A stretch of DNA of 54,231 nucleotides. Source: Ideonella paludis. GTDB lineage: Bacteria; Pseudomonadota; Gammaproteobacteria; Burkholderiales; Burkholderiaceae_C. How positions within the stretch are numbered: the first letter of the stretch is position 1; each line of letters begins with the position of its first letter. The stretch spans positions 1 to 54,231 of the forward strand of contig NZ_JAGQDG010000011.1 in NCBI RefSeq assembly GCF_018069865.1, read 5' to 3'. Position numbers and translations under genes: made by a program. The notes beneath the pieces are model-generated. The model had not been told where the DNA came from, ran no database searches, and saw nothing but the letters and a program-made list of their open reading frames with translations. Below, one piece after another: positions 1 through 54,231 of this stretch.

Positions 1-37
1 GTCGATCGAGAAAATGGGACATGTCAAACCTTTGAGG

Positions 38-1405
38 TCAGCAAGGCATGGGGGCGTTCTTGCGGCTGTAGCACCACCAGGTGATGGCCATGCAGCTGAG
101 GTAGAACACGATGAAGGCATAGAGCGCCCCGTCGGGGCTGCCCGTTAGGGCGATGGAGGTGCCGTAGCTCTTGGGGATGAAAAAGCCACCATAGGCGCCG
201 ATGGCGGAGCTAAAGCCCAGCACCGCAGCCGCCTCTTTGTTGGCGTCCTTCACGGCTTGTTCGCGGGCGGCGGGGCTAGGCCCGGCGGCCCGCTGACGTT
301 CGGTCAAGAAAATGACCGGGATCATGCGAAAGGTGCTGCCGTTGCCAATGCCGGCAAAGGCAAACAAGGCCATGAACGCCACCAAAAAGCCCATGAAGTC
401 GCCACCCTGGCCGGCCTGTGGCAGGTAGTGCAGCACGGCCAGCACGCCCAGGGCCATGGCGACAAAGTTCCAGAAAGTGACGCGCGCACCGCCCAGCTTG
501 TCGGAGAGCCAGCCACCCAGGGGCCGCGACAGCGCACCGACCAGCGGGCCCAGCCAGGCGTACTGCAGCGCATTGATGCCGGGGAACTGGCTTTTGATCA
601 GCAGCGGGAACCCCGCCGAGTAACCAATGAAGCTGCCGAAGGTGCCCAGGTAGAGCCAGCACATCAGCCAGTTGTGCTTGCGCTTGAAGATTACCGCTTG
701 ATCAGCAAACGAGGCCTTGGCCTCGGCCAGGTCGTTCATGCCAAACCACGCTGCCAAAGCAGACAGCGCAATGAAAGGTACCCAGATGAAGCCTGCGTTT
801 TGCAACCACAGCGGGCCTTTGGCGCTCTGCGCAGGCTCGCCGCCCAGCGCACCAAACACCCCGGCGGTGATGACCAGGGGCACCACGAATTGCACCAGCG
901 ATACGCCCAAGTTACCCAGGCCCGCGTTCATGCCCAAGGCATAGCCCTTTTGCGCCTTGGGGTAGAAGAAGCTGATGTTGGCCATGGAGCTGGCGAAGTT
1001 GCCGCCGCCCAGGCCACAAAGCAGGGCCAGTAGCACCATCACCTCATAAGGCGTATTGATATCCTGGACTGCAAATCCGATGCCCAAAGCAGGCAACAGA
1101 AGGCTGGCCGTAGACAACGCCGTCCAGCGTCTCCCACCGAAGATGGGCACGGCAAAGGAATAAAAGATGCGTAATGTGGCACCGCACAGCGCGGGCAAGG
1201 CCGCCAGCCAGAAGAGCTGGTTGGTGCTGTACTTGAAGCCCACATTGGGCAGGTTGACCACCACCACCGACCAAACCATCCAGACCGCGAAGGCCAGGGT
1301 CAAGGCCGGGATGGACAGCCAGAGGTTGCGGGTGGCCACGCTGTGGCCGCTGCGGTCCCAGAGGCTTTTGTCCTCCGGGTTCCAGTGAGCAATGACGGAT
1401 GCCAT
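38..1405 (-). CDS. narK2: Nitrate/nitrite transporter, NarK2-type MFS
   Basis: A 455-residue polytopic membrane protein of the major facilitator superfamily, nitrate-nitrite porter group. It should move nitrate in and/or nitrite out across the inner membrane during denitrification. The sequence has about twelve hydrophobic segments and glycine-rich stretches typical of NNP transporters (LLCGLGGGNFASSMANIS near residue 135; FAGIGNGSTFRMIPVIF near 350). Start is the ATG at 1405. It follows narK1 on the same strand after 69 bases, so the two are probably one transcript. Tandem narK1-narK2 pairs usually precede narGHJI; those genes would lie left of the window, which I cannot see. The division of labour (proton symport versus nitrate/nitrite antiport) is inferred from family precedent only. 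Confidence 0.9.
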   Translation of the reverse strand: MASVIAHWNPEDKSLWDRSGHSVATRNLWLSIPALTLAFAVWMVWSVVVVNLPNVGFKYSTNQLFWLAALPALCGATLRIFYSFAVPIFGGRRWTALSTASLLLPALGIGFAVQDINTPYEVMVLLALLCGLGGGNFASSMANISFFYPKAQKGYALGMNAGLGNLGVSLVQFVVPLVITAGVFGALGGEPAQSAKGPLWLQNAGFIWVPFIALSALAAWFGMNDLAEAKASFADQAVIFKRKHNWLMCWLYLGTFGSFIGYSAGFPLLIKSQFPGINALQYAWLGPLVGALSRPLGGWLSDKLGGARVTFWNFVAMALGVLAVLHYLPQAGQGGDFMGFLVAFMALFAFAGIGNGSTFRMIPVIFLTERQRAAGPSPAAREQAVKDANKEAAAVLGFSSAIGAYGGFFIPKSYGTSIALTGSPDGALYAFIVFYLSCMAITWWCYSRKNAPMPC

Positions 1406-1474
1406 GAGGGGCTCCTATGAAGAAAGAGAGAGGTGCGGTCGAACGCGCGAAGAGAAGAAGGAAAGAACAGCGCG

Positions 1475-2755
1475 TTAGCGCGCGAACGACCGCGAAAACG
1501 GGGCTTCCGGTGCAGCGGCGCCCATCACCTCGGTGCGGCGGACTTCCGTCCAATACATCCAGATGAGGGAGACCCAAACCACGCCATAGAGCAACATGAA
1601 GGCGCTGGAGCGGATGCCGGTGAGGTCCATCAGCACGCCGAACAAAATGGGCAGCACAAAGCCCCCCAGACCGCCGGCCAGACCAACGATGCCGCTGATG
1701 GCGCCGATGTTCTGCGGGTAGTCGTCGCTGATGTACTTGAAGACGCTGGCCTTGCCGAAGGCCCAGGCGATGCCCAAGATGAACATCAAGGCAGTGAAGG
1801 CATAAACATTCAGGCCGATGTGAAAGGTCTGCGGCCCGTTGACCGTGAGGATGGTGAAGTCGGTCTGCGGATAGCTCAGCAAGAACAGGCAGACCCAGCT
1901 CACCCACATCACCCACCAGGTCACGCTGTGCGCGCCAAACTTGTCAGACAGCACACCGCCAATGGCGCGCAGCACCCCACCGGGCAGCGAGAAGCAGGCC
2001 GCCAGCAAAGCGGCATAGCGGATGTCCAGGCCATACTCGCCCACGTAGTACTGCACCATCCACAGGGCCAGCGCCACATAGCCGCCAAACACAATGCTGT
2101 AGTACTGGCAGTACTTCAGCACCTTGGGGTCCTTCAGCGCCTTGAGCTGCTCACCAAAGCTGGCCTTAGAGGTAACCAAGTGCGATGGGTCACTGGCACT
2201 ACCAAACCAAAAAATCAGCAACGTGCCCAGCATCACGGCCGCATAGACCTGCGGCACGGCCGTCCAGCCAAATGCCACCAGCAAGGCCGGGGCGACAAAC
2301 TTGTTGACCGCCGAGCCCGAGTTGCCCGCGCCATAAACCCCCATGGCCATGCCCTGCCTGTTTTTAGGAAACCAGCGAGCCACATAAGGCGTGCCCACCG
2401 AGAAGCTTCCCCCGGCCAAGCCCACAAACAGGCCGATCACCAGGAACTGCCAATACTGGGTGGCGTAGCTCATCATCCAAATGGCGGGGATGGTGGCGGC
2501 CATCAGCACGGCCATCACGATGCGGCCGCCGTACTTGTCGGTCCAGATGCCCAAGGGCACGCGGATGAGCGAACCCGTCAACACCGGTGTGGCGGTGAGT
2601 AGGCCAAACTCGGTGGCGTTCAGGCCCAGCGTCTTCTTCAGCGGAATGCCGATGACGCCGAACATCATCCAGACCATGAAGCAGACGGTGAAGGCCAGGG
2701 TGCTGACGATCAGCACCGACCAGGCCTTGGGAGGAAGCGGAGTGGAAGTGGACAT
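1475..2755 (-). CDS. narK1: Nitrate/nitrite transporter, NarK1-type MFS
   Basis: A 426-residue MFS transporter of the nitrate-nitrite porter group, first gene of the leftward narK1-narK2 pair. The ATG at 2755 (protein begins MSTSTPLPPKAW) is preferred over an in-frame codon 27 bases upstream because family members begin their first membrane helix about 15 residues after this start. NNP signatures include GLAGGSFSVGTPYVARWF near residue 115 and GLAGGLGGFVLPILFG near 375. It imports nitrate by symport in the best-studied homologues; direction here is inference. I searched the upstream gap for a clean FNR/Dnr dyad (TTGAN6TCAA type) and found none. Confidence 0.9.
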   Translation of the reverse strand: MSTSTPLPPKAWSVLIVSTLAFTVCFMVWMMFGVIGIPLKKTLGLNATEFGLLTATPVLTGSLIRVPLGIWTDKYGGRIVMAVLMAATIPAIWMMSYATQYWQFLVIGLFVGLAGGSFSVGTPYVARWFPKNRQGMAMGVYGAGNSGSAVNKFVAPALLVAFGWTAVPQVYAAVMLGTLLIFWFGSASDPSHLVTSKASFGEQLKALKDPKVLKYCQYYSIVFGGYVALALWMVQYYVGEYGLDIRYAALLAACFSLPGGVLRAIGGVLSDKFGAHSVTWWVMWVSWVCLFLLSYPQTDFTILTVNGPQTFHIGLNVYAFTALMFILGIAWAFGKASVFKYISDDYPQNIGAISGIVGLAGGLGGFVLPILFGVLMDLTGIRSSAFMLLYGVVWVSLIWMYWTEVRRTEVMGAAAPEAPFSRSFAR

Positions 2756-2864
2756 GGTGTGTCTCTTGAAGAACACCCCCACTGTCGCGAATCCACTGTC
2801 CGATCACCATACCGCTAAGCGTCAGGGTGGCTGATGCGTTAGAACGATGGTGTCTTGAGGGACA

Positions 2865-2880
2865 TAGTTCTGAAGAACTA
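2865..2880. promoter_or_regulatory. Dyad in the narK1/hemerythrin divergent gap
   Basis: The gap holds TAGTTCTGAAGAACTA, with perfect 6-bp arms TAGTTC/GAACTA around a 4-base centre. It sits 110 bases upstream of narK1 and about 70 upstream of the hemerythrin start, so it could be an operator shared by both directions. It does not match the FNR, Dnr or NarL consensus. Function is inference. Confidence 0.3.
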
Positions 2881-2952
2881 CTCCGGGGTCTGCCGCCTCA
2901 AGCTGACGAAGGCTCAGCCGATCACACCGTTCTTCTTACTGAAAGGTGCCTC

Positions 2953-3363
2953 ATGGACATCTCACGCTTCAAAGCCGATCACCAAGTGATTGCAAAAGGC
3001 ATTGCTGACCTTCGTCTGCTGGTGCAGCAGGGCTTGGCCCAAAACGCTGACCGTATCGTGGAGCACCTGCATCAGCTCAGCGCCAAGATCAAGCTGCATC
3101 TCAACGCGGAAGACGCGGTGCTTTACCCCGCACTGATGCAACAGTCATCCTCGGCACCCGCAGAGACGGCCCGGAAATTTAAAGCGGAGATGGGCGACTT
3201 GGCCAAGGTCTATGGCGCCTTCACCCAGAAGTGGGCCTACGGCAAGTTGATTGCTGACAACCAAGAAGCCTTCAAGGCAGATGCCAACACCGTCTTTCAG
3301 GCTTTGCACGAAAGAGTTCGTCGCGAGAACCAGGAACTCTATCCCTTGGCGGAGCAGGTGTGA
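2953..3363 (+). CDS. Hemerythrin-domain protein
   Basis: A 136-residue, all-helical cytoplasmic protein with the histidine/glutamate spacing of the hemerythrin HHE fold: FKADHQVI near residue 9, HLNAEDAVLYPAL near 48 and RRENQELYPLAEQV at the C-terminus. These residues would bind a di-iron site sensing or buffering NO or oxygen. The ATG at 2953 is chosen because GAAAGG lies a few bases upstream and the preceding in-frame stretch is low in family character. It is divergent from narK1 and convergent with the RIC-type repair gene, which places it in nitrosative-stress handling. Family membership is clear; the exact ligand is not. Confidence 0.8.
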   Translation: MDISRFKADHQVIAKGIADLRLLVQQGLAQNADRIVEHLHQLSAKIKLHLNAEDAVLYPALMQQSSSAPAETARKFKAEMGDLAKVYGAFTQKWAYGKLIADNQEAFKADANTVFQALHERVRRENQELYPLAEQV

Positions 3364-3577
3364 TCGATCTGGCCACTGGCAGGCCCATTGCCCGAGGGAG
3401 CTAAGCCCCAACTGGCCCAGTCAGGGCCAAAGGATTCAATGGGGTGCTGAGTTCGCTCCGAGCCATTGCCGCACCTCAGCTGCCCCGCTGGGCAGTAGAG
3501 GTCGCAGCCCCAGCAGAGGCGCTCAGGATGTGGCGGGCAGAGGGGAAAGGGCTTGCGCCCAGACCCCATGAGGTTTG

Positions 3578-4303
3578 TCATGCTGCTTGGGCGTGCGCCG
3601 TGCAGGCGCAGGCACTGGCTGGTGCCTCGGCTGTCTGATTCAGCCCCTCGAACAAGACATTGTTTTCGAGGTGGATGTGCTGCATCAGGTCTTGTTTCAG
3701 GGTCACGAGGCCCGTCAGCAAGGCCCGCCAGGTGTTGCACGCGCCGCGTGGTTGCACCAAGCCATGGGCCAAAGCCACCATGCGGGCCAGAGCTTCGCCA
3801 TGTTGATCATGCTCGAAGCGCATCATGGCCACAGGAGGCAGCCCCTGCGGCGGCACGCCCTTCTGCAAGAGTGGAAACAGAATCTGCTCTTCCTTTTGCA
3901 TATGACTTTCCAACTCTTGGAGCATGGTCTCCAAGTGACTGGCCAAGCCATGGGGGCATTCGGGACGGTCACCATGGACGGTCTCTACCCTGCGAGAAAG
4001 GCGGATCAGTTCAGGCAGTTGCTGACGATGACGCGCGTGATAACGCTCCAGAAGGTGCGCAATCAATTCGGGCGCAGTGGCGTCGCGCCAGTCACGCTCC
4101 ATCGCGCCGGGCTGGTCAAGTAATTGCGTGAGCGCCAAGGTCACGATTTGGGGATCCAGGGCTAGGGGAGCCAAAGCGTCGCGCAGCGTTTTCTTGCCAC
4201 CGCAACAGAAATCAAGATCGTGTTGGTGAAACACGGCCGTGGCGCCAGGGATGCTGCGGGCCAGGTCGCCCAAGGAGCGGTCGAGGAACTGAGGGGTGGT
4301 CAT
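3578..4303 (-). CDS. Iron-sulfur cluster repair di-iron protein (RIC/YtfE/ScdA family)
   Basis: A 241-residue cytoplasmic di-iron protein expected to repair Fe-S clusters damaged by NO or oxidants. The N-terminal ScdA_N segment ends in HQHDLDFCCGGKKTL (about residues 26-40), with the diagnostic paired cysteines. The rest is hemerythrin-like, with histidines in LLERYHARH, HLETMLQELESHMQKEE, RFEHDQHGEA and HIHLENN. Known names for homologues are ytfE, dnrN, scdA and norA. The ATG at 4303 is chosen over a TTG two codons earlier because GGAGA lies about eight bases upstream of it. It is divergent from norR; a sigma-54 promoter and NorR sites in the gap indicate NO-induced expression. The C-terminal tail is rich in Ala and Cys. 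Confidence 0.88.
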   Translation of the reverse strand: MTTPQFLDRSLGDLARSIPGATAVFHQHDLDFCCGGKKTLRDALAPLALDPQIVTLALTQLLDQPGAMERDWRDATAPELIAHLLERYHARHRQQLPELIRLSRRVETVHGDRPECPHGLASHLETMLQELESHMQKEEQILFPLLQKGVPPQGLPPVAMMRFEHDQHGEALARMVALAHGLVQPRGACNTWRALLTGLVTLKQDLMQHIHLENNVLFEGLNQTAEAPASACACTAHAQAA

Positions 4304-4343
4304 GTGCAATCTCCAAAGTGGGAAAAGAGTGAACCTGCTTTAC

Positions 4344-4358
4344 GCATGCACCGTGCCA
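4344..4358 (-). promoter_or_regulatory. Sigma-54 (-24/-12) promoter of the RIC gene
   Basis: On the minus strand the sequence reads TGGCACGGTGCATGC. The -24 GG and -12 GC are separated by exactly ten bases, as required for RpoN holoenzyme, and the -24 half TGGCAC is perfect. It lies about 40 bases upstream of the ATG at 4303. NorR is a sigma-54 activator and its sites lie 45-110 bases further upstream, so the architecture fits. Confidence 0.75.
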
Positions 4359-4400
4359 GCCTGACCGGACAGGGTCTTCAAACACTTAGCGCTGATTTGG

Positions 4401-4454
4401 GTCAAAGTGACCCGAGTGATTGAGGTCAGAATGACCCTTATGGGTAAAAATGAC
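4401..4454. promoter_or_regulatory. Three tandem NorR-type enhancer sites
   Basis: Two perfect GTCA-N3-TGAC dyads, GTCAAAGTGAC (4401-4411) and GTCAGAATGAC (4425-4435), are followed by a degenerate third, GTAAAAATGAC (4444-4454), which runs into the norR start. NorR of E. coli binds three such sites as an enhancer. Here they serve the divergent RIC promoter and probably also norR autoregulation. Confidence 0.72.
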
Positions 4455-6039
4455 CATGATTCAAACCAGCTTGTTGAATGACTTGGCGGTCGGCCTGCCT
4501 TCAGGTGTGCGCTTGCAGCGGATGGTGGCCAGCTTGCGTGCGGGCTTTGGCTGCGATGCTGTCGCCTTGTTGGCGCTGGAGCCCGGCGCCGTGGATTGCT
4601 TGCGGCCCTTGGCAGCTGTGGGCTTGACACGAGACGCCTTAGGGCGGCGTTTTCCGCTGGCAGAGCAGCCACGCTTGGCCGCATTGATGGCCAGCCGAGA
4701 GGTGGTGACCTTTGACGCTGACAGTCGGCTTCCAGACCCTTACGATGGCTTGATTGAAGGCCTCAAAGGGCAGGCTCTTGCAGTGCATGACTGCATGGGC
4801 ATTCGCCTGCAGCAAGAAGGCCGCCCGTGGGGCGTGTTGACGCTTGACGGCCTGACCCGTGGCCGGCTAACCCGCCACGACCGCAGCCGGCTGGCTGAGC
4901 TGGTTCCCCTTTTAGAAGCTTCTATCCGCTTGACGCGTTTGGAGCGCGAAGTACAAGACCTGCGGCACAGCCACGCCCGAGTCATGCGCAGCAGAGAAGA
5001 TCAAATCGTGTTGCCCGACCCCGGTCACGATGACATCGAGATCGTGGCTCATTCCGACGCCATGCGACGCCTTCTGGACGAAAGCAAGGTGGTGGCTCAG
5101 AGCGAGTTGACCGTACTGTTGCTGGGAGAAACGGGGGTGGGCAAGGAACTGCTGGCACGCCGTCTGCATCGGCTATCGCCGCGCCATGGTCAGCCTTTGG
5201 TCATGGTGAACTGCGCAGCGCTGCCCGAAAGCTTGGCGGAGAGTGAGCTTTTTGGTCATGCTAAAGGCGCATTCTCCGGTGCGACCACCGAGCGGACAGG
5301 TCGCATCGAAGCCGCGCAGGGGGGCACTTTGTTCTTGGATGAAGTGGGCGAGCTGCCCCTCAGTCTTCAAGCCAAGCTGCTGCGGACGCTACAAAACCGG
5401 GAGATTCAGCGCTTGGGTTCGGACAAGGTTCGCAAGGTGGATGTCCGGTTCGTGGCCGCAACCAACCGCAATTTGCAAGCAGCCGTCAAAGAAGGCTCCT
5501 TCCGGGCTGACCTGTATCACCGACTGACGGTCTATCCCTTGCTGATCCCGCCGCTCAGAAGCCGTCATGAAGACATCTTGCCGCTAGCGGGTCGCTTCTT
5601 GGAGGTCAATCGCCCGCGCTTAGGCCTTCGCGGCCTTAGGCTCAGCGATGAGGCTGAGTGCGCGCTGCTGGCCCATGATTGGCCGGGCAATGTGAGAGAG
5701 CTGGAGCATGTGCTGGGCCGCGCCGCCCTGCGCGCAGCCCAGGTGGCCCAGGATGGCCATGGCATCGCCGTCATTCATCCCGAGAGCCTTGGGCTTGCGC
5801 CCACCGACACGACCAGTCCTGGCATATCTCAGGTCACCGCATCGACACCTGGCGCTGGAATCCCGCGTTCTCCGAGACAAGCCAGCCGAGCAGCCCAGCG
5901 GCAGAGCATTGCGCTCGCCTTGAGCCAATCCGGCGGCAATTGGTCCCGGGCTGCCCGCTCCTTGCAGATGGATGCCAGCAATCTTCACAAGCTAGCGCGG
6001 CGCCTGGGAATGAAAGCCTGTGAGACACATGGCCAATAG
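4450..6039 (+). CDS. norR: NO-responsive sigma-54 activator NorR
   Basis: A 529-residue bacterial enhancer-binding protein, close to the usual 504-520. The N-terminal GAF domain (about 1-165) would hold the non-haem iron that senses NO. The central AAA+ domain (about 195-430) carries Walker A GETGVGKE, the sigma-54 contact loop as GAFSGA (common form GAFTGA), Walker B TLFLDEVGEL, and the arginine-finger region. The C-terminus is a Fis-type helix-turn-helix (NWSRAARSLQMDASNLHKLARRLG). The start may be the ATG at 4450 or 4456; neither has a strong ribosome site. It activates the divergent RIC gene through the sites at 4401-4454. No norB or norVW lies in the window, so the regulon here is centred on repair. 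Confidence 0.9.
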   Translation: MTMIQTSLLNDLAVGLPSGVRLQRMVASLRAGFGCDAVALLALEPGAVDCLRPLAAVGLTRDALGRRFPLAEQPRLAALMASREVVTFDADSRLPDPYDGLIEGLKGQALAVHDCMGIRLQQEGRPWGVLTLDGLTRGRLTRHDRSRLAELVPLLEASIRLTRLEREVQDLRHSHARVMRSREDQIVLPDPGHDDIEIVAHSDAMRRLLDESKVVAQSELTVLLLGETGVGKELLARRLHRLSPRHGQPLVMVNCAALPESLAESELFGHAKGAFSGATTERTGRIEAAQGGTLFLDEVGELPLSLQAKLLRTLQNREIQRLGSDKVRKVDVRFVAATNRNLQAAVKEGSFRADLYHRLTVYPLLIPPLRSRHEDILPLAGRFLEVNRPRLGLRGLRLSDEAECALLAHDWPGNVRELEHVLGRAALRAAQVAQDGHGIAVIHPESLGLAPTDTTSPGISQVTASTPGAGIPRSPRQASRAAQRQSIALALSQSGGNWSRAARSLQMDASNLHKLARRLGMKACETHGQ

Positions 6040-6436
6040 TGAATTTTGGAGCGCGCTGGTGAGCGCCTATCCGGCCATCAAGACTTTGCACCTGTGGTGC
6101 GTATCACTCAGCATTGGCCTCTTCAGTGTGCGACTGATCGCCACCTGGACAGGAGCGACTTGGCCCATGCATCCGCGAATGCGTCACCTGAGTGTGGGCG
6201 TCGACGTGTTGTTGTTATGCGCAGGCGTGACCCTGTGGACTTTGCTGCAACTGAACCCTCTACGAGACACCTGGTTGGGTGTCAAACTGATGGTCCTGGT
6301 GGCTTATGTGGTGTTGGGATCATTGGCGCTCAAGCGCGCACCGACGCTGCGTGCCAAGATGGCGTGTGGCTTGGCCGCTTGGCTGTGCGTGGCGGCTATG
6401 GCGGCGGTGGCTCGCGCGCACAGCGCAAGCCTCTAA
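6029..6436 (+). CDS. SirB2-like small membrane protein
   Basis: A 135-residue protein with four predicted membrane helices and the SirB2 family pattern (AIKTLHLWCVSLSIGLFSVR near the start; HLSVGVDVLLLCAGVTLW; TWLGVKLMVLVAYVVLGSLALKR). The ATG at 6029 lies inside the last codons of norR (11-base overlap), implying translational coupling. A GTG nine bases earlier is possible. The role of SirB2 proteins is poorly defined; proximity to norR suggests a link to respiration under NO but proves nothing. Confidence 0.8.
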   Translation: MANSEFWSALVSAYPAIKTLHLWCVSLSIGLFSVRLIATWTGATWPMHPRMRHLSVGVDVLLLCAGVTLWTLLQLNPLRDTWLGVKLMVLVAYVVLGSLALKRAPTLRAKMACGLAAWLCVAAMAAVARAHSASL

Positions 6437-6509
6437 CGCTAGATTGTCGAGGGAGCAGCCCGGGGACGGCAGGTCAACAAGTTACCGTGATTGACGGGAG
6501 GATGTTTGA

Positions 6510-6677
6510 CAAGCTTTTCTGCATCGCTCACACATGCGCAAGATCGAGCAGGGCGAGCACATACCCACGTTGGCAATCACGTTCAAGATTGCCAGGGCCC
6601 TAGGAGTCAGTGCAGCGGAGTTGATGAAAAGAACCGCCGAAAGATTACCTGCTGAGTATTTGTCGGGCTCGGATTGA
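6510..6677 (+). pseudogene. Remnant of an XRE-family HTH regulator
   Basis: One reading frame gives QAFLHRSHMRKIEQGEH followed by the typical second half of a Cro/cI helix-turn-helix (ALGVSAAELM) and a stop at 6677. The first half of the domain is missing: an in-frame stop lies immediately upstream at 6507-6509. It is therefore a truncated relic rather than a working gene, although the ATG at 6534 could in principle start a 47-residue peptide. Confidence 0.6.
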
Positions 6678-7112
6678 TACCGGATGACGATCCAGTGGGC
6701 AATCGACAAGGTTTTAAATTTCCGCCAAGGATCGCCCAATCGACATGTGGCTCGTTGTGTCGAGCAGCACCGCTCGGTGGCAGCATGCCGCTGTCCAGAA
6801 GTTGCTGAGCCAGGTGGGATCGATGGGCGCAGATCAGCCGCCGCTCAACGGCCCAGTCAACATCCGCGATGACAAATCGCCGCACCTTCTCCATCACCAC
6901 TCAAGCCGCTAGGTTTGCCTCGAGAACTGGCGGTGGCGAGAACGAGGGTGGATACCTCCCGATTATGAACCGACATCGAAAACTTTGAGGCGTTCGCAAC
7001 CAACTTGACTCGGGCTGTGGCGGCGCTCTAGCCGCACTTATGAGCACATCACGGCGCGGGCTGGCTCACAGGCAAGTCGACCCATTGGATGGGTCCGCTT
7101 TTCAACAGTGGA
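6678..7112. other. Non-coding stretch between the XRE relic and the catabolic regulator
   Basis: About 435 bases with no frame that I can support as a gene. A minus-strand open frame (6607-6900) shows no recognisable domain and overlaps the XRE relic. Composition is patchy, consistent with decayed DNA at a junction between the NO cluster and the benzoate cluster. Confidence 0.4.
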
Positions 7113-8090
7113 CTACTCCAGGCCGGCAGCATCCTTAGCATTGCGGGCCTCGGCATCAAGGCCCGTCGCGCAAGGAAATGCATTGGTCTGAACGTCCAGC
7201 CAAGGAGGGTTCTGGGCGTACATCTCGGCGATGAGTTGCTTGATGGCAGCGAGGTACCACGAGTCGTCGTTGAGCCGGTGGCTCAGGATGATGGGCGAGG
7301 TCACGTCCTCGTTGGCGATCAGCCGGTAAACGAGGTCTGCCCGCAGCCGCGCGGCAGCGGGCACGATGCAGACGCCCACCTCTGCGGCCACCAGGCCTAG
7401 GGCGGCATGCAGCTCGCTGACCTCGTGGACTTCCTCTGGGGTGATGCCTTTTTCGTGCAACACGCTGAGCACGTGGTCTGCGAAGCTGGGGCGCGGCTGC
7501 TTCGGAAACACGACCAGCTTGGGGGCCTTCAGGTCTTCCAGTCGCACTGTGCCTTGCTCTGCCGCAAGTGGCCAGTCGGGCGGGATCGCCAGCACCAACT
7601 TTTCCTCGCGCAGCACGGTGCGGGCCACGGAGTTGTCGTTCGTCCGAACACGACCAAACCCTAAGTCAATGCGACCGGACTTGAGTTCACTGATCTGCTG
7701 GATAGACCCCATGTCGACAAGGTGAACGTCGGTGTCGGGGTAGCGCTTGCGAAAGGTACGCACCAGCATAGGGAGCCCACCGTAGAGCGTTGAGGGCACA
7801 TAGCCAATCGAGATGGATTGCCGATGGAAGCGCCCCGTCTGGCGGGCCGTGTTCTTCATCTGGTCCACGCGCTGAAGCACTTGCAGCGACTGCTCATAGA
7901 ACACTCTACCGGCTTCTGTCAGGCGGATAGGCCGGCTGTTGCGCTGGATGAGCTGAACTTCCAGCTCTTCCTCTAGAAGCTGAATCTGGCGGCTCAAGGG
8001 CGGCTGGGCAATGTGCATCAACTCCGCCGCACGGGTGAAGTTTTTGGTTGTGGCGACCGCCACGAAATACCGCAGTTGGCGCAGATCCAT
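7113..8090 (-). CDS. catR: LysR-type regulator of the ben-cat operon (CatR/BenM type)
   Basis: A 325-residue LysR-type regulator. The ATG at 8090 (MDLRQLRYFVAVATTKNF) starts exactly at the conserved N-terminus; the open frame upstream is not conserved-looking. The winged HTH occupies about residues 1-60 (RAAELMHIAQPPLSRQIQ). The effector domain follows, with SISIGYVPSTLYGGLP near residue 95 as in CatR/CatM/BenM/ClcR proteins that bind cis,cis-muconate. It is divergent from catB with an ATAC-N7-GTAT site between. As the only regulator in the cluster it probably controls both the ben and cat genes. The name catR versus benM cannot be settled from sequence alone. Confidence 0.85.
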   Translation of the reverse strand: MDLRQLRYFVAVATTKNFTRAAELMHIAQPPLSRQIQLLEEELEVQLIQRNSRPIRLTEAGRVFYEQSLQVLQRVDQMKNTARQTGRFHRQSISIGYVPSTLYGGLPMLVRTFRKRYPDTDVHLVDMGSIQQISELKSGRIDLGFGRVRTNDNSVARTVLREEKLVLAIPPDWPLAAEQGTVRLEDLKAPKLVVFPKQPRPSFADHVLSVLHEKGITPEEVHEVSELHAALGLVAAEVGVCIVPAAARLRADLVYRLIANEDVTSPIILSHRLNDDSWYLAAIKQLIAEMYAQNPPWLDVQTNAFPCATGLDAEARNAKDAAGLE

Positions 8091-8160
8091 TAGGGTAAAC
8101 GATAGTTTTTGAGGTGAAAGCTGTCTAAGTCTTTGTATTGCAAAGAAAAACGAGCCCATG

Positions 8161-8219
8161 ATACCCAATAGGTATCGAACCAGATGAATTTGGTGTTGGA
8201 TTGCATACGGCAGCGGTCG
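8161..8219. promoter_or_regulatory. LysR operator (ATAC-N7-GTAT) and downstream subsite
   Basis: ATACCCAATAGGTAT (8161-8175) exactly matches the ATAC-N7-GTAT consensus of BenM/CatM-type regulators and is embedded in the longer dyad GATACC/GGTATC. A weaker site, ATAC-N7-GTCG, occupies 8205-8219; the centres are 44 bases apart. A strong plus a degenerate activation subsite next to the promoter is the arrangement known for muconate-responsive promoters. The catB start is at 8233. Confidence 0.7.
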
Positions 8220-8232
8220 TTCAATACAACAC

Positions 8233-9420
8233 ATGCAACATACTGCTTATCAACCACAGATCTCCTGCCCCGTGCGCATCGAGCGCGTTGAGACCATGCT
8301 GGTCGATCTGCCCACGATCCGCCCCCACAAACTGTCGATGGCGGTGATGAACGGCCAGACGCTGATGCTGGTTCGAATCAGGTGCTCGGACGGTACGGAA
8401 GGTATCGGTGAGGGCACAACCATCGGCGGGCTTGCCTACGGTGCCGAGTCCCCCGAAGGCATGAAACTGGCCATCGACACCTACTTTGCGCCCCAACTGG
8501 TGGGGGCCGATGCCAACCGTGTTCCGGCCTTGATGGACCGCCTGCACACTGCATTCCGGGACAACCGCTTTGCCAAGTGTGCCGTCGAGACGGCGCTGTA
8601 CGACGCATTGGGCCACCGCACCGGCCTGCCCGTTTCCGAACTGCTGGGCGGCCGGCTGCGCGAGCGCCTTCCGGTGGCGTGGACCCTGGCCTCAGGCGAC
8701 ACCGGCAAAGACATCGAGGAAGCCCAGCGCATGCTGGCGCTTCGCCGCCACAACATCTTCAAGCTCAAGATCGGACGCCGCACGGTGCGCGAGGATGTGG
8801 CACATGTGGCCGCCATCAAAGCGGCGCTGGGCGACACCGCTTCGGTCCGTGTGGACGTGAACATGGCCTGGAGCGAGCTCGACGCCCACCACGGCTTGGC
8901 AGGCCTGGTTGATGCGGGCTGCGAACTGGTCGAGCAACCCGTGGCCAGTATCGATGCTCTGGCTCGCCTCACCGGCAAGTACCCCATCGCCGTGATGGCG
9001 GATGAATCTTTGGTCGGGCCCGAGAGCGCCTTCGCCATCGCCCGCGTGGCCGGCGCCAATGTCTTTGCCATCAAGACCGAACAGTCCGGCGGCCTCCAGG
9101 CAGCTCAGCATGTGGCCGCCATTGGCGATGCCGCTCGCATTGATCTCTACGGCGGCACCATGCTCGAAGGCGCGGTCGGCTCCATCGCCTCGGCTCACGT
9201 GTTTGCCACCTTCCGCGAGCTGCGCTGGGGCACCGAGCTGTTTGGCCCGCTGCTGCTGACCGAGGAGATCCTGACCCAGCCTCTGGACTACAGCGACTTT
9301 CAACTGACTGTGCCTGCCTCACCCGGTTTGGGCATTGCGCTGGATGAAGACCGCGTCCGCCATTTCCGACGCGACCGCCCGCGCACCAGCGTCGGCCCGG
9401 CTGCGCTCTCGCACGCCTGA
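8233..9420 (+). CDS. catB: Muconate cycloisomerase
   Basis: A 395-residue enolase-superfamily enzyme that lactonises cis,cis-muconate to muconolactone. The N-terminal capping domain begins near RIERVETMLVDLPTIRPHKL. The barrel carries the catalytic lysine pair in FKLKIGRR (about residue 177), metal ligands in VRVDVNMAWS (Asp), ELVEQPV (Glu) and VMADESL (Asp), and the opposite general acid/base lysine in FAIKTEQSGG. Length matches CatB (about 370-400). It is the first gene of the long rightward operon, divergent from catR, with catA 46 bases downstream. Distinguishing muconate from chloromuconate cycloisomerase by eye is uncertain, but the ben and catC context favours CatB. Confidence 0.9.
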   Translation: MQHTAYQPQISCPVRIERVETMLVDLPTIRPHKLSMAVMNGQTLMLVRIRCSDGTEGIGEGTTIGGLAYGAESPEGMKLAIDTYFAPQLVGADANRVPALMDRLHTAFRDNRFAKCAVETALYDALGHRTGLPVSELLGGRLRERLPVAWTLASGDTGKDIEEAQRMLALRRHNIFKLKIGRRTVREDVAHVAAIKAALGDTASVRVDVNMAWSELDAHHGLAGLVDAGCELVEQPVASIDALARLTGKYPIAVMADESLVGPESAFAIARVAGANVFAIKTEQSGGLQAAQHVAAIGDAARIDLYGGTMLEGAVGSIASAHVFATFRELRWGTELFGPLLLTEEILTQPLDYSDFQLTVPASPGLGIALDEDRVRHFRRDRPRTSVGPAALSHA

Positions 9421-9466
9421 ACCGATCACCCCCTTTCACTACTGACTGACGAAACGGAGACTTCCC

Positions 9467-10402
9467 ATGAGCGTTTACATTTCCCAAACCCCCGAAGTGC
9501 AAGACTTTCTGCGCCTAGCCAGCGGCCTGAACCAGCCCGGTGGCAACCCCCGCACCAAGCAGATCGTGCACCGCCTACTGTCCGACCTGTTCAAGGCCAT
9601 TGACGACCTGGACATCACCTCGGACGAGTACTGGGCTGGCATTGCCTACCTGAATCAGCTGGGTGCGCGAAGCGAGGCCGGCCTGCTGTCGCCGGGCCTG
9701 GGCCTGGACCGCTACTTCGACATGCGCATGGACGCTGAAGACGCCGCACTGGGCGTGGAGATTGGCACGCCGCGCACCATCGAAGGCCCGCTGTACGTGG
9801 CCGGTGCTCCGGTGGCACAAGGCTTTGCGCGCCTGGATGACGGCAGCGACAAGGCAGGCCACACGCTGATCATGCATGGCACGGTCTACGCCGCCAACGG
9901 TAAGCCCTTGCCCAATGCAACCGTCGAGGTCTGGCATGCCAACACCAAGGGTTTTTATTCGCACTTCGACCCCACCGGCGAGCAACAGCCCTTCAACATG
10001 CGCCGCACCATCGTGACGGATGCCCAGGGCCGCTACAAGTTCCAAAGCATCGTCCCCAAGGGGTATGGCTGCCCACCTGATGGCCCCACGCAAGCCCTCT
10101 TGAATCAGTTGGGTCGCCACGGCAACCGCCCGGCACACATCCATTTCTTTGTGACCGCCGAAGGCCATCGCAAGCTGACCACGCAGATCAACATCGACGG
10201 CGACCCGCTGGTGTTTGATGACTTTGCCTACGCCACGCGTGAGGGCCTGGTGCCGACACTGGTGGAGCGCAGCGACGAAGCCAGCCTGCGCGCCCACGGC
10301 CAGAGCGCCCCCTTTGCCGAGATCGTGTTCGACATCACGCTCAGCAAGCTGGTCAATGGCGTGGACAACCAGATCGTAGATCGGCCCCGCCTGGCGGCCT
10401 GA
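9467..10402 (+). CDS. catA: Catechol 1,2-dioxygenase
   Basis: A 311-residue intradiol dioxygenase that cleaves catechol to cis,cis-muconate. The N-terminal helical dimerisation domain covers about the first 100 residues. The catalytic half shows the Fe(III) ligands: Tyr in [11 protein letters not shown] (about 165), Tyr in [13 protein letters not shown] (about 200), and two His in [14 protein letters not shown] (about 224/226). Length is standard for CatA. The start has a purine-rich ribosome site (ACGGAGA) about nine bases upstream. It is followed by a 137-base gap holding strong hairpins before benA. Confidence 0.95.
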
Positions 10403-10411
10403 CCGCCCCCG

Positions 10412-10518
10412 CGTTGCGGCCTGGGCGGCCCTGCTTGGCCGCCCGCAGCGCCGCAACGGACGCTCGACCCCCGTCATCCCGCAGCTGCCTGACCGCGACC
10501 CTGGTCGTGGGGGATGAC
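10412..10518. promoter_or_regulatory. Nested hairpins between catA and benA
   Basis: A long stem spans 10412-10458: outer arms CGTTGCGGC/GCCGCAACG (9 bp) enclose inner arms GGGCGGCC/GGCCGCCC with loop CTGCTT. A second stem follows, GTCATCCC (10473-10480) with GGGATGAC (10511-10518). There is no T-tract, so a simple intrinsic terminator is unlikely. mRNA stability, processing or partial attenuation between the cat and ben halves is the more likely role. Confidence 0.55.
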
Positions 10519-10539
10519 CTCACCCCAAAGAGACACACC

Positions 10540-11904
10540 ATGACCCTGACCGCCACCCGCGACCGTCTCGGCGACGTTGAAAAGCTGCTGGACAGTGCGC
10601 TCCAAGACGACAAGGACGCCGGCATCTTCCGCTGCCGCCGAGACATCTTCACCGACCCTGATCTGTTTGAGCTGGAGATGAAGCACATCTTCGAAAGCAA
10701 CTGGGTCTACCTAGCCCATGAAAGCCAGATTCCGGAGATCAACGACTACTTCACCACCACGATTGGTCGCCAGCCCATCGTCATCACGCGAGGCAAGGAC
10801 GGCCAGCTTAATGCGGTGATCAATGCCTGTGCCCACCGTGGCGCCATGCTGTGCCGCAAGAAGCACGGCAACAAGGGCAGCTTCACCTGTCCCTTCCACG
10901 GCTGGACCTTCAACAACAGCGGCAAGCTGCTCAAGGTCAAGGACGAGAAGACCACCGAGTACCCCGTGCAGTTCAACAAGCAGGGCTCGCACGACCTGAA
11001 GAAGGTGGCGCGCTTCGAGAGCTACAAGGGCTTTTTGTTCGGCAGCCTGAATGCGGATGTGCCATCGCTGGACGAGTTCTTGGGCGAGACCAAGGTCATC
11101 ATCGATCAGATCGTCGACCAGGCACCCGACGGCTTGGAAGTGCTGCGCGGCAACTCTTCCTACACGTATGACGGCAACTGGAAGCTGCAGATGGAGAACG
11201 GCAGCGACGGCTACCACGTCAGCTCGGTGCATTGGAACTACGCGGCCACCATGGGCCGACGCGCCGAGGGCGGCACCAAGGCTGTCGACGCCAACGGCTG
11301 GAGCAAGAGCGTCGGCGGGGTCTACGGCTTCGAGAACGGCCACATCCTGTTGTGGACCAAGACCATGAACCCGGAAGTGCGCCCGGTCTTCAACCGGCGC
11401 GACGAGCTCAAGGTGCGCCTTGGCGAGAGCAAAGCCGAGTTCATCGTCAGCCAGACGCGAAACCTGTGCCTCTATCCCAATGTCTACCTGATGGACCAGT
11501 TCTCTACGCAGATCCGCGTGACCCGCCCGATCAGCGTGGACAAGACCGAGATCACCATCTACTGCTTCGCGCCCAAGGGTGAGAGTGCAGAAGACCGTGC
11601 CGTGCGCATCCGCCAGTACGAAGACTTCTTCAACGTCTCCGGCATGGGCACCGCCGATGACCTGGAGGAGTTCCGTTCCTGCCAGACCGGCTACGCCGGC
11701 AAGGCGGCACCTTGGAATGACCTCAGCCGCGGTGCACCGCTGTGGGTGAACGGGCCTGATGAGAACGCCAACAAGATGGGCATGAAGCCCCTGATCAGTG
11801 GCGCCCGCAGCGAGGACGAAGGCTTGTTTGTCTGCCAGCACGACTACTGGGCTCACACCATGCGCAAGGCCCTTCAGCAAGAACGCGAAGGAGCGGCAGC
11901 ATGA
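10540..11904 (+). CDS. benA: Benzoate 1,2-dioxygenase, large (alpha) subunit
   Basis: A 454-residue ring-hydroxylating oxygenase alpha subunit that, with BenB, converts benzoate to its 1,2-cis-dihydrodiol. The ATG at 10540 ([17 protein letters not shown]) matches family N-termini. The Rieske [2Fe-2S] ligands are in CAHRGAMLC and CPFHGW (about 91-113). The mononuclear iron site is in [15 protein letters not shown], with its two histidines near residue 225. It is the first ben gene; the stop overlaps the benB start as ATGA. Confidence 0.95.
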
Positions 11905-12392
11905 GCGAGACCCTTGCAACCATCAGTGCCTTTCTCTACCGCGAAGCGCGCCACCTGGACGACCGCGAGTTCGATGATTGGCTCGAACTCTATGCCCCGG
12001 ATGTCGAGTACTGGATGCCAGCCTGGGACGACGATGACCAACTCACAGAAGACCCGCACAGCCAGATCTCATTGATCTACTACCCCAACCGCAATGGGCT
12101 GGAGGACCGCGTCTTTCGCATCAAGACCGAGCGCTCCAGCGCGTCCATGCCGGAGCCTCGCACCAGCCACATGCTGGCGAATGTAGAAGTGCTGGCCGAG
12201 CGGGGCGACGAGGTGGACGTCCGCTACAACTTCCACACCCTCAGCCATCGCTACAAAAAGACCGACCACTACTTCGGCACGGCTTTCGTCACCCTGCGCA
12301 AAGGCGGCGACGCAGGTTACAAGGTCGCCCGCAAAAAGATTGTCCTGAAGGACGACTACATCAACCAGGTGATTGACATCTACCACCTCTGA
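11901..12392 (+). CDS. benB: Benzoate 1,2-dioxygenase, small (beta) subunit
   Basis: A 163-residue beta subunit with the SnoaL-like fold that forms the alpha3beta3 oxygenase with BenA. Typical residues include [20 protein letters not shown] near the N-terminus and the C-terminal [19 protein letters not shown]. Its ATG overlaps the benA stop by four bases, consistent with coupled translation and equal stoichiometry. Length matches BenB (about 160-170). Confidence 0.95.
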
Positions 12393-12410
12393 GGTGCGAG
12401 GAGACAAATC

Positions 12411-13430
12411 ATGAGCCACTATCGCATCGCCTTGAACTTCGAGGATGGCGTCACCCGCTTTGTGCAGTGTGGGGCCAACGAGAAGGTGCTCGACGCCGCC
12501 TTCCGTCACCGAATCAACTTGCCCATGGATTGCTCCGACGGCGTCTGTGGCACCTGCAAGTGCCGCGCTGAAGCGGGCAGCTACGAGCTCGGCGACGACT
12601 ACATCGACGACGCATTGACGGCCGATGAAGCTGCTGAGGGCCTGGTGCTGACCTGCCAGATGGTGCCGACCTCTGACTGCGTGATTGCCGTTCCCGTACC
12701 GTCCAGCGCCTGCAAGACCGGCACCACGCAGTTCGGTGCCACTGTCAGCGCGGTGACACCCTTTGGTGACGCGGCCTATGAACTGGTGCTGGACACCACC
12801 GTCGACGCACCGGTGTTCCTGCCGGGCCAGTACGTGAACATCGAGGTGCCGGGCAGGGGGCAACACCGCTCCTACTCGTTCAGCTCAGCGCCGGGCAGCC
12901 AGCGCCTCACCTTCATGATCAAGCAGGTGACGGGGGGGCTGATGAGCAGTTGGCTGACCGAGGCTCAAGTGGGGCAGGGGCTTCAAGTGACGGGCCCCTT
13001 GGGCAGCTTCTATCTGCGGGCAGTCACCCGGCCGCTGCTGTTCTTGGCCGGGGGCACCGGTTTGGCCCCGTTCTTGTCGATGCTGGAGGTGCTTGCGACC
13101 CATGGCGTTGAGCACCCCGTGCATTTGATCTACGGCGTCACGCGTGATCAGGACCTGGTGATGGTGGACCGCTTGGTCGACTTCGCGCGCCGCATTCCGG
13201 GCTTCACCTTCGCCACATGTGTGGCTGACCCAAACACGCAGCACCCTCAGCAGGGCTATGTGACCCAGCATATGCCCGCCGAGGCCCTGCACGACGGGAA
13301 TGTCGACGTCTACCTGTGCGGGCCGCCGCCGATGGTGGAGGCCGTTCAAAAGCACTTCAAGTCGGCAGGCCTCGTGCCTGCGAGCTTTCATTACGAGAAA
13401 TTCACCCCTAACGCCACGGTGAGCGCATGA
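12411..13430 (+). CDS. benC: Benzoate 1,2-dioxygenase electron-transfer reductase
   Basis: A 339-residue NADH-dependent reductase that feeds electrons to the BenA Rieske centre. The N-terminal plant-type [2Fe-2S] ferredoxin domain shows CSDGVCGTCKCRAEAGSY plus a fourth cysteine in LVLTCQMVP (about residues 42-84). The FAD domain has the RxYS motif in HRSYSFSSAPGS (about 157), and the NAD domain has GGTGLAPFLSMLE (about 217). It starts 18 bases after benB with GAGGAG upstream. Length is standard for BenC/XylZ. Confidence 0.95.
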   Translation: MSHYRIALNFEDGVTRFVQCGANEKVLDAAFRHRINLPMDCSDGVCGTCKCRAEAGSYELGDDYIDDALTADEAAEGLVLTCQMVPTSDCVIAVPVPSSACKTGTTQFGATVSAVTPFGDAAYELVLDTTVDAPVFLPGQYVNIEVPGRGQHRSYSFSSAPGSQRLTFMIKQVTGGLMSSWLTEAQVGQGLQVTGPLGSFYLRAVTRPLLFLAGGTGLAPFLSMLEVLATHGVEHPVHLIYGVTRDQDLVMVDRLVDFARRIPGFTFATCVADPNTQHPQQGYVTQHMPAEALHDGNVDVYLCGPPPMVEAVQKHFKSAGLVPASFHYEKFTPNATVSA

Positions 13431-14221
13431 ACACATCTCAACGTTTTCAAGACAAGGTCGTGCTGGTCACTGGCGCAGCCCAGGGCATTGGCCGCGGAGT
13501 GGCGTTGCGCATCGCCGCCGAAGGCGGCCAGGTGCTGGCGGTGGACCGCTCCGACATCGTCACCGAGGTGGTGGCCGAGATTCGCGATGCTGGCGGCAAA
13601 GCCGTCGCCGCGCAGGCAGATCTTGAAACCTTTGCTGGCGCGCAGCATGCGGTGGCGCAGTGCATGGCCGCGTTTGGCCGTGTGGATGTGCTGATCAACA
13701 ACGTGGGCGGCACCATCTGGGCCAAGCCCTACGAGCACTATGAGGAGCAGCAGATTGAGGCGGAGATTCGCCGCTCGCTCTTCCCAACGCTTTGGTGCTG
13801 CCGTGCGGTGCTGCCGCACATGGTCGAGCGCCAGCAAGGGGTCATCGTCAATGTGTCTTCAGTGGCGACGCGCGGCGTGCATCGCGTGCCGTACTCGGCG
13901 GCCAAAGGGGGCGTGAATGCTCTGACCGCCTCACTCGCGATGGAGCACACCCGCAATGGCATCCGCATCAACGCCACCGCGCCCGGTGGCACCGACGCAC
14001 CGCCGCGCCGTGTGCCCCGCAACCAGGCCGCACCGGCCCAGCCCAGCGCCATCGAGACCGCTTGGTACCAAGGCGTGATTGATCAGACCAAGGACTCCAG
14101 CCTGATGCATCGCTATGGAACCATAGCCGAGCAGGTCGCGCCCATCCTATTCCTTGCCTCCGACGAGGCTTCCTACATCACGGGGTCAGTCCTGGCTGTC
14201 GCCGGTGGTGATCAGGGCTGA
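13427..14221 (+). CDS. benD: Benzoate cis-dihydrodiol dehydrogenase
   Basis: A 264-residue short-chain dehydrogenase that oxidises and decarboxylates the benzoate dihydrodiol to catechol. The NAD motif is TGAAQGIGRG (about residues 16-25), the NNVG motif is in LINNVGGT, and the catalytic Ser/Tyr/Lys are in VNVSSVATRG and YSAAKGG. Its ATG overlaps the benC stop by four bases. Length matches BenD/XylL. Confidence 0.94.
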   Translation: MNTSQRFQDKVVLVTGAAQGIGRGVALRIAAEGGQVLAVDRSDIVTEVVAEIRDAGGKAVAAQADLETFAGAQHAVAQCMAAFGRVDVLINNVGGTIWAKPYEHYEEQQIEAEIRRSLFPTLWCCRAVLPHMVERQQGVIVNVSSVATRGVHRVPYSAAKGGVNALTASLAMEHTRNGIRINATAPGGTDAPPRRVPRNQAAPAQPSAIETAWYQGVIDQTKDSSLMHRYGTIAEQVAPILFLASDEASYITGSVLAVAGGDQG

Positions 14222-14246
14222 ACAACCATAGAGCAAAGAGACAACG

Positions 14247-15617
14247 ATGAGACACATTGACCTGCACAAAGTCGCCGATGAGGCGCGCTTCAATCGCTTC
14301 CACTGGAGCGTGCTGCTCTGGTGCTCGCTTATCATCATTTTCGATGGCTACGACCTGGCGGTCGCTGGCATCGCCCTGCCGTCCATCATGAAGGAAATGG
14401 GGGTCAGCCCCACCAATGCCGGCTTCATGGTCAGCTCGGCTCTGTTCGGCATGATGTTCGGCGCGATTTTTCTCGGCACCATTGCCGACAAAATCGGACG
14501 CCGCCGGGCCATCGCCATCTGCATAGTGCTGTTCAGCGTGTTCACCGCTGCAGCGGGCCTGACCAGCGACCCGGTGACCTTCAGCGTGATGCGATTTCTG
14601 GCGGGCCTGGGCATCGGAGGCGTCATGCCCAATGTGGTGGCGCAGATGACGGAGTACTCACCGCGCAAGATTCGCAGCACCATGGTCACGCTGATGTTCA
14701 GCGGCTATGCCGTGGGTGGCATGCTGGCCGCTGTGGTGGGTAAGGGTCTGATCGAGAGCCATGGCTGGCAGTCGGTGTTTCTGGCGGCGGCTTTGCCGGT
14801 CTTGCTGATCCCGGTGATTCTCAAGTCCATGCCGGAGTCCATGCCCTTCTTGATCAAGACGGGACAGACGGCTCGTCTGCAAGCCATCGCCGCCCAACTA
14901 GCCCCGAGCTTTCGCCCGCAGCCCGACGACTCGTTCGACCTGCCCCAGCAAGACCGAGACACCACGGCGCCCATTGGGAAATTGTTTCAAGAGGGCCGAG
15001 GCTTCAGCACCGTGATGTTCTGGGTCGCCTTTTTCATGTGCCTGTTCATGGTCTACGCGCTCAGCTCCTGGCTCGCCAAACTGATGGCCGGTGCCGGCTA
15101 CACGCTGGGTTCCGCGCTGACCTTCGTGCTGGTACTGAACTTCGGCGGGATGGTCGGAGCCATCGGTGGGGGCTGGCTGGCCGACCGCTTTCACATCAAG
15201 TATGTGTTGGTGGGCATGTACTTGTTGGCAGCGCTATCCATCAGCCTGCTGGGCTTTCCGGTGCCTACAGCAGCGCTGTTTGTGCTGGTGGGTTTGGCGG
15301 GTGCCTCGACGATCGGCACCCAGATCGTGACCTACGCCTATGTGGGCCAGTACTACCCGATGGCGGTGCGCTCCACCGGCATTGGTTGGGCCTCTGGCGT
15401 CGGACGCAGCGGCGCCATTTTGGCGCCCATCGTGATCGGGGGGCTGGTGGCGATGGCGCTACCGCTGGAGCACAACTTCATGGCCATCGCCTTGCCTGCG
15501 CTGATTGCTGCCGTCGCTGTGTTCTGTGTACGCCATGGCCGTGCGGCGCCATCGCCCAGTGCTGTCGGTGCTCCAGACACCGTGGTGGCGGGCCTCCCAG
15601 CAGTCGCTTCTAAGTGA
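14247..15617 (+). CDS. benK: Benzoate transporter, MFS (AAHS family)
   Basis: A 456-residue twelve-helix transporter of the aromatic acid:H+ symporter family that brings benzoate across the inner membrane. Diagnostic stretches include IIIFDGYDLAVAGIALP (the DGYD motif in helix 1), GTIADKIGRRRAIAIC between helices 2 and 3, and GWLADRFHIKYVLVG in the second half. It lies 25 bases after benD in the same direction, which supports benzoate as substrate. The related 4-hydroxybenzoate carrier PcaK is the main alternative, disfavoured by context. Confidence 0.9.
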   Translation: MRHIDLHKVADEARFNRFHWSVLLWCSLIIIFDGYDLAVAGIALPSIMKEMGVSPTNAGFMVSSALFGMMFGAIFLGTIADKIGRRRAIAICIVLFSVFTAAAGLTSDPVTFSVMRFLAGLGIGGVMPNVVAQMTEYSPRKIRSTMVTLMFSGYAVGGMLAAVVGKGLIESHGWQSVFLAAALPVLLIPVILKSMPESMPFLIKTGQTARLQAIAAQLAPSFRPQPDDSFDLPQQDRDTTAPIGKLFQEGRGFSTVMFWVAFFMCLFMVYALSSWLAKLMAGAGYTLGSALTFVLVLNFGGMVGAIGGGWLADRFHIKYVLVGMYLLAALSISLLGFPVPTAALFVLVGLAGASTIGTQIVTYAYVGQYYPMAVRSTGIGWASGVGRSGAILAPIVIGGLVAMALPLEHNFMAIALPALIAAVAVFCVRHGRAAPSPSAVGAPDTVVAGLPAVASK

Positions 15618-15666
15618 CGCGGCCATGTCGACGTCACGACTTACTTATCCTTTTTGAGACGGCTAC

Positions 15667-16368
15667 ATGATCAACAAGATCGCTCCATCGGTCGAAGAGG
15701 CCCTGGCCGGCATTCAGGACGGTGCCACCGTTCTGATCGGCGGCTTCGGCACCGCCGGCATTCCCAATGAACTCATCGACGGCCTGATCGCCCAGGGCGC
15801 CAAAGACCTCACTGTGGTCAATAACAACGCGGGCAATGGTGAAGCCGGCCTCGCGGCGCTTCTGCGGGCGGGTCGCGTGCGCAAAATCATTTGCAGCTTT
15901 CCGCGCCAAGCAGACAGTCAGGTGTTCGATGGCCTGTACCGTGCAGGAAAGCTGGAGCTGGAGTTGGTGCCGCAGGGCAATCTGGCCGAGCGCATCCGCG
16001 CGGCGGGCGCCGGCATCGGTGCGTTCTTCTGCCCTACGGGCTATGGCACGCAGTTGGCGGGTGGCCGCGAGACGCGCGAGATCAATGGCAAGCACTATGT
16101 GCTGGAGTATCCGATCCATGGTGACGTGGCGCTCATCAAGGCCGAGGCGGGTGACCGCTGGGGCAATCTTGTTTACCGCAAGGCGGCGCGCAACTTTGGC
16201 CCCGTGATGGCCATGGCCGCGCAACGCACCATCGCCACGGTGCACGAGGTGGTGGAGCTGGGGGCTCTCAATCCCGAGCACATCGTGACGCCGGGCATCT
16301 TCGTCAACAAGATCGTTCAGATCGACCGCGTGGCCACCCAAGCGGGTGGCTTCAAGAAAGCCGCATGA
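15667..16368 (+). CDS. catI: 3-oxoadipate CoA-transferase, subunit A
   Basis: A 233-residue class I CoA-transferase alpha subunit that, with subunit B, moves CoA from succinyl-CoA to 3-oxoadipate. Signature VLIGGFGTAGIPNELIDGL (about residues 22-40) contains the glycine motif of the family. It ends in an ATGA overlap with subunit B. The pcaI name would be equally acceptable; catI fits its place in a catechol operon. Confidence 0.92.
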   Translation: MINKIAPSVEEALAGIQDGATVLIGGFGTAGIPNELIDGLIAQGAKDLTVVNNNAGNGEAGLAALLRAGRVRKIICSFPRQADSQVFDGLYRAGKLELELVPQGNLAERIRAAGAGIGAFFCPTGYGTQLAGGRETREINGKHYVLEYPIHGDVALIKAEAGDRWGNLVYRKAARNFGPVMAMAAQRTIATVHEVVELGALNPEHIVTPGIFVNKIVQIDRVATQAGGFKKAA

Positions 16369-17018
16369 ACATGGACTACCCACGTCGCACCAAGGACCAG
16401 CTCGCCGCACGCGTCGCTCAAGACATCTTCGACGGCGCTGTCGTTAACCTGGGCATAGGCCAGCCCACGCTGGTGGCCAACCACCTGCCCGCAGGCATGG
16501 AGGTGGTGCTGCACAGCGAGAATGGCCTGTTGGGCATGGGGTCTGCCCCGGCCGAGGGGCAGGAGGACTACGACCTCATCAACGCGGGCAAACAACCCGT
16601 GACGCTGCGACCCGGCGGTGCCTTTTTCCACCATGCCGATAGCTTCGCCATGATGCGCGGTGGCCACCTGGACATCTGTGTGCTGGGCGCCTTTCAGGTG
16701 TCGGCCACGGGCGACCTCGCCAATTGGAGCACCGGTGCGCCGGATGCCATCCCGGCCGTTGGCGGTGCCATGGACCTGGCCATCGGCGCCAAGCAAACCT
16801 GGGTCATGATGGACCTGCTCACCAAACAGAACGAGAGCAAGCTGGTCGAGAAGTGCAGCTATCCCTTGACCGGCTTGGCCTGCGTGAAGCGCGTCTACAC
16901 CGACCTGGCCACGTTTGCGTGTACCGAGCAGGGGCTGCAACTGATCGATGCCGTGGATGGCCTCAGCCGCGAAGCACTTGAGCGCATCGTGGGCTTACCC
17001 ATCTCCCCCGCGCAATGA
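16365..17018 (+). CDS. catJ: 3-oxoadipate CoA-transferase, subunit B
   Basis: A 217-residue CoA-transferase beta subunit. The catalytic glutamate lies in HSENGLLGMGSAP (about residue 50), which forms the glutamyl-CoA thioester, and NLGIGQPTLVANHLP precedes it. Start overlaps the catI stop. The partner order A-B and sizes match PcaIJ/CatIJ. The acetoacetate transferase ScoAB/AtoDA is the alternative family, but the ben-cat-pca context decides. Confidence 0.92.
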   Translation: MNMDYPRRTKDQLAARVAQDIFDGAVVNLGIGQPTLVANHLPAGMEVVLHSENGLLGMGSAPAEGQEDYDLINAGKQPVTLRPGGAFFHHADSFAMMRGGHLDICVLGAFQVSATGDLANWSTGAPDAIPAVGGAMDLAIGAKQTWVMMDLLTKQNESKLVEKCSYPLTGLACVKRVYTDLATFACTEQGLQLIDAVDGLSREALERIVGLPISPAQ

Positions 17019-17048
17019 AACCCGACACCCTTCACCAAGAGATTGCCT

Positions 17049-18254
17049 GTGACTGAACCCGTATTTATTTGCGACGCCATTCGCACTCCCTTTGGCAAGT
17101 ACGGCGGCGCGTTGTCGTCCGTGCGACCGGATGACCTGGGCGCCGTCGTGCTCAAGGCCTTGACCGAGCGCAATGTGGAGGTCGATTGGAGCGCGGTTGA
17201 CGACGTGATCTTTGGCTGCGCCAACCAAGCGGGTGAGGACAACCGCAATGTGGCACGCATGTCCCTGCTGCTGGCCGGGCTGCCGCAACAGGTGCCTGGC
17301 AGCACGATCAACCGCCTATGCGGTTCTGGCCTCGACGCCATTGGCATCGCGGCACGGGCCATCAAGTCGGGCGAAGCGGGCCTGATGATCGCGGGCGGGG
17401 TCGAGAGCATGAGTCGCGCTCCCTTCGTGGTGCCCAAGGCAGACACCCCCTTTTCTCGGGGCAATTCCATTCAAGACACCACCATAGGCTGGCGTTTCAT
17501 CAATCCCGCGATGAAAGCTCTGTACGGTGTCGACGCCATGCCCGAGACGGCCGAGAACGTGGCGGAGGATTTCAAGATTTCGCGCGAGGACCAAGACATG
17601 TTTGCGTGGCGCAGTCAGGCCAAGGCTGGTGCAGCCCAGAAGGCGGGCCTGTTCGCCGCAGAGATCATGCCGGTCGCCGTCCCTCAACGCAAAGGCGATC
17701 CACTCCTGGTCAGCGTGGACGAACATCCGCGGGAGACCAGCGTCGAGGCCTTGGCCAAGCTCAAGCCGGTGGTACGGCCAGGCGGCACCGTGACGGCGGG
17801 TAATGCCAGCGGCGTCAATGATGGCGCTTGCGCGGTGTTGCTGGCCAGCGAGGCGGCCGCCAAGCGGCACGGTCTTACCCCCAAGGCGCGTGTGGTCGGC
17901 ATGGCCACTGCCGGTGTTGCGCCGCGCATCATGGGCATCGGCCCGGCGCCGGCCACCCAAAAGCTCTTGGCCCAGACTGGACTGAGTTTGGCGCAGATGG
18001 ATGTGATCGAGCTCAATGAGGCCTTTGCCTCGCAAGGCCTGGCTGTGTTGCGCCAACTGGGCCTGACCGACGATGACGCCCGCGTGAACCCGTATGGCGG
18101 GGCCATCGCCTTGGGGCATCCTTTAGGGGCCAGCGGCGCACGGCTGGTGACCACGGCCGTTCAGCAGTTGCACCGCAGCGGTGGCCGCTTCGCGCTGTGT
18201 ACCATGTGCATCGGCGTGGGGCAGGGCATTGCGCTCATCGTCGAGCGGGTGTGA
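17049..18254 (+). CDS. pcaF: 3-oxoadipyl-CoA thiolase
   Basis: A 401-residue thiolase that cleaves 3-oxoadipyl-CoA to succinyl-CoA and acetyl-CoA, the last step of the pathway. The acyl-carrying cysteine is in NRLCGSGLDAIG (about 90), the histidine in GGAIALGHPLGASGARL (about 357), and the second cysteine in CTMCIGVGQG (about 387). I place the start at GTG 17049 (giving MTEPVFICDAIRTPFG) because AAGAGA lies six bases upstream; a TTG at 17043 would sit on top of it. It follows catJ by 30 bases. Confidence 0.93.
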   Translation: MTEPVFICDAIRTPFGKYGGALSSVRPDDLGAVVLKALTERNVEVDWSAVDDVIFGCANQAGEDNRNVARMSLLLAGLPQQVPGSTINRLCGSGLDAIGIAARAIKSGEAGLMIAGGVESMSRAPFVVPKADTPFSRGNSIQDTTIGWRFINPAMKALYGVDAMPETAENVAEDFKISREDQDMFAWRSQAKAGAAQKAGLFAAEIMPVAVPQRKGDPLLVSVDEHPRETSVEALAKLKPVVRPGGTVTAGNASGVNDGACAVLLASEAAAKRHGLTPKARVVGMATAGVAPRIMGIGPAPATQKLLAQTGLSLAQMDVIELNEAFASQGLAVLRQLGLTDDDARVNPYGGAIALGHPLGASGARLVTTAVQQLHRSGGRFALCTMCIGVGQGIALIVERV

Positions 18255-18270
18255 CACGGACCGATCCATC

Positions 18271-19098
18271 ATGCCGCACATGAGTTTTTCACCCCCCGTC
18301 TCTCTGGAGACCGCGCGTGGCACCTTCCGCGTGACGGTGGACGGTGCGTCCGATGCACCCGCACTGATCCTTTCAAACTCCCTGGGCACCACGCTGGAGA
18401 TGTGGGACCCACAGGTGGCCGCGTTCTCCGCGCACTACCGCGTAGTTCGCTACGATGCGCGCGGCCATGGTGGCAGCCCGGTCACGCCGGGCCCTTATAC
18501 CGTCGCTGATCTCGGCCAAGACGTGCTGGCGGTGCTGGATGCCTTGGGCATCGCACGGGCTGCCTTCTGCGGCATCTCCCTGGGCGGCCACACCGGACTG
18601 TGGCTGGGCATTCATGCTGGCAGTCGGTTCAACGCCATCGCGGTTTGCAACAGCGCCGCCAAGATCGGGACCGCGCAAGCTTGGAGCGAGCGCGCGAGCA
18701 TGGTGCGCGAAGGCGGCTTGTCCAGCATGCAGTCCCTGGCTGCATCGTCCCCAGGTCGATGGTTCAGCGTCGACTTCGTGCAGGCGCAGCCTGACCTTGT
18801 GCAGGAGGCGCAAGCGTGGATCGCCGGCATTGCGCCCCAGGGCTATGCCGCGTGCTGCGAGGCCCTGGCCAGCTCGGATCTGCGTGATCAGTTGGGCCGC
18901 ATCGCCCTGCCGACGCTGCTGGTGGCTGGTCAACGGGACCCGGTGACGACCGTGGCCGATGCCCAAGAGATACAGGCCAGCATCCCGGGGGCGGCGCTGG
19001 CCATGGTGGCGGCGTCCCATCTGTCCAACTTGGAGGCGCCCGAGGCCTTCAACCAGGCCGTGCTGCGTTTTCTCTCAACCCTCAGGCACGTTGCCTGA
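18271..19098 (+). CDS. pcaD: 3-oxoadipate enol-lactonase
   Basis: A 275-residue alpha/beta-hydrolase that opens 3-oxoadipate enol-lactone. The nucleophile elbow is GISLGGHTGLWLGI (Ser near residue 104), the oxyanion region is LSNSLGTTLEMWD, an acid is likely in the segment around RDPVTTVADAQ, and the catalytic histidine is in AASHLSNLEAP (about 250). The ATG at 18271 lies 16 bases after pcaF; an ATG nine bases later (MSFSPP) is also possible. Confidence 0.92.
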   Translation: MPHMSFSPPVSLETARGTFRVTVDGASDAPALILSNSLGTTLEMWDPQVAAFSAHYRVVRYDARGHGGSPVTPGPYTVADLGQDVLAVLDALGIARAAFCGISLGGHTGLWLGIHAGSRFNAIAVCNSAAKIGTAQAWSERASMVREGGLSSMQSLAASSPGRWFSVDFVQAQPDLVQEAQAWIAGIAPQGYAACCEALASSDLRDQLGRIALPTLLVAGQRDPVTTVADAQEIQASIPGAALAMVAASHLSNLEAPEAFNQAVLRFLSTLRHVA

Positions 19099-19113
19099 AC
19101 CCCAGGACATCCC

Positions 19114-19392
19114 ATGCTCTATCTGGTTCACATGGTCGTCAACATCCCTGCCACGCTTGATCCGCAAGAGGCTGCACGCATCAAGGCAGAAGAGAAAGCC
19201 TACTCGCAGCAATTGCAAAGTGCTGGCAAGTGGCCTCATCTCTGGCGCGTGGTGGGTGAATACGCCAATTACAGCGTGTTCGACGTCGAGAGCAACGACG
19301 AATTGCACGACACCTTGAGCAAGCTGCCCCTGTTCCCGTTCATGAAGATCGCGGTCACGCCGCTGGCCAAGCATCCGTCATCGATCGTCTAA
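19114..19392 (+). CDS. catC: Muconolactone delta-isomerase
   Basis: A 92-residue protein matching CatC in length and sequence (begins MLYLVHMVVNIPATLDP; FPFMKIAVTPLAKHPS at the end). It isomerises muconolactone to the enol-lactone, between CatB and PcaD, and usually forms a decamer. It sits last in the operon, 15 bases after pcaD and far from catB and catA, which it usually adjoins in pseudomonads. Confidence 0.95.
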   Translation: MLYLVHMVVNIPATLDPQEAARIKAEEKAYSQQLQSAGKWPHLWRVVGEYANYSVFDVESNDELHDTLSKLPLFPFMKIAVTPLAKHPSSIV

Positions 19393-19417
19393 GCTGGATT
19401 AGCGGGTACTGAAAGCA

Positions 19418-19432
19418 GGTCGCTAGGCGACC
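19418..19432. terminator. Short hairpin after catC
   Basis: GGTCGCTAGGCGACC forms a perfect 6-bp GC-rich stem with a 3-base loop 26 bases after the catC stop. It lacks a following T-run, so it is only a weak candidate for the operon end. Confidence 0.3.
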
Positions 19433-19481
19433 AGGCTGAGCTTGTTACGATCCGGGCCTCACAGTTTCAGGTCAGCTCATC

Positions 19482-20135
19482 ATGGCAAGCGGCGCACCTT
19501 GGGTATTGAGTCAGGTTCAAGTGGTCGCCGAAGCCGTGGCTACCGTGGCTTTTGCGCTGTCGGGTGTCATCGAGGCCGCCCGAAAGCGGCTGGATGCTGT
19601 GGGCATCTGCGTGGTGGGCGGATTGGCCGCGTTTGGTGGCGGCACCGTGCGCGATGTGGTGCTAGACCGGCGTCCTTTGTTCTGGGTTCAGCATGCAGGC
19701 TGGTTGTGGGCGCTGTTGGCCCTGTGCATCGCTGCCATGGCTTTCATGCGCGCCAGGCATCTAGAACCCACGGAGCGTGCGATGCAGTGGCCTGATGCGA
19801 TTGGGCTGGGCCTGTTCACCGCCAGCGGCACGCAGATTGCGCTGGACAGCGGAATGCCCGCCATCGTGGCGGTACTTTTGGGCATGGTGACCGCAGTATT
19901 TGGAGGCGTGCTGCGGGACGTGGTTTGCAATGAGATACCGCGCGCATTTCATGACCATCGCCCGTATGCGATTTGCGCTTTTGCGGGAGGATGGGTATTG
20001 GTCGCAACCCAGGTCCTCTCCCTGCCGGGCTGGGTCTCATTGACCGCAGCCGCACTGGTCACAACGAGCTTGAGGGCCGCCGCCATCGTCTGCGATTGGC
20101 GTTTGCCAGAGTGGCAGGCATCACGACGGCTTTGA
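19482..20135 (+). CDS. TRIC/UPF0126-family membrane protein (YicG-like)
   Basis: A 217-residue integral membrane protein with two internally similar halves of three helices. Each half carries the glycine-rich turn of the family: AAFGGGTVRDVVLDRRP (about residues 47-63) and TAVFGGVLRDVVCNEIP (about 130-146). Family structures are trimeric, voltage-sensitive monovalent cation channels (TRIC); some members are linked to glycine uptake. It starts 90 bases after catC and probably has its own promoter, so a role in benzoate use is not implied. Confidence 0.85.
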   Translation: MASGAPWVLSQVQVVAEAVATVAFALSGVIEAARKRLDAVGICVVGGLAAFGGGTVRDVVLDRRPLFWVQHAGWLWALLALCIAAMAFMRARHLEPTERAMQWPDAIGLGLFTASGTQIALDSGMPAIVAVLLGMVTAVFGGVLRDVVCNEIPRAFHDHRPYAICAFAGGWVLVATQVLSLPGWVSLTAAALVTTSLRAAAIVCDWRLPEWQASRRL

Positions 20136-20498
20136 ATGCTGGTGCGGACCAACTACTAAACGCTGCGTCAAAACCTCACTGAGTTCGGACAAGCAGCCCC
20201 ATTGACCCTTCGAAGCGCTCCCTTCATCACTGAAACGAGGGACCACACCAAGGGACTCGAGCGTTCCTTCAAAAGGCTGGCGACAAGCTGTCTGGTCAAT
20301 GGCTCGAGCGCGCAGCGCGCGACAAAAGCGATCGTTTGCAGAGTGCACTGCCTGAAGACTGTAGTTGCCAACGCTGACTACCTTGCCACACCCTTGAAGC
20401 GTCGCTGCGGCCGAATTTGCACGAATCTTACCGACGGCTCATGCAGGCTTGCCAGCCTGACTTGGCGCTCCAGACATGCTGAACTCCCAGTCTTTGGG
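20136..20498. other. Gene-poor junction
   Basis: A 363-base stretch without a supportable gene. The plus-strand open frame through it runs antisense into the NlpC/P60 gene and has no family character. This marks the change from the ordered catabolic region to the mosaic accessory region. Confidence 0.4.
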
Positions 20499-21128
20499 TC
20501 AGTCCCAAAGCAGCCATGGCCGACACACCAAGGTGGACCATTCCGGGTGCTGCGGGTTGTGATGAACCTTGAAGACCTCGACCCCGGTTTCGGCAATACC
20601 GCTCGGGTAGATTTGCCCATCGCGGGGCGGCAGTTCCATGTTGCCCGAGGAGCAGTGAATGACCTGACTGGCGGGGCCCTCGGCAGTGCCGCCTTGAACT
20701 TCGGTGATCAGGCCAACATGGCCATATGAAGTCTTGCCATGGTGGGCGTACACCAGCAAGTCACCCGGTCTGCCCGGGAAGTCGGGGCTGGTGGAAACAA
20801 CCCGAAAGCGTATGTCAGCATTGCGGGCGTCCTGGTGGATCCAGTCTGTATTGCGTTCGTTTCTTGCTTCGCCCAAGACCCACCAGATGAAGCCACTGCA
20901 ATCACACACCGGCAGTGGGCCGAGCTTGTCGGGGTTGTAGCCGCGGGCTTGCGCCTTCTCACGGTACACCTTGATCGTGGGATCTGATGTGTTCTCAGCC
21001 AGGTCCACATAGTCCTTGCCGTGTGGATAAGGGCGCTCCGGCCGCTTCCCTCCCTTGCCGAGCATGTACAGCGTCGGCAAATCTAGGGCTGAGCGGGCGC
21101 GAAGGATCAGTGATTCTGCAGAAGACAT
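20499..21128 (-). CDS. NlpC/P60-like cysteine hydrolase
   Basis: A 209-residue protein with a Cys-His amidase/peptidase core. The nucleophile Cys is in PVCDCSGFIWWVLGEA (about residue 74), the HPGDLL-type motif is present as RPGDLLVYAHHGK, and the catalytic His is in YGHVGLITEV (about 137). The layout fits NlpC/P60 or CHAP enzymes that cut peptidoglycan peptides. No signal peptide is visible, so it may be a phage-type endolysin relic, a toxin, or a cytoplasmic amidase. The ATG at 21128 is clear. No partner gene overlaps it. Confidence 0.65.
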   Translation of the reverse strand: MSSAESLILRARSALDLPTLYMLGKGGKRPERPYPHGKDYVDLAENTSDPTIKVYREKAQARGYNPDKLGPLPVCDCSGFIWWVLGEARNERNTDWIHQDARNADIRFRVVSTSPDFPGRPGDLLVYAHHGKTSYGHVGLITEVQGGTAEGPASQVIHCSSGNMELPPRDGQIYPSGIAETGVEVFKVHHNPQHPEWSTLVCRPWLLWD

Positions 21129-21244
21129 TGGGAGAGCCTCGGGCGAGTGATCGTGATCAGATGCTCTCGCCGAGATTCGGCTATGTCTTCATCAGAATTG
21201 AGGGGGCGAAGTGCCGCCATCAACGTTGCCTTCATTCAAGCCGC

Positions 21245-21455
21245 TCACCCCCGCTTCCGCAACCACTGCCGGCACGTGCCCAGCCGCCAAGCCGATTTGC
21301 TTCCAAAGCCATTGAGCCGGGGGGGGCAGCCGATCCGGAGCGCTGGAGTTGACTTTGTAGATGTAGGCCGTGGTGGTGTTGAGCATGGCCGCGAGTTCTT
21401 TGGGGCCGATGACTTGATCGTCCGGGAGTTGAGCAAGACTGGCTCGGATGTCCAT
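21245..21455 (-). pseudogene. Small excisionase/MerR-like HTH protein split by a homopolymer frameshift
   Basis: From the ATG at 21455 the frame gives an HTH_17-type DNA-binding domain (MDIRASLAQLPDDQVIGPKE, then LAAMLNTTTAYIYK) up to RLPPP, and then loses family character. In the neighbouring frame the expected second half appears at once (GSKSAWRLGTCRQWLRKRG, stop near 21245). The switch point is a run of eight C on the minus strand (plus-strand G run 21319-21326); removing one base restores a 69-70 residue protein. Read without a shift, the frame continues to 21192. It could be a true pseudogene, a slippery/phase-variable tract, or a sequencing error. Confidence 0.6.
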
Positions 21456-21812
21456 GTGCGTTCCGTTCTCTTGTTGAGGAAAGCAGAGGACGCCAGTATC
21501 TGGCTGAATGAGGCCTGGGACTGAGTCGTATTTTTTGGCGCGCCGCGCACTCACCGCGTTTGGGAACGATGATGTGGTCGACTCTGCTACCGCTCCCGAT
21601 AGGGCCTTTGGGCAGCGCTTAGGCGGGCTTCAAAGTCTTGCAGGAAGGCCGGCAGGGACATGCCCAGGGTGGTGACCCACTGCCGCAGTTCGATCACACC
21701 CAAGCGCCTAGAGCTCTGAATCGCTCCGAGAATCGGGGAAGCCATTCGGTTTGAGTCAAGCTGCCATCATGGTGGCTTGACTAGCGAGTTACCGGTTGTA
21801 GTACGCCTCAGC

Positions 21813-22058
21813 TGTCAAGCGACATCGAGAGCTTCAACGGCAGGTTTCGCGAAGAGTGCCTCAATGAGCATTGGTACCAGAGCCTGAGCTAGGCCTCGCA
21901 TCGATGCAGCTGATTGGCGCAGCGACTACAACGAGGTGCTGCCTCACAGCAATATTGATCCGATTCCACCATCTGAGTGTGCAGATCAGTTACGTAGACA
22001 GGCAGGCGACGCAGCTCGTCATGAACCGATGCCCGAATCCATTAACCTTCAACCTTAG
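21813..22058 (+). pseudogene. IS3-family transposase (OrfB) C-terminal remnant joined to an IS21-type end
   Basis: IESFNGRFREECLNEHWYQS (from 21824) and, after a frameshift, WRSDYNEVLPHSNID through to the stop at 22056-22058 are the C-terminal part of an IS3-family DDE transposase (…SFNGR…ECLNEHW…DYNEVRPHSSL). The sequence is interrupted by a stop and a frameshift, so it is dead. Its left edge begins with TGTCAAGCGACATCGAGA (21813-21830), identical to the terminus of the intact IS21-family element at 48850, which points to a deletion junction between two IS types. Confidence 0.7.
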
Positions 22059-22119
22059 GATCTCTGTCAAATCTCTGGTAGACCTAAAGTGGCCATGTCA
22101 CTTGGGACCCGAAGGAGAT

Positions 22120-22407
22120 CTAGGTGGCCCCATGGGCGACGTTTTCGGCGATAACTCGCATCTTGTATCCCCGGCGGACGCGACGCAGATTTTCTTGGGC
22201 TATCAACCTTTGGGCTTGTTGGGCATTGAGCACGGGCATGACCATTGAGTTTCCTCTCCGACTGAAGCGGCCTCCCCACTCCTTATGCAGCTCCAGCTCT
22301 CCCCACAAATTCGGGCTGATGCGAATGCCGTAATGGCGGGTCTCAGATTCCCAGGTCACATGGGTGATTTCCGGAGTCAACCAGGGCGGCAGATCATTGG
22401 CTTTCAT
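22120..22407 (-). CDS. WGR-domain protein
   Basis: A 95-residue protein that is almost entirely a WGR domain: RHYGIRISPNLWGELELHKE, the central WGGRFSRRGN, and the closing RRVRRGYKM. WGR domains bind nucleic acid ends in PARPs and occur alone in bacteria, often as short proteins near mobile or plasmid genes. The usual WGRIG core is WGGRF here. The ATG at 22407 lies at the edge of an IS21 remnant, so its promoter may derive from that element. Confidence 0.7.
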   Translation of the reverse strand: MKANDLPPWLTPEITHVTWESETRHYGIRISPNLWGELELHKEWGGRFSRRGNSMVMPVLNAQQAQRLIAQENLRRVRRGYKMRVIAENVAHGAT

Positions 22408-22783
22408 GCGTCTAGACCATACACGATTGCTGGCTCACTGGGTGAGCCAGTGATATGACATACAAGACAATCTGCGAGTGGGAAAAGGTGATTGCGGATT
22501 GCGGCAGTACCAGAAAGCGCAAATCTGCATACCGCATCGGCGCCACGATGCGCGGCACGGTGCGCAGGTACTTCCGTATCGAGTTGCGGCAGCAGCCTAG
22601 TTCCTTGCTGATGCGCATTGTTCCCCATCCTGGCGCCTTTAGCGCCACCATCCTCTGCACCTCCTGTGGCGCCAACATCTCCTGTCTTCCTCCAACGGCT
22701 ATGACGCCGGAAGGATCGGTCGCAACGGCCGTCATGCGGACCTCCTTCTAGTGAATGGGGGCTGATCTGGATGTCGCCTGACA
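22404..22783 (-). pseudogene. IS21-family istA remnant with internal deletion
   Basis: From 22735 leftward the frame copies the N-terminus of the intact transposase at 49719-51014 (DPSGVIAVGGRQEMLAPQEV; RISKELGCCRN), then jumps to a downstream block (RIVAPMR), so about 50 codons are missing. It then runs out of homology. The terminal sequence GGATGTCGCCTGACAG (about 22768-22783) is the same IS end as at 51071-51087. It is a degraded partial copy, older than the intact element. Confidence 0.75.
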
Positions 22784-22802
22784 GCTGGCGAGTGACGCAA
22801 CG

Positions 22803-24179
22803 TTAGCGGTTCGTATGTGAGCGCGTCGCAGGTACTTGCACGCTCAGTTGACGCCCGAGATGTGCGAGAAGCAGCGACTTCATCCGCTCGCTGATTGCGG
22901 CTTTTTCGATCATCGCCGGCCAGAGAGCCCGAGCCTTATCGGTACACCGCTTGAGGCTTGACCAGGCGGGCTTCTCTGGAATGCCAAGCCGAGTGCAAAA
23001 CTCGCGCACGATGGCTAGATCCAACCGCCCTTGATCCGTTGTTTGCTCCGGGAACAACCGGAGCGCCCGAGCGTAAGGTTGAACCCCGTAGGCGCTGTAA
23101 GCCACGATGTCGTAGGCCGGCGGCAGATCGGGCTCTGTCGGATGGGTGTATCGGACACCGATGTTCTTCAGGTGCATGTCCGGATTGCCGAGCAGGTCAT
23201 TGACCAAGATCCGGCGAAGCAGCTCATGCACAGCGGCCTCTCCCAGGGAGGGAACGCGCATCATCACGGCGGCGACCGTCAGATAGTCTGAGGTGTACTT
23301 GTCTTCCGGCTGCACCCCGAGGATCTGGGCGAAGTCCTCGCAGTGGACGCGACCTGTCGGCGTCTGCGCGTCTCGGTCATAGCGGTACACCGCAAGAAAA
23401 GGTGTTTGCTCTCCAACCTCGCCGAGGTCGTATCCATGCTCGACGGCCAAGTTTCCCAGCGGCATGAGCTCTGCTTCGACTGTGCTGACGCCAGCCGCCT
23501 GTGCCATTCGCAGTGATAGCTCCTCGAGCTCTGGAAGGTGCGCTCGCTCACCGACAGGAAGCTTGGCAATCACATGCCTAACGGCGATGCGGTCGTCATC
23601 TTCGCTAAGCTTCGCCCGTGCGACAAACCGGTCGCCTGCACGCAGCACTGCCAGCTTGGCTTGCATGCCGGGCACGGAGGCAGCCTCCTCCAGCGGCTGT
23701 GCGACGACAGACATCTCGAGGGCATCCTTGCCCTGTGTCATCAATCGCGATAGGCGTCCTTTCTCAAGGTCGTTTGGATTGATGGGTATCGCATGAAGAC
23801 CGCCAGGCAGATCTTTGCCGGTGGCCGCGAGAATTTCGAAATAGTCCTCACTGTCGCACTGCCTCCTCTGCGCGATGCGCTCGCGAAGTGGGCCTTCAGG
23901 CAGTAGGTTCTGGAAAAACGCTGGCAGCAACCAGGCACGCATGTTCTTGCGAGAGTAGGCGCCATTGAAGCTAGGTGCGCTTACGTCCTTCCACAGTGCC
24001 GCCTGTTGCTCAGGCTGCCCTGCACGCATCGAGAGGGAGACATACGGCTGCTGGGGGTCCGAGCCGAATTCGTCGTCCGCGACAAAGCGGTTGATGACCT
24101 GGTCATGCGAAAGCGGGTACTGGAACAGAACACCAACGCGACGCTGGTCAAGCAAGATCGCGAGAGCCTTGACTCTCAA
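22803..24179 (-). CDS. hipA: HipA-family kinase toxin (module 1)
   Basis: A 458-residue HipA-type Ser/Thr kinase. The N-terminal subdomain includes PSFNGAYSRKNMRAWLLPAF and NLLPEGPLRERIAQR (about 70-105). The catalytic loop is LLGNPDMHLKNIGVRY (Asp and Asn of the DxHxxN motif, about residue 340) and the metal-binding Asp is in LPPAYDIVAY. The start is the TTG at 24179, overlapping the hipB stop as TTGA. Classical HipA phosphorylates glutamyl-tRNA synthetase; the target here is unknown. It is paired with hipB upstream. Confidence 0.85.
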   Translation of the reverse strand: MRVKALAILLDQRRVGVLFQYPLSHDQVINRFVADDEFGSDPQQPYVSLSMRAGQPEQQAALWKDVSAPSFNGAYSRKNMRAWLLPAFFQNLLPEGPLRERIAQRRQCDSEDYFEILAATGKDLPGGLHAIPINPNDLEKGRLSRLMTQGKDALEMSVVAQPLEEAASVPGMQAKLAVLRAGDRFVARAKLSEDDDRIAVRHVIAKLPVGERAHLPELEELSLRMAQAAGVSTVEAELMPLGNLAVEHGYDLGEVGEQTPFLAVYRYDRDAQTPTGRVHCEDFAQILGVQPEDKYTSDYLTVAAVMMRVPSLGEAAVHELLRRILVNDLLGNPDMHLKNIGVRYTHPTEPDLPPAYDIVAYSAYGVQPYARALRLFPEQTTDQGRLDLAIVREFCTRLGIPEKPAWSSLKRCTDKARALWPAMIEKAAISERMKSLLLAHLGRQLSVQVPATRSHTNR

Positions 24180-24493
24180 TGGCGTTCTCCGCCTTCTCGG
24201 GCGCCGGTGCGCTTGAGCATCTGGCGCGCGAGATCAACTACAGACTCGACCGCTGGGGCTTGCGAAGACGCCTGGAGGCCAGCGGCGCTGGACTTGGGAA
24301 CGAGAACCAAGGCCAAACCAAGTCGGTCCGCGACCGCCAAAAGGGTGCTGAGACGATAGTCTTCGCTGCCGCGCATGACGTTGACCATCGTCTGGCGAGA
24401 AAGACCAGCGGACTCCCTCAGCGCCTGTTGGGTCTTGCCGCTCTCTTGAAGCGCCTTGCGCAGGGCTGCAGAGACGTCTTGGATGGTATTCAT
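24176..24493 (-). CDS. hipB: HipB-like antitoxin/repressor (module 1)
   Basis: A 105-residue Cro/cI-type HTH protein (MNTIQDVSAALRKALQES; HTH in TQQALRESAGLSRQTMVNVM). It neutralises HipA and represses the operon in characterised systems. The ATG at 24493 lies directly beside an AT-rich palindrome (24495-24508). Its last codon overlaps the hipA start. The frame continues upstream without a stop into an IS fragment and a hipA relic, but those parts are not HipB. Confidence 0.85.
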   Translation of the reverse strand: MNTIQDVSAALRKALQESGKTQQALRESAGLSRQTMVNVMRGSEDYRLSTLLAVADRLGLALVLVPKSSAAGLQASSQAPAVESVVDLARQMLKRTGAREGGERH

Positions 24494-24494
24494 G

Positions 24495-24531
24495 TCTATT
24501 AAAATAGAACCTCTGTTGAAAATTCTATTTT
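24495..24531. promoter_or_regulatory. Probable HipB operator
   Basis: TCTATTAAAATAGA (24495-24508) has perfect arms TCTATT/AATAGA. A second half-copy, TCTATTTT, follows at 24524-24531. The palindrome starts two bases from the hipB initiation codon, an autoregulatory position. The AT-rich block stands out from GC-rich surroundings and may also supply the -10 region. Confidence 0.55.
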
Positions 24532-24552
24532 GGCGTACATTGAAACACAAGC

Positions 24553-24690
24553 TAGGCGACATCCAATACGGCTCCCTGACGACGTCCTGAACTGACTCCT
24601 TTACGAGAAGGAGGTCCGCCTGACGGACGTCGTGGCCGATCCTTCCGCCGTCATGGACGTTAGAGGAAGACAGGCCATGGTGGCGCCACG
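24553..24690 (+). mobile_element. IS21-family terminal fragment
   Basis: TAGGCGACATCCAATAC near 24553 and the following repeats match, in the opposite orientation, the istA-side end of the IS21 element at 48850-51086. The piece includes the GAGAAGGAGGTCCGC ribosome site and the first about 23 codons of istA (TDVVADPSAVMDVRGRQAMV), starting at CTG. It lies between hipB and the hipA-like relic. The rest of the element is absent. Confidence 0.75.
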
Positions 24691-24718
24691 GGGAACCATC
24701 GCTTGTGCCGCAGCAAGG

Positions 24719-25249
24719 CTGCTTGGCCATTTTGTTGGCCACTGCTTTGAGACCGGTACTGACACTGCGGTGTGCCTCCAGCTCCAGCCAGAACTCGCGC
24801 GCTGGTCTTGCTGCTGAGCTCGATGCAGTTGCTTGGTCAAGATCAAACGGAGCGTAGTCCGGAGCGTCGCCCATGGCGGCGTTGGGCCGCCAGTGCATTG
24901 GCAGCCTGTCGTACACCGGTGCGAGCGTGAACCGCCCCCTGCGAATGCCCTCAAGGTCAACCATGAGTCCAAGATTGCCGCAGTGCATGGCCGTGTTGCC
25001 GATGAACTGACCGAAGGCCATCAGCGCGGCCGCGCGATCGACCTCGAGTGTGCTCAGCCGGCGTTGGCGTGCCAAGGCGCTGGCCGGGACAAAGTCCAAC
25101 TCGACGTGAACGAGCTCGCCCGCCAAAAAGGTCAAGAGACCGAACGCCCGGACGCTAACGCCCTCACCCGTCCGCTACAGCCGCTGCGGGGCCGGATTGC
25201 CGCGAATCAGTTGGGGAAGTCCGTATCGCGTGGCTCTTGCCTGTAGCTG
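24719..25249 (-). pseudogene. HipA-like (YjjJ-type) C-terminal relic
   Basis: The minus strand encodes the C-terminal half of a second, different HipA family protein: FGQFIGNTAMHCGNLGLMVD (the catalytic-loop region) and GRFTLAPVYDRLPMHWRPN, ending about VANKMAKQ. The upstream continuation (25136-25249) is in another frame and has stops. The N-terminal two thirds are missing, and the 3' edge coincides with an IS21 fragment. In the YjjJ-type proteins known to me, the loop reads GNSDMHxGNL; here it is GNTAMHCGNL. Confidence 0.65.
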
Positions 25250-25661
25250 CCTGAAGCTCTTGAGATGAGGCGATTCCTCTGTGTGCGAGTACGCCCAGAA
25301 TCACCTCGTGATTACGGTCTAAGTGATACATGATCTATGCATAGATTCTGCATAGATAGCAAGCCGCAACGAACACATCTCCACAAAGATGCCGGTGTGC
25401 AGAAGACCTTCGATGGCAGTAGGCTGATCCCGTCAGGGTGACCTGCTCTGCCCTTCAGAATGGGGAGGATGTCAAAAGAAAGTGCCTCGGCATACAGTTG
25501 TCTAGCGGAGTCCCATGGGCCATCTCTGGCCCCGCTTTATCTCAGCCCCATGCGTTGCGATGCGGTTTTGGCCTTGAAGGCTAAAACTTGTCAAACATCG
25601 CGCTAGGTGATATTCCTCGCGCTGTGATCCATGGCCTCAGCCAACTTGCCCGCATACCTCC
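25250..25661. other. Intergenic stretch
   Basis: About 410 bases with no supportable gene. It contains AT-rich patches (ATGATCTATGCATAGATTCT region near 25328) including the short dyad ATCTATGCATAGAT, which may be an old promoter/operator. No known element recognised. Confidence 0.35.
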
Positions 25662-25985
25662 ATGCTGCGTGAACTGCTCCAGCTCACAGGCCAAGATACG
25701 CTCGTGAATCAGAATCAGAACATCCTGGCTTCAGTCTCTCAGAGGGACCGACGCGTCATAGCGATTCGGTTTCTGCGAGGCAACGAGTCTATGGGATCCC
25801 TGCTCAAGCGCTGCGCCGGCACTTCGCCTGAATCCCATGAAGCCAAGGTCGAGTTGGCATGCGTGCTGTTGATGGCCAAGAAGGACGCGCCAGAGGACTT
25901 GTGTCTGGGCGACCCTCCGCTTTACGCACGCCTGCGCGAGCGCATCACCGCCATCCGCATGGGCGGCTGGCTTCGACACGCGTAG
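25662..25985 (+). CDS. Hypothetical protein
   Basis: A 107-residue open frame starting at ATG 25662. No family recognised. It is rich in Arg and Leu, with predicted helices (SMGSLLKRCAG; EAKVELACVLLMAKKDAPED) and no membrane segment or signal peptide. No ribosome site is obvious. It stands alone between the hipA relic and the convergent fic gene, so it may be real or fortuitous. Confidence 0.35.
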   Translation: MLRELLQLTGQDTLVNQNQNILASVSQRDRRVIAIRFLRGNESMGSLLKRCAGTSPESHEAKVELACVLLMAKKDAPEDLCLGDPPLYARLRERITAIRMGGWLRHA

Positions 25986-26123
25986 CCCCAGAAGCAACCC
26001 CGCACACGTTCCACCCCGAAGGCCGTTGGGCAAGCTGGCAGCACTCGCGCAGGGGCCGAGTGATGGCCAAGTGGATGGCTGAATCGTAGGTCATGCCTTT
26101 TTCCAAGACCGCACGGGCAAGAT

Positions 26124-27242
26124 TCACAGATTTGGCGGCGCAACCTCGACAGTACTCAGCACGCCGCCTTCATTGAGCAGCGACAGCAAATCGTTGTGCC
26201 GCGGCGCCGAGCGCATATAGGTGTCGTGAAAGACCTTCGCGAGGAATTCGGGCCGGCCACGCTCATAGAAGGCCAGGAGGGCGAATGTGTATTCGCGCCG
26301 ATTCACGCAAGTGAAGGTGAATGGCGCCAAGGAGTGCTTCAGCAGCGGGATGTTCATGCACAGGCGCGACGTGCGCTTGTTGCCATCCATGAATGGCTGC
26401 AGGTAGGAGATCATCGCCATCGTGAAGAGCGACTGCTCAAACGGGTCTTCGATGCGCGCCGCCTTTTCGCAAAACGCTGTCGTCTCCTCGTCCAGTTGCT
26501 GGGGAACACTGATGGGCCGATATGTGCTCTCAATGACGTGGACAGGAGCGAGCCGCAGGCGGCGCTCGTCTGCGGGGTTACCCAGTAGGCTACGGCTCAA
26601 CCTTTGATGAACCTCGAGCAGCGTGGGTCGCGAGAGGTCGAGATCGGCTCGGTGATCGCAGATGTACTGGATAGCCGTCTTGTGGTTGGAAACGATGAGG
26701 AACTCCTGCTCCGACATCCCTTCCGGGCGTTCTCCGAGTTCGACAAGACGCTTGGTGTCGAGCCAGGTGATGCGCACGTCCTCGAGCCGACTCGACGCAT
26801 ACGACAGGTCAATGACGAGACTGTTCATGACGCAGCGGTAGGACGTGTCGTTCGTTGTTGCGTCAGCGCGGGCAATGCTCAAAAGAGCCTTTGCTTGCTC
26901 CGGACTCAGCCAGCGGGTCACATTCGGCTCGTAGGCCTGCAGAACGGCGGGGTTGTACGGAGAAAGCGCGCGCGTGGCTGGAGGCTGGCTAAGCTCCCAG
27001 CGGATGAACGGCTCCGAGTTGCAATCGAGACGATATCGACGATTGCGCGTGTTGCCCCGGGCCTCAACGAGCCCATCGCCCGTCATGTCATGAAGGGCTC
27101 GGAATGCCGTCGTGCGGTCGACCTGAAGCACCTCCGCGACGTCGGTCGCGGAGACCCACTCGGACTCGGTCTGTCGGGACAGCTCGTGGTATTGGTCGAG
27201 CAGGACTCTGACGATATCGTCCTGGCGCGAAGAGGTGGTCAT
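26124..27242 (-). CDS. Fic-domain protein with N-terminal winged HTH and altered active site
   Basis: A 372-residue two-domain protein. Residues about 1-75 form a winged helix (EWVSATDVAEVLQVDRTTAF). The Fic core follows, with the motif YLQPFMDGNKRTSRL near residue 285. The usual HPFxxGNGR histidine, the base for AMP transfer, is Gln here, and the second Gly of GNGR is Lys. A helix SYASSRLEDV (about 148) resembles the (S/T)xxxE(G/N) inhibitory motif with Asp last. This QPF-DGNKR variant occurs in a recognised subgroup of Fic proteins whose chemistry is unclear. The ATG at 27242 is followed upstream by GTTGCA repeats that could be its operator. It is monocistronic. Confidence 0.8.
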   Translation of the reverse strand: MTTSSRQDDIVRVLLDQYHELSRQTESEWVSATDVAEVLQVDRTTAFRALHDMTGDGLVEARGNTRNRRYRLDCNSEPFIRWELSQPPATRALSPYNPAVLQAYEPNVTRWLSPEQAKALLSIARADATTNDTSYRCVMNSLVIDLSYASSRLEDVRITWLDTKRLVELGERPEGMSEQEFLIVSNHKTAIQYICDHRADLDLSRPTLLEVHQRLSRSLLGNPADERRLRLAPVHVIESTYRPISVPQQLDEETTAFCEKAARIEDPFEQSLFTMAMISYLQPFMDGNKRTSRLCMNIPLLKHSLAPFTFTCVNRREYTFALLAFYERGRPEFLAKVFHDTYMRSAPRHNDLLSLLNEGGVLSTVEVAPPNL

Positions 27243-27452
27243 TGCTATATGTTGCAGTCAATGTTGCGAGTGTGCATCATGCGGTGCAACTAACAATGCT
27301 GAACCGCTGCATGGCTCCGCTCAGGAGAGCCCTTTTCGCGAGCCTGATGTGGCCAGGGGATGCGCTGCCGAGGGATGGCACTTGTAGGTGACTTTGCGAC
27401 GATGCATTCTTTTAGGCACTATCGCGAGTGCATCAAGATGACAACAATTAGT

Positions 27453-27466
27453 TAACAAGTTTGTTA
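27453..27466. promoter_or_regulatory. Palindrome over the start of the AbiEi-like operon
   Basis: TAACAAGTTTGTTA has perfect arms TAACAA/TTGTTA and lies seven bases before the ATG at 27474, covering the ribosome-binding region. An extra AACAA half-site precedes it. The position suits autorepression by a toxin-antitoxin type regulator. Confidence 0.5.
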
Positions 27467-27473
27467 TCCAGCC

Positions 27474-27764
27474 ATGAGATATTCGCGAAAGCCAATCGCC
27501 TCCGACCAGGTCCGGACTTGGGCGGCCACGACAAAATGGAGAGACCTCGACGACCTGTGGTGGCTGGGCACACAGGTGCGAGCGGTGCCGGACTCGGCCA
27601 GTGACGCGACCATCAATCAGTTCCTGCACCACCTCAGCGGCTACAAGACTCCGGATGGAATGAGCCCACGCCAGGCGCTGATTCGATTCCACGCTCACAA
27701 CGTCGACGACTTGGTCAAACAGGGGGACTCAGAACTCAGGCGCTGGCTGCCTCCGCATCACTGA
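27474..27764 (+). CDS. Hypothetical protein, first gene of the AbiEi-like operon
   Basis: A 96-residue soluble protein of unknown family (begins MRYSRKPIASDQVRTWAATT; ends ELRRWLPPHH). Aromatic-rich WRDLDDLWWLG near residue 22 is its most distinctive part. It lies 15 bases before a 44-codon frame and in the same direction as the AbiEi-like gene. The palindrome directly upstream supports it as a real operon leader. It might be the partner of the AbiEi-like protein, but has no recognisable nucleotidyltransferase motif. Confidence 0.5.
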   Translation: MRYSRKPIASDQVRTWAATTKWRDLDDLWWLGTQVRAVPDSASDATINQFLHHLSGYKTPDGMSPRQALIRFHAHNVDDLVKQGDSELRRWLPPHH

Positions 27765-27779
27765 AATATTCTGTCGACC

Positions 27780-27914
27780 ATGGACGGCATTCGCGGCTTC
27801 GCGCGGTACGTCGACGAGGCATTTCGGAAGGTGGAAGTTGCGCTGCAGGGGAGCGAGAGCGGGCCGGCCGCTCCGCAGGTGCCAGCAGCCAGAGCGCGGC
27901 GGCCAAAGCCATGA
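27780..27914 (+). CDS. Possible 44-residue peptide
   Basis: ATG at 27780 opens a 44-codon frame (MDGIRGFARYVDEAFRKVEV, then a basic Ala/Pro-rich tail) that ends in an ATGA overlap with the AbiEi-like gene at 27911. The overlap and tight spacing argue for translation. No family recognised. Confidence 0.4.
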   Translation: MDGIRGFARYVDEAFRKVEVALQGSESGPAAPQVPAARARRPKP

Positions 27915-28513
27915 GCACTCGGGTGTCCGTCATTCAGCGGCTCTTGAGTTTGCCGGATGCGTTTTCGCTGAACCTTTGCGCCTCGTTGCTCGGCATCGAG
28001 AAGGGCGTCGCCAAGGTCTACCTGTCTCGGTGGGCCGCGGCCGGCTACGTCAAGTCGTCTGGCCCCAGGACCGGGTTTTACTTCAACGTGCTCAAGAACA
28101 GGAACTCGACGTCGGAGTTTCTGCCTCAGGCCGTCCTTCACGTGCACCCAACCGCCTTGGTCCGCGGCGCAACTGTGATTCACGCCTCAGGGTTGACGAC
28201 CCAGGTCGCGCACCAAATTGACGTTGCCGTGCTGGCGCCGGCAAACCGGGCCCACACGGATGGCTTTGTGGCGTGGCCGAAGTCGAAACGCTGGTATGTC
28301 GCGATGAGGGACATGAAGCTCAAGGATGGGCTATTCGGCCTACCTGCGCTTCAACCTGAGGCTGCGCTCGCGGACATGTTCGCCACTTCCAACGATTGGC
28401 ATCCAGACATTGACGACCTCGAGGTCGATGAGTTGGACTGGGCGAAGTTCAAGGTCGTCTGTGACCGCCTGGGCATCGAAGTCCCCGAGCAACTGAAAAG
28501 TCTCGTGGAGTGA
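27911..28513 (+). CDS. AbiEi-like antitoxin/regulator
   Basis: A 200-residue protein. The N-terminus (about 1-60) is a winged helix (FSLNLCASLLGIEKGVAKVY; GPRTGFYFNV), followed by a second domain with VLHVHPTALVRGATVIHASG and a C-terminal segment LQPEAALADMF, the arrangement seen in AbiEi-family type IV antitoxins. It starts with an ATGA overlap. The expected AbiEii nucleotidyltransferase toxin is not downstream; a repeat-rich region follows instead. Either the toxin was lost, or the upstream small proteins are the partners. Assignment to AbiEi is by pattern, not certain. Confidence 0.5.
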   Translation: MSTRVSVIQRLLSLPDAFSLNLCASLLGIEKGVAKVYLSRWAAAGYVKSSGPRTGFYFNVLKNRNSTSEFLPQAVLHVHPTALVRGATVIHASGLTTQVAHQIDVAVLAPANRAHTDGFVAWPKSKRWYVAMRDMKLKDGLFGLPALQPEAALADMFATSNDWHPDIDDLEVDELDWAKFKVVCDRLGIEVPEQLKSLVE

Positions 28514-28646
28514 GCGGTGAGGAGGCCAGCGGCAAGGCTTACCAGTCGACGTCAACAGTCCTACAGACCAGATTTGTGGGCCAACTGACAAGGCATGGAC
28601 TTAACGAGCCGTTTCAGGGGCCCAGAGCTAGATGCCGCTTGAAAGC

Positions 28647-29215
28647 CATTGACCACATTCCGTCCAATTTGGCAAATTCGCTGGAATGTGGTCAATGAGA
28701 ATTGGACCAATCGCTAATTTTTACGACGAGTGCCCGGTCACTCGTCGACTTTTTTAGTGTTTGGACGCTCGGAGGCCGCGTCATTGACCACATTCCGAAC
28801 AAAACGACAAGTTGGGAAGGTCGCCTCTGGCGCCTCGAGCCCAGGTGGTGGCGCCATTGACCACATTCCGTCCAATTTGGCAAATTCGCTGGAATGTGGT
28901 CAATGTGACCACATTCCGAACAAAACGACAAGTTGGGAAGGTCGCCTCTGGCGCCTCGAGCCCAGGTGGTGGCGCCATTGACCACATTCCGTCCAATTTG
29001 GCAAATTCGCTGGAATGTGGTCAATGAGAATTAGCCCAATCGCTAATTTTTACGACGAGTGCCCGGTCACTCGTCGACTTTTTTAGTGTTTGGACGCCCA
29101 GAGGTCGCGTCATTGACCACATTCCGAACAAATTGACAAGTCGGGAGGGGCGCTTTTGGCGCCCCGAGCCAAGGAGATGGCGCCATTGACCACATTCCGC
29201 GCGAAATGACAAGTG
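28647..29215. repeat. Cluster of ten TGACCACATTCC sites in palindromes and direct repeats
   Basis: A 51-bp palindromic unit with 15-bp perfect arms (CATTGACCACATTCC and its complement) and an identical 21-base loop occurs at 28647-28697, 28855-28905 and 28976-29026. Single copies of the motif head about 72-bp direct repeats at 28782, 28906 and 29111, and a shorter one at 29184. An 85-bp spacer (28698-28781) recurs at 29027-29110. In total the 12-mer occurs ten times in 570 bases. No gene lies inside. Multiple protein-binding sites at a transposon end, or a family of nested MITE-like units, are the likeliest explanations. Confidence 0.85.
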
Positions 29216-29576
29216 CGAGCGAGTTGATGCACAGGTGGACATCAAGCGAATATCAAGCGGTGCGCAATTGAGCATCAAAACAGAGCCGGGCTTCCATTCG
29301 ACGGAGGCTGGCGCTCAGCGGATTGGCCTCGGGGCTGGCTTTGGAGGCCTTCAAGTCGCGCCAAAGGGGCTTCGGGTCAGGTTTTCGGAGGGGGAAAACG
29401 GTGCCCTGATGGCCATCAGGTAACGCTTGGACTTGTCAAAGAATTGTCCTAGTAACGTGCACAATGATCAGAATTGAGAAGCCGGGAATGTCCTTGATCC
29501 GCACTGCAACCGACAACTTCATTACCCCAGTGATGATGATCAACCAATCGGTCAGACTAGTCAGGGAGAGCAATCG
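29216..29576. other. Intergenic stretch before a duplicated small gene
   Basis: About 360 bases. No gene can be supported. The last 50 bases (from about 29545) share GATCAAC-AATCGGTCAG with the region upstream of the related gene at 33763. Confidence 0.35.
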
Positions 29577-29717
29577 ATGAATCTGCTGCAGAAACGAAAG
29601 GCCACGATCTGTCTAGCAATTCATGAGCGCATCCTGCATCGCAGGCTTGAAGATCTCGCCCAGCTTAAGCTGCCCCACCAAGCTCATCCGGCTGGCCTTG
29701 CGCAACACCAAGTCTGA
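29577..29717 (+). pseudogene. Truncated duplicate of the 33763 gene
   Basis: MNLLQKRKATICLAIHERIL is the N-terminus of the 73-residue protein at 33763-33984 with a few substitutions. After LEDLA the frames differ and the copy stops at 46 codons. The upstream leader is also shared. It is a partial duplicate whose 3' part was replaced, probably by the IS5 piece that follows. Confidence 0.6.
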
Positions 29718-29737
29718 GCGCGGTACCAGCCCAGGGA

Positions 29738-30034
29738 GTGGACAAGCGCCCTCATGCCAATTCGGGCGTCAGCTGGAACATCGCGATGCGGCCGGGCAAG
29801 CGATGGGTGCTAGATAAGAGCCAGGAAGTGAATCACTTGATCGACGAGCTGGAGAAGCTTAATGCCAGCATGCGGGCAAAGGTGGAGCACCCGTTCCGGG
29901 TGATCAGGCGCCAGTCCGGGCATGTGTTGGTGCGCTATCGTGGGCTGGCGACAAACACTGCGCAGCTGCACACACTATTCGCGCTTTCGAACCTTTGGAG
30001 GGCGCGCCCCCAACTTGGTGGAGTGCAGGCATGA
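29738..30034 (+). pseudogene. IS5-family transposase C-terminal remnant
   Basis: The frame contains WNIAMRPGKRWVLD, VEHPFRVIRRQSGHVLVRYR and AQLHTLFALSNLW, the classic C-terminal end of IS5-group transposases. The catalytic N-terminal two thirds are absent. The following 100 bases resemble the non-coding right end of such elements. The remnant lies just upstream of the second hipBA module. Confidence 0.8.
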
Positions 30035-30243
30035 GTGCGCCTGCTTTGCGCGAAATTAGCCGGATCGGCGGCCTGCAGACACCGAAACTCTCGGCGGCAA
30101 GGCCTGCAATGGCTCAAATGGCCTCAGCCGCCGCGCCAAACTGCTTCGCGCACAGCTGACTGTGCTTCGACAGATCGTTCATAAGAGTCTGAAATAAAGC
30201 TATCTTTGGCCGAAAGCCACGGTAAGAGGTAGGATTCCACCCC

Positions 30244-30567
30244 ATGAAAGGTTCGGAATTTAACCTTGCGACGCCCCAGGAGATCGCCCGAGAGATCGGG
30301 GCTCGGTTGCGTGTTCAGCGCCTGCAGCAGTCATTGACGCAGGATGAACTGGCGGCGCGCGCAGCCGTGTCCGCGAGCGCACTAAAGACACTGGAGGCCA
30401 CGGGCAAGAGCACCATCGAGACGCTCGTGCGCGTGGCTGGCGCCTTGGGCCTGCAGGCAGACTTTGCTCAACTGTTCTCACCGAAGGTTGTATCCAGCAT
30501 CGCGGACCTTGAACGCCTTGAACGCGCGCAACAACGTCTGCGTGCGCCGCGCGGGAAGTCCCCGTGA
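30244..30567 (+). CDS. hipB: HipB-like antitoxin/repressor (module 2)
   Basis: A 107-residue Cro/cI-type HTH protein (QSLTQDELAARAAVSASALK; FSPKVVSSIADLERLERAQ tail). ATG at 30244 has AGGTAGG about ten bases upstream. It overlaps the downstream hipA by four bases (GTGA). It is not closely similar to the module 1 HipB, so the two modules were acquired separately. Confidence 0.88.
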   Translation: MKGSEFNLATPQEIAREIGARLRVQRLQQSLTQDELAARAAVSASALKTLEATGKSTIETLVRVAGALGLQADFAQLFSPKVVSSIADLERLERAQQRLRAPRGKSP

Positions 30568-31823
30568 AGAAGTTGGACGTCATCTTTCGCGGTTGGGGGC
30601 AAAACCACGTCCTTGGGGTTCTGGCCGACGTCGACGGCCAGGTTCACTTTGCCTACTCGTCCGGTGCGATCGAGCGAGGCATCGAGCACTCTCCGCACCA
30701 GCTCAAGCTTGCGCCTGGCACGCAAACGGGCTTCCCGCGACACCTCCACGGTCTGCCGGGTTTCATCAGCGACGCCTTGCCCGATGGCTGGGGCATCTTG
30801 CTGATGGACCGCATGTTCAAGCAGGCAGGCCGGGATGCGGCCACCTTGTCGCCGCTTGATCGCCTGAGCTTTATCGGCGAACGCGCGATGGGCGCGCTCG
30901 CTTTCAGGCCGAGCGTTGACTTCAAGCAGACACACCAAGACCTCACACTGCTAGAGCTCGCTCAAGCCTCTCGGGAGTTCATGGAGGACCAAGACACGCC
31001 GGCACTCAAGATCCTCGCGATGGTAGGCGGCGCTCCTCACGGAACAAGCCCCAAGGCGCTCGTGCAGTACGACGCATTGTCAGGGCGCATCAGTTCGCGC
31101 GACGATGCGCCGGGTGAGCCGTGGCTTGTGAAATTCAATGCAGCCAACGAACACAAGGAGGTGTGCGCCATCGAGCAGGTGTACGCCGACATGGCGCGTG
31201 CCAGTGGCATCGACATGCCCGAGTCGCGGCAGTTTGACCTCAGCAAGAACCTGGCCGCCTTTGGCGTGAAGCGTTTTGACCGTGAGCGTGGACTGCGCGT
31301 GCCGGTCCAGTCCTTCGCAGGAGCCTGGCACGCGAACTTTCGTGAACCGAGCGTCGACTACGTCACCGTGCTGCGGCTGACACGGCTGTTTACGCGCGAC
31401 GAGCGTGAGGTGCTGAAGGCGTATCAGCAGGCGGTCTTCAACGTCGTGTTCAACAACCAGGACGATCACGCCAAGAACATCGCTTTCCGGATGGACGAGC
31501 AGATGCGTTGGCGCTTGTCGCCCGCCTACGATCTAACGTTTGCGCGGGGCCCTCGCGGACAGCATCAGACTTCGGTTGCTGGAGCGGGTGTGCCAACGCG
31601 CGCTGACTTGCTGCGCCTAGCAGGCGACGGTGGTGTGAATCGAAAGGCGGCCGAAGCGATCATTGATCGCATCTGCGCGCAGGCTTCCACACTGACTCAA
31701 GCGCTCAAAGATGCAACTATCCGCGCAGCGACGGTGCAAGACATTGCGAGGACGGTCAACCTGAATGTCAAGCGATGCGCCGTACCGCCGGCAGCTCCAG
31801 ATCCGTCAGCGATCATTCACTGA
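30564..31823 (+). CDS. hipA: HipA-family kinase toxin (module 2)
   Basis: A 419-residue HipA-type kinase. FISDALPDGWGILLMDRMF (about 70-88) is the N-terminal subdomain motif, GGAPHGTSPKALV (about 155) is the Gly-rich loop, VFNNQDDHAKNIAFRMD (about 300) is the catalytic loop with Asp and Asn, and LSPAYDLTFA carries the metal-binding Asp. All key residues are present, so the toxin is probably active. The GTG start overlaps hipB. In contrast to module 1 it reads rightward. Confidence 0.88.
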   Translation: MKKLDVIFRGWGQNHVLGVLADVDGQVHFAYSSGAIERGIEHSPHQLKLAPGTQTGFPRHLHGLPGFISDALPDGWGILLMDRMFKQAGRDAATLSPLDRLSFIGERAMGALAFRPSVDFKQTHQDLTLLELAQASREFMEDQDTPALKILAMVGGAPHGTSPKALVQYDALSGRISSRDDAPGEPWLVKFNAANEHKEVCAIEQVYADMARASGIDMPESRQFDLSKNLAAFGVKRFDRERGLRVPVQSFAGAWHANFREPSVDYVTVLRLTRLFTRDEREVLKAYQQAVFNVVFNNQDDHAKNIAFRMDEQMRWRLSPAYDLTFARGPRGQHQTSVAGAGVPTRADLLRLAGDGGVNRKAAEAIIDRICAQASTLTQALKDATIRAATVQDIARTVNLNVKRCAVPPAAPDPSAIIH

Positions 31824-32086
31824 GCGCTGGTCAGCGCAGATCCGGTGACTGCGAAGCGCCAAACACCACGCATTGATGCTCCAACTGTCACTGGCTGAAG
31901 CAGCTGCATAGCAGCCCCCTCACGCGGACCCGCCGGTCGCGGGGCGACTGCTTCGCTCCACACTGGAGCCTGGCAGGCGACTGAACTTCGTTTGCCCAGG
32001 AGGCCTGACTAAAGCCACATGGCCTCCACGAATCCCGGTGCTATTCAAAGGTGAGCACCTCGTGCAACAGTTCTCGCAGCCGAGCT

Positions 32087-33190
32087 TCAGGAATTAATGA
32101 ATAGCTTTTTGTATCGCTCTGCCAGAGCGAATTGCGCAGCTTGCCACGACAAGCCACTTTGCTCGGTACTGGAACGAAGAAAGTCTGCAAGGAAGGTGAG
32201 CCCCCTCGCGAGTAGGAAGCGCGATTGCAAGTAGGCGCGTTTTGACGCGTCAGGAACGGCAGCGACTACGGCCTCCATCGCAGCATAGGGCATGACGCTC
32301 TTCGGCTGAACGCTTGCCCAAGCTTTCAACCGATCATGGGATATCGTCTTACCTGGAATGACGGCAGTGCGCGAAAGATACTTCTCCAGTGCTAGGTTGT
32401 CGCGACACTTGACTGCTCGCCGCAGTTCATCAAACCAATGACCAAGAGGCTTTCTGCTGGAATCGAGCAATGCCAAGACCGCGGTGGCACTCGGTCCTTG
32501 GGTGTTTTTGGAGCCCTTAAAGGCGCGCTCCAGCGTGCCAAGGGTTCGCAGCGTTGAGTCCAACAGCAAGCATGTGCGCCGAGGAATTCCGGGAACAAGG
32601 ACTTCCCATGCACCGATAACACCCTTGAGCAGGTGGCTCACCTTACCCTCTGCTTCGACCGCCCTCCCCTGCTGAGAAAGTGCCGTGACCTCGGCGATCA
32701 GCGCATCTACCTTGGCCATTTCGCGTACAAAAACGTGAATTGGATTGTCCTCTGAGAGCGGACCCAGGCCAGCTTCCAGCAGTTCCCACTCCCCAGCGTC
32801 GGCAGCAGGACGACCTGCGACTTCATCCAAAGCCTTGCCAATTTGCGCGACGAAGGCCATCGACTCCTTTCGCCGGATCTCCTTCGAGAGGTCATCCGTG
32901 AAGATGCATCCAATGCGATCAGGGTGCAAACCCAATCTGCCAGCGATTACGCGCTTGGAAGTGCTCGACAGTGAGTGCTTCCCTGTTGCTCCGTATTGAA
33001 GTTGCTTGATGAGTGCATCCCATCCGTGTCGCCTCATCAGCGTTCGAAGAGAGTGCCCAGTCGTCGCTCTGAGGACGGTATCTGGAGCAAACGCCAAACT
33101 GCTAGACAGCTCAACTGAGAAGCTGGCGCCAAAGGACTCCAATGGCCGAGCAAGCTGCAGAGGTGGAAAGCGACTGGTGAGAAACGTCAT
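32087..33190 (-). CDS. Hypothetical protein, 367 residues
   Basis: No family recognised. The ATG at 33190 (MTFLTSRFPPLQLARPLESF) is preferred to a TTG two codons earlier. The protein is soluble and mostly helical; TGHSLRTLMRRHGWDALIKQ near residue 45 looks like a short DNA- or RNA-binding helix pair, and the middle (about 140-200) may form a coiled coil. It is monocistronic between hipA module 2 and a small acidic gene. Lower GC than the catabolic region suggests transfer. Confidence 0.6.
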   Translation of the reverse strand: MTFLTSRFPPLQLARPLESFGASFSVELSSSLAFAPDTVLRATTGHSLRTLMRRHGWDALIKQLQYGATGKHSLSSTSKRVIAGRLGLHPDRIGCIFTDDLSKEIRRKESMAFVAQIGKALDEVAGRPAADAGEWELLEAGLGPLSEDNPIHVFVREMAKVDALIAEVTALSQQGRAVEAEGKVSHLLKGVIGAWEVLVPGIPRRTCLLLDSTLRTLGTLERAFKGSKNTQGPSATAVLALLDSSRKPLGHWFDELRRAVKCRDNLALEKYLSRTAVIPGKTISHDRLKAWASVQPKSVMPYAAMEAVVAAVPDASKRAYLQSRFLLARGLTFLADFLRSSTEQSGLSWQAAQFALAERYKKLFINS

Positions 33191-33436
33191 CGTCAAGTTC
33201 GCGGATACAGAGGATTTTCAGAGGACGGCAAGGTCGACTGGCTGACCGCCCCTGCTTAGACTGCCTTAGATTCCAGTTTGACTGGTCGATCAGTTTTCCA
33301 GAAAAGCGCACTCGCCAGCATGTAGGACACCAGATACTTTCTTGGCGTTTGACGGAAGTCCTCCGCCTAACCAGGAAGAGCGCCGTTGCCAACCCTTCCT
33401 GAAACCATTGATGGCAACATATTCAAGGAGCTAGAT

Positions 33437-33595
33437 GTGTCCCGTACGCCCAACGATGACCGAAGCGATAGCATGAATCCCAATAACGATGCATATTGGG
33501 ATAGCTTGGACAATCATTCGAATCAACTTAACCCAGAGCACGACGCCTACCACAGCTCTAGGGGCAACACTGGCGATGATGAAGAGGAAGACTGA
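33437..33595 (+). CDS. Small acidic protein with two NPxxDAY repeats
   Basis: A 52-residue protein starting at GTG 33437, with AAGGAG six bases upstream. It contains MNPNNDAYWDSLDN and LNPEHDAYHSSRG, two copies of an NP-N/E-x-DAY motif, and ends in an acidic tail. Short proteins with NPNsxAYxxSRG motifs are widespread in Proteobacteria and uncharacterised. A TTG start 51 bases upstream is possible but lacks a ribosome site. Confidence 0.55.
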   Translation: MSRTPNDDRSDSMNPNNDAYWDSLDNHSNQLNPEHDAYHSSRGNTGDDEEED

Positions 33596-33762
33596 TGCCT
33601 CTAGTCTGCACACTTGTGACGATATGAATCGCTCAGATTTAGTCGCATTCGGGAGTCTCGATGACGACCAATTGGACAGTATGCAAGGATGGTGAAAAGG
33701 TGTTGAAGGGGGCAGGTCAACGCGATCAACTAATCGGTCAGGCGCATCACGGAGAGGAATAG

Positions 33763-33984
33763 ATGAATCTGCTGCAGAAACGAAAGGCCGCAATCTGTCG
33801 AGCGATACTTGAGCGCAACCTGCATCGCAGGCTTGAAGATCTCGCCTGGGACCAGATGCCTCCTGTTGGCCGCGAATTCGGTAGCCCTGACTTTGACCGT
33901 CTCATGGATGAGGACTTCCGCAACCAGGCCGGGGTTTTCGATCCGGCGCTGAAGGGGCATCTTGCTGAAATCGACGTGATCTAG
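33763..33984 (+). CDS. Hypothetical 73-residue protein
   Basis: ATG at 33763 with GAGAGG nine bases upstream. Basic N-terminus (MNLLQKRKAAICRAILERNL) and acidic C-terminal half (GSPDFDRLMDEDF). No family recognised. A truncated near-copy lies at 29577, so this gene and its leader were duplicated. A 23-codon frame just before it (33624-33695) is too short to judge. Confidence 0.5.
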   Translation: MNLLQKRKAAICRAILERNLHRRLEDLAWDQMPPVGREFGSPDFDRLMDEDFRNQAGVFDPALKGHLAEIDVI

Positions 33985-34711
33985 CGGTTGCCGGTACAAC
34001 ACCGCATTGCCGGGGCTGGCTCGATGTCGACGGACTTTCCACTGCGCTGGTCACCGGATGGAATCAAGCACTAAGGTGCAGAGCGCTCGACGGACTTTGC
34101 TTGTTGGCGTCATTGCTGTTCTAACCAAAGCAGGGGCCAAAGCAGGCACGTCGAATCTAAGGCTCGCAGTGCGGTGCGCAGAAGGATGGCTATGGTTGAC
34201 CGCAATTGATTTGGTTGCCGACCGACTTGAGAGTGCTCGATTCTGGCCGTAGTGAATCGCAGCAACCGACACCTAGCAGCCAACCGTTACCCCTAGTCGG
34301 CTTTAGGCTGGTTACGGCCACTCAGGCTCGGCGGTCGAGCCTGCGACTCTTGCCTAATGCAGGCATATATGGGTTGGCAATACAGACGACTGGTGCATGC
34401 TCGTCATCAGTCACCCAGGACTACTACCCTTTTGGGAGCCTCCGGCTACCACCTCACCGAGACCCAATTCACTCTGCTATCGACACCAAATCAGTTTTAC
34501 ATCCAAATCGAGTCTCTCTGCATGCGACCTTCCGGCCACTCATCTTGAACGGTTGGAATCAACGAACGTGATGGCTGCGCGTCCCACTCGGAAGAACTCT
34601 TGCACATCTGCCCGAGCCAGTCTGCCCGACTCACCCATTTGGGGGGCTTGTCACTGACACACAGCGCCCGAAGATAAGCGCTGTTCCGACCCGAACAGGA
34701 GCGAGCCCACC
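33985..34711. other. Long gene-poor stretch
   Basis: About 730 bases of lower GC without a convincing gene. Two overlapping open frames (34206-34571 and 34397-34657) have no family character and no ribosome sites. I see no IS end, tRNA or strong hairpin. Confidence 0.4.
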
Positions 34712-34993
34712 ATGCAACAGGTCAAGCAATACGTCGGTGACTGCATCATCTGTGCAGCAGCCCTGGAAGCGCCATCCGGCGAAGGGTTTGTGGCCGCTGC
34801 ACTGGTGGTGGCGCAAGATCAGCCGTCAGTGGTTGAGATCTTCAGGGATGACAGGCTTGAGGACGGCCAAGTTTGGGGCGACCCTATTGAGGCTGTTCGG
34901 TTTGCTACCCGCGTGGGTACGGCGGCTGCCAGCCTCTATGCGGCGCGCGTCATTGAGCCGGTGCGGAACCGGTGGGTTCATCGGGTGTCTTGA
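34712..34993 (+). CDS. Hypothetical 93-residue protein
   Basis: ATG at 34712 after CAGGAGCGAG. An alpha/beta-looking small protein (MQQVKQYVGDCIICAAALEA; AAALVVAQDQPSVVEIFRD) with no recognised domain. The regular alternation of hydrophobic residues and good start context favour a real gene. No operon partner. Confidence 0.5.
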   Translation: MQQVKQYVGDCIICAAALEAPSGEGFVAAALVVAQDQPSVVEIFRDDRLEDGQVWGDPIEAVRFATRVGTAAASLYAARVIEPVRNRWVHRVS

Positions 34994-35294
34994 AGCACGT
35001 GCGCTGAACTGCACCTTCGGCTTCTGAAAGCGATCTACTGGTCGCGAAGGGGCTTTGCTGCTCGTCCGGCCCTTGGTTCAGCGTGCAGAATTCAGGGACA
35101 GCTACCGACCCCAAAGGATCATCGGAGAATCATCCAGCGGTCGCTTGGCCATCTTCCGGATCGATGCGGTAGCACAAGTCCACTGAATCAGTGAGTTCGG
35201 AGGTTGTACCACCCAGGCGGCAGACATCCAGTTTCAGCGCTTCAGCGGACTAGTCCCTCTTGGGTTGCGCGCATGAGCTATGTCTGCTTTTTGT
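34994..35294. other. Intergenic stretch before the helicase cassette
   Basis: About 300 bases, no gene or known element recognised; it contains the 3' side of the leftward three-gene cassette. Confidence 0.35.
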
Positions 35295-37901
35295 TCAATC
35301 CCGAGGCGAAAAATCTGGCGCATTTTCGTTGACGATACGCGCGAGCGCTGAAATCTCTGGGTCGTCACCATGGCTCGACGGCGGGATAACGACGCCGTGC
35401 AACTGCGCCCGCAAGTCGTCCCATCGGCGGCGCAGCACCGCCCAGTTGTGCTCGTCGTAGGTGCCCTTAAAGATCACTGGCAGGATTTCGATGCGCGGCA
35501 CCTCGCCACGGCTTTCCGCCGCCTGGCGCTCCGCGTCGATCAGCAACCGTTCCCAGTGACTGTCCAGTCGATCCACGCGGCCAATTTGCTGCTCCACCAC
35601 GCCAGGGTTCCATTCGGGGTGCAGCAGAACGACAGTCCTGCAAGCCCGGTGCAGGTTCAGTCCCTCGCGGCCGACGACCGATTGCGCGACCAGCACGCGC
35701 GGAAAGCTGTTGTTGCGGTTGAAACCCAACTGCAGCAACCGCCGCGTCGAGGGCGGCGTCTTGCCGTACATGAGGCGTGCGAAGCCGCCTTCACGCCGGC
35801 CGTACTCCTCGTTCAGCCGCTCGGCGACCCGATTCCATAGTCGCTCAGCCTCGCCGTCATCGAGCGCGCCGTCGCCGTTCTCGTCGCCCTCGCTGCGCTC
35901 GAGCGTAGCTTCGACGATGCGCCGGAACTCCGCCGCCCAGACTTCCGGCGATTCCTCCTTGGGATCGAGCATCTCAGCTAGTGCACGCGCTACGACCGGA
36001 ACGTCGCCGGGGCACTGCCGAAATGCCTCGAATAGCCGCGACAGCGGCCCTTCCCACGGCTCGGACGCGAGCCCCCGCTCCAGCAGGCCGACGAGGCCCT
36101 CGCGCAGCTTGCGTCGCTGATCTTCCACTGCCTCGTACTGGACGGCCAGCCGTTGGCCAATACCATTCAGGCCGTCGTCTCTGAACAGCCCCAATTGCCG
36201 GCTGGCGGCCAACACAGCAGGTTCATCCTCTGCCGGAATCACCGCCTGCGCCCAGGGCCTCTCTTCCTTCAGCGCCAGCAGCATCTGCCGGGCGTTCAGC
36301 AGAGAGACCAGCGCGCGCATGGGCCGTGTGTAGCGGCCGAACACCAGCACCTTCTCGCCTGCGCAATGGACGGCCTCGATGGCACGCACGGCAGCCTGCA
36401 GTCCGGGATGCTCCATTAGCGCGTCCTGGCCATCACCGCCTGTGACGCTGTCGCGCATCACCCCCAACCACCAGTCCACACGTTGTGCACGCTTTTCGTC
36501 CGCGGCAGCAGGTGCCACACCTTCGGCGTTGCCGGCCACGTCGCGCTGCGTCGCGTCTATGGCCCCGTCCAGTTCGAGTTGCAGCTTGTCCTCCTCAGCG
36601 TCCAAGTGGCAGCGATCCAGCAGTTCATTGACGCCGTGGCCGCTGCCCAGCGTCAGGCGCAGCCGCTGCGCGCGCGGGTCAAGCCCGCCGGCCGCGGTAA
36701 GGGACAAGGCCTCGGCTGCGCAGACTGCGCGCCGCCACCGCAAGTTCAAGTCGTCGGGCCGGACCTCGATGGCCGACTCCCTCCGGTAAGCGTGCAGCGG
36801 CTCCCCGGTCAGCGCGTGGAAGCGTCGTACCTGCTCGCTCTCGCGCTTGTCACGCCGCAGCAGGTAAGGATCCAAAGAAGCCTTGAATCCGGCGGCGGCC
36901 TGCGCGAACGTCAGGCGACGTTCCTCACTCACGGGCAGTTCCTGCACGTTACGGCATGCGTCGACGTATTGGTCGATTGCCCGAGCAGTCTCTTGCGTCT
37001 CGGCACCAATACGCCTCAGGACATCTACCCACTGGCGGGCATCCAGTTCGACCGGGGTAGCTGTCAGAGCGAGGCGGCGCGCGTCGGGCGAGGCCACCGC
37101 GACCTTCTCGAGCAGCCGGGCCAGTCCGGACGCGTCGCCGCGGCTCTTGTGCGCCTCGTCGACCACGATCAGGTCGAACAGCCCGAGTCCGAGCCCGACC
37201 GCGCCCTCAAGGGCGTGGCGGAATTTGCCCTGCCGGCCATATTGCTTGGCCTCCAACACACCGGGCCAGAGCGTTTCTTCCAGGAGGCCGTCCAGGAACT
37301 CGGCGAGGTAGCCGCCCGTCTCGGCCGCGCGCAGAGCGATGTGCTCGGCCGCCGCACGGATAAGGGGGTCCTGCAGCAAAGGGTTGTCCAAGGAATTGGG
37401 CGGCAAGCGGTTGCGACGCACTTTGCGCCATCGCGCAAACAGTGCCGGCAACAGCGACCAGCGCCAGGGCTCCGCCTGGGCCCCGAGGCGCCAGTTGGTG
37501 AAGGCGTGGGAGAGCAGGACAACCGACTCGCACTCCCATGGTCGCGTCCGAGTGGCGGCCCATGCGTCCAAGTATTGCTGCAGGCTTCGCAGCAACGGGC
37601 TGCACCGCACGCCTCCGGCCGCGAGTTCGTCTCGCCACTGGAAACCGAGGCCAGGCGGTACCAGAACGACGGCACGGCCACCGGCCTGAACGACTGTACG
37701 AACCGTGGCTACAGCAATCCGTGTCTTGCCCATGCCGACCTCATCCGCGACGATCACGCCGTTGGATGGAAGCCGGCTCGCGACGGCCCGCAGGCTACGG
37801 CGCTGACCGCCATCGAGCTTCCAAGCAGAGCCCGCCACGTCGGGGGCGTGCGAGAGCTGGCGAAGCCCGTTGGCGACAGTCGGCCAGCCTCTGAACGTCA
37901 T
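35295..37901 (-). CDS. SNF2-type DEAH helicase/translocase (cassette gene 3)
   Basis: An 868-residue superfamily 2 ATPase. Motif I is ADEVGMGKTRIA (residues 52-63), motif II VVDEAHK (DEAH at 248-251), motif III LALTATP (about 275); the C-terminal RecA lobe has VLVFGRYTRPM, VAQSVVGREGLNLHRA (motif V) and QQIGRVDRLDS (motif VI). A long insertion lies between the lobes, with an acidic EGDENGDGALDDGEAE segment. The ATG at 37901 is chosen because it overlaps the stop of the PLD gene as ATGA. It probably moves along DNA to present it to its partners. DISARM also pairs a SNF2-like and a PLD protein, but its DrmA, DrmB and methylase are absent here. Confidence 0.85.
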   Translation of the reverse strand: MTFRGWPTVANGLRQLSHAPDVAGSAWKLDGGQRRSLRAVASRLPSNGVIVADEVGMGKTRIAVATVRTVVQAGGRAVVLVPPGLGFQWRDELAAGGVRCSPLLRSLQQYLDAWAATRTRPWECESVVLLSHAFTNWRLGAQAEPWRWSLLPALFARWRKVRRNRLPPNSLDNPLLQDPLIRAAAEHIALRAAETGGYLAEFLDGLLEETLWPGVLEAKQYGRQGKFRHALEGAVGLGLGLFDLIVVDEAHKSRGDASGLARLLEKVAVASPDARRLALTATPVELDARQWVDVLRRIGAETQETARAIDQYVDACRNVQELPVSEERRLTFAQAAAGFKASLDPYLLRRDKRESEQVRRFHALTGEPLHAYRRESAIEVRPDDLNLRWRRAVCAAEALSLTAAGGLDPRAQRLRLTLGSGHGVNELLDRCHLDAEEDKLQLELDGAIDATQRDVAGNAEGVAPAAADEKRAQRVDWWLGVMRDSVTGGDGQDALMEHPGLQAAVRAIEAVHCAGEKVLVFGRYTRPMRALVSLLNARQMLLALKEERPWAQAVIPAEDEPAVLAASRQLGLFRDDGLNGIGQRLAVQYEAVEDQRRKLREGLVGLLERGLASEPWEGPLSRLFEAFRQCPGDVPVVARALAEMLDPKEESPEVWAAEFRRIVEATLERSEGDENGDGALDDGEAERLWNRVAERLNEEYGRREGGFARLMYGKTPPSTRRLLQLGFNRNNSFPRVLVAQSVVGREGLNLHRACRTVVLLHPEWNPGVVEQQIGRVDRLDSHWERLLIDAERQAAESRGEVPRIEILPVIFKGTYDEHNWAVLRRRWDDLRAQLHGVVIPPSSHGDDPEISALARIVNENAPDFSPRD

Positions 37902-39871
37902 GACATCCCCCGAAACGATTCGAGCCCACCAAGCCCCCAGGCGGCGGCCACACGCGCGAGTGCGGCTTCGTAAAGCTCGGCAGATTCGAGGCCTCCTTGT
38001 CCGCACGCATAATCAGGGCGCGACGCATCGATCCGCAGCACTTCAAGCGGGTCCAGCCCTAAGCGTAGGAACTCCGTCAGCCCCTTGCTGCCCGCTGCCC
38101 GGAACAGAACTTCCTCGAGACGCACACACCAGAACGGCCAGTCCGACTCGCTCACCATGGTCTGCCGCTGCGCAATCTCCTCAAGCTGCCGCATCATGGT
38201 CCGAACCGGCGACGAGGCAGCTTGGCGCTGGGCATCGGGCTGCCGTGGCGGGGGCGCTCCCGTATCTGCGGCGCCTTGGAACGGTTCGCCCTCGTCGCCG
38301 TCGCCTTCATCGTCCACGCGTGCGGGGAAAGCCATCAAGTGGGCGGCCATGTCCGCGAGGTCGAGGGGAGGCGCTTCGCCCGCGGCCACCCGCCCGAGTT
38401 CATCGACCACAGGCACTGACGCTCGCCTATGCCCACCGTCCCAGCGCAGCGCGGCCTGCCGCGGCATAGTCCCGCGCCAGAGCCATCCCTCGCCCTCGCG
38501 AACGCAGGGCTCGCCGCCGGCATCGAGCACAATGGTGTCCGTAGGCGTCGGGGCGCTTCCGTTTGGAGGCACGAGCATGCCGGTGCCATCGGCGCATGGA
38601 CACCATTGCAGGAAGGCCAAGGGACCGGCGACGAAGGCAGGTGGCCTCGGCGGCATCGGCTCTCCAGTGGCAGGTGGCGCCTCGCTATAAAGCTGGCCCT
38701 CACCATTGCGCTGCAAAGGAACCAGCGATTCGACGGCCAGCATGCCTGGCAACGCGGACCAGGGCAGACGCGGAAACTCGAGGAACACCCCCACTTCGAA
38801 GTTGCCGTTACGTCCTGCGGAGTTCAGGAAGCCCGCCTCTGTGAGGTTGCCCGAACCGAGGTACAGCCAGGCGCTGGTGCAGGCCTCGGTCCGGCTGTTC
38901 GCGCTGAAGATGAACTTGGCGTGCAAGCTGCGCGGCGATCCGGCCCCGAACATCTGGTGCCGTGCCGGCGTTCGCACGCACCAGCCGGCCTCCTCGATGG
39001 CGACCATCGACGTCGCGACCGACTGGCAGGCCTGTTCGTTGACGTAGATGTCAACGCTAGCCGACCGCGTCAGCAGACCAAGATCGGTGACCTTCCTTAC
39101 GATCCCCTGCAGCACCGGGGGCACGCCGCCACCGGCGCCGCCCTCAAAGAAGCCCGATCCGAGCGCGAGAAGGTTGCGCCGCGTGGAGCCTGCGTGCTTG
39201 CGCAAGTAACCGACCAGGCCCTTCAGCAGGGACTGATGGCGATTATCGAAGATGCGCGGCTTCGCGGTCCCGGCCTGCCTGGCGCATAGCACAGCCCACG
39301 CCGCAAGCTGGCGCACGGCCAGTGAGGTATCGCTATTGCGGCCTGCTAGTTCGACGAGCGACCGGTCGTAGTGCTCGCCCAACCAAGCGAGTATGTCGCT
39401 CACCTTGGCTACGTCGGCGCAGCGCAGGGCCAGAGTCTCCTCGCCCAGCCCGAGTTCAGACTCATCGACGTCGAAGCACCAAGCGAGGTCCAAGCTGTCC
39501 TCCAGTGTCTGCTTCGTCCAATTACCTGTAGAGACGATGACCCGTAGACGCCAGCCTGTCGACTGACCCCGGAAGCCCAGAAGTGCTACCTTGGCGTGCA
39601 TAAGCCGGAACGCTTTGTCCAGCGGCGTGCGCAGCGGCAGGTCTGCAACGCCCGGCACATCGAGCACAGAGATATGCTCGTGGAACGGATCGAGCATCAA
39701 CCCAAGTACCAGTTGCCCTTGGCGAGCCCGCACACTTGCCGGCTTGCGCGTGAAGCGCTCGGCCGCCGCGTCGAGGAACCCCGCGTCTGCAGAGAAGCCG
39801 CAGGCCCAACCGAACAGGCCTTCGTAATCTTCGGGCGGCTCAAATAGGCGTAGCAGCGAAGGCGTACTCAT
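37898..39871 (-). CDS. Tdp1/PLD-like phosphodiesterase (cassette gene 2)
   Basis: A 657-residue protein with two HxK...N half-sites as in tyrosyl-DNA phosphodiesterase and phospholipase D: MHAKVALLGF (H92, K94) with STGNWT (N117), and SLHAKFIF (H317, K319) with LGSGNLTEAG (N342). This single-domain double-HxK layout suggests a nuclease or phosphodiesterase on DNA. The C-terminal 250 residues are unassigned and may bind the helicase. It overlaps both neighbours by four bases, so the three proteins are likely made in fixed ratio. The lack of the Asp of the classical HKD motif favours a Tdp1-like mechanism. Confidence 0.78.
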   Translation of the reverse strand: MSTPSLLRLFEPPEDYEGLFGWACGFSADAGFLDAAAERFTRKPASVRARQGQLVLGLMLDPFHEHISVLDVPGVADLPLRTPLDKAFRLMHAKVALLGFRGQSTGWRLRVIVSTGNWTKQTLEDSLDLAWCFDVDESELGLGEETLALRCADVAKVSDILAWLGEHYDRSLVELAGRNSDTSLAVRQLAAWAVLCARQAGTAKPRIFDNRHQSLLKGLVGYLRKHAGSTRRNLLALGSGFFEGGAGGGVPPVLQGIVRKVTDLGLLTRSASVDIYVNEQACQSVATSMVAIEEAGWCVRTPARHQMFGAGSPRSLHAKFIFSANSRTEACTSAWLYLGSGNLTEAGFLNSAGRNGNFEVGVFLEFPRLPWSALPGMLAVESLVPLQRNGEGQLYSEAPPATGEPMPPRPPAFVAGPLAFLQWCPCADGTGMLVPPNGSAPTPTDTIVLDAGGEPCVREGEGWLWRGTMPRQAALRWDGGHRRASVPVVDELGRVAAGEAPPLDLADMAAHLMAFPARVDDEGDGDEGEPFQGAADTGAPPPRQPDAQRQAASSPVRTMMRQLEEIAQRQTMVSESDWPFWCVRLEEVLFRAAGSKGLTEFLRLGLDPLEVLRIDASRPDYACGQGGLESAELYEAALARVAAAWGLGGLESFRGMS

Positions 39872-41202
39872 GTCGAGCCGTCCTGTGCAGCAAAACGCAT
39901 GTGCAGTTCGCCGAGCAATTCCAACTTCAGCAGGTAGAGGTTCTGTACCCTGAACGACATGCCTTCAGGCCAGCCGATCTCGCGGGCCACTTGCGCGCCG
40001 ACTTCCTCCATCGCCTCGCCAGCCGTATCCTCGGAATCCAATTCGCCCGCAGCGGCGGGCGCTGTGCCTCTGCGGAAGGCGGCTCCTGGCCGTAGGACGT
40101 TGCCAAACAACGCCACGACGCGGCCATCGCGCTGCACGAGGCTTCGTAGGACGGCCACTGGCTCCGCAGCGGCACAGGCTCTGCAGAAGTCGTTGGCATC
40201 CACGTCCTCGTGGGCCATACGCAGGAAAGCATCGGCAGCGATGCGCAAGGCCTCAACCTGTTCGCCGACCACCGCCACTGCATCGGCGAGGGTCAAGCGC
40301 TCGGCCGACGCATGGGCAATCCGTGATTCGACGGTGTCGAGCAGTTTCAGTGCCGCATCGCGAGCAAGCCACAGGCGCGCGCCCGCTTCGAGGTCCTTCC
40401 AATGTCGGTCGTCCTGTATTTCTGGCGGACGATCCAGCCAGGTCAGCGGCACGACTGGTGGGACACGCCGCAATCGATCGACCCACGCTAGTGCGGCGCG
40501 CCGCCGCGACTTCGCTTCCAACGTCTCATTCGCTCCACCGGCGCGGAGGCGCCCTTCAAGGTGCCCGAGTGCATCGCCGGGCAATGCTAGGCAGGGCGAA
40601 AGCCCGCGAACAACAGTGCCCGTCGTCACATTGACAGGCGAGCCTTGTACCCATTGCGACAAGTGCTCGGCCATCGAACGGTTCGAGGGCCGGCATTCAC
40701 CTAAGGCCGCGTCGAGGAAAGCGCGGCCTTCTGCGGTCGACTGCAGCGTGTTGAAGCGGCGGTTTGACGAAGTCGCAAACCCGAGAGGTACCAGCGCACT
40801 GCCGGCTGCCATGCGCATCGGCTGGGTCACATAGAAGCCGCGAGAGCGGAACCGTGAGTACAGAGGGCCTTGTTTCAGGTCGTGCTCACGGGGGAACTTG
40901 TTCCGCCCGCGTAGACGGGGATCCGACGCCCATCCTGTGTCGCGATACGCGAGCCAGCAGGCCAGGGCCTCTATGGCGTTGGCGCATTCCATCTTCGCGA
41001 CGGCATGTCCCTCCACAGCTTGGAGCTCAGAAACCCGCACGCCTAACAGGGCCAGCATCAACTGCTTGCCGAACCAGACGCCACCCAGGCCAGGCACTGA
41101 TAGCTCGTTGAACCGACGGACGGCGCCCGCAATGCCAAGCGACCGCAGCCGCCGAGACGAACCCACCGTGTCCGGACCCAAAATCCCGCAAAACAACTGC
41201 AT
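39868..41202 (-). CDS. Unknown protein, cassette gene 1
   Basis: A 444-residue protein with no domain I recognise. The ATG at 41202 (MQLFCGILGPDTVGSSRRL) is chosen over the one at 41220 because GGGAGG lies just upstream. Segments such as RFNELSVPGLGGVWFGKQLM near residue 30 and ECANAIEALACWLAYRD near 75 look conserved in character. It is soluble and helical with an acidic C-terminal third. First gene of the leftward three-gene operon, it overlaps the PLD gene (ATGA). By position it could be the sensor or adaptor of the cassette. Confidence 0.65.
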   Translation of the reverse strand: MQLFCGILGPDTVGSSRRLRSLGIAGAVRRFNELSVPGLGGVWFGKQLMLALLGVRVSELQAVEGHAVAKMECANAIEALACWLAYRDTGWASDPRLRGRNKFPREHDLKQGPLYSRFRSRGFYVTQPMRMAAGSALVPLGFATSSNRRFNTLQSTAEGRAFLDAALGECRPSNRSMAEHLSQWVQGSPVNVTTGTVVRGLSPCLALPGDALGHLEGRLRAGGANETLEAKSRRRAALAWVDRLRRVPPVVPLTWLDRPPEIQDDRHWKDLEAGARLWLARDAALKLLDTVESRIAHASAERLTLADAVAVVGEQVEALRIAADAFLRMAHEDVDANDFCRACAAAEPVAVLRSLVQRDGRVVALFGNVLRPGAAFRRGTAPAAAGELDSEDTAGEAMEEVGAQVAREIGWPEGMSFRVQNLYLLKLELLGELHMRFAAQDGST

Positions 41203-41632
41203 TTCCCTCCCAATTCGCATCCGCCTGTCAGTGTGCGGAGCCGTCCTCCGGGCTTCGTTTCTGCCGTAATGAATTTCCGCCTGAGCTGACCTGCCCCCTT
41301 CAGACTGGTATCGCCTCCTCGGCCCTGCCTTTCCGTACGTTAGTATCGCTGGCGAGATTTATCGATCAATTTTTCGCGGGTAGCAAGCGCTCGACGAAGA
41401 GCGCTTTACCGACCCGAGTGTCGGCAAAATGGTAGCGACACGAGCTTCGGCTTCTGGCCGATACTGGACGTTCCAAACCAGCTTCTCGAATGTCGCCACC
41501 CGCTGCTTGGGGGTCAACAGCAGCCCACAGTCGGCTTTAAGCGAAATGCTGCGCCGTCCATTGGCGGCGGTAGCCTGTACCGGAATTGGTCGATGCGCAA
41601 CGCAGCGTTACGACAAAAGAGACGACCGCCCC
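41203..41632. other. Promoter side of the cassette; no other gene
   Basis: About 430 bases. An open frame on the plus strand (41429 on) is antisense to the next gene and has no family character. The AT-rich TTTATCGATCAATTTTTCG near 41359 may contain the cassette promoter. Confidence 0.35.
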
Positions 41633-42055
41633 CTAGGAGTGAAGCCGCTTCAGTGGAAAAGTGTCGACTTTGCTGCTGCAGTCACCCTGATCGTCTGGGT
41701 CCTGCTGCCCGAAACAACTGACGCAATCAGCATCTGCATCGAACGATTTAGGTGCGTCTTCGGGGCAGTGGTGAACGAACTTGCCCAGAACCTCCATGCA
41801 AAAGGCTTGATATTCGCGAGTAAACATCAGGAATTCGTGCCAGCCGGCATCTACCCGCCTGGACGGCCGCAGAGGGAGCTTGGAAGTCGAGCTGCGCAGC
41901 AGGAATATCTTCACTTCCGCAAATAGCTGATCTGCGTCATCCGCAGAGAGGTCGCACTTTCTGGCAATCCGAGCAACAACGCCTGAGCTCTGCCAAGCCG
42001 TAACTCTCGCAACTTGATTGGCTGCCTGAGTAGTGGATTCATTCTGAGTATTCAT
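41633..42055 (-). CDS. Glycine-rich-domain-family-like small protein (WH...FxHH motif)
   Basis: A 140-residue protein with ATG at 42055 (MNTQNESTTQAANQVARVTA). VDAGWHEFLMFTREYQAFCM followed by GKFVHHCP matches the D-WH-F-FT-Y-FC-G-F-HH pattern seen in glycine-rich-domain (DUF1399-like) proteins, which may bind metal through the histidines and cysteines. A short Cys-containing tail (DADCVSCFGQ) follows. Function unknown. Members occur beside small NPxxDAY proteins in some genomes; here such a protein is about 8 kb away. Confidence 0.55.
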   Translation of the reverse strand: MNTQNESTTQAANQVARVTAWQSSGVVARIARKCDLSADDADQLFAEVKIFLLRSSTSKLPLRPSRRVDAGWHEFLMFTREYQAFCMEVLGKFVHHCPEDAPKSFDADADCVSCFGQQDPDDQGDCSSKVDTFPLKRLHS

Positions 42056-42540
42056 CTTTATCCCTAGGGTAGTTTGTTCGTGATGCACAGAGCAGTGTAT
42101 CGAATGCAAAGGAAGCCTCGTGTCTCTAGGTTGGGGGGCAGAGCACATGGACAGGCTAGCTAGCTGCAGGAGTTGGAGCACAACAAACCTCCCAACGGTA
42201 ACGGCCCTACCCAAAGGGCCTCCGCCCCTGCGCTCTAGATCGCTTGGGGCGTCGAGAGGGCCAATGGGGAATGGCAAGAGCCTAACGGTAAGGGGCTGAT
42301 TAAGGGCAAGCAGGCAGGTGCACCGCTAGTGCGCGGTGCACCTGTCGTAGGGCAGAAGGGCTTGAGGGCCCAGTGCGTCCTGCCCCGCTTCGCAAAACCT
42401 ACCCCTCCATCAACCCCTGGTTTTGGCTGGAAGGGCCAGAGGGCTTTGCGTAGCCTTGTGCAGGTTCGGGTCTGGCCTGTGGGGCAGGCCTTGTTGCAAC
42501 AAGCCGCCCTCCTCCGTGGCGGCCCCTGCCCTGGCCTTCC
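42056..42540. other. Intergenic region preceding the conjugation genes
   Basis: About 485 bases without a gene. It holds a perfect inverted repeat at 42315-42344 and two AACGGTAA direct repeats (about 42190 and 42283). Composition is C/G-tract rich. It separates the accessory cassette from the conjugation module. Confidence 0.4.
42315..42344. repeat. Perfect 12-bp inverted repeat (oriT or terminator candidate)
   Basis: CAGGTGCACCGC (42315-42326) and GCGGTGCACCTG (42333-42344) are perfect complements around loop TAGTGC, without a T-run. It lies 650 bases upstream of the relaxase gene, where a transfer origin would be expected in a MobH-type element. Role is inference. Confidence 0.45.
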
Positions 42541-42990
42541 ATGTGCTGTGCTTGCCTCAAACCGCCGGATGAGCTGCCGGACCTGCAGCAGTTGCTCGAT
42601 TCGCTGAGCTTGGGCCACTGGCACAGCGTGGTGCTGGACTTGTGCTGCCGCTTTGAAGGCTGGTGGGCCAGCTATATGGCCGACCCGACTTTGACGCCAG
42701 ACTACCGGCCGCTGTTCGAGGCCATGGACTTGATCCGCCGCTTCCCCACCCGCTGGGCGGGCGATGACAACGCCTTTGCCTTGGCTCTGTCGGGCTGCGA
42801 GTTCTTGACGCGCGGTGCTCGGCATTGCTTTGAGGGGAAAGTGGCCTGGGACTGCACCAGCGAGCCCTTTGTGGCCTTTGCCAAGCGTCACCCTCACTGC
42901 TACACCGGCTGGGACACACACCCAGCCTGCGGGCAGACCGCGCTAATTGGCTGGATGCTGCACAAGGTGCGGGCCAACACGGCCCCCTGA
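42541..42990 (+). CDS. Hypothetical protein upstream of relaxase
   Basis: A 149-residue soluble protein with no recognised domain (begins MCCACLKPPDELPDLQQLLD; RFEGWWASYMADP; FPTRWAGDDNAFALALSGCE). The six-base gap to the relaxase gene and shared base composition make it part of the conjugation operon. The exact start is uncertain; no clear ribosome site precedes the ATG. Confidence 0.6.
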   Translation: MCCACLKPPDELPDLQQLLDSLSLGHWHSVVLDLCCRFEGWWASYMADPTLTPDYRPLFEAMDLIRRFPTRWAGDDNAFALALSGCEFLTRGARHCFEGKVAWDCTSEPFVAFAKRHPHCYTGWDTHPACGQTALIGWMLHKVRANTAP

Positions 42991-42996
42991 CCGCGT

Positions 42997-45030
42997 ATGG
43001 ATGTCTGGGACGGCTTGCTGGTGGTCTCTGCCTTCATGGCGGGTGTGACGGTGGTGCGTGGCCTGCAACAGAAGCGCCAAGGCACGGTGGCCTTGCTGCC
43101 TGCCACCCCCATGGAGCAGGTGGCCAGACCCGCCAACCAGATTGCGGTGATGAGCATGGCCGAGCTGGTGGACACAACCCGAACCGAGCGCCTGCTGCGT
43201 AGCTTGGAGCAGCGCACACGGTTCTCAAGGGCGATGTTCAATCGAGATTGCGGTTGCGTGCTGGAGGCATTGGCGGACTATGTGCAGATGCTGCCCGCCT
43301 CAGAGTGCCATCACCATGCCCAGCCGGGCGGACTGTGGACGCACTTGCTGGAAGTCGCCGATGCGGCCTTGACCTTTCGGGGTGGGATTGAGATGCCCCA
43401 AGGTGCCACCACCGAAGAGAGAAAACGCTTAGAGCACCGCTGGACTTACGCAGTGTTCTGCGCCGCGCTCTTGCATGACATTGGCAAGCCCGTCACCGAC
43501 TTGCGCGTCACCCTCTATGCGCATGACCCCCGCGCCGGGCGGCGCTGGGCGCCCCTGGCCGGGCCTATGCGCACCCACGGTGCCAGCCACTACAGCGTGG
43601 AGTTTGTGGAAGCGGCTGAGCGGGACTACCAAGCCCACCAGAAGCTGGCCGCCATGCTGCTGCACCAGTTTGTGCCGGCGCGTCTGGTGCGCTGGCTCAG
43701 TGAAGAAGGCGATGTGCTGAACCAGCTCTTGACCTACCTGAGTGCGGAGGCGGCCGACGGGCCACTGAGCGAGATCATCAAGCAGGCAGACAGCGATTCG
43801 GTGAGCCGCAACCTCATGCACGGCCCCCGCACCCGCTTTGCCAGTGCGCGCACCACCCCGCTGATCGAGCGGCTGATGCAGGCCTTGCGGCGCATGCTGC
43901 AAGACGGTGGCGTGTTGCCCCTGAACCGGCCCGGTGCGGCAGGCTGGGTGTTTGACGGCAGCGTGTGGTTTGTGTGTGCGCGCCTGGCCGACGAAGTGCG
44001 GGCCTATCTGCAACAGCATGAGAGCGGCCAAGGCCTGCCGGGCAAAGACAAGAACGACCGGCTGTTTGACACCTGGCAAGAGAGCGGCGCCTGCCTGCCC
44101 GCGCCCGATGGCGGCGCGGTGTGGCGCGTGTGGGTGCAGTGCGAATCCTGGCGCTCACCCGATGCTTTGACGGTGCTGCGCTTTCCGCTAGAGAAGCTCT
44201 ACCCGAGCCCTGCGGATTACCCCGCGCCGCTGCGCGGCCGCATCAGCACAGAGCCGCTGGGCGAAGACGCCGTCAGCCCACCTGCAGAGCCCAAGGCCCC
44301 AGTGGCACCACCCTCCCCCTTGCCGCCCTGGCAAGAGACAGAGGACAGCCCTGCCCTGCCGCCCGCAGCCGAGCCCGCCCCTACACCCGAGGAGGAACCC
44401 ATGCCCCAGATTGACCATGCCCTGCAGACCGCATCAGCCCAAGATGCCGATGACGGCCTGCTGCGCCCCCACGAGGCCGCATGCCTGGACCCTGACCCCC
44501 AACCCAGCACCCATAAGCCCGCCATGGCCACCACGCTGGGCAGCCCGCTGCGCCCGCACCAGCCCAGTGGCCCCAAGCCGGCCAAGGCGCCCACAGCGGC
44601 CGCAGAGGCCTTCATGGCCTGGGTGGCCGACGCAGTGGGCTCTGGCGCGCTGAAGTACAACGAGGACGGGGCATTGGTTCACTTTGCGGCCGAGGGCTGC
44701 TTGCTGTTGTCGCCCGAGATCTTCAAGCGCTTCATCGACGCCCGCCGCGATGATGAAAGCGGCCCCGTCCACTCCCTGCGGCAAAGCCATGGGGACAAGG
44801 CCTATGCCCGGCTGCAAAACGAGTTGGCCAAGTCGGGCTGGACTCGGCGCAATGGCGACGAGAACCTGCACTACTACGCCTTCACCAAGACGGATGGCTC
44901 GCTGTCTCGGGTGGTGAGCTGCTACCTGCTGCCTCAGCCTCAACTCTTCTGGAACCCCGTGCCCAGGGTGAATGAGCGCATCCGGGCGGTGACACGTGCC
45001 AAGAAGGCTAAGCCTGCACCGGCAGCGTGA
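42997..45030 (+). CDS. MobH-family conjugative relaxase (TraI_2/PFL_4751-like)
   Basis: A 677-residue relaxase of the HD-hydrolase (MobH) type used by integrative conjugative elements. The N-terminal metal site is in SECHHHAQPGGLWTHLLEVA (about 103-122) and ALLHDIGKPV (about 160). The central 430-530 stretch is Pro/Ala-rich and disordered. The C-terminal TraI_2_C domain begins near AFMAWVADAVGSGALKYNED and ends with LLPQPQLFWNP. It nicks oriT and pilots the strand. An N-terminal hydrophobic helix (LLVVSAFMAGVTVV) is present. It is followed after seven bases by traD. Confidence 0.88.
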   Translation: MDVWDGLLVVSAFMAGVTVVRGLQQKRQGTVALLPATPMEQVARPANQIAVMSMAELVDTTRTERLLRSLEQRTRFSRAMFNRDCGCVLEALADYVQMLPASECHHHAQPGGLWTHLLEVADAALTFRGGIEMPQGATTEERKRLEHRWTYAVFCAALLHDIGKPVTDLRVTLYAHDPRAGRRWAPLAGPMRTHGASHYSVEFVEAAERDYQAHQKLAAMLLHQFVPARLVRWLSEEGDVLNQLLTYLSAEAADGPLSEIIKQADSDSVSRNLMHGPRTRFASARTTPLIERLMQALRRMLQDGGVLPLNRPGAAGWVFDGSVWFVCARLADEVRAYLQQHESGQGLPGKDKNDRLFDTWQESGACLPAPDGGAVWRVWVQCESWRSPDALTVLRFPLEKLYPSPADYPAPLRGRISTEPLGEDAVSPPAEPKAPVAPPSPLPPWQETEDSPALPPAAEPAPTPEEEPMPQIDHALQTASAQDADDGLLRPHEAACLDPDPQPSTHKPAMATTLGSPLRPHQPSGPKPAKAPTAAAEAFMAWVADAVGSGALKYNEDGALVHFAAEGCLLLSPEIFKRFIDARRDDESGPVHSLRQSHGDKAYARLQNELAKSGWTRRNGDENLHYYAFTKTDGSLSRVVSCYLLPQPQLFWNPVPRVNERIRAVTRAKKAKPAPAA

Positions 45031-45037
45031 GTGAGCC

Positions 45038-47104
45038 ATGGCCGACAGCCTGAACAACGTCTATCGCTGGCCGCATGAGTTGGCCTCGGTGCTGGCCTGC
45101 GGCGTGGGGGCTGGCCTGCTGCTGATCCAAGCACCCATGTTCTTGCTGAGTCCCGCTCAGGGCCAAGTGGCGGCCTTGGCCCTGTGTGGCCTGGCCGCGC
45201 GGCGTTGGCACCAGGCGCAGCGCATCCTGCGCTATCGCCGGGCTGTGCGGCGCAGCAAGCCCTATGCACTGCTGCCGCACGAACTGCCCAGCTCGCCCCA
45301 AGCCGTGTTCTTGGGCAAGGGCTTTGAGTGGACAGCCGAACACACCCAACGCATGGTCTTGCTGGCCCAGCCGGAGAACGACCACCTGCGCCGCCCTTCG
45401 GCCCTGTACCAATGGGCTCGCAGACGCGAGCGCGAGGCCAACTGCCCCGCCTGGCTGCAGCGGTTGATTGGCTGGCCCCACTCCTTGAACCCGCTGCTGG
45501 CCATGCCCCCAGTGGGTGGCATGCCCGCCCTGCACGGCATGTCGATTGACGAGCAAGACGTGTGGACGCCCCTGGCCGAGCTGAACAACCACATGATGGT
45601 CTATGGCACCACCCGCGTGGGCAAGACGCGGCTAGCTCAAATCTTGATCGAGCAAGACATTCAACGCGGAGATGTGGTGATCGTCTTCGACCCCAAGGGC
45701 GATGTCGAGCTGCTGCTGGGCATGTACTCGGCAGCGCTGCGGGCTGGGCGGGAGGATGACTTCATGCTGTTCCACCTGGGCTTCCCCGAGGTCTCGGCCC
45801 GCTACAACCCGATTGGCAACTTTGAGCAAATCACCGAGGTGGCCACACGGGCCACAGGCCCCCTGCCCGACCAGGGTCAGTCTGCCGCCTTCAAGGCCTT
45901 TGCCTGGCGCTATGTGAACGTGATCGCCCGCGCCATGAGCGCGGTGGGCGAGCGGCCGGACTTCAGAAAAGTCTATGAGTACGGCGTGTCGGTGGACAAG
46001 CTGGGGGGCAAGTACCTGACCCAGTGGCTAGAGCGCCATGCGCCCGACTGGCACAGCCAGTTTGACCCCACTCCCACCAGAGAGCACAAGGAGCTGATCA
46101 CCCGGGCCGAGAAAAACGGACGCGACATTGAGGTGCTGATGATGATGGCCTTCTTCAAGCAGCAGGCCTACCAAGACCCGATTGCCGACGCCCTGGCCTC
46201 CATCTTGGCCAACGACCGCACCTACTTTGAGAAGCTGGTCAACTCGCTCTACCCCTTGCTGGAAAAGCTCACCAGCGGAGGCCTGGCGGACCTGATCTCC
46301 CCGCAGTACGACAGCACCACCGACCCCCGCCCTATCCTGGACTGGCTCTCGGTCATCAACCGGGGTGGCATCGTCTACTGCGGCTTTGACGCCCTGACCA
46401 TCCGCGACGCGGCCGAGGCCGTCAGCGCCTCCATGCTGGCCGACCTGACCAGCACGTTTGGGCGCATCTACAAACATGGCTCAGGCTACGGCATGCCCAA
46501 CCCAGAGCCCTTGCGGCGCGTGCGCCTGCATGCGGACGAGCTGAACGAGTTGATTGGCCCGGAGTTTGTGCAGGCCGCCAACAAGGGCGGCGGTGCAGGT
46601 TTGTTCATCACCGGCTACAGCCAGACGGCGCAAGACATTGAGGTCAAGGTGGGCACGCCGGCGGCGGCAGAGCAGTTGGGCGGCAACCTCAACTCGCTCA
46701 TCATGCTGCGGGTGGTGAATGCCGACACCGCCGCCAAGCTGACCGACCGGCTGGAAGAAGTGCGCGTGGCCACGCGCCTAGTGGCCAGCGGCGTGGCCGA
46801 CACCAATGACCCGGACCGGGTGGAAGACTTCTCTTCACGCAATGAAGACCGGATCAGCATGGAGAAAGTGCCCATGCTGGACCCGGCCTGGCTGATGAAG
46901 CTGCCCAAAGGCCAAGCCTTTGCGCTGCTGGAGGGTGGGCGCTTGATGAAGATCCGAATCCCCCTGCCCTTGCCGCATGTGGACGCCCGCACCCCTGCCA
47001 ATTGGCAAGCCATGCTGGAACACATGCGCATCCAACATGCCCAGCACACAGACCGCAACCCCGAGCAAGGCCTGACAGTGGAAGGCGCTGGCAGTGGCTA
47101 CTGA
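45038..47104 (+). CDS. traD: Type IV coupling protein TraD (ICE type)
   Basis: A 688-residue VirD4/TraD-like ATPase that hands the relaxosome to the mating channel. N-terminal membrane helices (ELASVLACGVGAGLLLIQAP; about 10-60) are followed by Walker A VYGTTRVGKTRLA (about 188-200), VIVFDPKGDVELL and the Walker B region RLHADELNELIG (about 500). Size and order match the SXT/TOL-subfamily TraD of ICEs. Its last ten bases overlap the next gene. Confidence 0.9.
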   Translation: MADSLNNVYRWPHELASVLACGVGAGLLLIQAPMFLLSPAQGQVAALALCGLAARRWHQAQRILRYRRAVRRSKPYALLPHELPSSPQAVFLGKGFEWTAEHTQRMVLLAQPENDHLRRPSALYQWARRREREANCPAWLQRLIGWPHSLNPLLAMPPVGGMPALHGMSIDEQDVWTPLAELNNHMMVYGTTRVGKTRLAQILIEQDIQRGDVVIVFDPKGDVELLLGMYSAALRAGREDDFMLFHLGFPEVSARYNPIGNFEQITEVATRATGPLPDQGQSAAFKAFAWRYVNVIARAMSAVGERPDFRKVYEYGVSVDKLGGKYLTQWLERHAPDWHSQFDPTPTREHKELITRAEKNGRDIEVLMMMAFFKQQAYQDPIADALASILANDRTYFEKLVNSLYPLLEKLTSGGLADLISPQYDSTTDPRPILDWLSVINRGGIVYCGFDALTIRDAAEAVSASMLADLTSTFGRIYKHGSGYGMPNPEPLRRVRLHADELNELIGPEFVQAANKGGGAGLFITGYSQTAQDIEVKVGTPAAAEQLGGNLNSLIMLRVVNADTAAKLTDRLEEVRVATRLVASGVADTNDPDRVEDFSSRNEDRISMEKVPMLDPAWLMKLPKGQAFALLEGGRLMKIRIPLPLPHVDARTPANWQAMLEHMRIQHAQHTDRNPEQGLTVEGAGSGY

Positions 47105-47846
47105 CCAAAGCAGCATCGGCCGCAGCGTCTTGCTGCGCCAGTTCCTCTGGCCTTTCATCACCGGCTTCTGGGTGGTCTTTGTAGGGGTGTGCATCTGGGG
47201 CGGTGGTGCCCTGGCCCAACTGGCCTGGGCCGAGCAGCGCGCACCTGACGACCCCTTGGCCTACCAAATCCAACAACTGCAACTTGAGCTGGATGCCCTG
47301 GCCACCCTTACCCCCGTCATCCTGCAGCCCAGCGAGTTGGCTCAGGCCATCGGCGACGCCGTCTACAACACCGCCGTCTGGGCCGCCACCGGCACCTTGC
47401 GCACGCTGATGAACATCCCCGGCCTGTGGCGCGAGAACGCGGCTAACGACTTCATCCGCCACCACCCAGACCCTGGGGGCACCTATGCGCAAAAGATGTT
47501 CCAAGACACTGGCCACTCATGGCAGCGCCTGGTGGTGGCCAACTACACCCTGGCCACACGCACTGCCATGTTCCTGGCCATGCTGCCCCTGCTGGCCCTC
47601 ACAACAGCCATCGGCCTGACCGATGGCCTCATGGCCCGCGCCCGCCGCCGCGCCAACGCAGGGCGCGAGTCCGCCAGCCTCTACCACCGCGCCAAGCTGG
47701 GAAGCACGGGGCTGCTGATCACCAGCTACTTGGCTTGCTTGGCTGTGCCATCGCTGACGCAGCCTGTGTGGGTGCTGGTGCCCGTGGCTGTTGGCGTGGG
47801 TGGGCTGGTGAGGGTGCAGGGGGGGTACTTTAAGAAGTACCTTTAG
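47094..47846 (+). CDS. ICE membrane protein, PFL_4697 family
   Basis: A 250-residue membrane protein with helices near the N-terminus (FLWPFITGFWVVFVGVCIWG), the middle (AMFLAMLPLLALTTAIGLTD) and the C-terminus (SYLACLAVPSLTQPVWVLVP), as in the integrating conjugative element membrane proteins that follow TraD (TIGR03747 type). The GTG start at 47094 overlaps traD. The next ICE genes expected in this order are absent; a CRISPR array begins 138 bases downstream. Confidence 0.85.
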   Translation: MATDQSSIGRSVLLRQFLWPFITGFWVVFVGVCIWGGGALAQLAWAEQRAPDDPLAYQIQQLQLELDALATLTPVILQPSELAQAIGDAVYNTAVWAATGTLRTLMNIPGLWRENAANDFIRHHPDPGGTYAQKMFQDTGHSWQRLVVANYTLATRTAMFLAMLPLLALTTAIGLTDGLMARARRRANAGRESASLYHRAKLGSTGLLITSYLACLAVPSLTQPVWVLVPVAVGVGGLVRVQGGYFKKYL

Positions 47847-47984
47847 GTTGACACCGGCACTTAAGGCAACTCCGTAAGCCCTGCCATCGGCAAATGCCGT
47901 GGGGGCAAGTAGAGGTCAGGATGGCATTCTCAAAGACAACTTTGCGATCTTGAACCTATCGCAGATTGTGATTTGCAGCCTTCC

Positions 47985-48849
47985 TTTCGAAGCTGCCTGT
48001 GCGGCAGTGAAGTTCACCTATCCAGAGGATCAACAAGCCAAGTGTTTCTGAGCTGCCTGTGCGGCAGTGAAGAGCGTCAGGCGCATAGGGGTCGATGGGC
48101 GCGATTTCTGAGCTGCCTGTGCGGCAGTGAAGTGGCTGGTGGATGACGGTGTGGCGCGCAGTGTTTTCTGAGCTGCCTGTGCGGCAGTGAAGGAGTGCCT
48201 CCGCCACTTCCGGCACTGGTTCAATTTCTGAGCTGCCTGTGCGGCAGTGAAGAGTGCTAGGTGCTGAAGCCTGACGATTAGCTTTTTCTGAGCTGCCTGT
48301 GCGGCAGTGAAGAGGCGCAAAGACTGCCGCTCCCATAAGTGCTATTTCTGAGCTGCCTGTGCGGCAGTGAAGCCCAATACAGGCGGAAACTTGCCCCACT
48401 GATACTTCTGAGCTGCCTGTGCGGCAGTGAAATCGTTCTTCATGGGCAGGCCAAAGGTGCTGGATTTCTGAGCTGCCTGTGCGGCAGTGAAGACGAGTAG
48501 GCCCCCACCAGGCGCGAACCTTGAGTTTCTGAGCTGCCTGTGCGGCAGTGAAGGTAGACGTTGCCGGGCAGCAGTGGCTGCAGCATTTCTGAGCTGCCTG
48601 TGCGGCAGTGAAGTTCGGCATGCCAGCGAACAGCACTACCTCATATTTCTGAGCTGCCTGTGCGGCAGTGAAGATCCATCCTTGAGTAATACAGCGAGCG
48701 GGTTTTTTCTGAGCTGCCTGTGCGGCAGTGAAGTGTGCTTTGATCTGCGGAGGGGGGAAGTCAAATTTCTGAGCTGCCTGTGCGGCAGTGAAGCATCGCA
48801 CCCGAGGCCCCAGCACACACCCACTTTTCTGAGCTGCCTGTGCGGCAGT
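47985..48849 (-). CRISPR. Type I-F CRISPR array, leader-distal part
   Basis: Fifteen 28-bp repeats, the last cut at 48849 by an IS, with 32-base spacers (one of 33). On the minus strand the repeat has the Cas6f hairpin core CTGCCGCACAGGCAG and ends CTCAGAAA, matching the I-F type repeat (consensus ends CTAAGAAA). Repeat starts run every 60 bases from 47985 to 48465, then from 48526. The first repeat (47985) is degenerate (GA for TG at positions 5-6 of the plus-strand form) and the one at 48405 has altered first and last bases. A degenerate terminal repeat marks the leader-distal end, so transcription is leftward. Confidence 0.97.
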
Positions 48850-48912
48850 TGTCAAGCGACATCGAGAACTGACCCCCTGACGACATTCAGAATTGACCCC
48901 CTGGGTTGATGA

Positions 48913-49719
48913 TTAGGTTGCCGCGGCAATTGTGGTGGTGTCTCGCACCAGACCGGACTTGCGTTTGGCCTTGAGTCGGTAGCTGTCGCCGCGGATCGTG
49001 ACGACGTGGCTGTGGTGCAGCAGGCGGTCCAGGATGGCGGTGGCGACCACCGCATCGCCGAAGACGCCGCCCCACTCAGCGACAGATCGGTTGCTCGTCA
49101 CCAGCGTGGCGCCGCGCTCATAGCGACGGCTCACGAGCTGGAAGAACAGGTGCGCCGCGTTGGCCTCGAAGGGCAGGTAGCCCAGCTCGTCGATGACCAG
49201 CAGCTTGGGCTTGGCCAGGTGCGTCAGCCTCTCCTCGAGACGCCCTTCAGTGTGGGCCCGCACAAGCTGCGTCACGATGCTGGTCGCTGAGGCGAACAGC
49301 GTTGAGTAGCCGCGCAGGATGGCTTCGCGCCCGAGCGCGACTGCCAGGTGCGTCTTGCCCACGCCCGGCGGCCCCAGCAGCAGAACGGTGTCGCCGTTAG
49401 CCACCCAGCGTGAGGTCGCCAGCTCGCGCACCAGCTTCGGGTCGATGGAGGGCTGGGCCTCGAACTCGAAGCCCTCCAGTGTGCGCACGCAGGGGAACTT
49501 GGCGATGGACATGCCCATCTGGATGCGGCGCTCGTCCTTGCGGGCCACCTCGGCAGCGCACAGCAGGTGCAGCACCTCGCGCAGCGTCATGTCCGCACGC
49601 GCGGCCTGCTCCAGCAGCGTGTCGAGCTGGTCGCGAATCGCGGTCAGCTTCAGCCGCGTAAGCATGGCGTCGAGCTCGTCCTCTGGCATGGCTTGCTCGG
49701 TCTTCTTGACGCGGGCCAT
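48913..49719 (-). CDS. istB: IS21 helper ATPase IstB
   Basis: A 268-residue AAA+ ATPase: Walker A LLLGPPGVGKTHLA (about residue 113), Walker B LLVIDELGYLPFE, and GATLVTSNRS (sensor I). The ATG at 49719 overlaps the istA stop (TGATG). It assists target choice for IstA. Confidence 0.94.
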   Translation of the reverse strand: MARVKKTEQAMPEDELDAMLTRLKLTAIRDQLDTLLEQAARADMTLREVLHLLCAAEVARKDERRIQMGMSIAKFPCVRTLEGFEFEAQPSIDPKLVRELATSRWVANGDTVLLLGPPGVGKTHLAVALGREAILRGYSTLFASATSIVTQLVRAHTEGRLEERLTHLAKPKLLVIDELGYLPFEANAAHLFFQLVSRRYERGATLVTSNRSVAEWGGVFGDAVVATAILDRLLHHSHVVTIRGDSYRLKAKRKSGLVRDTTTIAAAT

Positions 49720-51014
49720 CACCAGCCTCCCCCGACCAGCGCCTCGTACTCGACGAGGTCGCGTTGCAGCTCGGCCGGTGGTGCAGCGGGCGGTACCAGC
49801 CGGGTCGAGCCGACGAACTGGCTGCCCACAATGCCGGCCAGGTGTCCGCGCTCGATGACGCTGCTGCGACGCAAGGAGCTCTGGGCGTGACGGGCCACTT
49901 CCTGGCCAGCGTACAGCACCTGCACCTCGCGGTCGGCCACGACGACGCTGACCTGCTCGCCGATGAGCTTCCAGGGCACGGAGTAGCGGTTGGTGTCGAG
50001 TTCGATGCAGGCGTCGGTGTGCACGCGGCGCACGAGCTCGCGCACCTGCAAGAACGGAGCCTTGGACGGCAGCGGGCGCAGCGCCGGGCGCTCATCGCGC
50101 TCGAACCGCTCGATGGGCGGCTCACCGGTCGTGCCGTGCACGCGCACATCGGCCACCTCGCGCATCCAGCGGTCCAGGTGGGCCTGCAGCGCGTCCAGGC
50201 TGGGGAAGGTGTGCCCGGCGATGGCATTGCGCTTGACGTAGCCGACCCCACGCTCGTCCTTACCCTTGGTCTGGGCCCGGTACGGTGCGCAGGCCCGAGG
50301 CGTCACGCCCCAGTAGCGGCAGAACGAGCGGAAGCGATCGTTGAGCTTGACCTCGCGAGTCTGGCGGTTGTGCTGCTCGACGAGGGCGCGGGCGTTGTCG
50401 ATGAGCACCTCGTGCGTCACACCACCGAAGTGCCGGAATGCGCCTTCCAGGCCGAGCAGCCAGGCCGACTGACGTTCATGCAGGCTCAGCAGCACGTAGG
50501 TGCGTCGGCTGTAGCCCAGCGTCGCGACGAACAAGAAGACGCGCGTGAGCTCCTCGCCAACCTGCACGTGCGTGCTGCCGAAGTCCACCTGCAGCTGCAG
50601 CCCTGGCGCTGTCTCAAAGCGCACATGGGCGACTGCCTGAGCCCGCAGTCCCACCCGCATCGGCGCCACGGCGCGCTGCACGGTGCGCAGGCTCACGGCG
50701 ATACCGAACTCACGCTGCAACTCCTGGCGCACCACGTCGGCGTTGCCCTTGTGCTGGCGCAGGCGCTGCTCCAGCCACGTCAGATGCGGCGCCAATGCGC
50801 TGGCCCGACCTGACACGTCCATCGGCTTCCAGCCTCCGCTGCGCAGGTACTCCCGTACCGTGTTGCGGCTGCAGCCTAGTTCCTTGCTGATGCGCTTCGC
50901 TCCCCATCCTTGCGCCTTTAGCGCCAGCATCCTCTGCACCTCCTGTGGCGCCAACATCGTCTGTCTTCCTCCAACGTCCATGACGCCGGAAGGATCGGTC
51001 ACAACGTCCGTCAT
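49719..51014 (-). CDS. istA: IS21 transposase IstA
   Basis: A 431-residue DDE transposase. N-terminal HTH (MLALKAQGWGAKRISKELGC), catalytic core with the first Asp in LQLQVDFGSTHVQVGEEL, second Asp in HEVLIDNARALV and Glu in GKDERGVGYVKR. A strong ribosome site AGAAGGAGGT lies upstream of the ATG at 51014. Degraded partial copies of its 5' end occur at 22404-22783 and 24553-24690. Confidence 0.94.
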   Translation of the reverse strand: MTDVVTDPSGVMDVGGRQTMLAPQEVQRMLALKAQGWGAKRISKELGCSRNTVREYLRSGGWKPMDVSGRASALAPHLTWLEQRLRQHKGNADVVRQELQREFGIAVSLRTVQRAVAPMRVGLRAQAVAHVRFETAPGLQLQVDFGSTHVQVGEELTRVFLFVATLGYSRRTYVLLSLHERQSAWLLGLEGAFRHFGGVTHEVLIDNARALVEQHNRQTREVKLNDRFRSFCRYWGVTPRACAPYRAQTKGKDERGVGYVKRNAIAGHTFPSLDALQAHLDRWMREVADVRVHGTTGEPPIERFERDERPALRPLPSKAPFLQVRELVRRVHTDACIELDTNRYSVPWKLIGEQVSVVVADREVQVLYAGQEVARHAQSSLRRSSVIERGHLAGIVGSQFVGSTRLVPPAAPPAELQRDLVEYEALVGGGW

Positions 51015-51086
51015 GCGGACCTCCTTCTAGTGAAGGGGGTCAGTTCTGGATGTCGTCAGGGGGGCAGTATTGGATGTCGCCTGACA

Positions 51087-53973
51087 GCAGTGAAGCCAAA
51101 GCCGCCACTTCGACGGCGCCACTTGGTTTTCTGAGCTGCCTGTGCGGCAGTGAAGCTGGCTGTGGTGGGCGGCGCGCCGCTGAGCAATTTCTGAGCTGCC
51201 TGTGCGGCAGTGAAGGGCGGCGAATGGGTCATCCTCGTGCGACTCATTTTCTGAGCTGCCTGTGCGGCAGTGAAGCAGTCCAGCGCGTGAAGCCTTCAAC
51301 ATCCATGTTTCTGAGCTGCCTGTGCGGCAGTGAAGTATTGAGCGTGCGGCGGCTAAGAGATTTGGGCTTTCTGAGCTGCCTGTGCGGCAGTGAAGGCCCT
51401 GCATTGAATGATCTGCGTCGTGGGGCATTTCTGAGCTGCCTGTGCGGCAGTGAAGGGGCCGTTTGATGACCCCAACTATCGCAAGCTTTTCTGAGCTGCC
51501 TGTGCGGCAGTGAAGCTGGCGCATTCATCATTGACGAGGGCATCGCATTTCTGAGCTGCCTGTGCGGCAGTGAAGAGATGATCTCCATCAAGTTGCCTTG
51601 ATAGTGTTTTCTGAGCTGCCTGTGCGGCAGTGAAGGCATCCTTTGCCTGATTCCCTGCCTTACGCTGTTTCTGAGCTGCCTGTGCGGCAGTGAAGACCAG
51701 TGAGCGCAAAGGATGGGCAAACAACCATTTCTGAGCTGCCTGTGCGGCAGTGAAGGTTTAGGCGGCTTGCTGCTGCGGCCACTGTGGTTTCTGAGCTGCC
51801 TGTGCGGCAGTGAAGGCCAAGGCCACCGGCCGCATTGACCTCATCGTTTTCTGAGCTGCCTGTGCGGCAGTGAAGGCGCCCGAGGTGGTCTCGGCACGCA
51901 TGGTGAATTTCTGAGCTGCCTGTGCGGCAGTGAAGACTTATCTCCGTCGCTGTCGCTTCCTGGCCATTTTCTGAGCTGCCTGTGCGGCAGTGAAGCTGTC
52001 GATGCGGCGGACTTTAGCCGCCGATCTTTTCTGAGCTGCCTGTGCGGCAGTGAAGTGACAAGCTGTGAGCGCCGCAATCATCTTCCATTTCTGAGCTGCC
52101 TGTGCGGCAGTGAAGTTTCTGAGCGATGGGCGCCGCCAGGTTTTGGATTTCTGAGCTGCCTGTGCGGCAGTGAAGTGGCCGTTTTCCAGGGCGTTCCATG
52201 CGCGTATTTTCTGAGCTGCCTGTGCGGCAGTGAAGACTTTGGGGCGCCAAAAGTTATCTTTGGTCTGTTTCTGAGCTGCCTGTGCGGCAGTGAAGGATCC
52301 GGCCGCCTTCAATCCAGGCGCGCTCGATTTCTGAGCTGCCTGTGCGGCAGTGAAGATCAAGAGCTTGGCGGCCATCCGTGGCCAGGCTTTCTGAGCTGCC
52401 TGTGCGGCAGTGAAGTCGCTTCGCAAGCCCTGGCCTTGCCGTGACTTTTTCTGAGCTGCCTGTGCGGCAGTGAAGGCTTTGCCTTGCGGAGCATGGCGAG
52501 TTTTCATTTTCTGAGCTGCCTGTGCGGCAGTGAAGACAGCACGAATTGACTGATGAGCAGTGCGACATTTCTGAGCTGCCTGTGCGGCAGTGAAGGCGGT
52601 GCCCTTCTTCGCCATCGTCAACATCGGTTTCTGAGCTGCCTGTGCGGCAGTGAAGTTGGCGAAGGTGTCGAGGTCTTGCACCAGCCATTTCTGAGCTGCC
52701 TGTGCGGCAGTGAAGATAAACCCCCAGGTTTCGGGTGCCCACAGTGCTTTCTGAGCTGCCTGTGCGGCAGTGAAGTTCAGGCGCTCCCAGGCGTTGTTGA
52801 TCTTGTTTTTCTGAGCTGCCTGTGCGGCAGTGAAGTGGAGCAGTTCCCCGACCTGTTGGCGGCTGCTTTTCTGAGCTGCCTGTGCGGCAGTGAAGTTTAG
52901 GCTTGTAGTCCCACCATGGGCCGTTGCTTTCTGAGCTGCCTGTGCGGCAGTGAAGGCCAGCCTCGCTAAAAGGCCCGATCACATCAGTTTCTGAGCTGCC
53001 TGTGCGGCAGTGAAGGAGCAACCGAAACGGCGTGGCCGTCCTCCAAATTTCTGAGCTGCCTGTGCGGCAGTGAAGGCCGAGGCAGGAGGTGTACCAGGGG
53101 CGGGAGTTTTCTGAGCTGCCTGTGCGGCAGTGAAGAGGGGAGTCGGCGCACAGTCCAAAAAATCAGCTTTCTGAGCTGCCTGTGCGGCAGTGAAGTTGCC
53201 GCTGACGTTCATCCAGATGCCGCAATATTTCTGAGCTGCCTGTGCGGCAGTGAAGTGCAATCACAGCGCGGCGACTCAGCACCATAGTTTCTGAGCTGCC
53301 TGTGCGGCAGTGAAGGCAAACGTGGATTGACGGATCAAGCACCACTTTTTCTGAGCTGCCTGTGCGGCAGTGAAGGACACGCCCGACAAAGGCTGAAGCA
53401 ACGTATTTTTCTGAGCTGCCTGTGCGGCAGTGAAGGGCACTGACTGCACGCTGATCCATGGCGCGCGGTTTCTGAGCTGCCTGTGCGGCAGTGAAGGGGT
53501 GGATACACGACATGGCGGTTATTCCTTTTTTCTGAGCTGCCTGTGCGGCAGTGAAGGACATGGAGCGCGAAATCATGGCCGAGCGCGATTTCTGAGCTGC
53601 CTGTGCGGCAGTGAAGTCATCGAGAAAGCTGTTCGCAAGGGCCGTATCTTTCTGAGCTGCCTGTGCGGCAGTGAAGCCTTCGTGAAGCGCTTACGGCTTC
53701 CTAACTTTTTTCTGAGCTGCCTGTGCGGCAGTGAAGGTTAGCCGATCAGTTGTTGCCTGATAGCTTGTTTTCTGAGCTGCCTGTGCGGCAGTGAAGGCAA
53801 CCTGCACGGGGGTGGTGTCTTTGCTCATTTTCTGAGCTGCCTGTGCGGCAGTGAAGCCCTGGCCCACCAGCCCCGAGCAAGCCCGCACTTTCTGAGCTGC
53901 CTGTGCGGCAGTGAAGACGACGAAATCATGTCTTTGAACGCCGATCTTTTTCTGAGCTGCCTGTGCGGCAGTG
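51087..53973 (-). CRISPR. Type I-F CRISPR array, leader-proximal part
   Basis: The rest of the split repeat (51087-51095) and 48 further repeats, with starts every 60 bases from 51128 to 53408 and from 53469 to 53949; spacers are 32 bases except one of 33 (53436-53468). With the left part this gives 63 repeats and 62 spacers in the original array. Repeats here look uniform, as expected nearer the leader. The last repeat (53949-53973) lacks its final three bases, where another IS begins. I saw no duplicate spacers by eye. Confidence 0.97.
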
Positions 53974-54231
53974 TGCGTATTCCAGCACTCAGTGCGCATC
54001 AAGTCCAATGGCAAGTGGTCAGCCATTCCAGTACGTGATGCACGAAGTCCAACGAAGTGATCAGCCTGTCCGACGACGTGATCCCCTACGCGGTCAACGT
54101 GCATAGCTTTCCATTGATGTGATCAGTCAGGCAGCTTCATCTTTGCCTTGGCTTGCACCTTACGCATCGACTCGCCCTTGAGCTGAAGGCGGTGAGCCTG
54201 GTGAACGACGCGATCCAGAATTGCATCCGCC
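53974..54231. mobile_element. Left end of a second IS21-like element (partial)
   Basis: At the CRISPR end the sequence changes to GTGTGCGTATTCCAGCACTC and then shows several spaced near-repeats (AAGTGGTCAG, AAGTGATCAG, GTGATCAGTCAG; 54011-54130) before an istB 3' end on the minus strand. Multiple end repeats plus istB near the terminus is the IS21 layout. Its ends differ from the element at 48850, so it is another IS21 subgroup. The right part is outside the window. Confidence 0.75.
54123..54231 (-). CDS. istB: IstB-like ATPase, C-terminal end (partial)
   Basis: The last 35 codons of an IstB: ADAILDRVVHQAHRLQLKGE then SMRKVQAKAKMKLPD and a stop at 54123-54125. DAILDR-VH-AHR is the conserved C-terminal signature of IS21 helper proteins. 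The gene continues beyond the right edge. Confidence 0.85.
   Translation of the reverse strand, partial: ADAILDRVVHQAHRLQLKGESMRKVQAKAKMKLPD

Follow-up and report, generated by a model that had tools for sequence, protein, structure and literature searches.

Three overlapping genes in a 54,231-nucleotide stretch of DNA from Ideonella paludis (the window in what follows) encode an orphan protein, designated P3, a Tdp1-like protein of the PLD type, and an SNF2-type ATPase. The trio is best explained, with a probability of roughly 0.7, as a DNA-targeting system directed against mobile elements, probably phages, that is of the Azaca (ZacABC) kind and carries a novel A subunit. This assignment draws on gene order, co-occurrence, intact motifs, and purifying selection, as well as on the distant kinship with ZacB and ZacC, the accessory genes, and the defence neighbours. 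A poorly described defence system had already been suspected from the DNA letters alone (the sequence-only reading); the orphan gene, the co-occurring trio, and the defence-like context in several relatives partly bear this out, and the defence function is what we infer from them.

Table 1. The trio, its gene junctions, and the adjoining mobile-element genes; positions refer to the window.
Feature	Positions	Strand	Description
P3	39868-41202	minus	444 aa, orphan, first gene; ZacA slot of Azaca
PLD/Tdp1-like phosphodiesterase	37898-39871	minus	657 aa; two HxK...N half-sites; remote ZacB homologue
SNF2-type SF2 ATPase	35295-37901	minus	868 aa; DEVGMGKT, DEAHK, TATP, VGREGLN, QQIGRVDR
P3 stop/PLD start overlap	39868-39871	minus	4 bases
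PLD stop/SNF2 start overlap	37898-37901	minus	4 bases
TraI_2 (MobH relaxase), TraD-like coupling protein, DUF4400	42997-47846	plus	mobile-element genes, outside the system

The ORF coordinates confirmed the three leftward genes and the short overlap at both junctions described earlier; an additional in-frame ATG of P3 at 41220 gives a protein of 450 aa. Between the window and a Variovorax relative (L007), dN/dS amounts to 0.177 for P3, 0.178 for PLD, and 0.151 for SNF2, and all three genes are under purifying selection. These low values, together with a gene order kept in distant bacteria, argue that the trio is more than a chance assembly. The order P3-PLD-SNF2 recurs in 15 of 18 loci with a strong P3 match, the remaining three running out near a contig end. 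The trio is thus a real unit, and the genes do occur together elsewhere, a point on which the sequence-only reading had made its case depend. Three weak P3 matches (G159, locus L032; G165, L031; G850, L052; E 1e-5 to 5e-4) were excluded from the 18; neither PLD nor SNF2 accompanies them within the stretches inspected.

Among 72,556 plasmid records, P3 and PLD match the identical seven, four of which are typed conjugative; likewise, both match the identical 6 of 399 genomes of the family at strong E-values, the genome of origin included, which carries a second, diverged trio. Over 12 loci, the pairwise distances computed for each protein correlate among the three with r of 0.963-0.976 (0/2000 permutations in each case), the species tree not being subtracted. 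The trio was found in Pseudomonadota and on one desulfobacterial plasmid; P3 matched 0 of 50,697 phage records, and the E. coli genomes held no near match. In pattern scans of viral contigs, neither A1 nor the PLD alignment A2 gave a match, and the A5 scan led to a single contig, L060, whose PLD protein was missed by the A2 scan. An apparent fusion of two genes into a single ORF of 1004 aa (L022, Paracoccus) was not used as evidence, the joint resembling, on comparison with L060, a frame shift near the end of P3. A literature search of partial coverage, which does not imply absence from print, returned no paper recognised as describing this trio.

The profile searches agree with the earlier remark that the 444-residue protein resembles nothing familiar: no entry of Pfam, NCBIfam, PADLOC, PHROGs, or PDB matches P3 significantly, and in these searches the first gene matches neither a known housekeeping nor a named defence family. 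A winged helix, suspected by eye at residues 119-170, found no support in Pfam or PDB profiles and was discarded. A MarR match at E 0.21 lies in another region of the protein. The half-sites H92/K94/N117 and H317/K319/N342, described earlier for the PLD protein, were confirmed; they and E359 are unchanged in all 12 aligned members. Two HxK...N half-sites in one chain, with spacing of this type, are the Tdp1 pattern; the score against the Tyr-DNA_phospho profile is 15.5 bits, below the cut-off of 22. With the E-value limit set at 1, ZacB is the sole PADLOC match of the window PLD protein (39 bits, E 1e-10), and hhalign against ZacB yields 96.6% (E 6e-10), remote homology.

As the sequence-only reading had it, the window copy of the SNF2 protein has intact SF2 motifs (I, II, III, V, and VI), which are conserved with few substitutions across 12 aligned members; the apparent absence of motif I in L027 reflects the use of a late annotated start, and a 966-aa ORF at that site matches the profile over 8-880. 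The protein is a distant relative of PDC-M27C, DrmD, DpdE, ZacC, and RapA. Comparison with ZacC by hhalign gives 98.4% (E 7e-15), and in PADLOC PDC-M27C, DrmD, and others outscore ZacC. Since PDC-M27C and DrmD rank above ZacC, which is also the longer protein (1043-1131 aa vs 846-914), the helicase by itself does not point to Azaca alone. PDC-M27 was also considered as a candidate for the true relative; no M27C match was obtained in 274 genomes at E 1e-60, or in the control genomes.

The nearest relative is Azaca, and not DISARM, with which the trio had been compared earlier, because ZacB is the only PADLOC match of the PLD protein and because the order A-B-C corresponds to P3-PLD-SNF2. How Azaca works is, to our knowledge, unsettled; its discovery paper is reportedly that of Millman in 2022. 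A PLD-like domain and the helicase ZacC are named in PMC10952713 and PMC12278908. The PADLOC models for ZacA, ZacB, and ZacC are PDLC03828, PDLC03829, and PDLC03830, and of 15 Azaca loci inspected 13 hold all three genes in order, with L045 unclear and L055 and L070 without an annotated helicase. ZacA measures 388-428 aa compared with 395-444 aa in the P3 family, and ZacB mostly 591-622 aa compared with 599-677 aa for PLD; ZacB is a PLD protein homologous to that of the window, and 11 of the 12 ZacB proteins inspected have a pair of HxK half-sites; ZacC is a related SF2 helicase. The similarity of ZacB and ZacC to the window proteins is only remote, however, and the A subunit is DUF6361 in Azaca but the orphan P3 here, with no detectable homology between them.

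The accessory genes add to this comparison. In L069-L072 a PD-(D/E)XK nuclease and a UvrD helicase lie immediately upstream of DUF6361, and in L023-L026 such a pair immediately precedes P3; an ADP-ribosylglycohydrolase is found near Azaca in L042 and L045 and near P3 in L023, L026, and L060, the one in L042 sharing 42-44% identity with those on the P3 side. The PD-(D/E)XK proteins of the two versions are related only remotely, and their WYL proteins show no detectable relationship. That like kinds of extra genes stand beside either version on related plasmids indicates that P3 occupies the ZacA slot. The AAA, WYL, ARH, PD-(D/E)XK, and UvrD partners have no match in the window or in L007-L011.

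It may be that the system simply is Azaca, P3 being a ZacA/DUF6361 protein diverged past sequence recognition, a serious contender that we place somewhat below an even chance. Position, similar length, and shared partners and accessory kinds speak for it, as do a collinear best hhalign path (3-292 vs 15-282) and a top local match in an LGLG...PG stretch near both N-termini. On the other hand, the profile comparison of P3 with ZacA, enlarged families included, gave no signal: the hhalign probability is 0.1% at a score of 13.7, no better than negative controls and below the 21.3 of the control of P3 against ZacB. Neither P3 nor its scanned relatives match DUF6361 or any PADLOC model, and a ZacA search of G000 found none; on the profile result P3 as a ZacA homologue was set aside.

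The surroundings of the trio bear on a second alternative, a set for DNA repair or mobile-element housekeeping in which a Tdp1-like enzyme and an SNF2 remodeller clear protein-DNA adducts or help to maintain a plasmid or ICE instead of providing immunity. The mobile-element genes adjoin one side of the window trio, and these neighbours suggest that an integrative or conjugative element carries it as cargo. The MobH relaxase, the plasmid-borne copies, the Tdp1-type spacing, and the sub-threshold Tyr-DNA_phospho match would suit such a role. It is nevertheless unlikely, given the rare and patchy distribution in the family, two diverged copies in one genome, the homology to ZacB and ZacC, chromosomal copies (L009, L010) with no mobile genes evident by eye, and defence genes near several relatives. 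Within the window, two HipA genes, Fic, and a CRISPR array named earlier were recovered, in addition to a HipA-like gene scoring under the Pfam cut-off, but no AbiEi-like protein occurred among the 20 window proteins, a subset of its ORFs, scanned against Pfam, nor any cas gene. Several relatives do have BREX, Septu-like, or candidate defence genes close by, which the sequence-only reading had proposed to check: in L024, PD-(D/E)XK, UvrD, and the trio directly follow BREX pglZ/brxL and are themselves followed by an RT-Protease_XI gene, and neighbours elsewhere include PDC-M54A and a PtuB-like gene (L007), PDC-S27 (L027), a DrmD-like fragment (L008), and NERD-UvrD (L021). By contrast, the neighbours of L009-L011 are mostly ordinary-looking by eye, few having been scanned. 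The PADLOC scans used hand-picked neighbours (7 of 10 matched in one, 2 of 10 in another), from which no enrichment statistic is derivable.

A DISARM-like system without DrmA and DrmB is most improbable, and DISARM membership was rejected: DISARM does include an SNF2 helicase of related type, DrmD, and a PLD protein, DrmC, but the DrmD score of 59-68 bits is far below the curated cut-off of 610, the PLD protein matches ZacB and not DrmC, the trio's sole match to the DrmA model (30 bits) is a helicase match of the SNF2 protein, and neither the DUF1998 of DrmB nor a methylase was seen in the 20 scanned window proteins, in line with the earlier remark that DrmA, DrmB, and the methylase are missing. 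DrmC is itself reported as dispensable in DISARM (PMC9142583). Two further systems are comparable by their published descriptions. The CglI/NgoAVII restriction systems likewise pair a PLD nuclease (R protein) with an SF2-type DEAD ATPase (N protein) in joint ATP-using DNA cutting (PMC4267653), and are set apart by their own methylase and a B3 DNA-binding domain. Hachiman, in which a nuclease and a sensor helicase respond to aberrant DNA (PMC12278908), offers a possible working model, although it consists of two proteins, HamA and HamB.

For an Azaca-kind defence system, the SNF2 protein would be an ATP-driven motor engaging foreign DNA at ends, forks, or other aberrant structures, and P3 may act as an adaptor or sensor that links motor and nuclease and decides when to fire. 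The two half-sites in one PLD chain should build a single Tdp1-like active site, and the protein, a predicted nuclease, would then cut the DNA; where present, the AddBA-like pair of PD-(D/E)XK and UvrD would resect the resulting ends. Complex formation, the DNA target, the trigger, nuclease activity, and the role of P3 are the putative parts of this scheme. The scheme does not invoke methylation as a mark of self, since the scanned window proteins include no methylase.

Tentatively, and at close to but short of an even chance, PLD-SNF2 may be an immune chassis whose A subunit can be exchanged, DUF6361 giving Azaca and P3 a second type, either extendable by like add-ons such as the AddBA-like pair or an ADP-ribosylglycohydrolase. 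If so, the A subunit would set what is sensed and a swap would change the target, comparable to the S subunit of type I restriction; natural exchange of this subunit would give a direct handle on the Azaca mechanism. An Azaca-type core can occur with a different-looking first subunit, and P3 is now defined as an orphan family that keeps company with a nuclease-type enzyme and a motor, and is given a testable role.

The genes for P3 (a 444-residue orphan protein), PLD (a 657-residue Tdp1-like phosphodiesterase) and SNF2 (an 868-residue SF2 ATPase) share a four-base overlap at each junction, P3/PLD and PLD/SNF2, and re-reading of the open reading frames confirmed all trio coordinates, lengths and residues of the sequence-only reading. 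Its description of the first gene as an orphan was borne out by profile searches, in which P3 had no significant family match: there were zero matches in PADLOC (version 2.0.0, 2023), NCBIfam and PDB at E up to 1 and in PHROGs at E up to 0.1, and a single chance-level line in Pfam (E 0.26). Fifteen members of the P3 family scanned against Pfam gave single-member lines only (E 0.03 or worse), and the family profile returned two lines from PDB (E 0.21 and 0.96). The PLD protein has a PLDc_2 match below threshold in Pfam and ZacB as its sole PADLOC match; its residues H92/K94/N117, H317/K319/N342 and E359 are invariant in 12/12 aligned members. The SNF2 protein, with intact motifs and scores above the Pfam helicase cut-offs, weakly matches PDC-M27C, DrmD, DpdE, ZacC and RapA, and scores far under the NCBIfam curated cut-offs for DrmD, DpdE and RapA. 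The trio may have been named since PADLOC 2.0.0.

Coordinates of the trio and of neighbouring features in the window
Feature	Position	Strand	Remark
P3	39868-41202	-	first gene of compact unit
PLD	37898-39871	-	second gene of compact unit
SNF2	35295-37901	-	third gene of compact unit
HipA	22803-24179	-	
HipA	30564-31823	+	
HipA_C + HTH_31 protein	24176-25135		sub-threshold
Fic protein	26124-27242		SoFic-like in PADLOC
CRISPR array	47985-53975		beyond mobile genes; 63 repeat matches, up to 3 mismatches

P3 is rare. With the own genome counted, it was found in 4 of 100 relatives and in 8 of 399 family genomes (6 strong); it also occurs in 3 of 398 phylum genomes (strong in the window's own genome and G963), at one Variovorax locus (pattern scan of genome contigs), on one viral-metagenome contig, and in 7 of 72,556 plasmids, an identical set whichever of three family members served as query. 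None was detected in 50,697 phage records. Leaving aside three weak hits without partners, there are 18 distinct strong loci (the window, L007-L011, L021-L030, L051 and L060), and profile scans placed P3, PLD and SNF2 together, in this order, in 15 of them, in line with the cassette originally proposed. In the remaining three the gene set breaks off near the end of the contig: L028 and L029 have PLD frames that stop 124 and 324 bases before it, respectively, and L051 has P3 and PLD whole, with an SNF2 frame ending 119 bases short. The remainder of a PLD gene, with one stop, lies on a separate contig of the L029 genome (G377), and an assembly break or insertion would explain the incomplete sets. 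The reciprocal search with the PLD protein recovered the same seven plasmids and, among the 399 family genomes, exactly the six with strong P3 hits.

The distances of the three proteins are correlated (0.963-0.976, 12 loci), and dN/dS between the window and Variovorax L007 is 0.15-0.18. The P3 frame of L007 (9989-11335) carries one in-frame stop at codon 240, either decay or a sequencing error, with PLD and SNF2 open; in Novosphingobium L025 an insertion splits PLD, and in Paracoccus L022 P3 and PLD form a single frame. Among 14 of the 18 strong loci examined, a four-base ATG overlap is available at the first junction in nine and at the second in eight. A second, diverged trio with all three frames open lies in the same genome (G000:C11:977529-983645, L011), close to the end of a contig, where the sequence resembles an IS21 IstB fragment by eye; since its P3 is only 43% identical, it is not a recent duplicate.

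The closest counterpart is Azaca, whose components we take to be the ZacA, ZacB and ZacC of PADLOC. Fifteen loci were compared, from six genomes (7 of 369 searched matched, one weak match being omitted) and nine of the 43 plasmid records with a ZacA match. ZacA was DUF6361 in 3/3 tested (Pfam), and the order DUF6361-PLD-helicase holds in 13/15, the exceptions being L045 (ambiguous) and L055/L070 (without annotated helicase); the annotation of L056 breaks the ZacA frame into three pieces. Profile comparison related PLD to ZacB (96.6%, E 6e-10) and SNF2 to ZacC (98.4%, E 7e-15), and gave 0.1% for P3 versus ZacA, with four negative controls at 0.1-0.5%. PMC10952713 and PMC12278908 describe Azaca as having a PLD-like domain and an SF1/SF2 helicase, ZacC, the latter paper having the wording "Azaca (ZacC)". 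P3 matches ZacA in position, length, partners and add-ons, and can on these grounds be put in the ZacA slot, but it shows no detectable sequence homology to ZacA, and for this reason the trio is not classed as Azaca.

The add-on genes are of several kinds. A PD-(D/E)XK gene and a UvrD helicase gene directly precede DUF6361 in four Azaca plasmids with wide flanks (L069-L072), with no such pair within the 5-kb flanks of the other Azaca plasmids, and directly precede P3 in L023-L026; in L022 and L060 a PD-(D/E)XK gene follows SNF2. Between the two sides, the UvrD proteins show kinship (26-34% identity by BLASTP, hhalign 99.9%), the PD-(D/E)XK proteins a remote one (hhalign 82.7%, marginal by BLASTP), and the WYL proteins none that is detectable (7.3%, one Azaca sequence). 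ADP-ribosylglycohydrolase occurs near Azaca L042 and L045 and P3 loci L023, L026 and L060, that of L042 being 42-44% identical to the P3-side proteins. At L021, L023, L026, L027, L028 and L060 the trio has, on its P3 side, an AAA ATPase accompanied by a WYL protein, with two AAA stretches in both loci tested (L021, L027); the WYL gene of L027 and the AAA ATPase gene of L030 are on the opposite strand. Searched at E 1e-8, the window and L007-L011 yielded no match to the AAA, WYL, ADP-ribosylglycohydrolase, PD-(D/E)XK or UvrD partners. Methylases are annotated near Azaca L058 and L071. Because UvrD and ADP-ribosylglycohydrolase are large families, the common add-ons point to shared biology and not, alone, to common descent. 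The viral-metagenome contig L060 holds a seven-gene run (3123-16196), AAA-WYL-ADP-ribosylglycohydrolase-P3-PLD-SNF2-PD-(D/E)XK; although filed as viral, this contig could be prophage, plasmid or mis-filed host DNA. In three rhizobial plasmids (L070-L072) the extended Azaca locus is immediately preceded by a ubiquitin-like set of multiubiquitin, ThiF adenylyltransferase and DUF6527, accompanied by an additional UvrD gene.

The window trio adjoins a MobH-type relaxase, a TraD-like protein and DUF4400, with the HipA and Fic genes on its opposite side. Of the neighbourhood first described as hipBA, Fic, AbiEi-like and CRISPR, HipA and Fic genes and a CRISPR array were recovered, and a scan of 20 window proteins turned up neither an AbiEi-like protein nor a cas gene. 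The array repeat is Rfam CRISPR-DR4, with 61 minus-strand matches, spaced mostly at 60 bases, and an IS21 IstAB pair (48913-51014) lies in the gap between 48852 and 51128. The HipA/Fic group (22803-31823) sits between metabolic genes and the trio, and at 28577-29234 there are 121- and 244-base direct repeats whose copies are 60-100% alike.

Elsewhere, the extended set of Haematobacter L024 (PD-(D/E)XK, UvrD, P3, PLD, SNF2) directly follows BREX pglZ and brxL, with an RT-Protease_XI gene downstream. In Variovorax L007, PDC-M54A lies upstream and a PtuB-like gene downstream; other neighbours are PDC-S27 (Desulfosarcina L027), a DrmD-like fragment (L008) and a NERD-UvrD gene (Pantoea L021). The surroundings of L009-L011 are mostly ordinary by eye, with a weak PDC-S15 match at L011 and no PADLOC match for the single neighbour scanned at L010. 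PADLOC matched 7 of 10 neighbour proteins (one weakly) and 2 of 10 in a second set, in which 8 of the 10 were window proteins; both sets were hand-picked and do not amount to a test of enrichment.

In the mechanism that we propose, the SNF2 motor would engage aberrant or foreign DNA, with target and trigger presumed, P3 would couple and gate within a putative complex, and PLD would cut. The trio looks as if it should work like Azaca, and its best reading is that of a DNA-targeting anti-mobile-element system, with DNA as the probable target.
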